Shown here piece after piece: positions 1-64,000 of a stretch of DNA of 64,000 nt. The DNA lies in NCBI GenBank assembly GCA_946122785.1, contig CAMGYJ010000002.1, positions 38,280,495 through 38,344,494 of the forward strand, read 5' to 3'. The first letter of the stretch is position 1. Each line of letters begins with the position of its first letter. This DNA comes from Linum tenue. Taxonomy: Eukaryota; Streptophyta; Magnoliopsida; Malpighiales; Linaceae. The notes under the pieces were generated by a model, which was given only the letters and a program-made list of their open reading frames with translations, searched no databases and was not told the origin of the DNA. The position numbers were made by a program, and so were the translations under genes.

Positions 1-433
1 TCCTTCTCACAGCTCCTGTTGCCGTCCACAACACCGCCTCCCACCTGCAAATCGCGCAGCGGTGGTTTAATTTGTGTTGGCGTCCCTTTGGCCGACACCA
101 AAACGTCCGGGCCGTTGACAACCGATCCCGCCTCCTTGGATAAAGCTCCAATTTTGAGCTCCTCTTCCTCCAACTCCTCTTTCTCGCAGCCTTGGAATCG
201 ATAGGTGAGAGGCTCGTCGAGGTGGTGACCACCACGGCGCACTGTTTCCTTCCCATCGTTTCCAGATCGTTGGGTGAGAGCCTCACATAGGTGATAATCA
301 CCATTGTGCACTGTTTCCTTCCCGTCGATCTCGTTGACGGAGATCTCCATCTCCTCCGTCGCCCTGGTTTCGTTGGCGTCGACGCGGGCCACGTCGTCGT
401 CGCTTCGCTCTCCTCCGAGGATGATTGCGCGGT
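1..433 (-). mobile_element. Second internal fragment of a small LTR element
   Basis: This stretch is a diverged copy of the internal region at about 1033-1360; both share the motifs around tcgacgcgggccac and gattgcgcgg. It joins the LTR copy at 434 within a few matching bases (gcggtt). Read on the minus strand the order is LTR, internal, LTR, partial internal, as expected of a tandem array produced by unequal recombination or of two adjacent related insertions. The window edge cuts it off, so its extent is unknown. No complete protein domain is visible. Confidence 0.6.
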
Positions 434-672
434 TTGCTTGTAACTCACAAGCGAGAGAAAGACGTTGGTGTCTATAAACCTTTGATTTATTTTATTGATA
501 CGGAACTAATGCCGAAGGTACATATTTATAGGCTTAGAAAAGCCTAAGACTTGACCTAATCCTACCCGAATACCCCTTCCCAAACACAAAAGGAAAACTT
601 AAACTGTAAGGAAAAACACCCCTAACTCAATCCGAAAATACCTAAAAGCCCAAACGTAAAATAACCTCATCA
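434..672 (-). repeat. 3' LTR (truncated) of small minus-strand LTR element
   Basis: This is a direct repeat of 1545-1820: both contain the cttgtaactcacaagcgaga block and the cccttcccaaacacaaaagg block. On the minus strand it starts TGATGAGG at 672 and is immediately preceded by a purine-rich tract (TTTGAGGGGGAAGGAT), as a 3' LTR should be. It lacks roughly the last 30 bp present in the right-hand copy. Confidence 0.75.
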
Positions 673-1544
673 ATCCTTCCCCCTCAAAGAACCTTGGTAT
701 CCAAGGTTCGGTCAATGCCGAGACGCGGAGGTCGACAGCGGAAGCAACAGCAGCTCTTGCGGTGACGTTGAGGCTTTGGCCGCTTCCTGAACTTCCACGA
801 GCGGCCGCAAAATCTAATACCAAGCATCCATGTCCAATCACTAGCCCAAACGGCACTAACAAAAATGAAAACCTCCTCCATTCCTTCCCTTCCATGTGCC
901 TGTGATCCTTTTTTCTTTTTAAATTTCCAAGCATGAATAGGGGCAGAGATCCAATTATATCTTACAGGAGTTGTCGACATTGTGTCCATTGCAATTTGAC
1001 TATTGAAGGAGGCCAACCACTTCTTCTCTTCATCAAACGTGAACTCTTCCAGCTTCTGCTTCCAATGCGCCAATGTCCCGGTCGTCGCATGCTGCTGCTG
1101 TGAGCGCGTCCTTGGCCCTTGGAACGACCCCACGGCTTCCCCCCTTGGATAGAGCTTGAGCTTTGAGCTCTTCCTTCCCGCAACTTCCCGATCGAAGGAT
1201 GATAGCCTCGCAATGGTGAGGTTCACCGATGCGTACTGTTTCCCTTCCCACGATCTCGTTGACGGAGATCTTGATATCCTCCGCTGCCCTAGGTTCATTG
1301 GCGTCGACGCGGGCCACATCGTCGTCGCTTCGCTTTCCTCCAAAAATGATTGCGCGGTTGGCGTTCAGCTCCCGTTCGCGGCAGAATGCCGTGAACCTTT
1401 CACGCGACTTTGCTAGCTGCGCACAGGCGACCTTGGTCTGCTCGAGTGTTATCTTCGCATTGCGTGCAAGGGCGCGGTACGGGGCTAGATCCAGGACCAT
1501 GTTACCCTTCCCAGTAGGATGCGTAACCAGGCTCTGATACCAAT
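673..1544 (-). mobile_element. Internal region of a ~1.4-kb non-autonomous LTR element
   Basis: The region between the two LTRs is only about 870 bp. At its right end, 1530-1542 reads on the minus strand as TGGTATCAGAGCC, the primer-binding site for initiator-methionine tRNA, directly abutting the 5' LTR. At its left end is the polypurine tract. No reverse transcriptase, protease or integrase is present, so the element must have depended on a related autonomous element. The first part is open (see next entry). Confidence 0.75.
1033..1500 (-). CDS. Short ORF of unknown function in the small LTR element
   Basis: About 156 codons starting with an ATG near 1500, just downstream of the primer-binding site. 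The predicted product is charged and alanine/arginine-rich at its start, with a likely helical stretch (ARNAKITLEQTKVACAQLAK). I recognise no domain. Its position matches that of a gag leader, so it may be the remnant of a gag N-terminus. The open frame could also be passive. Confidence 0.35.
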   Translation of the reverse strand: MVLDLAPYRALARNAKITLEQTKVACAQLAKSRERFTAFCRERELNANRAIIFGGKRSDDDVARVDANEPRAAEDIKISVNEIVGRETVRIGEPHHCEAIILRSGSCGKEELKAQALSKGGSRGVVPRAKDALTAAACDDRDIGALEAEAGRVHV

Positions 1545-1820
1545 TGATGAACCGTAACCCACGATTCAAGGGTTTTGCTTGTAACTCACAAGCGAGAGAA
1601 AGACGTTGGTGTCTATAAACCTTTGATTTATTTGATTGATACGGAACTAATGTCCAAGTTACATATTTATAGACTCAAGAAAGCCTAATACGTAGCCTAG
1701 TCCTACCCCTATTCGGCTACCCCTTCCCAAACACAAAAGGAAAACTTGACCCAAAAGGAAAAACACCCTAGCTCAAATCGAAACTACCCAAAGCCCAAAA
1801 CATGGAAAATAACCTCATCA
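1545..1820 (-). repeat. 5' LTR of small minus-strand LTR element
   Basis: About 276 bp, starting TGATGAGG at 1820 (minus strand) and ending next to the primer-binding site at 1543. It is paired with 434-672. Divergence from the other copy is visible at many positions, so the insertion is not recent. Confidence 0.75.
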
Positions 1821-3206
1821 AAAATCCCTACCCTGCTTACTTCCTTTCCATATGACCGTCCTCGTCTTCTTGTCCTGTACCACACGACCGATGGAATTAA
1901 ACATAACATAACAACTGTCTTTAGTTAGTTGTCCCATGGATACTATATTAAGAAGTAAACGAGGTAAATATAGGGTGCCTGGAAGAGTAATAGATCTAGT
2001 CGAAGAGATGTTTCATCCGATAACAACTATTTGTTCATTATTAGCCACACGTAAGTTCAATTGGGAAGCAGGTTGCAACTTGTCAACACTTGAGGAAGTG
2101 CTTCCCATAATGTATCTGGCACAAGCTTCGAAACAAACTCCGTAGAAAACGGATATGTACCATTAATTTCTAACTAGAGGAGCACTGGCCTCGCTTCGCA
2201 GCTGCTTGGGGTGCAATTTTGAGCTGATTTTTGCCGTCCCGTAAAATCGAGTCATAGCTACAAAATTTTATGTAAGTTAAGTTTTTCGATATTGAATATA
2301 TATGATCCAACAAATTTTCTACACAATATCAAAGTAGACTAAATGTGGCAAACGTATATTTGCTCAAGTATCCAAATGGACATTTTTGCTAATTTTTTGT
2401 ACTACAAGATGTCACTGCAGGACAACTCTAAAACCGTTCATTCACCATCCCCTCCGAGTCGCTCCGACGGAGCCAATCAAGAAAACTCCAGGCTACAAAT
2501 CCAGGGTTCTAAATGAAGATCGTTGTCAACCAACAACCCATGCTACTCGTCCAAATCTAATGGCTGTAAGAAGTTCGGTTTTGAATGAACAATAAAAGGG
2601 ATGCTACCATCTTGAATTTGAACTTTAAGACTCGACACAAAATTCCCCATTAAAACACCAAACATGCCATACAGTAAAAGGATTGGTCAACATGAATCGC
2701 ACTCATAAACCATTGAAATTTAACGTAATAGTATATGACACTAATCTTGTTCTCTCTCCGCTCCCACATGAAATGTATGATTAGGGGTCTTGCAAAAGGC
2801 ATTGAAACCTTCATAGTTTTCTTTGTCGCCTCTTTGAATGAGGTTTGGGGAGAGCGAGAGTAATCTTTTCCCATAGAAATCCAAAAAACAGGTTGGAGGA
2901 TATCTTATTAGCAGGTGGTTTTCTACGTATGAAATGGTTGAACCACGATTAAAACACAATTTCGATACAAAATACCCTATCACTAAATTTTTCGTTACTA
3001 CATTGAACATAGTTTCGCAAACATTAATCCCATGTAAACCACACAAAAAATTAGAAAATGCCACAAGCCCAAACGCTACGTGACAGCAGAGGAACCTTAA
3101 CCATATATATGTATGAATGCAGAGTTGTTGCAGGTGAGGAAAGATAAATGACAGCCAGTTCATATTAGCCAAACCCCTTTGAAACAGTAACACTATTATA
3201 TCTTTA
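1821..3206. other. AT-rich spacer, no gene recognised
   Basis: No long open frame with a recognisable domain. Short frames at 1936-2145 (+) and 2741-3193 (-) show no family motif. 2741-3193 lies downstream (minus strand) of the decayed copia gag and may be further remnant of that element, but nothing in it is diagnostic. Confidence 0.5.

Positions 3207-3247
<41 letters not shown>
3207..3247. repeat. (ATT)n microsatellite
   Basis: About thirteen uninterrupted ATT/TTA units next to the decayed copia gag. Confidence 0.95.
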
Positions 3248-3248
<1 letters not shown>

Positions 3249-3329
3249 ATATGGTGCCACTGCTGATACTGATACTGAAGGGATATTTGTCACTAAAATA
3301 TGTGCACCACGCATGTGAGAAGAATTTCC

Positions 3330-3830
3330 AGCGTGTGAAGAATTACTTGACAAAGTTTCATGATTGGAAAAAACAAATTTTCTTACATTTGGTGAAATTC
3401 GGACACTCTTACACAATGTGATCCAACTTCTTGCAATAATTACAGTAATTACCCTTCTTACAATGAATTTGAACATGACATAGCTACTTACAAAAGCGGC
3501 ATGATATATCTCCATTATTATGACAACCAAACTAAGGATGATTTGAAGATCCTAAACATCAGACAGTAAAGGTAGTTTCTGATATTTGATTGTCAATTTG
3601 AGCGTGGATTTTGATCCTTGTTTTTTTTGGAGTAACTCAGAGACAACATCTAGATCTTGACCATGACGTATTAAGGATGCATGTATAGGCTCAAATTACA
3701 TCCTCAATTTCATTAGAAATTGCATTACCCTTTTCATGGCTTGTTCCTTTTGAACTTTAACATAATCATCTTCGGTTAGCAACGATGCTATGACGAGATC
3801 GTACTCGGTCATAGCTGCAATTACATTTAA
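3330..3830 (-). pseudogene. Decayed Ty1/copia gag
   Basis: Read on the minus strand across several stops and frame changes, the sequence gives the copia gag core around 3690-3735 (VMQFLMKLR), then a first CCHC-like knuckle and a second one near 3390-3440 (YCNYCKKLDH followed by EC). These are the usual C-terminal elements of plant copia gag (UBN2 type). There are internal stops in both parts. It is a relic without visible LTRs or polymerase. Confidence 0.7.
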
Positions 3831-4443
3831 GTACCTACAATTTTGCAGGTGAAAGATACCCCATTTAGTCATTTCACTTACTTAATTCCTCATCATCATC
3901 TAAACTAACCATTTCATCCGAATTCAATTGATATCACAGACTTATATTAAAAATCTTATTGATCATTTCATTACATTGTAAAAAGAAGTGTAGTCATTTT
4001 GTTACAAGATAAAAATGTTTGTACCCCTTTAACTTCAAAGTGAAATGTTTTTTTTTACTGCTAGTCACAAAATTGATGGTTTTATAACCATCGTATTACA
4101 ACCGGAAAAAAACTGAAAATATATAACCGAAAAAAAAACTGAAAATATATTTTAATCTTGTTCAAACTGTGCAAATTTTATTTTAGAAAAATTTAAGAGT
4201 TTCCAAACATCCAATGAACTCAACAAATCTTAAAATGATTTTCCTCTCCTACCAAAATCAATAATTAAAAAGTGCTCCACCCATAGAGCATGTGAAAGTT
4301 GCTCATACTTGTATCTCCACCACCACCAAACAACGCAACTAACTCTCTTTTTTTTTTCCCTCCGCCATCAGCATGTGCTACCTGCGCTTATTACTGTTTG
4401 ATTAAAAAATTAACATTTTTACACCATTTGCCTCCCACAAACT
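3831..4443. other. AT-rich spacer
   Basis: No supported gene. It contains a short direct duplication near 4105-4152 (two copies of accgaaaaaaaactgaaaatata). Nothing else is recognisable. Confidence 0.5.
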
Positions 4444-4452
4444 CTTATTTAT

Positions 4453-5793
4453 GGCTTAATTACAAGTTTGGTCACTCAAATTGCTACAAAATTTCACGTT
4501 TGCCACTCAAATTAATTTATTCCATTTATAGTTACTTAAATTAGTTGAACAGTCCAAGTTCGGTCACTTTCCGTTAACCTCCGTTAATAACGACCGTTAA
4601 GTGATGATGTGGCTAACAGAAAATCACAGTCCGCATATTTTAACACTAAAAAACGACGACTCGATCCGCCACATCATATTTACCCGCCATGTCAACCCTA
4701 CTCGCCCAACCCGCGAACTAACCTAATAATTGACCCAACCCCAAATCTGAGACCCGACCCCCCCTAAATCTGAAAAGTAAAATCGAAACAGGAAAGGGTA
4801 GGGCGCTTTCCATTCTCCGCCACCCACCACCGTCCCTTCCTGCCTTGATGTCCCTATCCATTGAAATCTCCAAATTCCTCGTAAGAGACATCTCTCGTTT
4901 ACACCGCCGTTTTTTCCCCTCTATCTCCACTTGCTTTCCATCGCCGATTGCCATTGCAGAATCCGTCTCCCATGGCTCCTTCTTTCGTAATCAACAGCGG
5001 CGACCTCACTGCCGCCAGCACCAAGTCCTCCAGTGGCGGCCGCGCATCCTCCGTTTACAGCGAGGACCAGACCAGCCGAATTGACTACGCACTCCCTCTC
5101 CCCTCAGTCCTTACTGGTCCATTCAAGATCGTTGATGGCCTTGCTAGTTCCGCCGCCGGAAACTCTGGTTAGTCTACTTCGCTTTCCTTACTTTCTCCTC
5201 CCCTTCTTACCTAGAAGTCAATTGCGTTTGACTATGTGAGTCTGAAGTTTCTGGATCTTCGAGCTATAGATGGGATCGCTAATCTGTTCCCAAATCTGTT
5301 TGGCCAGCCTTCTACAATGTTGGTGCCAACCAACGGCGAGCATGCTCTCCATTGAAATCTCCAAATTCCTCGAAACAGGAGAGGGACGTCGAGGAAGGAA
5401 GGGACGGTGGTGGGTGGTGGAGAATGGAAAGTGCCCTACCCTTTCCTGTTTCGATTTAACTTTTCAGATTCAGGAGGGTCGGGTCTCGGGTTTGGGGTTG
5501 GGTCAATTATTAGGTTGGTTCGCTCGTTGGGCGAGTACGGCTGACATGGCGGGTAAATATGACGTGGCGGGTCGAGTCGTCGTTTTTTAGTGTTAAAATA
5601 TTTTGACTGTGATTTTCTATTAGCCACGTCATCACTTAACGGTTGTCATTAATGGAGTCTAACGGAGGTTAACAGAGAGTGACCAAACTTGGACTGTTCA
5701 ACTAATTTAAGTGACTATAAATGGAATAAATTAATTTGAGTGGCAAACATAAAATTTTATAGCAATTCTAGTGATCAAATTTGCAATTAAGCC
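4453..5793. mobile_element. Pack-MULE with long terminal inverted repeats
   Basis: The left end (GGCTTAATTACAAG, 4453) and right end (...AATTAAGCC, 5793) are inverted copies. The inverted repeat extends about 400 bp inward on each side (4453-4850 and 5390-5793), including the landmark gtttggtcac and ccgttaacctccgtta blocks. The flanking 9-mers cttatttat and ctcatttct match at 7 of 9 positions, consistent with an aged 9-bp MULE target duplication. The centre (about 4880-5340) carries a host gene fragment (see next entry). A short direct repeat, tccattgaaatctcc, borders the captured part on both sides. No transposase is present. Confidence 0.85.
4972..5340 (+). pseudogene. Captured 5' fragment of PPi-dependent phosphofructokinase beta subunit
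   Basis: An ATG at 4972 opens 65 codons ending SSAAGNS plus one base (exon 1, 4972-5167), followed by a GT...AG intron (5168-5269). A second exon from 5270 continues in frame as D-GIANLFPNLFGQPSTMLVPT. The pieces SRIDYALPLPSVL, FKIVDG and LFPNLFGQPS are characteristic of the N-terminus of the plant pyrophosphate:fructose-6-phosphate 1-phosphotransferase beta subunit, a cytosolic glycolytic enzyme. The fragment stops at the inverted repeat, so all catalytic parts are missing. Upstream sequence resembling a 5' UTR was captured too. The fragment is intact in frame, so capture was probably recent; expression is unknown. Confidence 0.85.
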
Positions 5794-5869
5794 CTCATTT
5801 CTTAATTCTTCCTCTCAATGTAGTGTAGATATTTTCGACTATACACGGGTATAGGTGTCAAAACATAAC

Positions 5870-6115
5870 CCGATCCGAGTAACCCGCCCGATCAACCCGA
5901 CCTGTAACCCGTCCATAACCCGATTTGACTAAAAGTCAACAACTCATAACCCGACCGACCCGTAACCCGTTCAACCCGCAACCCGATTGACTCGCAACTT
6001 GACTGGCCCGCAACCCGACCAACCCGCAACCCAATCAACTCGTGACCCAACAAACCCGTAACTCGACTAACCCAGCCCAAATCAACCCGAACCCGCCCGC
6101 TTGACCCGAATGTAT
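5870..6115. repeat. AACCCG-rich degenerate tandem repeat
   Basis: Dozens of short, imperfect units based on aacccg/acccgacc, followed by a non-repetitive AT-rich tail. A similar patch with the same closing block (gaacccgcccg.ttgac) is at 9380-9625, so these are probably parts of two copies of one dispersed element. Confidence 0.7.
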
Positions 6116-9100
6116 TATGACACATACATGATTGTTCCATAGGAGAAGGAATTCGATGGAATTTGAAAATGACCAAATTATATTGGAATGTGTTGCTTTG
6201 TTTTATTTGTTGTTTTGTTCTCCCCATATGGGGTGGATTGGATGAGTGATTTAATGAGATAAGTCATTTGTTTACAAATAATTTATAGGAATTGTTTAGA
6301 TGAGTTGTTAACATGAGCTATTTTGGCCCTTTGACGACATATTTTGGTAACTATCCACACTTCTTATATCCAAATAGTTACTCCATGTCTGCTATTTTTT
6401 ATTTTTGAATTGGTATCACTACAGGAAAACCTACTTCGCCACCATAGCAAATACGTTAGTTGATAAATAACTTATTCACCACTCTACTAAGTACAGTAGT
6501 TAATAATATGTTTTAACAATCGTATTAATATATAGTAGTGTTTATGGGGCAATATGCTAACCATTTGTCTAGTAAGTACTCAACTGAAAACTTGTTGTGG
6601 CCCTGTGGGTATTTGTTATTTTATTGCATTAAAATTTCCCTTTATTTATTTTGGTGTCCACTCGTTTTGGTGGAGGGAAGACAAAATATCTTCCTCTTTG
6701 ATCTGTCTCTCAATGGCCACCACTGTTCAAGCCTATAGAAACCCCTACTTTCTCAGGCCGGCTTCATCCTTCGCTAGTGGCAGAGTATGGATCTTAAGCA
6801 GAGTAAGAATCTGAATCCTACTTTGGTCTACCATTTTGAACATCAACTTCAGCGACTACCGGAACCAGAACTCCATCGTGAAAGAGAATCCGAACGGACC
6901 ACTGCTCTTTCTCCCTTCTTTGTCGATTCGAAGTCGATGCTCTAGCGGTGGATTTGAGGGCCAGAGATGCCATCCAGAGCGGTTTGCATTGTCTTTGTCT
7001 GTATTTAAGACTTTCCTCATCCCTTTTGGATCCATCTCTTTACTTTAGATTTGAGTCTACGATGGGTTAGAACTTAGAAGATTTAGGAATTTTTTGGATC
7101 AATATGACCGAAGTTGAATTTATCGATAGATTTAGTGGTTACTCTTGATGTTTACAGGGAGGAAAGATGGTATAGACATCGAGCTTAGCTGTCCCGTCGG
7201 AAGCACGACCTGAAGTGGTGTGGAGGTGTGGTTTGCCGGAGGAAGTTTGATTGGGGAAGATGGTTTCGAAGAAAATAGAGGGGGGATAATGGATATATAG
7301 AGAAGATTCACCTAAGACGGTAGACCGGAGTTGATACTTTGGTTTTGGAAGAAGCAGATGAACAAAGCAAAAGGGGATAGGAACAAAAGTATCGAGCTCT
7401 CGAATGAATGAAGAGCATAAATAGAGATAACAGATTTAGAGTGAAATTTTTGGTGGGAAATTTTCCCTCCTTGACTGTTAGGTAAAAATGAAAATATGGG
7501 GGAGAATGGAGAGAGTTTCCCTCCTAATTTTTTTCATTTGATAAGTCATACTCTCATAATTGGCCTAAGATTTTTTGACCGTTGTCATGAGATTTTAATA
7601 AATATCATCTCAAAATATTGTTTTATCTGTTAAATGATTAAGTTTTCTTTTTTGGTAATCTAAAGCTAATCGTGATCAATTTTCATATATTATTAATCAC
7701 AAGCATGCAATATGAACACATGATGGAAAAAAATCATTTTTGTTATCAAATTGGATTGGTTCGTATAACTAAACATGGATTTTAAAAGACTAAATTTTCA
7801 TTAAAAATAAATAAATAATGAAACCTATACTTCTAAAAGTCTAAAACGTAAAAGACTAAAAGACATATGAGGTTTGTTCTCTAAAAAATTACTAGATTAG
7901 CTAGTTGAAACAAAGACGGACACACAATACAAAAAATTGATAAGTCGATTGATTTGTCTAGTATTGAGGCTGCGCGTTTCAACGACTATTACGGAATAAC
8001 TTTTTCAACAATGAAATATATGAAAACTTATTTGCGCAACAAAATGAGCGATAAATTTCTCATTGATAGGTACTGTTTTATTTGAAAGAGAATGTGCTAT
8101 TAGTATAGATGTAGACTGCATTATTGATGAATTCGCTAAATTAAAAGACCGTCGTGTACAATCGAGATTGTAAAAAAAATATGGATGTTATATTTTTTAT
8201 GGTATCTTATTTTCTAATGAAATGCGGCCCGGTACTCTAGTAGTATGACGACATATTTGACAAACATAGTAAGATAAGCATTAAGATTTAAGAGAAATGT
8301 TGAGTATAATGGATAGTGTCATGTTGTAAAATATGCATGATGTAATGAGGTTGTAGCGGCTCAAAGGATTGATGTTGCTTTCTCTTCGGTTGAAAGCGAG
8401 TACTAAGAAAAATTTTAGGCAACACCATAATACATGATTGGTGCTTTTGATTTATAGTTAGAGAAAGAAGTGAGAAATTTTGGTGTTTTGATTTATGGAA
8501 AGAAAAATAAGGGAATTTTTTTGTGTAATCGATTTTTTTAGAAGAGAAAAAAGAGAGAAAGCTTATCACAATGTTTATATATGATGGTTTAGGAGTTTAA
8601 TTCATTATCAATTTAATGATCACAATGTTTAAATGTGATGATTTATGAGTTTAGTGACTAGAATATTGTCTATAGCAAACCTTACTAGTCTTATAAAGCA
8701 TGACTAATTTGATATAGTAGATTTGAGAACATGTAATGAATTATCTTATCTCAAATGCATATTATTTTACATTTAGGTGGGAAACTTAATATCTCTTGCT
8801 AATTCTTCCACCACATTTTCATTTAGGTGGAAAACTCCCCCGCCCCCCTCACCCCCCACACTCATTTCGATATTTACATCACAACTTTTCATTCCTAATG
8901 TTTCCCTCCCCACTTTTGTTCTTCTAATTTTGCTTTCCCTCTACAATTTGTCTCTACCAAAATGAAAATATAAGGAGGGAAAATCCCCCCCCCAAAAAAA
9001 AAAATTCAAACGCACCACCAATGTTTTAATTCTTTTATTATTAAGCCTGATACCCATCTCACATAGGCTGTTGTTTATAACATTAGTGTCTTGTCTAGAT

Positions 9101-9379
9101 TTTACATATGAAAATAAATTAGAGTGGTGTTTTATTTTTTGAATGTACAATCTGTTAATAGTGTCTATTGGTTGCAAATGTTGATATCACAATTACTATT
9201 AGTTAGTGTATTTACCAATTACGATTAATTACATGACAAGTTTACAAATCATTCAAATCGATTGAACATTTTGACTAGATTTTTAAAAAAAATTAAGTAT
9301 ATATACGAGGTAAAAAGAAATTGGTTACAAATTATTTAAAATCAGTGTAATAAAATGTGTAAATTGGTAGCGAGTAAGG
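6116..9379. other. AT-rich spacer without a recognisable gene
   Basis: A CACTACAGGAAAA motif at 6418 resembles a CACTA transposon terminus, but no partner end was found. 6540-7080 has short open frames without family motifs. A T/C-rich stretch at 8800-8940 and homopolymer runs at 8985-9003 are low-complexity. I see nothing else to support. Confidence 0.5.
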
Positions 9380-9625
9380 AGTAAGTAACTCGAGCCGTTG
9401 GCCCGAACAACCCGCAACCCAATCGGCCCGACCCAAAACTCGATGAACCCGCAACCCGATTGAACCCGAACTGATAAACCTGCAACCCGACTGACCCGCA
9501 ACCCAATTGAACCCGAACTCGATGGATCCTGAACCGATGAACCTGCAATCCGACGAACCCGAAACTCGACTAACCCGCAACCTGATTGAACACAGCCCGA
9601 ACCCGCCCGATTGACACCTATATAC
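9380..9625. repeat. AACCCG-rich degenerate tandem repeat, second patch
   Basis: Same type of units as 5870-6115, same orientation, ending in gacacctata. Frames are open through it on the minus strand only because the unit lacks stops in those phases. Confidence 0.7.
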
Positions 9626-11717
9626 ACGGGCCATTGAACAAACAACCCTTCCGTTATTTTTAACATTTTGAAAGAAAGGTGTATCAATGCTCAAACCGAT
9701 GTCTTAAAAATCCGATCATACCATACCAGCTGGTCTAACGGACAATATTGGGCATCAGTTTAAAAATAATAGCTGGTTTTAGTGGTATGAAACACTTGAA
9801 TCGTGATTTTATTTCAAAATAGTCTATCATTAACTTTTCCGGTATAATTTTATATACAATTTCACAATCCTTGGCTAAGAATGGATCAAATAATATCATC
9901 AAAATTCGACAAATTATTTTTTATTGGATAACCCGAGGAAAAAATTGAATCTTATAAGATTCTGTCATATGACTCTGGAAATTAAATCCAAGCTACGAAA
10001 TTGAAGTATACATAAGTTCTTCAAATCATATGCATGAATTAAACCGTCATTTATAAAAATTGGAGGTGATAAGATTGAAAAACGAAGTATCAATAAAGCT
10101 CTATAAATTATTAGGCAAGACTCTTGGTAAGTTATTAGGTACGCGAGAAAAATTATATTTTCATCGAGTCATGGGTCAAATGTGTTTCATATGCATTTGT
10201 GTTTCATATGCATTAGAAAAAGTATATCATCCCATTAGTTAAGTAGATTGTAGATTATGATCATAGCCAAAGGTCACATAGGCTAGCAGTGATACTATTA
10301 GTGGCTAGTGGGTGTTTGTTCCGAAAAGTGGCTGATCCAGTGTTTGATCCTCAGTGAGGCCCGCTATGGTGTTCCCGAAGGCATTTAGTAGGGGTCTTAA
10401 TGGAGGCTACAAATGGCTCAAACAGGTAAACCCCATATTTAATCTTGCTTCGCCATCGCTAAAATGGTGTGTGAGATTCTGGTTATCACGAAAAAAAAAT
10501 ACAGAAAAGTGAAACTAATCATCGAAAATAACACTAACTAAACTTAATTATCATGAAAGTGATGAAACGAGCACACAATTAATGGTGGGTTTTCTTTATA
10601 GTAACTGACAAATTAATAAATGTATCGTTACTATTGTGAAAAAATAATGATAAAAAGGAACCAAATTCTTAAATGACAAAAATCAACTTTGAGATTCCAA
10701 TGGATTGCCACTGGGTAGTGAATAGTTTCAGCAAAACTGCAAAAGCCTTCTTTAATGTATGTCTAACTCAGCTTTACTCGTTATACTAAAGTTGATATCA
10801 AAACGCACAAATTCAATGATTGAGTATCTCTATTTCCCTAAACATTGAGTATTCTAGATTCAGTTTGGTTGAATAATATTGCGAACAGAGAAGGACAATT
10901 AACCACCCCATAGGCTATATTTTGTTTTCTCAATTCCATGAGATAATGAGATTAGTGTAGTTATTACCAAAAATTGAAGTGAAAATCAGCGGAGGATCCA
11001 AAAAACTTACATAAGGGATGCCCCTTTCAACAATTAAACTAAAAAATTGGAAATTAAAAAAATATTTAAATAAAAAATATTCAAATAGTACAAGTTACAA
11101 CAAAATTCATTTTAATCCACTTAAAATAACTCATCATTCTTAGCACAACAAAAATAATTTCAAGATTTCGTAAAAGAAAAGAACCAGAAAAGTGCAAAAC
11201 TCTTTACAACAAAATAATGTGTTAGAATATGGTGGGAGATAAGGGGTAGCATGTAGGCTAATTTTATATTTTAAAAAAAAATTGGGGATAAAGGCTTCGT
11301 GTTTATAATTACATTCATATTAAAATTAAAACAAAAATGAAGTGTATTAAAATGGAAACATATTTACTAATAACTAAAGTGTCATAGGTTTGAATCATGT
11401 AAATTATACTTTTTTTTTCTTTTTTTCACATACTCAGAAGGTTCGTTAATTTCCATCATAAATGTTAGCGATATCCAGGGACACCCCTACACACCACTTT
11501 CGTCCACCCCTTCCTATAAGAAAGCCACTTTCCTCCGCCCCTAGTGAAAACACTATAAAGAAATGCATTAACAATTGAACTATCAAAAATTGCACGTGCT
11601 TGACATATATCACCAATGAAAGTTTTTCCATTGAAAGCTAACTTTCTATGATTGTTTATTGTTTTCTCCTCTTGTTCCTCACCTACTGCTTTTTATGTTT
11701 TTTAGATAGATAAGACT
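9626..11717. other. AT-rich spacer
   Basis: No gene supported. 10275-10500 ends with ggttatcacg followed by a nine-A run and could be the 3' end of a non-LTR element, but no coding remnant is visible. The remainder is AT-rich with short frames only. Confidence 0.45.
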
Positions 11718-11726
11718 CATTCTATC

Positions 11727-12651
11727 GGGAAAAATCTCAAAATACACACGTTATTAAAAAAAATCCTAAAATACATATGTTATAAAAAGTATTTTCAATC
11801 TACACATGTTTGAACTTCATCGCAGCCGTCAACCGCAGTGAAAACATCATCGCCACCGTCGAAAGCGGTGAATACTTCCTGGCCATTCACAGCTGGTGTC
11901 CCACGCGGCGATGGCTTAATTTGAGTTACTTTCTTAATTAGTTGGCCCAAAAGTACAACCTGGAGGCACTGTCCCACGCGAGCATATTCCTCGGTGCCAG
12001 AACATCAGCAACAGCGGTACCTTCGAACGCGGCGCCGATGGAAGTGAAAACGGGATTCAATAATAGAAAACCAAATCCGGTTTCTTAAAACCTCCATAGC
12101 TACTCTACTTCACCAATATCCCTCCCCCATATATATCTCCTTATAAATACACCCACCTCGTTAACTCTTCCTCTCCATCTTCCCTCATTGATTCCCTTCT
12201 TCCCATTCCTTCTACATTTTGCTATCCCAACAATGGCTCCGGCAATGGCGATTCAGAGTATTGTCGACGAGCTGAAGAGGGAATACCATAAGGGACTGAA
12301 GCAATTGTACGAGAAAGACTTTGCTGTGGGCTTTGCTGGTAGAGTCTGTTGGGGAAATTAGAAGACTGAAGCGTTGTGATCTGGCAATGATGTGGGCTTT
12401 GCTGGTCGAAAAGCAAATGGGCAAAGTAATTAGGCAATCACTGCGTGGGACACAAGCGGTGAATGGCCATGAAGTATTCACCGCTTCCAACAGTGGCGGT
12501 GAAGCATTCATCACTATTGATGGCCGCGATGATGTTATTCACTGTGTTGACGGCCGCGGTGAAGTTCAAACATGTGTAGATTAAGAATATTATTTATAAC
12601 ATATGTATTTGGGAAAAATTTTAATAACGTGTGCATTTTGGGATTTTTTCC
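11727..12651. mobile_element. Non-autonomous MULE with perfect 9-bp target duplication
   Basis: The left end GGGAAAAATC and right end GATTTTTTCC are flanked by identical 9-mers CATTCTATC (11718-11726 and 12652-12660). The inverted repeats run about 190 bp and contain repeated GCGGTGAA units, as in the transposase-bearing copy at 14242-17977, so this is a deletion derivative or relative of that family. The centre (about 12000-12380) is unrelated to that copy and looks like a captured promoter and gene start. Confidence 0.9.
12090..12361 (+). pseudogene. Captured promoter and short ORF inside MULE
   Basis: The segment has the look of a plant gene 5' end: a TATA-like stretch at about 12130-12150, a pyrimidine-rich leader, and an ATG at 12233 opening 43 codons (MAPAMAIQSIVDELKREYHKGL at the start). 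The frame ends at a TAG at about 12359-12361, followed by sequence partly repeated within the element. I do not recognise the protein. The resemblance to a captured host promoter plus first exon is an inference from layout. Confidence 0.45.
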
Positions 12652-12696
12652 CATTCTATCACTTTCTAATATATTGTAAAGATACAATTACACATA

Positions 12697-13981
12697 GGAT
12701 TAATTCACATGTGTAGCCATAATTATCTACGTTTTGACAATTATAGCCACTTTTTAGGAAATACACAGTTATAGATAACCACATTTTGGAAACTCGTTTG
12801 ACAAATTTGGCCATTTTCGTTATAAACTTTAATGTTGTTAAAATTCCTGTCAGTTAGGTTAACGTATGATGACTAGGATGCCAAATCGACCTACACATAA
12901 GCAACAACTCAACACGCCTTCCACATGGATGCCACTTCATATTAAAAGATTAGTTTTTAGCAAAAATTACTTTTATTTTTATTATTTTCTCACTCATTCC
13001 ACCGAGAGCTCTTCTCCATGGGATCATCTGGACACTCCACTTCGCCAATCTCTTTATCTTCCTCCGCTGCCGCCACCATCTCTCCCGGCTACGGCTACAC
13101 TTTCCGGTGAACGATTTCTCCACAACCCAGATTCTCACACCCCCAATTCTACCCATCCATCACTGTACGTTGTGAGAAGAAGGGGTCGATTGGGCAATGT
13201 CGAGGAGATGCGAGGGTTGCTACAAAAGATTTTTTTTCTTCTCGGGGTGAGTGATGGTTCCAAATTAGTGTGGAAGAGATAGCAACAACAGTTGGGTTAT
13301 CAGATTCAACGACTGAGTTTTCATAATTGCCCGTCATCGCTTCTAAATGGCTCTCCCGCTAGTCATTCTCATCCTTCGTGGCACTCCTCAAGCCTTGCCC
13401 TTCTTTCCTCTCGTCTCCTCGACATTGCCCCTGTTTTGTAGGTTGGGTTATCAACTCTCATCTCCGCAACACGTCGCTTGAGGTTAAAGAAGTGCTACTA
13501 GTGGCGGTGTCGCAGCAGGTGGCGTGTGGGAGCTTTAGATCTGGGATGGAGGGATTGGGTTTTTGCGGTTTTGCGATGGGGGAATGGGTGTCAATCAAAT
13601 TGGGATGAGGAAAGGGAGGTCGTAGGTGGTTAGGCTTCATCGGTGGTAGATGAAGATTGGAGTAGATGTGATGGAGGGAGACCAGTTCGAAGAGGAGGAG
13701 GTAGCGGAGGTAGCAAATAGCGATAGAGAAGGATGGTGGTGGGCAATCGGTGGATCGAGGGGTTCGTCTCCCTTTTTCAATTAATTACAAAATAAGGAAA
13801 TTTCCTATTTAGTTAAATCAAGATGAAAAGTCACCACTTCACTGATAGAGTCGTTAGTCCAGTCAACATGTAAACTAACATCGTTAAAGAATTGGATTAA
13901 TTTGCCTATTTTGTGTATTTTTCAAAAAGTAGCTATTATTGTCAAAAACGCGAAAGTTATGGCTACACAAGTAAATAAGCC
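12697..13981. mobile_element. Non-autonomous MULE with perfect 9-bp target duplication
   Basis: Identical 9-mers TTACACATA flank it (12688-12696 and 13982-13990). The ends are inverted copies: the left GTGTAGCCATAA block recurs inverted near 13960, and the left GACAATTATAGCCAC block recurs inverted near 13935. Inside, 12990-13780 is less AT-rich and has C-rich patches like a host gene leader, suggesting capture, but no family could be identified from the short frames there. It starts only 36 bp beyond the end of the previous MULE. Confidence 0.85.
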
Positions 13982-15107
13982 TTACACATATTATAACTTG
14001 AGATTAAAATTTGAGAGGGCCTTTACTCCCTCCTAGACTATACACAGCTCCACTACTATTGATTTTAGTATGTAGTGCGGTTTGTTTGCCTTTTCGTCTA
14101 AAATCATCAGTCCTTTCTAGACTTTATACACCACCTCCCATAAAAACATACACTCTCATAAATCATAATACATAATTTAGCAACCACTCTTAGGAAATTA
14201 TGGTGTAAAGCATATGATGAGGGATATAATGGAAGAACAAGGGGAAAAATCACAAAATACACTAGTTATTAAAAAATTTATCAAAATACGTTAGTTATAA
14301 AAATAATTTCCAAAGTACGTATGCTTGTACATCACCTCAATGGACCAAGACAGTGAAAGAGTCACCTCAACGAACAAAGACATTGAAAGAGTCACTGCAA
14401 TAAATAAAAACGGTGAAATAATCACCGCGTTGGAATAAAACAGTGAAACTATTCACCGCAGTCATCCAGAGCGGTGAACGTATCACTGTTGTTGTGAAAA
14501 ATGGTGATTCTTTACCACGTTTTCCAGCCCTAGTAGGTGGAAAATTAGGTCACAACGACCTAGTATTCACCTCAATAGGCCAATGCAGTGAATGCTTCAC
14601 TGCAATGGACTCTTGCAGTGATGTTCTGACCTGCTTGCATACAAATAACTCATCCCTCCCACATACCTGCCTAAAAAATATGCCCCATTCCACTCAATTT
14701 TTTGCAAAATCTCTTCTTCGGCCAGCTTCCAGCAACTACGGATACAGAAACTCAAAATTTTCAGTATGATATAATTATGTACTGTTTAGATATTGATGTT
14801 TTAATAATTATATGTTTGTATTTAATGAATTGCGTTTAGTGGCAAATATGCTATGTTAGAGATATTTAGATTAATTATGGTATGAATCATGTTAGTTAGA
14901 TGAATTTGTTTAGTATACTCATGTTATTGTAATGCTAATTATGGTTCATGTTTCGATTAGTTAGTTGTGATTGTTTATGGTTTTGGATGATATTATTTTC
15001 GTAGTCCTAAAAATATGGTGTTGGATATTGTTTGTGTAGCCCAAAGTACTATTTATACTATATCTTATTCTAGTTAAGCTAATATTTACATATTATAAAT
15101 TGCATAC

Positions 15108-16835
15108 ATGAGTAAATTTAAGAAGTTTCGGCTTATTATTCGGTGGAATGGTCGAGTGACAAACTCTGACATTGGGATCGATTATGAAGTTAGTGAATCC
15201 AATATGCTGAAAATTGAGTCGAGATTTACGTGGCAAGAACTCTGTGACATTTGTGCAGACAGGATTTGTATGGGCGGATAGACGAGAGTTGGTAAAATTA
15301 CTTACAAGTATCCAAACATGAGTGCTGGTGGGGTTATTTACGAAGAGGTTGTCATAAATGATGATGATTCGGTTACCATGATGATACAGTTCTTATCTGA
15401 CAACGGGGTGCGGCTTGTAGAGGTGTATGTCAAGACCGAGGCGGTGGGTGAAACTCATTCTCACCAGTATTCTTATGATGATGGTTTTGTAGGAGGGTTT
15501 GAATGGGGTGGTAGTTCAAGCAACTACGGAGGAGGTAGTTCTGCAGGAGGTGTGCCATGGGAAGAATACACGCAACATGCTGAGCCCGCCCCATCGGTTG
15601 AGGCCAACGACGTTCAATGACTTGCTTGGGGGCCAGAGTGGGCTGACATTGAGAACACCTTCGATTTGGGCGTACTTAACATGAGCGAGAAGACGATGTT
15701 GGTGATGTAGGTCACGATGATCCTCCTGGGCCGAGCTATCCATTCGCCTCCAGCAACGAGGAAAGTGAGGAAGATTTGAGATTAGTCAGCAAGGAGGAAG
15801 AGCAGGACGATATCGACGATAACGAGGTGGCGTTCCGTGAGCCACCAACAGCATACTACACAGAGGTTCCATCTCAATATTTATATAGTCAGAACGATGC
15901 CCATGAATTTCTCCATATGCTGGTGTATAATCCGAATGCCAATTTGGAGTTGGGTATGGCGTTCACTTCGAAAGACGTTGTTCAAGATGCTTTTACCGAA
16001 GAAGCCATGCGGTGCAATATCGAGTGGAAGGTAAAATATTCTGATACCAAACAACTACATGTCATATGCAAGCATGATGGAGAGGGTTATATGTGGCAAC
16101 TGCGTGCTGCAAATATGAAGAGAAAGGGTGCCTAGGTCATTTGAAAAGCAGAGAACAACCACAGCTGCTCATCATCCATACTTTCCCAGGATCACCGTCA
16201 ACTTAAAGCAAAGAAAGTGGCAAGAACCATTAAGCACTTGATCGAGGCACAACCAGATATCAAGATCAAAGCTATCATGGCCGAGCTGAAAGATCGACAT
16301 TCCTACACGATCAGGTACAAGAAGGCATGTCATGGAAAGTAGAAGGCCATGGCTGAGGTGTATGGTGATTGGGACGTTTCATATGCTTTACTCCCTAAAC
16401 TAATGGACACAATGGAGGAGTCCAACCCTGGGACTGTTTTCATGCCTTGGTACAACAATGTACGAACTAAAGATCAAGTATGAGTACAGAATGAGTTGAT
16501 GTTTCATCGTCTATTTTGGGCATTCAAACCATGCATTGACGGGTTTGCCTTCTGCATTCCAGTGATACAACTATATTACGGACTAATTATTATTGTACTA
16601 GTTCATATTTTAACTACGTAATATTTATATGAATTAAAATTATTTTCAACAGGTTGATGGAACTTTCCTTACGGGGAAGTACAGAGGAACTCTTCTCATT
16701 GCCACTGGCGTTGATGGAAATTTAAGTATTTTCCCCCTAGCATTTGCATTATTTGAAGGGGAGAACAGCTTAAGTTGGGCATGATTCTTTAGGGCGGAGG
16801 GTTGTAAAAAAACTCTAGTAATTCTTTATGATGCG
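15108..16835 (+). pseudogene. MuDR/MULE transposase, broken
   Basis: From an ATG at 15108 the frame gives a MULE N-terminal region with an early stop (about 15279), then an acidic linker, a second stop at 15618 and the MuDR DNA-binding region (15950-16330: LELGMAFTSKDVV, WQLRAANMKRKG, then KIKAIMAELKDR and YGDWDVSY). After an intron-like gap, 16653-16800 encodes the start of the DDE nuclease domain (VDGTFLTGKYRGTLLIATG, PLAFALFEGEN). The rest of the DDE domain, including the later catalytic residues, is missing. It contains several stops and frame changes and cannot supply transposase. Confidence 0.85.
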
Positions 16836-17444
16836 GAAGATCGGACTTAGCCGCAACCATAGAGCATACTTAGAACGAAGAGTGGAGGAATAGAGGGAGA
16901 AAGAAGAATTGTGTTGTGGTGTGATTTGGAATGAGGGAGGAGTGGTGGTATTTATAGGAGAAGAACCTGCTGGAGAGAGAGACGGGGAAATCATCGCAGC
17001 CGTAGATTGCAGTCAAGGCACCGTAGTGGACGATCGCAGTCAATTCACCGCTCTCCTCTCTTGCGGTGATTGGCGCGGATCGCTGACATGTAATGTTGTG
17101 AGGTGTCGAATCTGGGAGTAAAACCAGAACCCGCGCCTCACTGCATCCTACGGTTGCAATGAAGGGGCACGAAGGCACGAATTAATGACGTGTATGGATT
17201 AAAGGATCACAGTTGTGGACCACTGCGGTGAACCAATTCACTGTCAATGTCCAGCGCGGTGATTGGTTAACCTTTATTACCCGCTGTGGTGATTAATTAA
17301 TTGTGTTTAATGAAAACTGTGATTAGTTCATTGTCTTTGTCTACTGCGGTGATCTCTTTCACTGTCTTGGTTTATTGCGGTGATGTACAAACATACATAT
17401 TTGAAAATTATTTTTATAATTAACGTATTTTGATAAAAAAAATT

Positions 17445-17939
17445 GGGTTATAGGTATAATATGCCCCTCTACTATGTCGTTTTATCAAACGTGCCCCTCT
17501 ACTATTTTTTACATCAAACATGCCCTTGTACTTTGGAAAAATAATCAAACATGCCCTTATGTTCAAATTTTCATCCAAAAACCGTTAACCACGATCAAAC
17601 TTTGGTTTGGGAGACACAAATGTCTAAAATATCCCTAATCATTTCAATTTAGAATTTTATTCGGTTCTTTTGTATAGCCAAATGATTCTTATAATTTCAC
17701 TTTAACTAGACCCGGGAAATAAAATAGGGGACAAACTAAAATATTTCCCTCCCATTTGCCGATGTCTTGTCGTCTAAATCTCGGTTCAACCATGATTGAT
17801 GATTTTTTCAATGAGAATTTTAACAGAAGGGCATGTTTGATCATTTTCTCAAAGTACAATGGCATGTTTGATGTAAAAAATAGTAAAGAGGCATGTTTGA
17901 TAAAATGATATAATAGAGGGGCATATTATATATATAACC
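17445..17939. mobile_element. MITE inserted in the right TIR of the MULE
   Basis: About 495 bp with inverted ends: the left GGGTTATAGGTATAATATGCCCC block recurs inverted at 17915-17939, and the atcaaacatgccc blocks also mirror each other. The flanking 9-mers (AAAAAAATT and AAAAAATTT) match at 8 of 9 positions. The host MULE's TIR reads through once the MITE is removed, proving insertion order. No coding capacity. Confidence 0.85.
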
Positions 17940-17986
17940 AAAAAATTTAATAACTAACGTATTCATGGATTTTTTCCAAGAACAAG

Positions 17987-19511
17987 TGGGTAAGGGGAAT
18001 CTATATTCCTCAAGTAGCCAAACAAAACCGTAAACTGAGGCCAATGACGGAGAGATAAGGCTGTAAGAGATAATATATCATCCAAATAAAAAAAAACTAA
18101 TAATAATAATACTCACAAAAAACTAATATATAGGTATGATGGAAATAGAAGAAATGAAAAGTAAAGTGCTCTGACGGCCCAACAACAAGAAGAGTGACAA
18201 ATAGATACTCTACAGCTCAACAGAATCATGCTTGAAAAGGAAAGGTAATTAAAGCCTCCCCATTCCATTTCCCTTTCACACCCTAAACAATCCAATAACA
18301 ATTAATTATTATTTTCCCAAAAAAATGAAATACCAATAGAAAGAAGCAAATATATATATATCCATATGGGAAATCACAAGAAATTAATTTCATGTTGATC
18401 AAAGGGACACTCCAATCTCCATCTGAATTAAATCCTTTGTAAGATTTACATTGAGAAAGCCAAGGTGGCAAGGTCGACTGAGATAAATGCTTATTTATTT
18501 ATTTCTAATAATGATAGTTGCCTAATGTAGTGGTTCTCATTCACATTCTATTCTTTTTGTGTTCCACCCTATTCCATCATTTTTGTGGTGATGACTCTTT
18601 CTACTCTTTCTATTGCCTACTTGCACCTTCTTCCTAAATTTCTACCATAACCACACAAAATACTACCAACATGGCTTAGCCCAAGGGGAGTATTGACCAG
18701 TTTCAAAAGTTGGAAATAGTAATAATCAATTACTTTAGAAAGAAATAAAAAAAATTATGTTAGATGATTTGGACATAGTTTATGTGTTTAGTTCGTAGGA
18801 ACAGAAAAATAAGAGTGAATACCATTATGACGAATGGATGATAGTATGAACGTAATTAATATATATTTTTTCTCTAACAAGTTTTAACCCGAATTATTCT
18901 AAGTAAGCAACACAACCAGATGCTTGGGCGAGACCTTATACTATGCGAGCGCCATCTCATATTCCACAACCTTCTTCTTGCCTCCTCCCTTGCCCCTTGG
19001 CCTGGTTTGTCCCATGCCTCTTTCCCTTTGTCGTTTGAATTTGTTCCCAAGAACAATATTTTACAATTGGAGTTTGAATCTCACTAATGAGATTGCACCA
19101 ATTAGATAAATTTATCGATTTACAGTTTACTGACAAAATTGCAAAATAACATAATAGAATCGCAACAAATTGTCATTGTAGCGTATTTGCCGGTTAAAAG
19201 AACAATTAAAATTAGAAAAACGTGACAAATCATAATAAAATCAATGATGCAAAGACTTAATTAGTTAAAACATAAGAAATAAAAATAAAACGTGATATAA
19301 CCAGAACAAAACCATAAAAATTTCTTATCAATTTAATTAACAATATGAGACTAAATAATTACGACTCAATCTGTACAATACAATTTCGCGCACTCACGCA
19401 CCTGCTATTTATTACTGGTGCTAATAAAACTGACTTATATAGCACAAGAAGAATCTTGTCCTTCATCAAAACTCTTCGTCCATCTCAAAAGACAACAGCC
19501 AGCCAACAAAC
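17987..19511. other. Intergenic region upstream of the ACR gene
   Basis: No gene or mobile element recognised. AT-rich with several poly-A/T runs. Promoter elements of the ACR gene presumably lie toward the right end but none can be singled out. Confidence 0.5.
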
Positions 19512-19560
19512 ACTCTCTCCCTCCCTCTCTCTCTCTCTGTCTCTTCTTCTTCTCTCTCTC
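19512..19560 (+). promoter_or_regulatory. CT-rich tract in the 5' leader/promoter of the ACR gene
   Basis: A run of CTCT units about 215-260 bp upstream of the ATG at 19775. CT/GA microsatellites are common at plant core promoters and 5' UTRs. Whether it is transcribed cannot be told from sequence. Confidence 0.6.
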
Positions 19561-19774
19561 ACAGAATCCAAAGGTTAAAACCAACAACAGAACAACCCCG
19601 AAAAAAAAGAAAAGAAAACAGAGAGCCCTGCCTTCAGCCACTTCCCTCCACCGCCCCTAAAAAAATAAAGTTTCAATCTTTACTATATCGCACACACTGC
19701 AAAAAGATCCCCATTTGCTCAATCTCCATTTCCCCACACGTCATTTCTGTTTCTTTCTTCCTCTCCCCCAAAAA

Positions 19775-21977
19775 ATGGATGTCTGGTCTCCTTCTGTCGC
19801 CATGGATGACGAGTTTGAGAAGCTCCTTATTCGTATGAACCCCCCAAGGTCCAATCCTTACCCTCTTTTCCACCTCTTTGATTCAATTCCTGAATTGGGT
19901 TCCTCCCCAAGTTATCAATCTCGATTCATAATTCATAAATTTTCTTTTTCTCATTTGCCGTCTCCAAATGTTTGCAGGGTCACCGTTGATAATGCTTCGA
20001 GCCGGAAAGCCACCTTGATTAAGGTTATATTTTCAATTCAAAGCCTTCCTTCCTTCCTTCCCAATTCGGTTGTTTTTCCCCTTTGTTCTAATGTTTGTTT
20101 GGTTTGTTGCATTCTAGGTTGACAGTGCTAATAAACATGGGAGTTTGTTGGAAGTGGTACAGGTTCTCACTGATCTCGATCTCATCATTCGCCGAGCTTA
20201 TATTTCTTCCGACGGCGAATGGTTCATGGATGGTTAGCTTCATCTATAATTTCTCCCCCAAACATTTCTCAATTCTGTAAATAAATATATTTAGTTTCCT
20301 TTCTTTGAAACTAATTTTTAGTTATTTTTTTATGTGGGCAGTATTTCATGTCACGGATCAGAATGGGAATAAGCTATCCGAGGATGATGTTGCCGACAGA
20401 ATTCAACAGGTAAAATCAATAGGTCATACCATGTTAATCACTTTATCTTGGGTTGTGTAACCGTTTCTTTCTCGTATGGACATGGGAAATGGGATATATG
20501 TTTGAAAGTGAAACATATAAGTCCTAAAGATGCGTCATCAACATGTTTATTTGGATGTTTGTTGGTTTGCTTTCAACAGTCACTGGGACCAAGATCAAGA
20601 AGCAGCTTTCGATCCCTTAGACGATCAGTAGGCGTAGTCCAGTCAGCAGACGAGAACACAACGATTGAGTTGACAGGAAGGGATCGACCCGGTTTGCTAT
20701 CAGAGGTGTTTGCAGTTCTTGCAGACCTCAAGTGCAATGTGGCTGCAGCAGAGGTCTGGACACACAATTCCAGGATGGCTTCGGTAGTTTACATCACCGA
20801 CGAGGCTACTGGGGCACCCATCGACGATCCAGATAGGCTTGGGAAGATCAAGCAGTTGCTGTTGTATGTGCTGAAGGGGGATAGAGATTGGAGGAGTGCT
20901 AATACTGAGGTTTCGGTGGGGTGTACTCATAAGGACAGGAGGCTCCATCAGATGATGTATGCTGATAGGGATTATGATGTGGAGGAGGATGTGGATTCTG
21001 CGAATGGGAATAGGCCACTTGTCAATGTGGAGAATTGTTTGGAGAAGGGGTACACGGTTGTGAACTTGAGGTGTCGAGATAGGCCTAAGCTGCTGTTTGA
21101 TACGGTTTGCACGCTGACTGATATGCAGTATGTTGTTTATCATGCCACCATCATTGCTGAAGGATCAGAGGCTTATCAGGTTTGTTGTTTCTCTATTGTA
21201 TTTGTTGATAATTAGTAGTAGAAGGGTTTGTAGTGACTGTAGTATGTCGTTATCTGTTAGTAAGCACGTCCTTGATTACTCACATGCTCGCAAAATTCTC
21301 AATGTTGCCCGCTCCTCAAACGATTCTATGCATGTTGTATGTGTGAGTCGTGAGTGTTACAGTAGTTTTGTTAGGTTTCCCATTGCTTTTTTGTGAAATG
21401 TTTAGCTCAAAATTTATGTTCTATTCTGTAGGAATTCTACATCAGGCACATGGATGGATCTCCAATTAGCTCAGAAGCAGAAAGGCAAAGGGTGATCAAT
21501 TGCTTGGAAGCTGCAATAAAGAGAAGAACATCTGAGGTCTTATTCTTCAACCATGGTTGCTTCCCTTGTTCTTCTTTTTTCATGTTCTTGATGTTTTGAT
21601 TAAAGGAATGAATTTCTCTATGGCAGGGGATTAGATTAGAACTCTGTTGTGAAGACAGAGTTGGCCTGTTATCAGATGTGACTCGGATCTTCAGAGAAAA
21701 CGGTCTCTCTGTGAGTCGAGCAGAGGTAAGTACCAGAGGCGACCAAGCAGTGAATGCCTTCTATGTGACTGATGCATCAGGACACCCTACAGTGAAGACT
21801 GAGACAATCGAGGCGGTAAGGAAAGAGATCGGTCTGGCGATCCTTCGAGTGAAGGAGGAAGCTTACTTGAGTTCCCCACCGGCTCAAGAAAGTGGCAAGT
21901 TCTCTCTCGGTAACATCTTTCGATCAAGATCAGAGAAGTTTCTGTATAACCTGGGCTTGATCAAGTCTTGTACTTGA
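19775..21977 (+). CDS. ACT domain repeat (ACR-type) protein, seven exons
   Basis: Exons 19775-19848, 19978-20023, 20118-20232, 20342-20409, 20580-21179, 21432-21536 and 21627-21977 join with GT-AG introns into an uninterrupted 452-residue frame. The start [17 protein letters not shown], the early RMNPPRVTVDN and [20 protein letters not shown], then [38 protein letters not shown] and [16 protein letters not shown] mark four successive ACT domains, the layout of the plant ACR family. ACT domains usually bind amino acids or other small ligands; ACR proteins have been linked to nitrogen and stress signalling but their ligands are poorly defined. The C-terminus ends LGLIKSCT, typical of several ACR members. 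Length fits the family (about 450). I cannot assign the exact ACR number. The gene looks intact. Confidence 0.94.
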
Positions 21978-23639
21978 GTAGTTTAAGTGGGGTTTTTAGG
22001 GTTCTGTAAATGGCTCTGCTGGTGAGATTCTGGGAAGTTAGCTGCAGTTACTAGATGTTGTCTAGGTCTTTTCTTTGGAGGGGTCAATTGGTAGTTGATC
22101 TTGGTTCATAAGCCTCATGAAATCACCTCTGTAAAGCTGTTTTCTCTTTCTGTTCTTTTGTAAATAGCTTTTGTTTTCCTTTAGCCTACTTGAGTCCAAA
22201 TGGGTCAACTGTAAATTGGACACAATCATTGTTTCAACTAGAGCAAGGATGTTCATTAGTTCAATCTGTTGTGTTTTCCCTACTCCTGGAAGATTTGGTG
22301 AAGATTGTTGTGGCTGAAAATGAAGTTTTTAAAAAAACATAAATTAGACGAAAGAGTCAGGTAATTAACAAATCGGTCAATATTATTTCAGTTTTTATAA
22401 GATTTATCGTTGAAGTTTGGAATAATTAACGTAATTGTTGTTCGTGTTTATCTCTATCAACCTTTCTCGTCACAATATCTTGATTGACATATCAAGTTAG
22501 CTAAATTAATGATAAAGCATGCAATTTAGTGGAGATGGACAACACATTTAACCTCATCCTAACTTATTTCTTGAGTAAACTTCAATCAACCATTCATTCC
22601 TCCACCACCTACTTGGTGTTTAGTCAGAAAGCATGTGAACTTCTTTTGATATAATTTGGATGAGTTGACACACTGCTCTGGATATTTGGATGAAATACGA
22701 AATTGACGATAATAAGCAGCATGACAATCTTGTTATTCATTACAAAACTTCGGTGACAAGATAGTTAAATGTAAAAGTTGGGTGACTGATTTGGTACTAG
22801 TCCTAAAAAGAAACAAGTTGCCACTAATTGGCATGATCATTGATTTTTGTGGCAAAATCATTGATTTCTGTATCTCTACTGTGACTGTGAGGGCATAAGA
22901 TTCCATGTTTCTTCCCAGTAAGATCTAGATGAGATTCTTTTAACTAAAAACAGTGAGGTCAATTTCTTTTGTTCAAGAGGTATCAGAAGGACAAAAAGTT
23001 TTCCTTTCTGTTGGATTTGGGAGTTGTGCTGTCTCATCTTTGAGATTCATTAAGGAGGACAACTGAAACTGATGACTGTACAATAGTGGATGATTTTTTA
23101 TTGTACAATTTTTTTACTGAGTTCAAAAGATTCTCTGGCTGTCCCATTTTTTTACCAAGATCTCAGGAACGGAGAAAAGTTGAAAAGGTTAAAAAGATCC
23201 TCTTTTTTTTAGTGATGCAATTGCTATACTATTTTTCTAAAGATGGGTTTGTAGATTGTGATGTTAACTGTTCTGGTTTTTACTTTAGACCTACCACCTT
23301 GCAGAAGCAAAACTAATAAATTGAAAATTGGCCATTCCCACTTTGCCATGTTGCAATTCAGGACAATAATAGAGTTATTTTTGGGGCACTACTCTTGGAA
23401 TGGGAAATTGAGAGAGAGCCATCTACTTTGACTTTTCTGTTGGGTTGCTCTAGAGAGGAATTAGTTGAGAAATTAAATTAGAAATAGTTTGTTTTTGTTG
23501 AAGTGGGGATGAGTCATGCCTTGATCAGCTCAGCACAAAAGCCCTATTAATATAATATAATATAATAATATAATATAGAAGCCACTAGAAAGTTGTTTTT
23601 CTGCTTTTTGGTTTTTAGGATTAGTAGAGGCGGGAGATT
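21978..23639. other. 3' flank of ACR gene and spacer
   Basis: The first few hundred bases probably hold the 3' UTR, but no single polyadenylation signal stands out. The remainder is AT-rich with an ATAAT microsatellite at about 23545-23578. No other gene seen. Confidence 0.5.
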
Positions 23640-24450
23640 CGGTTATCGGTTAACCGCCGGTCAAACTGATAACTGACGGTTAATCGATTAATCGGTAACC
23701 GAAAATAAAACGCGTCGGGCGATTATCGGATGGCCAATTCCTGCGTCGGTTGACCGAGTAACCGACGATAATAACCGTCGGTTAACCGGCTAACCGAAAC
23801 ACAACCCCCTCCCCCTTTTACCCCCCAAAACGACGCCTCCTCTGAAGAGTCTTAACCCTAAATCCCTAATTGACCTGACCCCCTCCCCCTGCTTCTTCGC
23901 GACTTCGCCTTCGACCTTCGTTCAATCCTCTCCTCTGCTGCTCTGCGTAGTGCCGCGACAACGACGAACCAGAGAGATACAGACGTCGCCGGCTCGCCGC
24001 CGCCAGCCCCTTGCTCCTCCGCCACGAAGTCGCCGCCAGCCAGCGCCTTCGCTCTACCGCCGCGACCTCGCCTCGGCGCAACCATCGCCTCGCCTCTTCT
24101 ACTCGGTGCTCGCAGTCCTCCTACTCCTCGCGACGCTGTCTCTGTGGCCTGTGCGACCCCGCCCCCGTCGAGAGCTCCGCCGGCGCCCTTCCTTTCCGGC
24201 GAACAGTGCCCCTCTGCAGGCCTACACCGGCATCTTCCTCCCCGAACAGCGGCGCCATCTCCCTCCCCGAACAACGACGCCCTTCCTTGCTCGGTTAACC
24301 GAGCAACTAACCGGTAACCGATCGGTCGGTTGTCGGATAACCGACGGGATCTGTCGGGCGGTTGGCGGTAGGGGTGTCGAGCTTTGCGGTTAATCGGTAA
24401 CCGACCTTTCGGTTATCGGTTATAGCCGAAATAACCAAAAATCCAGCCCT
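23640..24450. mobile_element. GC-rich element bounded by CGGTTAACCG-type repeats
   Basis: Both ends (23640-23800 and 24290-24440) are packed with short palindromic units around cggttaaccg and taaccgacgg, in roughly inverted arrangement, enclosing a CG-rich centre (23880-24290). This organisation is common among dispersed plant elements. The outer bases AGAGGCGGGAG and (inverted) AGGGCTGGAT are similar. I could not find a clean target duplication, so the superfamily is left open. The open frames in the centre (both strands) reflect GC content rather than a gene. Confidence 0.6.
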
Positions 24451-24880
24451 AACTATAACCATGGGTTTTGAGTTTGTGTTTGTTCAACCATATCGCGTTA
24501 AGAGGTTATGAAATACTACTTCATTTTAAATTGTGTGTTGTTTTAGTTAAATCTTACCTAAATTATAAGTTTGGAGTTGCGATTAGAGGTATTATTTTAT
24601 TGTTATCCTAACACAATTTGCTAGAAACTTATATTTATATCTGGACCTTTGGACTTATTAATTGGAACTTTCATATTATTTCATAAAGGTATTTTTACTT
24701 GAATTTTAGAATGTTCGATAAAAAGAATGTCGTAATATATGATGTATTTGAGTTTGAACCGATGACTATAGAGAGTTGTGACAAAAGGAAGGTTTTGTTT
24801 CCTCCTTTTGCTTTCCCTTTTTGTGTGTGTGTGGTTTTGCTAGGTGTGGTGTGGGTGGTGGAAAGCAAGTGGTAAACTGT

Positions 24881-26195
24881 GGAAAAAATCTAAAAGTACC
24901 ACTGTTTAAAAAAAAAATTCCAAAAATACCACCCAATCCCAAAAAATTCCAAAAATACCACCCTTTTTCAAAAACCGCCACCCCACCCAGCGGTTTGGTC
25001 GAAAACCGCTTGTTGGGGGCGCGGTTTTGGACCAAACCGCGGGCCTAGGGGGCGGTTATAAAAAAAAAAAAAATTTGGACCAAAACCGCTGGGTGGGGTG
25101 GCGGTTTGGCCCAAAACCGCCACCCCAACCAGCGGTTTGGTCCAAAAGTTCGGTCGAAACTTCAAACGAACGTAACTTTGCACTCGGGTATCCGATCGTA
25201 GCGATATTTTTTTTCATTTCCCATAACTTTTCAAGATCTACAACATTTACTAGGATGAAATTTTCAAAACAGGAACTATTTGTGGATGTACGGGACCTTG
25301 AGAATAACTTTACCTTTACTTTTCAGAAATCCATGTACATTTTGAAATTATGATTATATTAAAAGTTGTAGATCTTGAAAAGTTATGCGGAATAAAAAAA
25401 AATTCATGACATTCGGATTTTGGAGCACAAAGTTATGGCCGCCCAAAGTTTGACGAAATAAAAAAAGGTCGTTCGGGGTGACAAATGACGTTTTTTCGAG
25501 ACGAAGACGGAACCCGACCGTTTGAGACTTGCAAGATCTCAAAAAGTTATTCGGATTCAAAAAATGGAGGCCGCAAACTTTTTGAGATCTTGCAAGCCGC
25601 AAACCGCCGGGTCTCGCCTTTCGTCAAACTTTGGGCGGCCATAACTTTGTGCTCCAAACTCCGAATGTTATGAACTTTTTTTTGATTCTGCATAACTTTT
25701 TAAGATCTACAACTTTTAATATAATCATAATTTCAAAATGTACATGGATTTCTGAAAAGTAAAGGTAAAGTTATTCTCAAGGTCCCGTATATCCACAAAT
25801 AGTTCCTGTTTTGAAAATTTCATCCTAGTAAAAGTTGTAGATCTTGAAAAGTTATGCGAAATGAAAAAACAATCACTACGATCGGATAGCCGAGTGAAAA
25901 GTTACGTTCGTTTGAAGTTTCGACCGAACTTTTGGACCAAACCGCTGGTTGGGGTGGCGGTTTTGGGCCAAACCGCCACCCCACCCAGCGGTTTTGGTCC
26001 AATTTTTTTTTTTTTTATAACCGCCCCCTAGGCCCGCGGTTTGGTCCAAAACCGCGCCCCCGACAAGCGGTTTTCGACCAAACCGCTGGGTGGGGTGGCG
26101 GTTTTTGAAAAAGGGTGGTATTTTTGGAATTTTTTGGGGTTGGGTGGTATTTTTGGAAATTTTTTTTAAAACAGTGGTACTTTTGGATTTTTTCC
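24881..26195. mobile_element. Foldback MULE: near-complete 1.3-kb palindrome
   Basis: Perfect 9-bp duplications GTAAACTGT flank it (24872-24880 and 26196-26204). It starts GGAAAAAATC and ends GATTTTTTCC, the same termini as the MULEs at 11727 and 14242. The left arm (24881 to about 25530) is matched inverted by the right arm (about 25545-26195), including the aaaccgc(tgggtgg)ggtggcggttt blocks and the region around aacttttcaagatctacaac. Near the centre cttgcaagatctcaaaaag mirrors its own copy. A transcript through it would form a hairpin of about 600 bp. No protein is encoded. Confidence 0.9.
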
Positions 26196-26204
26196 GTAAA
26201 CTGT

Positions 26205-26394
26205 GGCCTGCAATGCTAATTAATAAGCAAAAGGCTGGTTCAAGAGAGTGAGTGATAGACAAAGATGGAATCGATTCTCTAATCACAATAAGGTGCAAAA
26301 GCCAATAGCAACAACCATTTGCATTTAGCCATGTCCCCCTTTGTGCAAAATCTAGTCTTTTGGATTTGCTTTAGTTCACAGCAAAACTTCAGCC
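26205..26394. other. Short host spacer between palindromic MULE and Tat element
   Basis: About 190 bp of unremarkable sequence. It resumes on the other side of the Tat element at 52232. Confidence 0.6.
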
Positions 26395-26399
26395 GCCTT

Positions 26400-27921
26400 T
26401 GTTGACACCTAAAATTAATTTGGCCGGAATTAAATGCCGCATTAATTAGTCTCGTCATTTAAGTCGATACCGCTCGTAAAAAACGGTATCGTTGGGAGTC
26501 GAGCGGCGTTACGGAGAACTAAAACGGTACCGCAAGGAAGCTCAGCGGTGCCGCGGTATGCAAACGACACCGCTTACCGAAAAATAAGAGGGCCGCGCGC
26601 GGGTATTGGAGAATGCGTTTTCTCTAATTAATTATTATTTTTATTCCTTGTTGGATGGGAAGAAGCGGCACTGAGGGGAGTTAAAACGGTGCCGCGGAAT
26701 TAAAAACAGTACCGCGAGGAAGCCCAACGGTACCGCTATACAAGCAAACGACAGTGTTTAATAAAAAAACAATGTCGCAAAAGGAAAAACAAACGGAGCC
26801 GTTTTGGCGCTAACGATGTTGTTGGTCGTGGACTAGTGATGGTCAGATTAGTTAATTAATATTTTAATGACTTCTTAGCACGGTGTCGTTAGTTGAAAAC
26901 GATGCTGCAAGGGGAAGGAACGACACCGCGGATTTAAAGACGATGCCGCGAAGGGGCCAAACGATGCCGCAGTTGTTAAAACGACAGCGTTAAAGTTAAA
27001 GCGGCATCGCAAAGTTCAAGCATCCCAGAAATAGAAAACGATGCTGTTTAATTACTAACTGCGCCGCCAAGTGAGAGTTTGACAGCGTGTCAACAATGAT
27101 GGCCGGTTTAATTAATTAATATTTTAAGGATCAGTTAAGACGGTGTCGCTTTAGCTGAAAACGACATCGTGGGAGAAGTCGACACCGTCGCGGTACTGAA
27201 ACGATGGTGTTTAATTAAAAACAACGTCGCAGTGACGAGAGTTCAGCAATGGTGGATTTCGGCTCAGTGTCGTTTTGGATCAAGTTGCCACGTGCTCAAG
27301 CGGTTTCGCACTCGTGGGAGTTACGCAACAAGGAGGAAGTTACCTGCACGGTTGACAGATGTGAAGACGTGGGAGACAAAGGTGCGAAGGAAGTTACTAC
27401 GACGAGGAGAAGCGCGAAGTATAAAGATTGGGAAGAGAGAGAAGTTCGGGACGGCAAAATCAAATCAAAAACTGCACCATTGCAGAATCTATCTTTTTCT
27501 CTCTAGTTCGTAAAACTTCTCTGTCAAAGACCTCCTTTGCAGAGTCGTAGTAGCTTTAGATCGTAGTCGTAGTTGCGGAGCTCTCCAGAGGAACCTCCAT
27601 AGGAGTAGAGGTAACGTAACTTAGAGCACTCCTGGTTCGATTTTCTGGTTATTCGCCGAACACCCTTGTTCGAACGTAGTTTGGAGAGGTGGTGAACCGA
27701 ATAACGGTTGTTTGATTAGAAGTCAAGGGTGTATCGATCAAATCAACGACGCCGACACCGGCGGCGGATATTTGACGGTCTCCTTTGTTTTCTGTTTCGA
27801 TCGATCAAATCAACGGCGCCAACTTTGGCGACGGATATTTGACGGTTGTGATTAACGTTGTGTTTTGTGTGTTTACTTGAAAACAGTGCGCATTGAACAC
27901 ACGAGTTTCGCCAACGAAACA
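26400..27921 (+). repeat. 5' LTR of the Tat element
   Basis: 1522 bp. It aligns to the 3' LTR along its whole length. I count about 20 substitutions by eye, one 1-bp indel and one 14-bp difference near the end (present here at about 27888-27901, absent from the 3' LTR). The first 800 bp is studded with short CG-containing units of the type acggtaccgc, acgacaccgc and acgatgccgc. ORFs within it are not genes. Confidence 0.95.
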
Positions 27922-27923
27922 AA

Positions 27924-27944
27924 TTGGCACACCTGGTGGGACCC
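27924..27944 (+). promoter_or_regulatory. Putative primer-binding site of the Tat element
   Basis: TTGGCACACCTGGTGGGAC starts 2-3 bases after the LTR end, the expected place, and resembles in layout the TTGGCGCC..TGTGGGA site of other Tat elements. The matching tRNA cannot be named with certainty. Confidence 0.6.
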
Positions 27945-27954
27945 GTGTGTTCGA

Positions 27955-30714
27955 ATGGCTCTGCGACGGAAGAATCAAGAGGGCGAGCTTCCACCAACTT
28001 CAGTGGAGGAAGAGCCAATGGTCAATGTAGAGACTGACCAGAGTGGCGGTTCAAACGGCGGTTCGAGCAACGACGCCGGAGGGGAAGTGCCAGCAGTGGC
28101 GCAAACTGCCAACCAGGGTGAGATAACACGCATGCTTCGCCAAGTCATGGCTGATAACCAAACGGTAAAACTTCACTTAGCCTCTTTGGATGGACGTCTT
28201 GATGGTCTTAGTTCTCGGATTGATAGACGTGTTAGCCAACTGGTTGAAGTCGTAGATAAAAACAGAATGGATTTTGAAAGTAACAGACGTGATTTTAATG
28301 ACTTTAGAGAGTTTTTGAATAGGCCAGTGCCGCAAACAAGGGCTTTGCCGTTAAGCGGCGAGAATCCGTTACACTACGACACTGGCACCTTTCCGGTCAA
28401 TGGCGGCCGAGATACTCAGCCGAGACAGGGCGTTTCGCCGACACCGCTGGTGAACCCAACAAGTCCGTCGAGAGTAAATCCCGGCGAGACCAGCACTGCG
28501 GATAACACTCGTGTTGAGCCGCCACCAGTGCACAATGTGGGTCCACAAAATAATCCGGAAGCCAGACCCTACGTGGCTCCGATGAGCGGTGCTGGTGGTG
28601 GAGGAACGATCAACAATGATCATGTTCCGCCACGCGGCTACCCACAAAACGTGCCCCCTCCTCCTCCAAACGGGCTTGGCATGGATCCTGGTGGATTCGT
28701 ACCACAAGGGGGGCAACTCGGGGGGCAAGACGTTAATGCGATTCGAGATCAAGTAGCACAGATGCTGGCGGATCAGTTTGGTTTAGGGATTAGACCAGCG
28801 ATGCCGCCGGTGTATCGAAAACCATATCCGGATTGGGTTGATAGATACTACCCCTTTCCACGTGGTTTTCGCGTGCCTGATTTCATCACCTTCAGTGGGA
28901 TTGGGGATCAGTCCACTGTCGAGCATGTTGGACGATTCACGGTTCAGTGTGGTGATGTGAGTGATTTCTTGAAGTTGCGTTTGTTTGGCAACTCGTTGAC
29001 CGGCCCTGCATTCGCGTGGTACGTCAACTTGCCATCAAACTCGGTTCAAACTTGGCAGCAAATGGAACAAATGTTCCATGCCCAGTTCTACCGATCTGAG
29101 CCAGAAGTAACAATGGCAGACTTGGCACGAACGCGCCAACAGCCAGGAGAAACAGTGGAACACTTTTTAACAAACTTTAAAAATGCAAGAAATCGATGTT
29201 TTGTGAACTTGACAGAACGCGAGTTTGTTAAACTGGCCCAGGGTGGATTGAATTTTGAACTTCGTAAAAAGTTTCAAGATAGGGAGTTTTCTGATTTGTT
29301 TCCATTGATGTCCTGCGCTGTTAGATATGAATCTCTTCTCCGTGAAGAAGAACATATGAGAAGTGGCTCTCGCGGACAATATTTCCCTAATTTTGAAAAC
29401 TATGGTGTGAATAACGTCGGCAATGATGTTGACGAGGTTGAAGTTGATTTGGCCGAGATTGTGCAGGGGAAGCCATATGTGTGTGCTTCTCTAGCCAAGG
29501 CCGAGGGGGAACCACAAGGTGGAAAGCCCAATCGTGCTCTGATTCAAACTAGAAAATATTCCTTTGATGTCTCAAAATCAGAACTGATTTTCGACCAGCT
29601 TTACAAAGATGGTCAAATTAAGTTGACTGGGGGGCATACTATCCCGCCAGCTGAAAAATTAAAAGGGAAACGATACTGTAAATGGCACAACAGTGCATCT
29701 CATTCAACTAACATGTGTGTTGTGTTTCGCAATGTTGTGCAGGATGCAATTGAGAAAGGTCGGTTCAAGTTCCCATTGCCGAGAAAGGAGGCCATGATTG
29801 TTGACACGGACCCATTCCCAAACGTTGTCGACGTTAACATGGTCAATCCCGATTTCTCTAAGATCAACCTGCCACGCTTCAAGTTGGTAGTGGATACATC
29901 ACCGCCGCCGAGTGGTAGTTCTGATGTGGCCCAGGGTGCTTCATCCTCCCAAGTGCAGGAGGGGCCACGCTTGGACCCAGCTGAGGAAGAGAAGTTGTGT
30001 GCCCAGTGTCACGGAAAGCTAACCATTGGGGGAGCGGGACCGAGCCAGTCGGTCCACCAGAGATTGGGACCACGGCAGTTCAAACCGAGGTATCATTCAT
30101 ATGAACGCAGCGTCGAAGGAGTACGTGCACCTGCGTGGGGAAGAGGGCAGCGTAGGCAGTGGGTTGCTCAAAGTGCCTCGCCTTTCAAAATTCTACCTTT
30201 TGGACTTGCCCAACCAGTGAGAGCTCCCCCACCTGTTAGGAGAACCTTCAGGATGCCAAATGTGCCACGGGGTGGTTGGCACACCTACGACGTCCGTCGT
30301 CAGCAGCCCATCGCACTTGACGCGATGACAAGGACGCAGTATCGAAGGTACCTCCGCAAGAATGCTCAAGGAAGGAGGATTGCAAACTTGCAAGCAAATG
30401 TGAACGTAGACAACTCTGCCACGGGTCTGAGAGTGACTGTGGCCGGTGCTGGAAAGGTTGTCGAGGACAACCTGGACGGGAACGATCAGGGAGTCCCGGG
30501 GGAGGCTGAGTACGATGCTGAGTTGGATGACTCCCTCATCGAAGAGGAGATGCTGGAATTGGAGGAGCCGAAGTCGAAATTCGATCAGAAAAACAAGGAT
30601 GATGATGATGACAACCAAGGTGCACCCATGACGATCCAGTTTGGAAGTCTACCACCGGTGGTGGTGAACAACTACATCTTGCCTTTGGTTTTCCACATTG
30701 ATTTGGAAAATTAG
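27955..30714 (+). CDS. Gag of the Tat element
   Basis: 919 codons from the ATG at 27955, the first after the primer site (the frame itself is open from 27865, inside the LTR). The core retrotransposon gag domain lies around 28870-29360 (FLKLRLFGNSLTGPAFAWY, TRQQPGETVEHFLTNFKNARNR). A zinc-finger-like CKWHNSASHSTNMC motif lies around 29680. N-terminal and C-terminal parts are proline/glycine-rich and acidic. It ends at a TAG (30712-30714) that is followed in the same frame by further coding sequence, so the stop may be a decay mutation (AAT-TAG-GGA, plausibly from CAG) or the normal gag/pol boundary. Role: capsid-like particle assembly. Confidence 0.85.
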   Translation: MALRRKNQEGELPPTSVEEEPMVNVETDQSGGSNGGSSNDAGGEVPAVAQTANQGEITRMLRQVMADNQTVKLHLASLDGRLDGLSSRIDRRVSQLVEVVDKNRMDFESNRRDFNDFREFLNRPVPQTRALPLSGENPLHYDTGTFPVNGGRDTQPRQGVSPTPLVNPTSPSRVNPGETSTADNTRVEPPPVHNVGPQNNPEARPYVAPMSGAGGGGTINNDHVPPRGYPQNVPPPPPNGLGMDPGGFVPQGGQLGGQDVNAIRDQVAQMLADQFGLGIRPAMPPVYRKPYPDWVDRYYPFPRGFRVPDFITFSGIGDQSTVEHVGRFTVQCGDVSDFLKLRLFGNSLTGPAFAWYVNLPSNSVQTWQQMEQMFHAQFYRSEPEVTMADLARTRQQPGETVEHFLTNFKNARNRCFVNLTEREFVKLAQGGLNFELRKKFQDREFSDLFPLMSCAVRYESLLREEEHMRSGSRGQYFPNFENYGVNNVGNDVDEVEVDLAEIVQGKPYVCASLAKAEGEPQGGKPNRALIQTRKYSFDVSKSELIFDQLYKDGQIKLTGGHTIPPAEKLKGKRYCKWHNSASHSTNMCVVFRNVVQDAIEKGRFKFPLPRKEAMIVDTDPFPNVVDVNMVNPDFSKINLPRFKLVVDTSPPPSGSSDVAQGASSSQVQEGPRLDPAEEEKLCAQCHGKLTIGGAGPSQSVHQRLGPRQFKPRYHSYERSVEGVRAPAWGRGQRRQWVAQSASPFKILPFGLAQPVRAPPPVRRTFRMPNVPRGGWHTYDVRRQQPIALDAMTRTQYRRYLRKNAQGRRIANLQANVNVDNSATGLRVTVAGAGKVVEDNLDGNDQGVPGEAEYDAELDDSLIEEEMLELEEPKSKFDQKNKDDDDDNQGAPMTIQFGSLPPVVVNNYILPLVFHIDLEN

Positions 30715-31854
30715 GGAGAGGATGGCGAGGTCGTAATGGAGGTTGAGGAGTTGGACGAGGCTGCTCAAGAGGTCAACGTTGCTGAGCTAGTGAGCGGTTT
30801 TGCTCAACTGACTTTAGAGGAGGAGAATGAGGAGCCAGCTGCGGCAGAGCTGGTTGGCGAATCTGCGGATCTGCCAATCGAGGCTGAGCCGTGGAGTGCA
30901 ATGATGGCTCGCACGAATGGTCAAATTGACTTGGCAGTGTAGTCAGCCAAGCAAAACAAGAGTTCGCAGCGAATCCTGAAAGAGCTGTACGAAGCAGGCC
31001 ACAAAGCTGTTGGGCTACTGGGCGAAGATGAGGGAAGATATCCTTTTTACGTGTTATACCAAGGCCCGAAAGAGTCAACAAGTGTGCCGGTGGAGAACAT
31101 CACATGGGAATCAGACTTCGACAAGCTGGAGAAATCTATCCAGGCTGCAGAAGCGAAAGGGAAAGCCGTGGACGAAGGATCCATGGGTGAAGAATTGAAC
31201 AGGGTCGTTGTTTTCAACGAGCCCGAGCCGAAGATGATGCGTCATTTGAGGCCTCTCTACATCAAAGCCACACTTGACGACGTACCAATGTCGAGAGTCT
31301 TAGTTGACAATGGCGCCGCAGTAAACGTGATGCCAACAAGGATGCTGAAGAAGTTGGGCAAGAACACTAATGACTTGATCCCAACAGAAGTGTTTGTGAC
31401 AAGTTTCAATGGCGGGTCCACTTCTGCTAGGGGAATCCTCCCAGTGGTCGTGGGAGTTGGATCACAGAAGCGGATGAGTGCTTTCTTCGTGGTGGATGGA
31501 ATGATAAGCTACAACGCACTACTTGGTCGGGATTGGATCCACGCCAACAAGTGTGTTCCTTCATCACTGCATCAGTGTTTGATGTTTTGGAATGAAGACG
31601 GTGTTGTTGAGGTGGTACAGGCTGACACAAAGCCGTTTTCCGTTGGGGCCAACGTGGCCGAAGCTTATTTGTACCATGGAGATTTTGGACCACTCGAAAT
31701 CAGGAGCGGGGATGGAGGAACGACCAACGTCATAGTGTCAAGTGCACAGGTGTTGAGTAAGGCGTGTTTGGATCCATTGTCCGAAATCGTGAGACCATCG
31801 ATGATCACATTGGATGGTCCACTGAAATCTGATGAACAAGTCGATGATGAGTGA
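30715..31854 (+). pseudogene. Pol N-terminus with retropepsin-like protease
   Basis: Same reading frame as gag, interrupted by TAG at 30940-30942 and ending at TGA 31852-31854. It holds an acidic linker (30736-30930) and the protease around 31280-31520 (VLVDNGAAVNVMPTRMLKKLG, then LLGRDWIHAN). The catalytic motif is DNG instead of the more usual D-T/S-G; the same variant occurs in other Tat elements as I recall, so it may be normal. The next pol segment is in the +1 frame, overlapping at 31832-31854, so a frameshift separates protease from RT. Role: processing of Gag-Pol. Confidence 0.8.
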
Positions 31855-32872
31855 ACCACCTCGAGAGAAGGTGGTGGAGGCCGAAATCACGGCCTTGCGG
31901 GAGAAGTTGGCCGTCTATCAGTGCGAACAGAGGCTGGCTTGTATAGAGCCTGTCTTGATGGCCGACTGTGTTCCCGACGATGATGACTTGCCGACTAACG
32001 GCGAGGGTGTGAGTGACGAAGTGGAGAAGAAAAGCAACCTTGCTGCATGTGACATTTTAGAGGAGATCAACCTCGGCACGGAGGAGGATCCACGCCCAAC
32101 CTTCATCAGTGCCGGTTTGCCAGAGTCTGACAGGTACGAATTAATTGAATTCCTTAAAGAGTTTAAAGATTGCTTTGCATGGGATTATCATGAAATGCCT
32201 GGTCTAGATAGAAAGTTAGTTGAACATAGACTTCCCATTAAAGAAGGGTATAAGCCACATAGACAACCACCTAGGCGTTTTTCGCATGATATCTTACCTG
32301 AAGTAAAAAAGGAAATTGAACGTTTAATGAAGGCTAAGTTTATCAGGACTGCTAGATATGTGTTGTGGTTGTCGAATATTGTGCCTGTTAGAAAGAAAAA
32401 TGGCAAAATACGTGTTTGTGTGGATTTTAGAAATTTGAATAATGCTACACCGAAAGATTTGTATCCCATGCCGGTGGCTGACATGTTAATCGATGCCGTA
32501 ACCAGGCATGTCAAGTTTTCTTTCATGGACTGTTACTCGGGCTATAACCAGATATACATAGCCGAGGAAGATGTACACAAAACGGCGTTTCGGTGTCCAG
32601 GATCTATTGGCTGTTTCGAGTGGATCATGATGCCATTTGGATTGGCCAACGCCGGGGCAACTTACCAACGAGCAATGAATGCAATATTTCATGACCTGAT
32701 TGGCGAGCTTGTCGAAGTGTACGTGGACGACATCGTCGTCAAATCAAAGGTGACAAACCACCACCTTGCTCATTTGCGCAAAGCATTTCTGCGTATGCGT
32801 GTTCATAAGTTGAAATTAAATCCGCTCAAGTGTGCATTTGGTGTGAGTGCATGAAATTTTCTTGGTTTTCTG
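31832..32872 (+). pseudogene. Reverse transcriptase, split by nested insertion
   Basis: Fingers and palm are complete: LPIKEGYKPHRQPPRRF, IRVCVDFRNLN, FSFMDCYSGYNQI, FGLANAGATYQRAMN and the catalytic YVDDIVVKSK near 32720. A TGA at 32852-32854 (from CGA by context) truncates it, and 20 bp later the non-autonomous LTR element has inserted at the GTAAA target. The frame resumes at 38841 (NQRGIEVDGNKTKAI), which is the RT thumb/connection. Role: copying the RNA genome to DNA. Confidence 0.92.
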
Positions 32873-32877
32873 GTAAA

Positions 32878-34343
32878 TGATAGACCATCATTTACACATG
32901 TTTTTACCCCCGTTCTTACACCGTTTGAGGTGTTGATTCTCGTGTTTTAGGCCGATTTCACGCTAGGTTGTGCTTGTTTATGATATTTCAGGTCCTAGTA
33001 CGTGAATGGAGGCTTGGGAGCGAGTTTGAGGTCGATTGGACAAGGATCGGACGCATGGCGAGGTTCTGAGGAAGTCGCACGGGCACACCCACAACCCGCA
33101 CGGCCGTGCAAGTGACCAGTTTGGCCGTGCGGGATTGTGCGTGGGCACGCACGGCCGTGCAAGTGACCAGTTTGGCCGTGCGGGATTGTGCGTGGGCACG
33201 CACGGGATTGTGCGTGGCCACGCACGGGATTGTGCGTGGCCACGCACGGCCGTGCAAGTAACCAGTTTGGCCGTGCGGGATTGTGCGTGGCCACGCACGG
33301 TCGTGCACCTGGCCGTGCAAGAAGGCTGAGATCGAATTAAGTGAAACGGCGCGTTTCAGGGTGCACGGCCAGAATGGTGATGTGCACGGCCGTGCACCTG
33401 GCCGTGCAACTCGGGAAAGCCGGTTTTAAAGCCTAATCCGAGCCAGAAGTGGGAGAATCGTGTTTTCAGAGCAAAAACAGAGCCCTAGAGAGAGAAAGTG
33501 CGAAGAACACACCCTAGAAGCTGTCTTAGAGCTGGATTTCATCGAATCGAGCCTGGAGATCGTCATAGGAGTGAAAATCATCGTCCCGGAGCAAATTATC
33601 CTCATCGTTATGAGTATGACTAATCCGATTCTTGTTTTCTCTTCTCTCTATGGAGTAGAACCCTTCTCTCACTTGGGTATGAAGAACCCTAGTTCCTTGT
33701 GTTAGGGATTTGATTGTTATGACTTGGGATGATATTACTGTTTGATTTTAATCGAATGACGCATGTTTAATGAATTGATTTGAGTCTGATCAGCTTGTCT
33801 CAATTTCTGCTTCAACCTGAGATAGATAGAATCTGATTAGGTTGTTAGAGCCTCTTCATTCGATAGTAGGGGATTGGCTATACGAGAGTTAGCCAGTTTA
33901 CTGCTTTGTACTGGTGTTCTTGACGCCAGTAGTGGAGTTCTGTGTTCATAGCCTCAGCTTTCTATTCCGGTGAAGACTAGTCGTCTGCCGGGTAGTTGGA
34001 CTGAGAGGGCTTGGTCAGCTTAAGAGATTCCAAGCTACTGTCGGATCTTCCGCAGTCTAATCAACAGTAAATCAACCCAGGGAATTGCAATTGAACCTAA
34101 CTAAGGGGCTAGGGGGACTCAATCCCGAGTGACTCTTACCTGCTTTAGAAACCCGAACAATTTACTGCTTTCTTGTTGCTTTTACTTTTCACAACAATCA
34201 CTCGACTTAGTTTGCTAGATAATAGAGAATCACGGAGTAAGCAGTAGATCTAGACCCCGGGTTGATAATTAAACTTGCCTATACTGCAGTCCCTTTCATT
34301 GGTTACACTTGGCCATTGTTAGGTGTTGTGTTTTAGCGTGTCA
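32878..34343 (+). repeat. 5' LTR of nested element
   Basis: Holds a GC-rich minisatellite at about 33075-33320 built from ggccgtgcgggattgtgcgtgg and gcacggccgtgc units, in a different arrangement from the 3' LTR copy. The rest is almost identical to 37369-38835 and similar to the solo LTR at 54526-55868. ORFs in all three minus frames of the minisatellite are artefacts of the repeat. Confidence 0.95.
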
Positions 34344-34492
34344 AGTTTTTGGCGCCGTTGCCGGAGACCCTCTAGGTTATTGGGGAAACGTGATAATTTG
34401 TTACTCTAGCTTTTTATTTATTGCACTTTCTTTTCTTTTCCACCCTTGCTTTTCACTTGGGTGTTATGTTTTTGTTGGTGCAGTTCTGAAAC

Positions 34493-35662
34493 ATGGATCC
34501 TCATGGCTTCTCCAACCATTGGGGGTATCAATCACCATCCGTGTGGTATTACCCCGAGACTTCCTGGAGCAATCAAGGAGGAGAAGACTATGGATTCGGA
34601 TATCAGTACCAACCCCCCTACTATGGAGAACAACCAAACCCTTGGGAACCTCAGGAACAATATCCTTTTCATGAAGAGTTCCTGCCACAACCAGCGGAGC
34701 CATGCTACACTTCACTGGAAGATCCGAACAAACAATTAAGACTTCTCGTGGAGCAGTTTGCTCGAGACGCTGAGAGAGCATGCTCCAAGATGGATCTTCA
34801 ACTCCAAGCCCTTGACTCTTCCGATCCCTCATTGCTCCATGACATGGAGCAGACTGTTCAGTGGTCAGCGAAGCAAACAGAGTGGGTGAAGCAAATTTGC
34901 TCACATCCTGCTCAAGATCACCTTTCTGCTGCTACGCTAGAAGAGGCGGAGTATGACAAGGGCAGCGGGGGCGTTGAGGAGCCTACAGAAGTTATCCCAG
35001 AGAAGTCCCATGATGATCATGATCAGGAAAGTCCTCTAGTGGCAGATCACACCGTTCCTCATTTATGTTGTAGCATGCTGGGCCTGTGCGAGGAGAGGCA
35101 AGATGATCCCATTGAAGAAATTGCTTGGCGACTTGCTCTCCAATCTGTTCTGGAAGAAGAAGAGCGAGCAAGGATGAGGAAGGAAGTTGTGGAGGATGAG
35201 GAAGGAAGTAAAGAAGAGGTAGTTCTTGATCTTTTCCAAGGGGAGAGACCACATTTTGAAGAAGGAAGGGGGGTTGTGGAAGCAATTGGCGTCCAGGTTG
35301 AGGATGAAGTTGAGGTGGAAGAGGCTTGCACCGGGCCTATGTTACATTTGATCTCTCCACCAAACTTCGAGGAGCTGCTTGGCAAGGACCCATTTGCAGT
35401 GTCTCTTTGCCCAACTAAGACCACATCAACATCAATCCCTCTTGGTGGATACGATGGTGGTCAATCGAATATATCTTATCTGGTTTGGGGCAATGAGACA
35501 AGAGCAGATGCGAAGGAGAGGTCTCGTGAGTGGAGACTTCATCTTCCTCAAGGTCACGAGCCGTCTTCATCACCTATCACTTCACTTGCTTGTGACTTGA
35601 GACTCCACATTATCGACGAGAACCTCAACTTCAAGGAGGTTTTGGGGTGGACCGAAACCTAG
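34493..35662 (+). CDS. Unknown acidic ORF of the nested non-autonomous element
   Basis: 389 codons from an ATG 143 bp after the primer site. The product starts MDPHGFSNHWGYQSPS with Tyr/Pro/Gln-rich sequence (YQYQPPYYGEQPNPWEPQEQ), followed by a helical region (QLRLLVEQFARDAERACSKMD) and a long Glu/Asp-rich tail. I recognise no retroviral gag, envelope or enzyme domain. Location corresponds to gag, but the missing capsid and zinc-knuckle signatures argue against a normal gag. It is uninterrupted, which fits the youth of the insertion. Function unknown. Confidence 0.6.
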   Translation: MDPHGFSNHWGYQSPSVWYYPETSWSNQGGEDYGFGYQYQPPYYGEQPNPWEPQEQYPFHEEFLPQPAEPCYTSLEDPNKQLRLLVEQFARDAERACSKMDLQLQALDSSDPSLLHDMEQTVQWSAKQTEWVKQICSHPAQDHLSAATLEEAEYDKGSGGVEEPTEVIPEKSHDDHDQESPLVADHTVPHLCCSMLGLCEERQDDPIEEIAWRLALQSVLEEEERARMRKEVVEDEEGSKEEVVLDLFQGERPHFEEGRGVVEAIGVQVEDEVEVEEACTGPMLHLISPPNFEELLGKDPFAVSLCPTKTTSTSIPLGGYDGGQSNISYLVWGNETRADAKERSREWRLHLPQGHEPSSSPITSLACDLRLHIIDENLNFKEVLGWTET

Positions 35663-37368
35663 GAGCCACCGTCTAGCTAAGACGTAAAAGAAGCGCTTGT
35701 GGGGAGGCAACCCGACCAAGTCTCGCCGACTGGTCCACGTCCAGTCCCCCAGCAGTGTTCTTACCCGGTAACATCGTTCCCCTTATCTTTCCCTCTACTC
35801 CATTGAGGGCAATGTCGTGCTTAAGTGTGGGGGGGGTGCTTTGTATCGGTTGGAATATTTATGATGGTGCTTGGAGCCTAGTCCGCTGTCCGAATCTTAC
35901 GATTTGAGGGCTCCAAGTACTGCTGTTTGATCATATTGGCACTGTGTTTTGATGGATGAATTGATTGGTTTTCGGATTAATGCATGACAACTTGTTTGCG
36001 ACTAGGACAACCTATGATGAGGACTGAGATGTGCAGTAGAACGATGTAGGGGTTCAGTTTTTCAACTGTTTGCTTGCCAACTGTGACTTGATCTGACTTG
36101 ATCTGATTACTTGTCCTTGACAGTCGTTTATGCATCTAGTTCAGGGTATCAGAATGTGAGATAGAGCATATAGGTAGCCATGTGAGATTTGAGCCTGCTC
36201 GTTTCTTTCTTGTGCGATAGATCCCTCTTCCATGATGTGTAGCATTCACGTTGTCACTAGCTGAGATGATGGGGGCATAGGATTAGCCCACGCCCAAAAC
36301 TGACTGTCCTGATGTGTCATATCCCCTAGTCAGCCCCTTTGAGCCGTGTGTTATCCTTTCTTTTGGTCTATAATGAAAAAAAAATCACCCTTGTTGCATC
36401 TTTTAGAAGGTTCCACAGAGTGGTTTTTATATATTCTCTGCTGTTTCTGCTAAAGTCTATGTGAGTGTTGGAGGTAGTGCTTAAAAGTTGGGCAGATGTT
36501 TGAAATATGTGCAGAAGTGGTGGCTCTCTTAAGAAATGAAAAGAAAAATGAAAGAAAAACAAAGAAAAATTGAAAGCAAAAGAGAGCCACTACCAAAAAT
36601 CTGAATAATGCCCAGTAAGCAGTGTTTCTTAGCAGTCTGGCTTGGAAATGCTGATGTTTATGCCTCCTTCGCTCTTGTGCTCTTAAGATATTGAGTAATG
36701 CAGAATAGCAGAAAGGAAATACCGGGTTGTTTGACTATGTTTGTGTGTTTGGAAAATGTGGAACCTTTTGCTATGAATACTTCCACCACCTAAAAGGCCT
36801 TTTCCCCATGTCCAAGACCCTAGCCAGTCATTTGAACCTGTGTCTAAGACCTCCTGATTAGTTAGTGGTGACACCCCATATGTGAACTCTAGCATTTAGA
36901 GGCTGCCATCATGGTGAAGAGATGATAGGGATTGAGAGAAATAGCATGCGCATATTTCGCATCAAATTGTCCTGACCCCACTGGTCGAGAGTGAGTGATT
37001 CATTTTCATTTTCTATATGCTCTTGTACCCCGGTGAGGACCTAGATTGCTCGGTCTCTATTCTGATGTCTTGAGTTGGATGCATGAGTTGACTGTTTTGA
37101 GTAAGTGGTTGAATCAAGTCTAGGTTGGCCAGTGAACAGAAGGGAGACTCTTCCTTTACTCGATTTGCTGCACTCGAATGTCCTTTGTGGTGGTTGTCCA
37201 GGTTGTTATTGAGGTCGTGCATGTATTGATGTTTGAAAACCAGTGCGATTCACGTGTTCTGTGCCTTTATGACTTGTCCCCAATGTTGGTTGATTGAAAT
37301 ATGTAAGCTTACCTAGTGTCTGACTTGGTTTGCTTGGGGACAAGCAAACGGTTAAGTGTGGGGGAGTT
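35663..37368 (+). other. Non-coding 3' interior of nested element
   Basis: About 1.7 kb without a long frame. It begins with a block around cgcttgtggggaggcaacccgacc and attgagggcaatgtcgtgcttaagtgtggggg, which duplicates in style the terminal polypurine tract, and ends with the real tract at 37355-37366. Confidence 0.7.
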
Positions 37369-38835
37369 TGATAGACCATCATTTACACATGTTTTACCCC
37401 CGTTCTTACACCGTTTGAGGTGTTGATTCTCGTGTTTTAGGCCGATTTCACGCTAGGTTGTGCTTGTTTATGATATTTCAGGTCCTAGTACGTGAATGGA
37501 GGCTTGGGAGCGAGTTTGAGGTCGATTGGACAAGGATCGGACGCATGGCGAGGTTCTGAGGAAGTCGCACGGGCACACCCACAACCCGCACGGCCGTGCA
37601 AGTGACCAGTTTGGCCGTGCGGGATTGTGCGTGGGCACGCACGGGATTGTGCATGGGCACGCACGGCCGTGCAAGTGACCAGTTTGGCCGTGCGGGATTG
37701 TGCGTGGCCACGCACGGCCGTGCAAGTAACCAGTTTGGCCGTGCGGGATTGTGCGTGGGCACGCACGGGATTGTGCGTGGCCACGCACGGCCGTGCACCT
37801 GGCCGTGCAAGAAGGCTGAGATCGAATTAAGTGAAACGGCGCGTTTCAGGGTGCACGGCCAGAATGGTGATGTGCACGGCCGTGCACCTGGCCGTGCAAC
37901 TCGGGAAAGCCGGTTTTAAAGCCTAATCCGAGCCAGAAGTGGGAGAATCGTGTTTTCAGAGCAAAAACAGAGCCCTAGAGAGAGAAAGTGCGAAGAACAC
38001 ACCCTAGAAGCTGTCTTAGAGCTGGATTTCATCGAATCGAGCCTGGAGATCGTCATAGGAGTGAAAATCATCGTCCCGGAGCAGATTATCCTCATCGTTA
38101 TGAGTATGACTAATCCGATTCTTGTTTTCTCTTCTCTCTCTATGGAGTAGAACCCTTCTCTCACTTGGGTATGAAGAACCCTAGTTCCTTGTGTTAGGGA
38201 TTTGATTGTAATGACTTGGGATGATATTACTGTTTGATTTTAATCGAATGACGCATGTTTAATGAATTAATTTGAGTCTGATCAGCTTGTCTCAATTTCT
38301 GCTTCAACCTGAGATAGATAGAATCTGATTAGGTTGTTAGAGCCTCTTCATTCGATAGTAGGGGATTGGCTATACGAGAGTTAGCCAGTTTACTGCTTTG
38401 TACTGGTGTTCTTGACGCCAGTAGTGGAGTTCTGTGTTCATAGCCTCAGCTTTCTATTCCGGCGAAGACTAGTCGTCTGCCGGGTAGTTGGACTGAGAGG
38501 GCTTGGTCAGCTTAAGAGATTCCAAGCTACTGTCGGATCTTCCGCAGTCTAATCAACAGTAAATCAACCCAGGGAATTGCAATTGAACCTAACTAAGGGG
38601 CTAGGGGGACTCAATCCCGAGTGACTCTTACCTGCTTTAGAAACCCGAATAATTTACTGCTTTCTTGTTGCTTTTACTTTTCACAACAATCACTCGACTT
38701 AGTTTGCTAGATAATAGAGAATCACGGAGTAAGCAGTAGATCTAGACCCCGGGTTGATAATTAAACTTGCCTATACTGCAGTCCCTTTTATTGGTTACAC
38801 TTGGCCATTGTTAGGTGTTGTGTTTTAGCGTGTCA
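37369..38835 (+). repeat. 3' LTR of nested element
   Basis: Mirror of the 5' LTR. The minisatellite (about 37565-37800) has a rearranged order of the same units, including one gtgcatgggcacgc variant. Confidence 0.95.
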
Positions 38836-38840
38836 GTAAA

Positions 38841-39950
38841 CCAACGTGGAATTGAGGTAGATGGCAACAAAACAAAAGCCATCATCAATGCCGCACCACC
38901 ATCCAGTAAGAAAGAGTTGCAATGTTTCCTCGGCCAGGTAAATTACATTCGAAGATTTATCTCGAATTGTGCTGGCCGGGCCCAAGTGTTTTCCTCACTG
39001 CTGAAGTTGAAGAAGGAAGACAAGTTTGTATGGAGGGAAGAACATCAACGAGCATTTGATGATATCAAGAGATACCTAGCGACTCCGCCGGTGATGAATT
39101 CTCCCAAAGCAGGGGTGCCGCTGAAGTTGTACTTGTCAGCCACGGACACGTCGGTGGCATGTTTGTTGGCTCAAGACAACGAAGCAGGCAATGAAGAAGC
39201 CATTTATTATCTAAGTAGGGTTTTGAACGAGGGCGAGAGAAAGTATTCCCCCATAGAGAAGTTATGTTTAGCGTTGTACTTTTCTTGTACAAAGCTACGC
39301 AACTACCTGGTCCCTGTCCAGGTACAACTCATTTGCTAAACAGACTTGATTAAATACATGCTATCTCGGCCAATTATTCATGGCCGAATTGGCAAGTGGA
39401 CCTTGGCTCTGTCTGAATTTAATTTAGAGTATGTACCTCAACGAGCCATAAAAGGGAAAGCATTGGCAGACTTCTTGGCAGATCATCCCTGCATTGAGGT
39501 GCCAATCGATCCCGTAGAAGTTTGCGAGGTTGGCATAACGCCATGGATCCTGTATTTTGACGGATCCAAAACTCGTGGCGGTGCCGGGGCTGGCGTGATG
39601 TTGAAAGCACCATCAGGCCGAGCCATGCATTTTGCATTCTCGTTGGATTTTCCTTGCACCAACAACCAAGCTGAATATGAAGCTTTGGTAGTCGGGCTGG
39701 AAATGCTCATTGAGCTTGGAGTGCGCTACGTGGATGTTAAGGGAGATTCATAGTTGGTGGTTCATCAGGTCCGCGGAGATTTTCGTTGTATCAATAGCGT
39801 TCTAGAAACATATCTGGACCATGTATTGTCGTTGACTTCCCACTTCACAGTATGGCGATCAACTTTGTTCCTCGAATGGACAATTGCGAAGCCAACTATC
39901 TTGCACAAATGGCTTCGGGATTTAGAGAGTTTGCGAAAAGCAATGCAGTA
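38841..39950 (+). pseudogene. RT connection, RNase H and second RNase H of the Tat element
   Basis: After the nested element the pol frame resumes: RT thumb (LQCFLGQVNYIRRFI), the first RNase H (LYLSATDTSVACLLAQ, AIYYLSRVLNEGERKYSPIEKLCLAL, KGKALADFLADHP), then a second, archaeal-type RNase H (ILYFDGSKTRGGAGAGVML, NNQAEYEALVVGLEM, KGDS). In-frame stops are TAA 39337-39339 and TAG 39751-39753. A one-base frame change occurs near 39850. The dual RNase H arrangement places the element in the Tat lineage. Confidence 0.88.
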
Positions 39951-41290
39951 GAGCAAATAGTGGTGCAAACACTTAAGCCCTAGCGGGAGCGATTGAGAGT
40001 TGAGCAAGTGTGCGTAATAGAGAAAGACGCCGATGACTAGCGTGCACCACTGTTGTCTTACTTGCAAGATCCGAACAAGGTTGTTGACCATGCCATCAAG
40101 TTTAGAGCAAGAAGCTACGTAGTTTTGGATGGGACCTTGTATAAACGCAGACCTGATGGGTTATTGCTGAAATGCTTGGGGGGCAAGGAGCCATGGCAGA
40201 GGTGCATGAAGGAATATGCGGAGCTCACCAAGACGGTCTTTCCATGCGATGGATTCTACATCGCTATGGATTCTACTGGCCCACCATCGGGCCAGATTGT
40301 GCCGCATATGCCAAGGGCTGCGAGGCTTGTCAACGTCACGGTCCTGTTCAAAGGGCGCCGGTGGTTGACCTGAAGTCAATAATCAAACCGAGGCCATTTT
40401 ATGGTTGGGCCATGGATTTGATTGGTATGATTTATCCCCCATCGTCAAAGAAACATGTTTTCATAATTTTGGTCACTGACTACTTCACTAAGTGGGTGGA
40501 GGCCAAACCATTGAAGGTGGCGAACCAAGAGGAAGTGATTTCTTTCATACAAGAACATATTATTCATCGATTTGGTTTGCCGGCAACGATAACGGCGGAC
40601 CAAGGAACTGTGTTCACTGGGGGGCAAGTTATGGAGTTCGCGGCGGAGCGGGGGATAAAAATTATCCATTCCACGCCGTATTATGCACAAGCCAACGGGC
40701 AAGCGGAAGCATCCAACAAGGTCGTGAAAAATATTTTGACGAAGATGATTGAGGATAATCCGCGGCGTTGGCACGAAATTTTGTCAGAAGCGTTGTGGGC
40801 ATACAGGATGTCCCCGCGGAGCAGTACGAGAGTGAGTCCATTCTCGCTAACTTACGGGCATGAAGCATTCCTTCCCGTTGAAGTGACTGTCAACTCACTC
40901 CGGTATATGAAGCAGCACAAGTTAACACCTCAGGAGTATCATGAATCGATGATGCTCGAGCTCTGCGATCTTGATGAACTTCAACTCCGCGCCCTTGATA
41001 ATGTTCAAGTACAGAAAGCAAGAGTGGCAAGAGCTTATAACAAGAAGGTTCGACACAAATCATTCGAGGAGGGCGAACTGGTTTGGAAAGCTCACTTGCC
41101 GATTGGGGAAAAAGATCCCAAGTTTGGAAAATGGTCGCCAAATTGGCGTGGACCATTTGTGGTACATTCTGTGCGTCCTAATGGAGCGTACCTGCTAAAA
41201 GACTTGGACGGAGTGATACATGAGCGTTTGATAAATGGCAAATATTTAAAGCCATATGTGTCGTCCTTATGGGACGCAGCGGGTCATTAA
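39951..41290 (+). pseudogene. Integrase of the Tat element
   Basis: 39951-40180 links to integrase with TAG stops at 39981-39983 and 40038-40040 and a frame change in the G-run near 40180. From 40172 the frame is open for 372 codons. It contains the zinc-binding region (HEGICGAHQ, then CEACQRHG) and the catalytic core (VTDYFTKWVEAKPL, TADQGTVFTGGQ, YYAQANGQAEASNK, supplying the D, D, E triad). The C-terminal part (FEEGELVWKAHLPIG, KWSPNWRGPFVVHSV) is the GPY/F-type module. No chromodomain. Role: inserting cDNA into the genome. Confidence 0.9.
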
Positions 41291-41875
41291 TTTGAATAAT
41301 GACGATCAACCATGTGCTAAAAGGGTGTGGCCTCGTCGGCCACCAAGCCCGCACAACATGGTTGAATAGTACAGGAATGGCGAAGTACGTAACAAATAAA
41401 CTAATTCGCCAGCTTCGTTACCAATAAAGAAAATTTTTTAATGCCTTTAAGGCCAGCGGCAGGGTTCACCCGAGTCCAGCCGGTGCGGTACCGCTGTTCG
41501 GTACCAAAATGTTCCAATCTTATCAAACGAAGTCGTTTTGCCACGAGTGGTAGGCATGGTTAGCAGTATTGTTGCTGGGCATAGATGATTTGGTACTTGG
41601 CATAAGAAAAATTGAGAAAGCTATCGTGGCTAGAACTAGCCGGTCAGCCATGCTCAAATACGGCCGTCGCGGTTAAAGCGGCGCTGCGAATTAAAGAAAA
41701 GAGAGCAATCGTTTGCCACAATTCGATAAACAATGATGAGCAAACAAAGTTGTTCATAGGTCGAGTTAACATGGCAAATAAGAGTATGCAATCCGAGAAA
41801 CGAAGCCAAAACAAAAATCCAAGGTAAAATCCTGAAATGCAGAAAAGAAGTACTCTAGGAGTCGGACGACTCGTA
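41291..41875 (+). other. Spacer between integrase and antisense PMD gene A
   Basis: No open frame with a domain. It is the 3' flank of the antisense gene A and the end of the sense coding region. Nothing else seen. Confidence 0.6.
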
Positions 41876-44337
41876 CTAGGCGAGCTGCTGGGCAATGCAG
41901 GATAGAGTGGTACGGACCCAAGTGAAAAAGCTCTGCACTGCTTGCAACTCAGTCTGTGCTTCTATCTCCGCGCGAGTGGGGTCAGTGGCGAACCGGGCCG
42001 CATCCTCACGTCGCGTTTGTTCAACCCCTTTGACGAGAGTAGGCATTGTACTTGCTCTAACCGCCTGCAGAGCTGGTGCCACGGCTTTCCCGCGTTCCAC
42101 TAGGTCTTTACCCACTGTGCGGAGGAACGCCATGTCAGCATCACTAAGTGGTGGGATGTTAATGCTCAAGGTCTCCAGAGTTTTGCAAGCAGAGCCGGGC
42201 CATAATATGGTTTGGTCACTCATGGAAGTCACCAGAGGAATGCTAAGAAATTGGTCCATCATCTTCAATGCTTCTCTGACTCGGCGTTGAAGTTCAGCCA
42301 TGGGTGACGCGGGGAGTGAGCTAGATGATTCCATCGCAGTGTTGAAGCCGTACCTGGTGTCAAAATCGGCGGTGTCCTGCTGCAAAAAGAAACAAGGGTG
42401 TGAGTAGGAGGTTAGCTAAAAGATGGTCGAGTCGTAGTATGAGAAAGCATGAGTAAAGCTAACCTCGACGACCGGAGTGGTGCGAAGAGATGGAGGGGGG
42501 CGAGTAAGTGGATGATGACTCTCCACAACTGCAATAAGTAAGGTTTCAAGAGGGCGGCGAACACTTGCATGAGTAATGTGGGAGTTAAAATATGAATGTC
42601 ACAGCAAGCATAAAGAGGAGTGCGAGGACGAGGATCGTACCTGCTCGCCGTTTCAAGTGAGTATTGAATGCTGACGTAGTTGAACCACCATCGTGGTCAG
42701 GAGCAAGCCGGGCGAGGATATCAGATAACGGCTTGCCGAAAATGCGGGAGGCTAGTGAGTTCCATGCATCCTTGAACTGGGGCGAGGCTTTATTCACCAC
42801 GTTTTTATGAGGAGGAAAGTATTGTGCAGATTCTTGGTAACCTCGTACCTCCATGATTTGTCCAGCAGTAAGCTCCGAAGAGCGGATGTGGAATTTTGGA
42901 AAATTCAAGGACGAGGCTGGTAACATAGGCCATGCTTGAACGAGGTTGAATTGTCGAGCAGCAAGTTGAGGGTTGTAAGTCTCAATACTGAGTACTTCTG
43001 AGCCGGTAGGAGCAAAGAGGAGGTCCCGAGCTGTCAGGTACCGTTGGCGCTCTTCATTGAATTCATGATAAGCAGCGGGATCACCTCGCGGTGGTGGCTT
43101 GTCAAAAACTAGTTTGAAAGAAGCGGGGCCGAATATCCGTTCCGCGAAAGGGGTGAAGCTGGGAATCTCTCGGACTTCATAAAAGAAGGTAAAATAATTA
43201 GTGAAATCCTCTTTCCGCGAAGCTGCTTTAGCCAAACAATGGCCATATGTGAGCATGGTGGTATCTTGAACTGCCGTTTGTAGAGCTGGTAGAGGGCCGC
43301 GAGTCGCCGTGAAATAAGCATGCAGCCAAAGTTGTAGTAGCCATAGAGGGCCAGCACTGAGGAGGCCACATGCGTCTGGAGCCTCCTTGACACGGTTCAC
43401 GATGGTAAACAGACCGCGATAGAGGTGGCAGAGCACAATTTCATCAAGATTGACACATTCACCAGTGAAGATTGCAAAGGTGGCACGCGCATCCGTGATG
43501 GGTTGTTGGGTGCAAAGCACGAATCGACCAAACCAGTAATGAAGGAAGGCAACCCGCTCGCTGTCGGATACGGGTTCACCCGGAACGACTGGCGCATTGT
43601 TGTTGTAGAGCGATTCGTAGGATCGGTCAAGAGCTATCGAGGTAGCTGGGGCCAAAGCTCTCCTTGATTGCATGCGCGGCTTTGATAGGCCAGTCAGGGC
43701 CGCTATGTCGAGCAGAGTGATCGTCATCGAGCCCAATGGGAGCACGAAACAGTTCGATTCCGTTGACCAGAAGCAGAAAGCGGCTTTGAGCAACTCGGGA
43801 TCAGGGCTCGGCAGCTCTGAACATAGAGAGAGAAAGCGGTCGAGGCCTAATGCCTGCCATTGAGATACAGTTGTGGCATCATGGGCCAACAGACCATGCC
43901 AACGTTTGAAGTTGGGATCCGGGATGGCCTACGGGAGGGCTCGGGTTTTCTGTTTAAAGAGTGGGCTGATGACGGGGAGACGAAACAGAAGCTGAGATTC
44001 GTGAATTGGAAAAACGTCCAATAGCTCCATGATGGCAGTGGTTCGGTCATGAATGAGTGGACCAAGCCAGCCCTCCTCATTGTCGTCTCTCGGTACTATC
44101 TCAAGAGTGAAGTCAGCATCGGCTAGGTTTCCTAGGAAATCCCGTCGTTCCCCTGGAGATAACGGGAGGAGAGCCGCGACGAGGCTGCATTCGCAAAGAG
44201 GTGAGTTGGGTTAGTGATGCAGCGGCGGCTATTCACCATAACAGGCATTAACTGGGAGAGAACAAGGCTTCAATATTAATGTGGAGTTAGGGGAGCAGAA
44301 CTTACTCGGCGATCGACGAGAATCCTGGCAATGACAT
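41876..44337 (-). pseudogene. Antisense spliced plant mobile domain (PMD) gene, copy A
   Basis: On the minus strand exons 44306-44337, 42641-44184, 42464-42528 and 41876-42379 join with GT-AG introns in one frame of 715 codons, broken by a single TAG (43929-43931). Exon 2 has the plant mobile domain signature (WQALGLDRFLSLCSELP, AAFCFWSTESNCFVLPLGSMTITLLDIAALTGL). The last exon is a helical tail (PMAELQRRVREALKMMDQF). PMD proteins in plant genomes are of host or transposon origin; the host members MAIN/MAIL act in silencing and genome stability. This gene lies inside a Tat element, opposite to its sense coding direction, and is homologous to copy B. Function here is unknown. Confidence 0.85.
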
Positions 44338-44997
44338 GACGACGACTTCAACGGCGCAGAAATCTGAGGTACGGTTTTCTGCTCCGTTGTTGGTTGAAGT
44401 TTGTTCTTCTTTTTACTCGGGTAAGTTTAGGGTTGGCACTTGTGACCTATTTATGGAGAATTGTGGCGGCGGAGTAGAAAGAAGTAGTGTCCCTTTTGGT
44501 TGGGGATTACAACGTTGGAAGGGAATAGGATCTCAAGTTAGAGATCCACCAACGCTACCGAAGCAACATCGCAGGGGCGAGCCGTTAAATTGATATGGTG
44601 AGGAGATTATATTTGGCCAAGATTAAATAATAATAGAAAATTATGCTTTTGGCCAAGATTTAACAAAAAAACGAAGGCATACTTGGCATGGCACAACCAA
44701 TATTTTGAAGTTGCCTGAATAGAAAATTGGCCAAAACAACTTTGTTTGGCTATTGCACGGTGCGGAGATGAATTGGAGCAAGTCGACGGAAGACACTACT
44801 GTCCTGTCATCCACAGTGCTGCGGGAGAAAGGGAGCAGCGAATTTGGCCTTTAGTTTTGCCAAAGCAGCATTGCAGGGATGATCCGGGACTGGACACGCG
44901 GGTTTGTTGAGGCGGGAAACTTGTCGTCGCGTTTGGGCCAAGTACGAAATTTTTTTGCAGGCAGAGCTGCCGCTGTTGCTAGCAGCGCCGATGAAAA

Positions 44998-45049
<52 letters not shown>

Positions 45050-46179
45050 GAAAGAGCCTCTCAGCGCTGCGGCTGTGGCTGAGGTCCATGATAAAAAAAT
45101 CGGCCATGGTAAAACAAAAGAAAACACGAATTGGTCCACACAGAGTTGCGGACTAAGAAAGAACGCAAGCAGCCCTGCGATGCTATTTGTAGCATTGGTG
45201 GCAAGTAAAAAAAAATAATAATAATGACTAATGCTGCTGGTTGCTTTGCTTGGTGTTTAAAAAATAAAAATAAATTTTTTTAGCTCTGCCGCTGTTTCTA
45301 AGCAGCTCTGGCGGAGAATATATAAAAAAAATATATTTTAGGTCTGCCGCTATTTCCAAGCAGCTCTGGCGGAGAGTAATATAAAAAAAAAGAATTTTGT
45401 AGGCAGAGCTGCCGCTGGTGCTAGCAGCGCTGGTGAAAAATATAATAAAAAAAATTACTTGGTTGACAGCGGTGTAAACAACGCGGATGAGGAAGTTGAA
45501 AAAAAAATAATAAAAGAAGAAATTTCTCTTGCCGCTGTTGCAGTCAGCTTTGGCGGAAAAGAAAAAACCGGCCAAGCAATATCGCGGCTGTAGCGGAAAT
45601 TTAACAGGCCTGACACAAAATATATATATAATGTGTGGCCGAGGCGGCTATGCAGGCCTGCTAAAGAGAAAAGTTTGCCGCTGCAGTGTGGGTTCAATTT
45701 GGCCAAATTTTGATTAAAATTACAATAAAAAGAGTTCTCCTCCTTATTATGATTGGCGAAGAGGGATCTAACAGGCCTGACAAAAAAAATATAGCCAAGC
45801 CCGATCGGTTTGAGCTAAACAGGGTTGCAGTCCTGCGTAGCTGTTGCAGCTTGCAACGAGACTGTTTCTTTGACCTAAATAGTGTTGTCGAGCTAGCATT
45901 GCGGATTAATAATATGGTGAAATGCCATTGTTTGGAACGCCAAAACAGTGCTGCGTTGTTAAGTTCGGCCAGAACAATGGGAGTTACTGAAATATCAGTG
46001 CGAGTAGAGAAAATTTTTTCGGCATCGATGATGAACTAAAATAGAAAAATTCTGATTGTTCAAGAGAGCAAACCGAGTGAAAAAGAAACATTAGCGGCCG
46101 CACGAGCATGCCGAAACAAAATAAATTCAGTTCGAAATAAATAGAGGCTGAAAGTAAATGTAACGAGCTACTAAAGACA
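44338..46179 (-). other. Upstream spacer of PMD copy A with GCTCTGGCGG repeats
   Basis: This 1.8-kb stretch lies between the two antisense genes. From about 44930 to 45600 it repeats, degenerately, a ctgccgctg...agcagctctggcgga unit with A/T-rich linkers, plus an (AAT)n tract at 44999-45046. The same kind of units lies upstream of copy B, so gene and upstream region seem to have been duplicated together. It would hold the promoter of copy A. Confidence 0.6.
44999..45046. repeat. (AAT)n microsatellite
   Basis: About sixteen AAT units. Confidence 0.95.
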
Positions 46180-49100
46180 TTAGCCATTGAGATGCTTGGC
46201 AATATAGGCTAGCTCCGCCCGCAAGGTGTCAAGACCGGTTCTTGCTGTTTGCCGAAGTTGAACGGCTTGCGCCTGCTTGATCTCATGCTTGTCATCGACC
46301 AAGGTTGTCTCCTACGCCGCTAGCGTCTGAGTTTCAACAGTGAGAGCTGTAATAGAGGCCTGAATTGCTGTGCGTTGGGAGACATCTCCGGCCAGTTCTT
46401 TTTTCTTGGCATGCACGTCCGCCTCAAGTCTGCTCAATTCGGCCTTCATCGCAGCAATTTTAAGTTCATCTGACAAAATTTCTTGCTCACGAGTCGCGCA
46501 CTGCTGAGATCGAGCATCGTATTGAGAGGATAGATCCTTGAAGCGCGCGGTGTTGACAACGAGCTGCGCCTTGATGGATTGGAGGGCCGTTCCCCTTTCG
46601 GCACTGTTCTTTTCCAGCTCGAGAGCGTCATGAGCACACTGTAGGTAGTTTTGCGCAAGTTGTTGAGCTTGCTTGGCCGTAGTCGTCTCTTCTAGGCCAA
46701 GTCCGGGCAGGATTTCGGAAGCACCCAGTCCTCCCAATGCAGAAAAAGCTGATTCAAGCTCGCTTGGTTGTGGAGGGTCAACCGCTTCTTCTAAAGATAG
46801 AGAGAGAAACTGGGTAATCTTGACGATAGCGTCTTTTATGGCTTGGGTTCGTGGATCAAGGTGGACCTCCGTAGAGAGTGGAGGTCGAGCTTTAGCCAAG
46901 GAGGCGAAGAACTGCCCTGCAGTCTCCAGGTCTGGCTGTGCCTGCAAAACCATAGAAGAATGGTCAAAAATACCACAGCGAAGGAAGAATCACTATAAAG
47001 AAGGATGAGTAGTTAGGGTTACCGTCATTGCTGTGTTCGGTGAAGTAACACTGACGGTAGATGGAGCGGATCGGGAAATGTCAGCGAATGGAGACGATCG
47101 AGCTGCCAAGGATGTGAAAGATGGTAGCGTCGTGCTAGCTGAGGAGGTGCGCGTAGCTGTCAAAACGAAGCTGGCGGGTCGAAGAGGTGAGATGGTCTGA
47201 GCAGTACTGGTGGTGTTTCTTGTGCCTGAAGAAGTAAGGGCAAGGCTAACAGGGGTGGCCAGCGGTGTCCGAGCTTGAATAGAGGGAGCAGGGGTACCTT
47301 CACGCTCGGCCGTCAGTAGCGGGCCAGAGTTCTTGTTCAACGGAGAATCGGACTCTGAATGGCTAGCCTATCCCGCAGGGCTGTTGCTGTCACGATCAGG
47401 AGTCGAATCTGTTAAGGTGTCCCCATCATCGTCGGAGTCAGCCTCGGATTCAATGCTCATGCTATCGGAGGTAGAGTCGTTTTCGTCATCGGACTCCTCA
47501 TCCCCTTGATCCTACAAAGAAAGAGGGTTGCTTAAAAGGGCCCCTAGTCCAGGAAAGAAAAGCGGAAGCATGACAAGTATAGCTACGAGGTGATGACAAA
47601 ACGAAGGGAATGCTACAGGTTTCTCAAGGGAAGCCGTGAAGAGGAATTACCTCAAGAGGGGTGATCGGACGACTCTGTTTGGCAGGGCGAGTATCACCAG
47701 GAAGTTTTCCACCAGCTACGCGGGAAAGATGGCCGTGTAAATTGGCTAAAGAAGAGGCCCGCAGAGAAAAAATAAATAAAAAAATATAATAACCGAGATA
47801 AGTAGAGGTACATACATGCTCGGCGTTTGGCTGAATCCGGATGGGGAGATACATCGCCATCATTATCGTCAGTTCCATCAAGCCCGCACTGGGTGATGCG
47901 ATTGATGACATTGGCCGTCGGTTCTTTGAAGTAACGAAGCTCTTTAGTATTCCAGGCCAACCTATACGGCGATGTCACGGCACCCTCGGTTGCATTGAAG
48001 TGCTTGAATGCGTTGGGAAGCAAATAGTCCCGACAGGCTTCCACCTCCGCGATGCCCTGCGCAGGGAGTGATGCTATCCGAGTATACAGTCGTGGGTAAT
48101 TCTTCGAGAAAGCAAGCGCAAGAGGCCATTGTTGCACCAATCCGAACTGGCAGGAAGAAAAGTGTGGGTTGTAGACCTCGATGCTGAGATCGGCCGAAGC
48201 TCTAGGAGCAAAGAGCATGTCTCTAGCCACTATCCAACGACCCCATTCTTCCATGTACCAGTTGTAATCGTCAAGCGAGCCATCCCCTCCCGTTGGTCGT
48301 TGGCCAAAAACGAGTTTGAAAGAGGGAGGTCCAAAGAACCGAGCTGCAAAAGGGGTGAAACTCTCTACACTTCTGGCCTTGTAGAAAATCGGGAAGTATA
48401 TGGAAAAGTCCTTCTTTAGTGGAGCAGCTTTGGCATAATAATGGCCGTAGGATAGGATCCCGACATTGGAGACCATGTTGACGGGCGCTGGCAACGAACT
48501 TCGCACGACGGGGAAGTAAGCATATAACCACAGCTGCACTAGCCAAAGGGGGCCAGCGCCGGTGACTTCCCTCTTCGCAGTAGCCTTCTTAATTTGTTTG
48601 ACGATCAAATACATGCCCCGGTAGAGATGACACAGTACGATCTCCGCAAGGTTGACGCATCGTCCAGCAGAAATCTCAGAGGAAGTCTCGGTGTCTTGCA
48701 CGAGTTTGCTGCCGCCTCGACAAAGAATGAACTTATTTAGCCAGTAGTGAATGAAGTATGCTCGCTCCTTGTCCGTGACCGGTGCCGCGGGGTCGGCCGG
48801 GGAATTAGTGTTGTAAATAGAGCGATAGGAGCGATCAAAGTGACCGGGGTTGTTGGGGATGAAAGGAGTTCTAGCAACGGCGGAGGTCGACATCTCGAGA
48901 GACCGGTTAGTGCGACAAGATCCAGTAGGGTGATGGTCATGGTCCCCAGTGGAAATACGAAGCTGTTGGATTCGGTGGACCAGAAGCATATAGCAGCCTT
49001 GAATAGATCTACATCTGGTTGGGGAAGATTGGCGCAGAGAGACAAGAAGCGATCTATGCCTGCGTCCCTCCATTGAGCAGCAGTGGTTTCATCAGCGAGC

Positions 49101-49827
49101 AGGCGAGAATACCATCTCACAAAGTCCTTGTCGAAGAGAACCCAGGAAGATAGAGGTCGTTTCGGCTTCTGTTGAGTGAAGTATGGATTGTCGGTGGGTG
49201 AACAACGAAGGAGTAGCCGAGCGTGAGCGGTGGGGTAAATGTTCATATCAGCCATGGCTGGATCGCCGGGGTTGACGATAGCAGGACCGTGCAACCCCTC
49301 TCCTTTGTCTGTTAGTGAAAGGGTGTCAAGTTCTATGGCGTGAGAGCTATCCAGGTTCCTCCATCTTTCCTGTGGATCGTCAATACTGCATATGTGAGCT
49401 GCGAGGTCAACTAGAGGGAGCCTGTCAAGAGAAGAAGCCAACAAGTAAAAGTTAAAAGGCGGGGGAGTAATTCAATTTAAGGAAAGACAGGGCAGTTGGG
49501 TACATGGCGGTTCACGTATGGAGCATGCATGGAATAATCACGGAAATCAGCAAAGATAGAGGCATGCCGCACAGGAAGTAAAGCACAAACATCGGCTAGC
49601 AGGAATGAAAAGGTACGAGTAATTTACATTGGTCATATGCCAAGTTGCATAATATATACACATCACAGGCAGGCTTGAATGATCAGGAAGGAACAGGGAA
49701 TAAGGGCGCCGAAAATATAATAATATGAAAAAAAAAACACAAAGGCGCCGAAAAAAAAAGAGAGAAAAGAGTGGCGTGAAAAAATTCAGTACCGGATTTG
49801 AGGAGGTACACGACCGCCAGGAGCCAT
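46180..49827 (-). pseudogene. Antisense spliced plant mobile domain (PMD) gene, copy B
   Basis: Minus-strand exons 49793-49827, 47816-49421, 47651-47745, 47023-47511 and 46180-46941 with GT-AG introns; about 995 codons. The PMD core (FLSLCANLPQP, AAICFWSTESNSFVFPLGTMTITLLDLVALTGL, then FIHYWLNKFILCRGG) is homologous to copy A throughout exon 2, as are the positions of the first two introns. Exon 4, Ser/Thr/acid-rich, has no equivalent in copy A. Exon 5 is a helical coiled-coil-like tail (QYDARSQQCATREQEILSDELKIAAMKAELSRLE). It is broken by a 1-base deletion near 48900, a TAG at 47368-47370 and a TAG at 46312-46314; the last is 44 codons before the apparent original TAA (46180-46182). Decayed but structurally complete. 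Confidence 0.85.
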
Positions 49828-50707
49828 GGTGGGGCCTTGGGTGTGGAGAGGTTGGAGTTGCGTGCTCGAGGAAGAGTCGAAGGCGAGATGGGGAGCTTTG
49901 CCGAAATTCAACGGTGATGAATGGGAATTATGAGGGTAGCAAGGCTGTTTATTTACAGAGAATGAGAGTAAATGCCCAAACCGGTATGGAAAAGGATACT
50001 TGAAGCCTTTCCACCGCAGGAAAGGGATAGAGATTTATTTGCTTTCCTTGATGAGAAAGGAACGAAAAAATATATTCTCATGTGGTGTGCAGCACTGATA
50101 GCGCAAAAATATATATAAAAAAATAATAATTAATCATGCAGCGCTGCCGTGGTTTCCCCAGCCGTGAAAGAAGAGGAAATTTTTTTTTCAGGCCTGCCAC
50201 AACAGCTCTGGCGGCAAATTATGAAAAAAAAAAAAAATCAGTTCTGCCCGCTGCTTCCCCAGCTCTGGCGGAAAAGAAGAAAAAATTTCCAGCCTGTTCC
50301 CAACAGCCCTGAAAAGAAAAAAAAATTAAAAAATTAATTAATCATGCAGCGCTGCCGTGGTTTCCCCAGCCGTGAAAGAAGAGGAAAAAAATTTTCAGGC
50401 CTGCCACAACAGCTCTGGCGGCAAATTATGAAAAGAAAAAAAAAATAATAAACTAGCCGCAGCGTTGCAGGGCTGATGCAGCGTTGTGGACGGAATACAC
50501 AAGGTAATGAGAACTCCACAAAAATAATTATGTATGGGTTTGAGCAGCACCGAGGAGAATTGGTTTGCGTGGCCATCACTTTGTTTTGGCAAATCACATA
50601 ATTTTGCCAACATGGTTGTTTTGGGTTTGGTCTGCATGATTCACAAGGTATTTTAAGTGATTTAAATTGTATAAACAATTTGGTTCATAATTCTTATAAA
50701 CCAAATT
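49828..50707 (-). repeat. Upstream region of PMD copy B with duplicated block
   Basis: It contains two near-identical copies of a block of about 90 bp (50131-50222 and 50338-50430, starting taatcatgcagcgctgccgtgg) with gctctggcggcaaattatg inside, related to the repeats upstream of copy A. The right end runs into the polypurine tract of the element. Confidence 0.75.
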
Positions 50708-50715
50708 GTGGGGGG
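50708..50715 (+). promoter_or_regulatory. Polypurine tract of the Tat element
   Basis: GTGGGGGG followed by CATT and the LTR start at 50720; the site that primes plus-strand DNA synthesis. Confidence 0.75.
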
Positions 50716-50719
50716 CATT

Positions 50720-52226
50720 TGTTGACACCTAAAATTAATTTGGTCGGAATGAAATGCCGCATTAATTAGTCTCGGCATTTAAGCCGATACCGCTCGTAAA
50801 AAACGGTATCGTTGGGAGTCGAGCGGCGTCGCGGAGAACTAAAACGGTACCGCAAGGAAGCTCAGCGGTGCCGCGGTATGCAAACGACACCGCTTACCGA
50901 AAAATAAGAAGGCCGCGCGCGGGTATTGGAGAATGCGTTTTCTCTAATTAATTATTATTTTTATTCCTTGTTGGATGGGAAGAAGCGGCACTGAGGGGAG
51001 TTAAAACGGTGCCGCGGAATTAAAAACAGTACCGCGAGGAAGCCCAACGGTACCGCTATACAAGCAAACGACAGTGTTTAATAAAAAAACAATGTCGCAA
51101 AAGGAAAAACAAACGGAGCCGTTTTGGCGCTAACGATGTTGTTGGTCGTGGACTAGTGATGGTCAGATTAGTTAATTAATATTTTAATGACTTCTTAGCA
51201 CGGTGTCGTTAGTTGAAAACGATGCCGCAAGGGGAAGGAACGACACCGCGGATTTAAAGACGATGCCGCGAAGGGGCCAAACGATGCCGCAGTTGTTAAA
51301 ACGACAGCGTTAAAGTTAAAGCGGCATCGCAAAGTTCAAGCATCGCAGAAATAGAAAACGATGCTGTTTAATTACTAACGGCGCCGCGAAGTGAGAGTTT
51401 GACAGCGTGTCAACAATGATGGCCGGTTTAATTAATTAATATTTTAAGGATCAGTTAAGACGGTGTCGCTTTAGCCGAAAACGACATCGTGGGAGAATTC
51501 GACACCGTCGCGGTACTGAAACGATGGTGTTTAATTAAAAACAACGTCGCAGTGACGAGAGTTCAGCAATGGTGGATTTCGGCTCAGTGTCGTTTTGGAT
51601 CAAGTTGCCACGTGCTCAAGCGGTTTCGCACTCGTGGGAGTTACGCAACAAGGAGGAAGTTACCTGCACGGTTGACAAATGTGAAGACGTGGGAGACAAA
51701 GGCGCGAAGGTAGTTACTACGACGAGGAGAAGCGCGAAGTATAAAGATTGGGAAGAGAGAGAAGTTCGGGACGGCAAAATCAAATCAAAAACTGCACCAT
51801 TGCGGAATCTATCTTTTTCTCTCTGGTTCGTAAAACTTCTCTGTCAAAGACCTCCTTTGCAGAGTCGTAGTAGCTTTAGATCGTAGTCGTAGTTGCGGAG
51901 CTCTCCAGAGGAACCTCCATAGGAGTAGAGGTAACGTAACTTAGAGCACTCCTGGTTCGATTTTCTGGTTATTCGCCGAACACCCTTGTTCGAACGTAGT
52001 TTGGAGAGGTGGTGAACCGAATAACGGTTGTTTGATTAGAAGTCAAGGGTGTATCGATCAAATCAACGACGCCGACACCGGCGGCGGATATTTGACGGTC
52101 TCCTTTGCTTTCTGTTCGATCGATCAAATCAACGGCGCCAACTTTGGCGACGGATATTTGACGGTTGTGATTAACGTTGTGTTTTATGTGTTTACTTGAA
52201 AACACACGAGTTTCGCCAACGAAACA
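50720..52226 (+). repeat. 3' LTR of the Tat element
   Basis: 1507 bp, counterpart of 26400-27921, lacking the 14-bp stretch present near the end of the 5' LTR. Followed by GCCAT, the imperfect target copy. Confidence 0.95.
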
Positions 52227-52231
52227 GCCAT

Positions 52232-53368
52232 ACACCCATAAAAATTCTGCACCAGTATTAGGGTTTTGGCCCTTGGAACATAAAAATTATGTTCCTCATG
52301 CCAATTAATTTTGCTAGAGTGCTACCACGTTTGGTCATATTATTATATATATGACAAGTTTTTGCGTGCAGTCCGATGGCTGTGAGGTGGTATAAGCACA
52401 TTTTGACAGATGCTTTGCAAGCACTGTAGCCGGGTTGTTTTTCATCCCTCCATTTATTTATTATCAAGAAGAGGAAGTGTTGAGGAAAGTGCAGAAAATT
52501 CTGGTGTTTGGGTAAGAGGAAAGCTACGAGAGTTAAGTGGGAAAATTGGTAGCAGTCAATCAACTATTTGGGGGATGGAAGAGTCGAAATCAATTATAAG
52601 AAAAAAAGAAGAATATCAATGTTTTTCCAAAATGTCTTGGGGATTCTCTCTTTGACTGCTGTCTTGTCCATATACACTACGATTAATTGTGATTCGGAGG
52701 GGGATCTTTTGTTAGATTTCCCAATTATTATTAATTCATGGATAAACAAAAACCCCAAACTCTACTTTAGTATTATTTGGTTTTCCTCAGATTAATAACA
52801 TTTCCTCTTGGAAATTGCTTAGTTGATGAGACAGTGGGAAAGAGAACATACTGCAGTAGACAGTAGTCAAGCGACCAGTTTTGCATTGGGACCAAGTTTT
52901 ACGGATCCAAGAGAAGAGAGAGCAGAGAGGCTGTTCAGTTAGGACTTGATTACTCTCCCCATATAACCTAAAACTTGAAATTGATGGGCCAAAGTGATTA
53001 GGAAAGATTATCGTCCAGTAGTAGGAAGCGAAAGAGATAATAATATGAATATCAAATATATTTTTATTTCATTTTTTTCGCTCTTTTTCTCTTATGTTCT
53101 CATTTTATTTTTCACATACAAATGTTGAGAATTATGTTAAAATAACGCATGAAATATCGGCTTGTAATTATTTTTCGTCGAAAGGAGGACAAGAGAACTA
53201 CGGAAAGCTCTAGAAATGGCATCGTAAAGCTTATGTCTCTACAGTTTCCTATCATTGTTCTTAAATCAATAGGTGTATTGAGAAAGTATATGCAACAACA
53301 GGTCAAAGTAGTGTTTCTTTGTCAAAGAAAATGAATGGGTAAAAGATGAAGGATGCATAAAATAAAAA
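52232..53368. other. Host spacer, no gene recognised
   Basis: AT-rich. Short frames at 52410-52655 and 52568-52795 have no family motif. It is the continuation of the sequence at 26205-26394. Confidence 0.5.
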
Positions 53369-53846
53369 GGCTAAATTGCAAGTTTGGTCACTAGAATTAC
53401 TATAAACTTTCACGTTTGACAGTTGTCACTAAAATTAGTTTATTCCATTCATGGTCACTAAAATTAGTTCAACGGTTCAAGTTTGGTCACTCTCCGTTAG
53501 TCTCCGTTAACTTTGACTGATTTGGGAGTCAACCCTAATAGTTGACTGTTAAATGAGTGATGTGGCAATTAAAAATAATTAAATATAATTTTTCCTAATT
53601 TTCATCTCACTATAAAAATATTTTAAAATAAATAAAACATAATATATAATTATAATTATCAAAATTATAAACAATTCCTCAACCTACCATCGTCTTGTTC
53701 TCATCAATGAGTGTTTGCTTCTTCCGCAACCATGAAAAGGGGTTCTTCTTCTCATCGTGTTCGACGCCACCTCTGTCTCTACTCAGATCTAGCGTAGGTT
53801 GGATGAAAAGGACGAGCAGATCTGGCGGGAGTTGAACGACGACGAG

Positions 53847-56842
53847 TGATTCGGGCCCAAATGTACACATTTTACCCCTCATTTATTATTCGTTTAGCTT
53901 AGTATTTCATCGTTCCTCGGCATATTTCACGCTAGGTTGAGCTTTTTTTTATACATTTCCGGTCCTAGCACGTGTGGAAGGGTCTATGTCGAATTTTGGG
54001 ATAATTGGAGGTCAAAAAGTGCAAAAATCGAAGAAAAGTCTGAAGTTGTAACAGTGAAGTGAAGGCGTCCCAGGAAACAGCCGCAATTCACGGCCAGACA
54101 AGGCAGTGAACATGGACCACAAACCGTGAACATCGAGCAGTCCAGCGAGGTTCCAGAAGTTACTAACGACAAGGCAGTTCACGGTCTCTAAGACCGTGAA
54201 CCCAGGAGAGTGAAGCGGTGCGTTCTGGACGACACTGAGTTCACATACGCGTTTAGGTGTTCACGGCCGTGAACTGGCCAACGCATCCGTGAACTGGTCA
54301 CTTTCGGGCAAACATGAAGACAACAGGAGTGAGAGAGAAAGGGGGGATGGTTTTTGGAGAAGGAACACTTTCTTTCTCTAGGGTTTCAACTTAAAACACC
54401 AAAGGAGAGTTCTAGTGAGTGAGAGAGAGAGAGAGCTAGAGTGATCTTGGAGCATCATTGGAGGCTTGGGTGGAGGATTCAAGCCTAGAATAAGAAGAAG
54501 AAGATCTTGAGCTCAAATTTGTAACTGATAGACCGTCATTTGCACATGTTTTTACCCTCATACTTACACCGTTTGAGGTGTTGATTCTCGTGTTTTAGGC
54601 CGATTTCACGCTAGGTTGTGCTTGTTTGTGTTATTTCAGGTCCTAGTACGGGAATGAAGGCTTAGGAGCGAGTCTGGGGTCGATTGGACGAAGAACGGAC
54701 GAAGGGCGAGCTTTTTGGGGAGTGCACGGGCAGACCAGGAGGCTGCAGGGCCGTGCACTTGAGCCATTTGGCCGTGCACCTCATGTCGAGGCCATGCACG
54801 GGCAGGCTTGAAGCTTGCACGGCCGTGCGCCTGGCCGTGCAAGGTGGATGAAGGCCGAATAATTGATACGGTGCGTTTTGAGGGTGCACGGCCAGAATGG
54901 TGTTGTGCACGGCCGTGCACCTGGCCGTGCAACTCGGGAAAGTCGGTTTTAAAGCCTAATTCGAGCCAAAAGTGGGAGAATCGTGTTTTCAGAGCAAAAA
55001 CAGAGCCCTAGAGAGAGAAAGTGCGAAGAACTCATCCTAGAAGCCGTCTAAGAGCTGGATTTCATCGAATCGAGCCTGGAGATCGTCATAGGAGTGAAAA
55101 TCATCGTCCCGGAGCAGATTATCCTCATCGTTATGAGTATGACTAATCCGATTCTTGTTTTCTCTTCTCTCTCTATGGAGTAGAACCCTTCTCTCACTTG
55201 GGTATGAAGAACCCTAGTTCCTTGTGTTAGGGATTTGATTGTAATGACTTGGGATGATATTACTGCTTGATTTTAATCGAATGACGCATGTTTCATGAAT
55301 TGATTTGAGTCTGATCAGCTTGTCTCAATTTCTGCTTCAACCTGAGATAGATAGAATCTGATTAGGTTGTTAGAGCCTCTTCATTCGATAGTAGGAGATT
55401 GGCTATACGAGAGTTAGCCAGTTGACTGCTTTGTACTGGTGTTCTTAACGCCAGTAGTGGAGTTCTGTGTTCATAGCCTCAGCTTTCTATCCCGGTGAAG
55501 ACTAGTCGTCTGCCGGGTAGTTAGACTGAGAGGGCTTGGTCAGCTTAAGAGATTCCAAGCTACTGTCGGATCTTCCGCAGTCTAATCAACAGTAAATCAA
55601 CCCAGGGAATTGCAATTGAACCTAACTAAGGGGCTAGGGGGACTCAATCCCGAGTGACTCTTGCCTGCTTTAGAAACCCGAACAATTTACTGCTTTCTTG
55701 TTGCTTTTACTTTTCACAACAATCACTCGACTTAGTTTGCTAGATAATAGAGAATCACGGAGTAAGTAGTAGATCTAGACCCCGGGTTGATAATTAAACT
55801 TGCCTATACTGCAGTCCCTTTCATTGGTTACACTTGGCCATTGTTAGGTGTTGTGTTTTAGCGTGTCAGTAACCCCTCTCTCTCTCTCTAGAAACTCGTT
55901 ATTTTCTCTTGGGTGTTGTAGATCCCTAACTAATACTTTGTAATTACTTGTTTAGATTGAATGATTGTCATTGGGTATTGTTTAATTTAATGATTGAGGT
56001 ATTATTCATGTTTTTTGTGCATGCTCATACTTAGCAATCTAAGGGTTGTGCATGTTTTGTGCTTAGCATCCTTAGGTTTGTGCATGCTCGTGCTTAGCAA
56101 CCTAAGAGTTGTGCAGGTTTTGTGCTTAGCATCCTTAGGTTTGTGCATGTTGGTGCTTAGCAACCTAAGGATTGTGCATAATTGTGCTTAGCATCCTCAG
56201 ATTTGTGCATGTTGGTGCTTAACAATCTAATTAGCCACTTTAACCTAGATTAGAGAGGAAAATCCCCCTTTTAAGGGAGACTCAATCGAGTTGGTTTCCT
56301 TTAGCTTTTTAAGCCACCTAACTAGGTTAATTTAGGGCAAACCTCAATGTTGAATTAAGCAAATTGGTTAAGCGCGATTAAGCCGTCCAACCCTTGAGTT
56401 GAGTGAGGGAGTAAGTCAACCACCGATTGCCTAATCCGAGAGGGCAGAGTGACATGGCCTATAATGCTTACCTCGGTTTAGCAATCGAGATTGTGGTCTA
56501 CGACCATATATGAATCCCTCTGTGGTTCACGGTTACCTTGCCCATAGCAATCGTTTCAATCCAACGAGTCACGGTGACTAGTTAGGGGGAAGCAACTCTT
56601 GGGCGAAGCTCCCTTAGTTAGACTTTTCTTTTATTTACTTTTCCTTGCTAGTTTAGTTTGTAGTTTTCTTAGTTTTAAAACCCAAAACTGTTTTGCTAGA
56701 TAACAACTTAAGCGATTGAAGTAGGGGTACATGGACCGGCCCAAGTCGATATTTAAATACTTGCTCTATACTGCCCTCGGCTAGAGTTTAAGAACTTGGA
56801 CTCTAGTCGGGATTAATTTGTGGTGTAGTTTCGTGTGAGTCA
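53847..56842 (+). mobile_element. Solo LTR B (older), with ACGAG target duplication
   Basis: Starts TGATTCGGGCCC and ends GTGTGAGTCA, flanked by ACGAG at 53842-53846 and 56843-56847. Its beginning is diverged from but alignable with the LTRs at 32878 and 54526 (ttttacccc, atttcacgctaggttg, ggtcctagcacgtg). It is interrupted by solo LTR A; without that it is about 1.65 kb. It includes a short-period repeat at about 56010-56220 built on ttgtgcatg..tgcttagca. No internal domain follows, as expected after LTR-LTR recombination. Confidence 0.85.
54526..55868 (+). mobile_element. Solo LTR A, with GTAAC target duplication
   Basis: 1343 bp, same family as the LTRs of the nested element in the Tat polymerase: starts TGATAGACCGTC and ends GTGTCA. 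GTAAC flanks it at 54521-54525 and 55869-55873. It has fewer of the cggccgtgc minisatellite units (about 54720-54935), accounting for most of its smaller size. No internal region. Confidence 0.93.
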
Positions 56843-57756
56843 ACGAGCTGATACCAGATTCGGGGGAAGATTACGATGTTGAATTCTGGATTTTGGAGAG
56901 TAGTTTCATCGTTCAAGGAATAAGACTTGGGGGGAAGAATGAGATCTTGCCCTGGAAACTAGTTTCATCCAAGAGAGCTCGTTGATTCTAAGGTTAAGAG
57001 TTTAGAGATTAAAGCATGATTTGAAAACAAAGTGGAATCTGGTGAGCTTGTTCCCAGAGAGGTCGAGCCCTTAAAAAGTTTCGCAGAGACCACCGAGCTC
57101 TATCGAGATTCCGTCGGGGAAGTTGTTGTGCGACTAAGATAACCGCTTTAATTTTTTTAGCCTAGCTAACAACGCTCCCGGAATCGTCAGTTGGAGGTGG
57201 TTCTAAGACAAATCGAGGATTTCCATAGGGAGCAATTAGTGAAACCCGATTGGGGACCCGAAAACCGATTATCAGACAAAGCTGGCGGTGAAATTGTTGA
57301 TGGAGATATCCAATACCTTAAGCGACAAAGCTGGCGGGGAGCTCCCTCGTGAGAAGATGATCGGAAATATCCAGAACGGAGAGAATCCTGCACGCGCGTA
57401 GCGTGGTGTCGATTTTCCCTAGAGTTTGTTCTGGGAATCGAATGAACCCTAAGTTGGATATCCTCCGTCTCCGCCACAACTCCTCCGGCCTGTATCCCCT
57501 TGACTGATCGACACACTTTGGGTTGGACTCCGGAAATTTAATTTTAGTTTTTTAATAGTCTGGAGAATGAGCTGGGAATTGCAAATTCAGATTTTTTTAT
57601 TTTTTTTATTGGCACATCACTCATTTAACGGTCAACTATTAGAGTTGACTGACACATCATCCAAAGTTAACGGAGAATAACGGAGAGTGATCAAACTTGA
57701 ACCAATAAACTAATTTTAGTGACCATGAATGGAATAAACTAATTTTAGTGGTCACA

Positions 57757-60734
57757 GAGAAGATCAACTAGGGATTGATCTTTGGGGTCACAGAAAAGAG
57801 GAAGGGAAGAGGAAGTTGTTTGGGGCGAGAAGAAGAAAGGAGAGGGGAGGGCGGCAGTAGGCTGTCGAGGGAGAGGGAAGGAAGAGAGAGGGTTGGCTGA
57901 ATTGGGAGAGAGGAGGAGAGAGATTGAGAATTAGGATTTAGGTTATAATCTTTGCTTAATCCCTCAATTCCACGTACAAGTAGTTTATATAAAAATGGTT
58001 AATTCCCTACTGCTACCCAATTATTCCCCCAATTCCCGAATAGTCCAAATAATCCGAATAATAATAAAACGAAAATAATTCAAAGTACTAAAATGCAAGT
58101 TCTCATCATCCGCCCTTTCTTCGAAAAGCAACCTTGTCCCCAAGATTGTTCCTCCACCTCACTGGTTCTCCTCTTCGCCATTTTCGACGTCCTCAGCGGC
58201 ATCCTCGACTTCATCTTCCCAACGTCCGACGAGCATCATCAGGTCCGGCTTCGGGCAATGATGGCCAATGGTGAATCGACCATCGCAGTTGAAGCACTTA
58301 CCCTCCCGCCTCTTTTGTTCGATCTCAGCCGGCGAGAGTCGCACGAACCCTTTAGGTATGGCCCGCGGCCCCACTCTGGCCACTGGTGCCGCATTCCCAC
58401 TCCCGGTATTAGCTCCGGAGGCATTGCCCGCCCCGGGTCCACCCCCACTGCCGCCAGCCCCACCGCTGCCACCAGCTCCACTGCTTCCACCCCCTCCGCT
58501 TGGCCTCGGGTAACGACCAATGGTGCTCCTCCAACTGGCAAATTCTTCCTCCTTGTGACCTGCAAGACGAAAAACAGCCTTCAGAGAATCCGACTCGAAC
58601 ACTCTGACGGCCGCCGCTATCTCGGGCTTCAGGCTCGCCATGCACAACCCCACCAGTGTCTCCTCTGGCACTCCCCTGCACTGGTTACCCAACTTGAAGA
58701 ACTCAGCGCAATAGTCGGCCACCGTGCCGGTCTGTTTTAGCTTCGCGAGCTGCTCTGGTGCCCACCCTTCTGATTTCCCGAACTGATACCTGAGCTCCTC
58801 CTGAAACATGGGCCAGGTGATCAAGGTCTCCACTGCCGCGTAGGATCTCTCCATCCATTCCCACCACTACAGCGCGTCACCCTCCAAGTAAAAGGATGCC
58901 AGGTAAGCTTTCCTCTCCTCTGGAATCGGGTGGTTCTTAAACCACCGCTCAACTACATACAACCAAAGACTTGCGTCCTCTTGCCCATTGAATCTTGGGA
59001 ACTCAATGGTGGGAGGCTTAGCTAGGAAAACTATGCCACCAGTTCCCTCATAAGTAAGGTAGTACGAACCATACATGTCCTCACCCGGTGTTCTCCATGG
59101 CTGCCCGTCCAATAATCCCTGTCCTGGGTTCGGGTTCCCAGGTCCGTAGCACCCCTGATAGTCGCCCTGTTGGTCCTGGTGCCATCCCGAGGCTTCTCGC
59201 GCTCCATATGGCCCTCTCCAGCACGCGGATCCCTTACTGTCCTCTCTACCCGGCGGCTGGTGAGTTGGGTTAGGTCGATGCACGGTTCGACCCACCTCGG
59301 GTCGACCCGATTTGGTCCACCCAGGACCGGTTCGACCCACTCCGGCCTGACCTGGTTCGGTCCGCCCACCTTCGGTCGACCCGGCTCGATCCGTCCGCCT
59401 ATAGGTCGACCTAGTTCGATCTGCCCGATACCGATCAGCCCCACAGGAGCCGACCCCATCAGACCGGTTGGGTCAGCCGCCCGGCCCGGTCCACCACTCC
59501 TCTAGTCCACGACTGGGTCGGCCCGTCGGTCCACCAAGCTGAGCCCGTCATCTTCGGCCTCGTCATCGAGGCCCAGCCATCGAAGCCCATTGCCATCCCT
59601 TGCAAATCGCCCGCCCATCTCCGGCCCATCAACTGTCAGAGGCTCGTCTGTGTCGTAGCCAGGCATCTTGGCCTTACCCTTGCGGGCCGCCAGCTCTTGG
59701 GTTGTGGGGGTGGGTAACAGGCCCGCTTCGATGTTGGGCCCAGACGAGCCAAACCCTGGCGCGTCACCCCAGCCACCGCCGCGGCCACCTCCGCTCCCGC
59801 GGTCACCGCCGCCGCAGCGCCCTCGTCGTCCACCACAGCACCGCCGGCGCCACGCGGCTCCGCCTGGCACGGCCATTGCCCCTGTCGCTGCATCACGAAC
59901 TCTCTTAGCTCGACAATAACCTTCCAAACCTCCTGCGAGTCTGCCTGATGAGCTTCCTGATTCCGAATAGCCTGCCAAATCTCCTGAGAGTCTGCCTGAC
60001 GAGCTTCCTGATCCCGCTTCTGTGCGACCAACACCTTTTCCAAGATAGTGCGAAGGTCCTCTTCCTCCATCACATCCTCCACCACGCCCTCCTGGCGTCC
60101 TCTGCTGGTCGTCGACAGTGGGGGCCTTGACTGCTCCGTTTTGGCTGGCGCGGTGGTGGCCTGGGTTGGCTTCGGCGGTACAGTCGCCGCAGTCACCATC
60201 TCTTCTCCATCACCATCTTGACTTGCAGCTCCTCCCGCAACCGCCTTCTCCTGCGCGACTTGGGCAGCCTTCTCAGCAGCCGTCATTGATTTCGTCAGCA
60301 CCATCCTGTTCGTTGGCCCTTGATCAAGAACGGGGCTCTGATACCAAATTATAGAGCCCGTTAGATTGGGTTCTATCTAGGGATTGTGATTGGGGAAGAT
60401 CAACTAGGGATTGATCTTTGGGGTCACAGAAAAGAGGAAGGGAAGAGGAAGTTGTTAGGGGCGTGAAGAAGAAAGGAGAGGGGAGGGCGGCAGTAGGCTG
60501 CCGAGGGAGAGGGAAGGAAGAGAGAGGGTCGGCTGAATTGGGAGAGAGAATGAGAATTAGGATTTAGGTTATAATCTTTGCTTAATCCCTTAATTCCACG
60601 TACAAGTAGTTTATATAAAAATGGTTGGTTCCCTACTGCTACCCGATTATTCCCCCAATGCCTGAATAGTCCAAATAATCCGAATAATAATAAAACGACA
60701 ATAATTCAAAGTACTAAAATGCAAGTGCTCATCA
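57757..60734 (-). mobile_element. Gag-only LTR element (TR-GAG type), minus strand
   Basis: The right LTR (about 60349-60734) and left LTR (57757-58108) are direct repeats starting TGATGAG on the minus strand. The primer site TGGTATCAGAGCC (plus 60334-60346) adjoins the right LTR, so that is the 5' LTR. A purine tract (GAAAGGGCGGA) precedes the left LTR. Inside is only a gag gene, no protease or polymerase. The 3' LTR lacks about 45 bp at its end and abuts the broken TIR of the MULE. Confidence 0.85.
58159..60304 (-). pseudogene. Ty3/gypsy gag with zinc knuckle, broken
   Basis: Minus strand from an ATG at 60304: an Ala/Glu-rich N-terminus (MTAAEKAAQVAQEKAVAG), a glutamine-rich helical repeat (RQADSQEIWQAIRNQEAHQ), then after frame changes (between about 59650 and 59340) the gag core (PTIEFPRFNGQEDASLWLYVVERWF, HPIPEERKAYLASFYLEGDAL). 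A TAG (58867-58869) interrupts before WWEWMERSYAAVE. The end has a Gly/Ser linker and the knuckle CFNCDGRFTIGHHC (about 58240). Role: nucleocapsid/capsid. The product is not made intact from this copy. Confidence 0.85.
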
Positions 60735-61183
60735 GCATTGGGCTAGTGCAACGCAAGAAAATGTTTTTGTTTTCCCGACCGAAATGTTGGTTTGGTTGGA
60801 AGTGGTTCAGTGTGCACTTGTTCGCCTCCAACATTAGCTTGCTTCTCATAACTTTAGAACACAACTCTGGTTTCCCATGAATGCGACTTGACTTCACTCC
60901 ATTCGAATTGGAATAAACTGCAAGAGTAAATCAAAACTGCAGAAACAAGTATCCCATCTGGTCCTAAAATCTTCCCTCCAACAAAAAAAGAAGCATGTTC
61001 AGCCCTTTCATCGGCCTGATCTTTCCAGGGAAAGCTTAAATCTCTCATAGTTAAGGCTTATAACACTGCCGCGCTTATAACATTGTCGCCTCCTTCAACC
61101 ACATCCATAGAATGGAAAGCTAAGGAAAATGGCATCCTAAAACCCTCAAGTTTCTGCTGTTATTTTTCTTACTTGTTACTCTT
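60735..61183. other. Spacer downstream of CYP20-2
   Basis: AT-rich, 3' flank of the minus-strand cyclophilin gene. Nothing else supported. Confidence 0.6.
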
Positions 61184-62961
61184 TTAAGCGTCCGACATGG
61201 GAAGCTCACCACACTCCGCAATGACAATCCTCTTCCTGGGACGGTCGCCTCTGTCTGTCTCCTGCGATTCAATGAGCTTCACAATGTCTATCCCCTCCAA
61301 CACTTGTCCGAATACAACGTGCCTCTGGTCTAGCCATGGGGTCTGCCAGAAAAAAAAAGTGAAGGATGAAATCAAACTTCAGATCATCAGAAAGAGAAAA
61401 AAATTCAAACTTGCATATGAAGAACATGAGGTAGTGATAAATTATGCTAGTTGTGTACTCGAATCCTCTTCTTCTAACACGCAGCCAAGTAGCGGATCAA
61501 TTGCTACATGAGTGATCACTGGAGTTGGGGTTGCTAACAAAGTAAGTCACTAAAATTTGATCGTTGACATAACATTCTTAAACAACAGGTCCCCAAAATT
61601 CTGAGCTCCTTAGTTCAATATGATATTCAAGAAGAATCTCAGAGGGATCAACTTTATACAGAAATTGACATAAAATTATATATTACCTTGACAGTGCAAA
61701 TAAAGAACTGACTCCCTTTGGTGTTAGTCACTGCAAATACAATACAGGATAAGTTCATACCACCAAATTCCTTACGGAGTCATGATCAGATGGCCATTAT
61801 TTAAGCAATCATTCACAATTGAAAAGAAGTTGCCACTTTTTTTTGTTATGATGGAAAAGAAGTTGCCACTTGATTGAGACCTAAGCAGATTAAATTATGT
61901 ATCTTCTGTACCGCATAAAAGAACAATTTAGAATCAAACTTACACTTGAAGTTCTCGCCTTTAAACGTCCGACCATAAATGCTCTTGCCTCCAGTGCCCT
62001 GAAACCAATATCAAGCGTTGGGGGAGGTGAGTAAGCATATACATCGCTTCTCATAAACAATGCTAGACAAATTGAATAGCCGGCAGAAAACAGTGTTCAA
62101 AGTGATGGTTAGTTATCAAGTAAGAGAAGCACTTGTGGCAACAGAAAGAGACAAGACTAACATACATTTCCCTTGTCGAAGTCGCCTCCTTGAATCATGA
62201 AATCCTTGATGACACGATGGAATGCTGAATTTTTGAAGCCGAATCCCTTCTCTCCTGAGGAAACAACAACAACAAATGCAACTGGATAAACCAGTAATTT
62301 AACACTCCCCATGGAAAAGCTTACCAAGGGTAATGGCAGTAAGAAGATGAGAGTCGAACCTGTGCATAAAGCGCGGAAATTCTCAGCAATTTGGGGCACA
62401 TCATCGCCATACAATCCGATGAAAATCCTCCCAACAAGTTTCCCAACTGGGTTCCCAATGCTTACATCAAAATACACTTTGTTGGTCACTTTGGCCTGCA
62501 AATCTGGGACCTGGGAACCCATCAATCAATTAAGGCTTCCGGACATTATCCGATTCAACTCAATTCTAAATTGCAATCAATGGAAACCCAATGCAGCCAT
62601 GGGATAGCCTTTTACCTGAGCACTAGCTCGGACTACGGAGTTAAGAGGACGAACTCCACTCGTCTGAAAAGGGGAAGGCGAGTTGAGTGGGCTGGGAGCA
62701 AGAGAACCAAAGAAGGACAAGCTAGAGGAAGGAACATATGAAGGCTTCACTAGAGTCCTTCCGCTAGAAATCTTGACCGAGCTGCAACTAGGGCTCAAAG
62801 ATTTGAGTTGCGATATGCTAGAGAGCGAACCCGCGTTCGACTGCGAAGGACTAGAAAAATGAGAAACCCACAGTCTTTATACGAAAGAAGAAGCGCCAAT
62901 TCGAAAGCAGAGTCTGCAAAAGGGCGCTAGCATTTACCAGGGTTGTGAAATTGGTCGCCAT
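61184..62961 (-). CDS. CYP20-2: Chloroplast cyclophilin CYP20-2, lacking an active-site segment
   Basis: Minus-strand exons 62938-62961, 62616-62840, 62360-62510, 62166-62254, 61944-61998, 61687-61730 and 61184-61342 join into an intact 248-codon frame. A Ser-rich transit peptide (MATNFTTL, then [18 protein letters not shown]) leads to the cyclophilin domain: [73 protein letters not shown], ending CGELPMSDA as in CYP20-2 (thylakoid lumen, peptidyl-prolyl isomerase). Between GENFK and GSQFF about 14 residues, including the conserved MANAGP loop, are missing; no sequence encoding them occurs in the intron. Arg, Phe and Gln residues of the remaining active site are present. Splice sites are canonical but exon choice here should be confirmed by RNA. 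Confidence 0.9.
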
Positions 62962-63212
62962 TGATGAAGTGAGCTAAGTAGCTAAGGGTCTGAGAGTGAA
63001 GAGATAGCAGAGTACTTTCAGTAACCAATGGTTACTGACCTATGAGTAACTAAATCTGGACCTTTAGATTTAAGTAGGTTCAGAAAATTCAGATCTAATG
63101 ATTGTCAATTAAAGACATTTTATTTTTCCTAGTTTTCTTAATCGGCTCTTATCTTCTTCGTTCTAACTCGAATTTCTATTTTTTTTTTGCACAGATGGAA
63201 CGAATTCGTTGT
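62962..63212. other. 5' flank of the cyclophilin gene
   Basis: Presumed promoter and 5' UTR. A stretch cagtaacc...gagtaact at 63019-63051 is roughly mirrored at 63785-63815 and may mark a small inverted-repeat element. Confidence 0.4.
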
Positions 63213-63600
63213 GCTCTACAAAATGAGATCAATTTTCAATATATTTCGAGAAACTTTTTATTTACCAACTACATACCATATGGTAACTTCTTCGTTTTTA
63301 AGTCGTTTTTGAAAACGTTTGCTCAGAAGGAACAAGTTCATCATGATCTATTGGATCTCTAAATTTCTGGGTGAAAAAAAATATTCGATAAAAAATTATC
63401 ATACTTTACCACTATGGTATGTGGGTGGTAACTTGTGGTAAACAATGATGAAAGTCGTAAATGACAGTTAATATACTCCTACTATCATGTATTCAACCTT
63501 CTTACCATATTGGTATGTTCATACCATCATGGTACGCTTTCTTACCATATGGTATTAAATAGGAGCATACCATATGGTAACGACTGGGAAAAAATTATTT
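63213..63600. repeat. AT-rich spacer with TACCATATGGTA palindromes
   Basis: Perfect or near-perfect copies of the palindrome lie at about 63275, 63541 and 63570, with partial copies (taccatattggta, taccatcatggta) between. No coding potential. Confidence 0.75.
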
Positions 63601-64000
63601 TTTACTAAAAATATATCAAAGTGGATATCATTTTAAAGAGCACATTTAATCTGATTTATCTGTGAAAAAAATTAAATTTCGACTTAAAACGATAGAGAAA
63701 TCGTCCGTTAAAGATTAAAAAGAAAAAATGAAAGACTTTATAGGAAAGAGAGGATACTGATGTCATGCTGATGTGGACAAGTTACTCAGCGTTACTGACC
63801 ATTGAGTTACTGAGCTGATGTTTGAAATGGGGAAAATTGTAGCGGTACGAGGGAGATAGGGTGCACGGCGGAAGTATAAAATGAATAGTTGGAACTTGGA
63901 AGCAAGGTTGTCAAACCGGGGTCGAACCGACCGATCGAACCGGATCTGGCCGAAACCGGGCATTAAAAGGGCTAGTGCCAGCCATAATTTGAATTAGTCG
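63601..64000. other. AT-rich right edge of window
   Basis: No gene seen. The end (63900-63965) has aaccg-rich sequence like that at 23640-24440, suggesting the start of another dispersed element that continues beyond the window. Confidence 0.45.

Follow-up and report, generated by a model that had tools for sequence, protein, structure and literature searches.

The window, a 64,000-nucleotide stretch of the Linum tenue genome, holds on its plus strand a Ty3/gypsy retrotransposon of the Tat type that hosts two antisense genes, here called A and B. The element is young, with a K2P distance of 0.0134 (1503 aligned bases) between its 5′ LTR (26400..27921, TG...CA ends, flank GCCTT) and its 3′ LTR (50720..52226, flank GCCAT), which match at 98.5% in a self-BLAST. 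The gag ORF (27856..30714, stop to stop; PF03732, 1.2e-11) is followed by an aspartic protease ORF (30943..31854, stop to stop; PF13650 above the cut-off at 2.2e-5, PF13975 just below it at 8.2e-6) and by the reverse transcriptase (31826..32854; PF00078, 6.3e-26, profile positions 1-192 of 205), whose end is interrupted by a nested LTR element (32878-38835, LTRs at 32878-34343 and 37369-38835). This split of pol was absent from the initial annotation, which had been made from the sequence alone. Downstream lie the RNase H of pol (38815..39339; PF17919, 4.5e-23), an additional RNase H (aRH, 39340..39750; PF13456 RVT_3, 1.4e-8) and the integrase (40157..41290; PF00665, 1.1e-10; PF17921, 3.6e-6). 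An aRH between RNase H and integrase is the hallmark of the angiosperm Tat elements, Ogre and Retand among them, and the proposed Tat host is thereby borne out. The cargo of genes with the plant mobile domain (PMD) is compatible with Ogre membership, though only as a hint; 57% of Ogre elements carry PMD genes according to the survey figures of Neumann 2019 (PMC6317226). The Retand mark Transposase_28 (PF04195) had no match in five A- and B-type proteins (hmmscan, E up to 10), which matched PMD only, and a Transposase_28 kinship of A and B is rejected on this basis.

The 9.4-kb stretch from the integrase to the 3′ LTR houses genes A and B, which lie in tandem and both antisense to gag-pol, as had been claimed. 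Gene A (41876..44337, minus strand) has four exons (44337-44306, 44184-42641, 42528-42464 and 42379, or 42376, to 41876), with the PMD in exon 2. Gene B (46180..49827, minus strand) has five (49827-49793, 49421-47816, 47745-47651, 47511-47023 and 46941-46180); the last encodes a long helical tail, and the one at 47511-47023, which is acidic, Ser/Thr-rich and without counterpart in A, is the extra exon that had been noticed before. Both genes exceed the curated Pfam cut-off for PF10536 (34.9 bits), gene A with 72.8 bits (3.9e-20) and two ORFs of gene B with 48.4 bits (9.7e-13) and 37.5 bits (2.1e-9), in agreement with the PMD identity first assigned to them; a B copy elsewhere in the genome reaches 85.2 bits. 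A TATA-like box (CATAAATA, 44448..44455, minus strand) is located 118 bases upstream of the ATG of gene A, and the corresponding position of gene B (49950..49957, minus strand, TGTAAATA in the window) 130 bases upstream of its ATG. The retention of all splice sites that the initial annotation described is real, yet both window copies are broken: gene A has an in-frame TAG at 43931, and gene B is frameshifted near 48900 and interrupted by TAG codons at 47370 and 46314. These lesions had not been recorded, and full proteins are probably no longer made from the window copies. The stop codon of gene A in the window comes 8 codons earlier than in most relatives.

At least 40 places in the Linum tenue genome, the window among them, carry gene A (40 of 63 candidates were scored); some are truncated, and not all are independent insertions, since they include near-identical neighbours (three on C5, two on C4). 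B or its remains adjoin A in 9 of 10 copies inspected in 4.5-kb slices, two of them extended, a count that takes in one copy with exon 5 before a nested insertion; in the tenth copy B has been lost, the A-B spacer passing into the spacer between B and the LTR and then into the LTR itself. At lower-ranked places B adjoins A in 2 of 9, where the slices spanned 1.4 kb and negatives say little. These frequencies rest on 10 and 9 of the 40 gene-A places, and the copies were picked by similarity to gene A; elements with a diverged A, or with B alone, fall outside the sample. Judged from these sequences, the A-B pair is a property of the element family and not of a single locus.

A genome-wide search for PMD gave at least 155 matches, a lower bound from 117 scored among 3509 candidates. 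No second PMD was seen within ~6 kb on each side of five other PMD loci (5/5), where a distant one could be missed and even the known PMDs match the queries weakly. At four of these five, the gag, reverse transcriptase or integrase of the window had no match; one of the five, on C7, is a gypsy element with a single PMD in sense orientation. Both the A and the B type are present in Linum trigynum, the only species with homologues at E up to 1e-5 among the candidates scored in a large protein set, a result that is uninformative on other plants, as in part of the search the scored candidates were those sharing most words. The type A PMD ORF had no sequence match among solved structures (E up to 1), and two structure predictions gave no usable fold (mean pLDDT 32.5 and 31.5).

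Among 30 aligned copies of gene A, the window included, the ATG, donor 1, acceptor 1 and donor 2 are each kept in all 30, acceptor 2 in 29, donor 3 in 28 and the common AG of acceptor 3 in 27 (counted by eye), so that the exon structure is not a matter of chance; the TATA-like box is kept in 29/30. In 29 copies, with L032 excluded, 393 pairs give a median dN/dS of 0.31 for the PMD exon and 377 pairs one of 0.52 for the tail, and the constraint on the spliced reading that had been proposed is thus upheld. In a frame control, the true frame of exon 2 had 0.5 stops per copy and an omega of 0.31, against 12.8-33.2 stops and an omega of 0.42-1.32 in the five others. The control appears less decisive for the tail, with 0.1 stops per copy and an omega of 0.47 in the true frame and 1.6 stops and an omega of 0.50 in one reverse frame. 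An open reading of at least 680 codons is preserved in 9 of the 30 copies. In nine rows of gene B the ATG and splice sites are intact wherever covered, except for acceptor 2, which is off in 2/8, and the box reads TATAAATA in 8/9 aligned copies. Comparisons of deep B lineages yielded a dN/dS of 0.09-0.13 at dS 1.0-1.8, with exons at 60-76% identity and at most 6% gaps where fully covered, against 45-65% identity and 8-58% gaps in the introns; close B copies have an omega of 0.33-0.64, a value that mixes selection with post-insertion decay. As far as such comparisons can tell, purifying selection keeps A and B as spliced genes with conserved borders and a TATA-like box upstream, and we assign this reading of the anatomy and selection of the pair a probability of about 0.9.

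From the conserved TATA-like box we infer that A and B would each have an internal antisense promoter of their own, used by RNA polymerase II, and that their transcripts would be spliced. In the genomic RNA, which is the sense strand, the antisense splice sites are not read, and this is how the introns outlast retrotransposition. The products are fairly likely to be nuclear accessory proteins, with a target that we leave unnamed; their point of action may be chromatin or the PMD proteins of the host, and they may cooperate or address different partners. VANDAL21, which offers a comparison, is a DNA transposon, and its VANC21 protein is unrelated to PMD. As an element-encoded accessory protein with demonstrated anti-silencing activity, VANC21 serves as a model for the role proposed for A and B. 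MAIN and MAIL1 are PMD proteins active in TE silencing (PMC5418596, PMC7156037), and the most likely purpose of the pair may be that the element evades or tunes silencing of this type. Counter-silencing by TE-encoded PMD proteins is already in print, as a suggestion and not as a result (PMC8616336, which also names VANC21), and we propose such an anti-silencing role of A and B tentatively. The PMD proteins might alternatively serve retrotransposition, through nuclear import of the pre-integration complex, target choice or RNA handling, and be unrelated to silencing, which we consider possible but rather unlikely. Their retention in many copies under selection fits this, as does a function akin to that of retroviral accessory proteins, proposed in a review (PMC7264820), but the characterised Arabidopsis PMD proteins work in TE silencing and gene expression, as reported in the two studies cited for MAIN and MAIL1. 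Between silencing and retrotransposition, the sequence evidence favours neither.

A and B are 42% identical over the PMD, and introns 1 and 2 match in position and in phase (2 and 1, respectively), consistent with the common introns described before. Degenerate repeats in the A-B spacer (44338..46179) recur in the spacer upstream of B (blastn 76%, 86 bases, E 5e-9). The helical C-terminal tail that the genes had been said to share stands only in part: the tails are weakly alike, but their homology is not secure at an hhalign E of 0.07 (24 of 30 A tails, stop-free, with L013 and L032 excluded beforehand). In a tree, the A and B types cluster with 100/100 against the five other PMD loci and three host PMD proteins of the genome, which may or may not belong to the genic MAIN/MAIL clade PMD-C. 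Ancestral duplication of one PMD gene probably gave rise to the paralogues A and B. A separate uptake from two PMD lineages (e.g. PMD-A1 and PMD-A2), which concerns origin only, is unlikely: the deep split (42% identity; branch to A 0.97), the two Gypsy-only PMD clades in print (PMC5418596) and forks among the B types and A that leave the order of splits unsettled would suit it, but the intron places and phases in common, the shared spacer repeats and the grouping of A with the B types against the other PMDs compared speak for duplication. Within the same elements the histories of A and B are discordant, one A type being paired with B types that diverged at dS 1.0-1.8; this discordance across elements, as read from the sequences, is a new observation and had no place in the initial annotation. 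It is conceivable, though we doubt it, that the matched PMD pair mirrors, on the side of the element, the host proteins MAIN and MAIL1, which interact with each other, with A as a shared module and B exchanged between lineages by recombination, as if setting the element or host partner served. If true, this two-part, exchangeable counter-silencing system would be new in a plant LTR retrotransposon.

It is very improbable that the antisense transcript and not a protein counts, by way of double-stranded RNA or damped sense expression. An RNA role has been proposed for antisense ORFs generally (PMC7264820), and phased siRNAs from PMD genes are reported in tea (PMC10673657), but dN/dS in the coding frame and the contrast of exons and introns, along with the kept splice sites, disfavour RNA as the sole role; near gap-free exons beside freely varying introns argue strongly for a protein. 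That host genes were captured by chance at a single locus, as intron-bearing genes within a retroelement might suggest, is refuted by the other copies (at least 40 gene-A places, B adjoining A in 9/10 examined) and by the distance of A and B from the three host PMD proteins compared. An absence of PMD matches, an absence of other copies and a fortuitous insertion confined to this locus, the findings that the initial annotation had named as telling against it, were each looked for and none was encountered.

Antisense ORFs are frequent in plant LTR retrotransposons; we know of no function established for them, and their status as genes has often been left open. All Retand clusters in the survey of Vicient 2025 have antisense coding regions, with antisense Transposase_28 between pol and the 3′ LTR in 97% of clusters (PMC11963269), and the similarly placed gene23 of Grande is described as having a promoter of its own and a product located in the nucleus (PMC7264820). 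Here, by contrast, PMD takes the place of Transposase_28, two genes with introns are present, and the pol-to-3′ LTR stretch, at 9.4 kb, is longer than the 2.9-6.6 kb of the Retand clusters. An extra PMD gene is likewise carried by angiosperm Ty3/gypsy elements of the Ogre/Tat group (Ogre belonging to the Tat clade; Neumann 2019; PMD-A1 and PMD-A2, Ikeda 2017), but our element has two paralogous, tandem, antisense PMD genes with introns, and no pair is mentioned in the sections of those papers that were consulted. MAIN and MAIL belong to the same PMD family but are host genes, whereas A and B fall outside the three host PMD proteins compared. We found no description of a selected, spliced tandem PMD pair in the literature. 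The earlier judgement that the arrangement is unusual therefore holds for the pair, but not for PMD genes in Tat elements or antisense coding regions, both already published; each kind of part is known, and the preserved pair looks unusual. The extra ORFs of Neumann 2019 (PMC6317226) were predicted at a minimum of 250 codons with getorf, a program that leaves exons unjoined. Surveys of uninterrupted ORFs would fragment genes such as these, since a public Linum trigynum type A protein begins within exon 2 and reads past its end into intron 2. The A/B pair lends itself naturally to testing whether PMD proteins encoded by TEs work against their relatives in the host.

Between the integrase and the 3′ LTR of the Tat-type Ty3/gypsy element, the antisense strand carries two multi-exon genes, A and B, each with a plant mobile domain (PMD, PF10536) above the Pfam cut-off in a profile search. 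The minus-strand reading agrees with the initial annotation of the pair at 41876-49827, down to the exact positions. Gene A comprises the exons 44337-44306, 44184-42641, 42528-42464 and 42379-41876, with introns of 121, 112 and 84 bases, and gene B the exons 49827-49793, 49421-47816, 47745-47651, 47511-47023 and 46941-46180, which are separated by introns of 371, 70, 139 and 81 bases. Each of the seven introns in the window copies has GT-AG borders; at the last acceptor of gene A, its relatives in the alignment use a common AG 3 bases further, at 42376. The annotated sharing of the first two intron positions was borne out in both place and phase, and when A was aligned to B the PMD parts were 42% identical over 374 positions. 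The extra exon ascribed to gene B is exon 4 (47511-47023), acidic, Ser/Thr-rich and without a counterpart in A, while the final exon encodes a long helical tail.

The two LTRs of the host element (26400-27921 and 50720-52226) share 98.5% identity over their aligned core (K2P 0.0134 over 1503 bases); substitution rates of 1.3e-8 and 7e-9 would place the insertion of the element about 0.5-1.0 million years ago. The flanks GCCTT (5′) and GCCAT (3′) are read as a target duplication of 5 bases, one of which has changed. Its domain order (gag, protease, RT, RH, additional RH, INT), with the additional RH before INT, is that described for angiosperm Tat elements (Neumann 2019, PMC6317226), in line with the initial classification. 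The stretch from integrase to 3′ LTR, at 9.4 kb, is longer than the 2,933-6,566 bp given in a Retand survey (PMC11963269). Transposase_28, a mark of Retand, was not found in A or B by profile search, and the PMD cargo hints at Ogre within Tat. Near its end the RT is cut by a nested LTR element (32878-38835; LTRs 96% identical, GTAAA flanks on both sides), which rules out that this copy is autonomous. The nested element contains an ORF of 390 aa (34490-35662) without a Pfam match, and a third, solitary LTR of its family lies at 54526-55868 (flanks GTAAC). Elsewhere in the window, a large palindrome (24881-26195; arms of ~580 bases, 96.5% identical, loop of ~160 bases) ends ~200 bases 5′ of the 5′ LTR, a further inverted pair is located at 4453-4859 and 5378-5793, and 350-base direct repeats (94% identical) at 57759-60734 bracket a stretch of high GC content (up to 64%) in which both strands carry long ORFs; the two of these ORFs that were tested had no Pfam match.

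In the window copy of gene A, an in-frame stop (43931) interrupts exon 2 early on, and the end stop falls 8 codons short of that of most relatives; gene B is disrupted by a one-base frameshift near 48900 and by stops at 47370 and 46314. The pair is therefore probably dead, and the functional case rests on the family copies. A DNA search of the 692-Mb genome gave at least 40 gene-A places (63 candidates, 40 scored), some partial and some near-identical neighbours (three on sequence C5, two on C4), hence not all separate insertions. Among 30 fetched and aligned copies, the ATG, donor 1, acceptor 1 and donor 2 are kept in all 30, acceptor 2 in 29, donor 3 in 28 and acceptor 3, at the common AG, in 27 (counted by eye). 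A TATA-like box ~110-126 bases 5′ of the ATG is kept in 29/30, and nine copies are open over at least 680 codons. Across 29 copies (L032 left out) the median dN/dS was 0.31 for the PMD exon (393 pairs) and 0.52 for the tail (377 pairs), and the introns diverged at 0.54-1.18 of dS (medians of bins). The five other frames of these sites served as a control: exon 2 has 0.5 stops per copy in the true frame versus 12.8 to 33.2 in the others. One reverse frame gives an omega of 0.42, which is expected where third positions coincide, but it contains 19.6 stops. For exon 4 the true frame has 0.1 stops and an omega of 0.47, versus 1.6 to 13.4 stops and an omega of 0.50-1.03 in the others, making the control weaker for the tail.

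Whether the pair recurs in other copies of the element was examined at 10 of the 39 other gene-A places, through slices of 4.5 kb that were lengthened at two of these places. B exon 2 adjoins A at eight; at one, B exon 5 is followed by an interruption by another element, and at one B is lost, the A-B spacer joining the B-LTR spacer and then the LTR. B was also found at two of nine lower-ranked places (1.4-kb slices). In nine rows (window plus eight copies), the ATG, donor 1 and acceptor 1 of gene B are kept in 9/9 and, where rows cover the site, donor 2 in 8/8, acceptor 2 in 6/8, donor 3 and acceptor 3 in 8/8 each, donor 4 in 3/3 and acceptor 4 in 2/2. A TATAAATA box lies 123-135 bases 5′ of the ATG in 8/9 rows, the window copy having one change.

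In three of the eight copies (L044, L045 and L046) B exon 2 is only 72-74% identical to that of the window. Between these deep lineages dS is 1.0-1.8 and dN/dS 0.09-0.13; within the single lineage of L044 and L045 the values are 0.12 and 0.14. Across lineages, B exons are 60-76% identical with gaps of at most 6% where fully covered, versus 45-65% and gaps of 8-58% for the introns, a contrast that we consider the best single sign in the sequence that B was kept as a spliced protein gene. Gene A exon 2 of the same three copies differs from the window's by a dS of just 0.19-0.20, and one element pair presents the opposite case (dS 0.133 in A versus 0.039 in B). These mismatches within the same elements indicate that A and B do not have a common single history; recombination between element lineages, as by template switching, would be the simplest reading. 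By their intron-1 block, the 30 gene-A copies (L009-L038) split into two classes, which differ from the window copy by 2-9% or by 22-25%; the spacer upstream of this block ranges from 2% different to unalignable, and the two together form a patchwork.

A tree built from 19 PMD proteins (midpoint root, several long branches) unites the A and B types with full support, apart from five other PMD loci and three host PMD proteins of the same genome; the tree leaves the branching order among B types and A unsettled. B types are 71-72% identical among themselves and 44-46% to A. This grouping and a degenerate repeat common to the spacers 5′ of the two genes are consistent with an old duplication that took in a gene plus its upstream stretch. 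Both types occur in Linum trigynum, the one named species in which relatives were found. PMD-A1 and PMD-A2, described as clades confined to Gypsy elements (PMC5418596), could be A and B. Degenerate repeats of type CAGCTCTGGCGGA occupy 44980-45400 and 50100-50450 in the two PMD-region spacers. A different gypsy element (L057/L058, C7:51184300-51197700; RT 31% identical to the window element's) has one PMD gene in sense orientation, ~3.3 kb past integrase.

What the sequences themselves document for A and B is their anatomy, the constraint on them and the conservation of their splice sites and TATA-like boxes. Each gene would be transcribed antisense from its own promoter, and the transcripts would be spliced. 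Antisense introns outlast retrotransposition, those of A and B included, because their borders go unread in a genomic RNA of sense polarity. Antisense accessory genes and PMD genes in Tat elements, both mentioned in the initial annotation, are in print, as are the own promoter of Grande gene23 (PMC7264820) and an anti-silencing suggestion. The pair was called unusual, which does not extend to PMD genes or antisense accessory genes as such; within the open-licence literature we found no description of two spliced antisense PMD genes kept in tandem by selection, nor of the swapping of one PMD member between element lineages. A role of A and B in retrotransposition proper is a live alternative. 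MAIN and MAIL1 interact and function in TE silencing (PMC7156037, PMC5418596), and PMD proteins made by TEs have been suggested in a review as a possible means of counter-silencing (PMC8616336). With less confidence than for transcription and splicing, we suggest that A and B may act in the nucleus, either countering the MAIN/MAIL1/PP7L silencing module or working by way of it.
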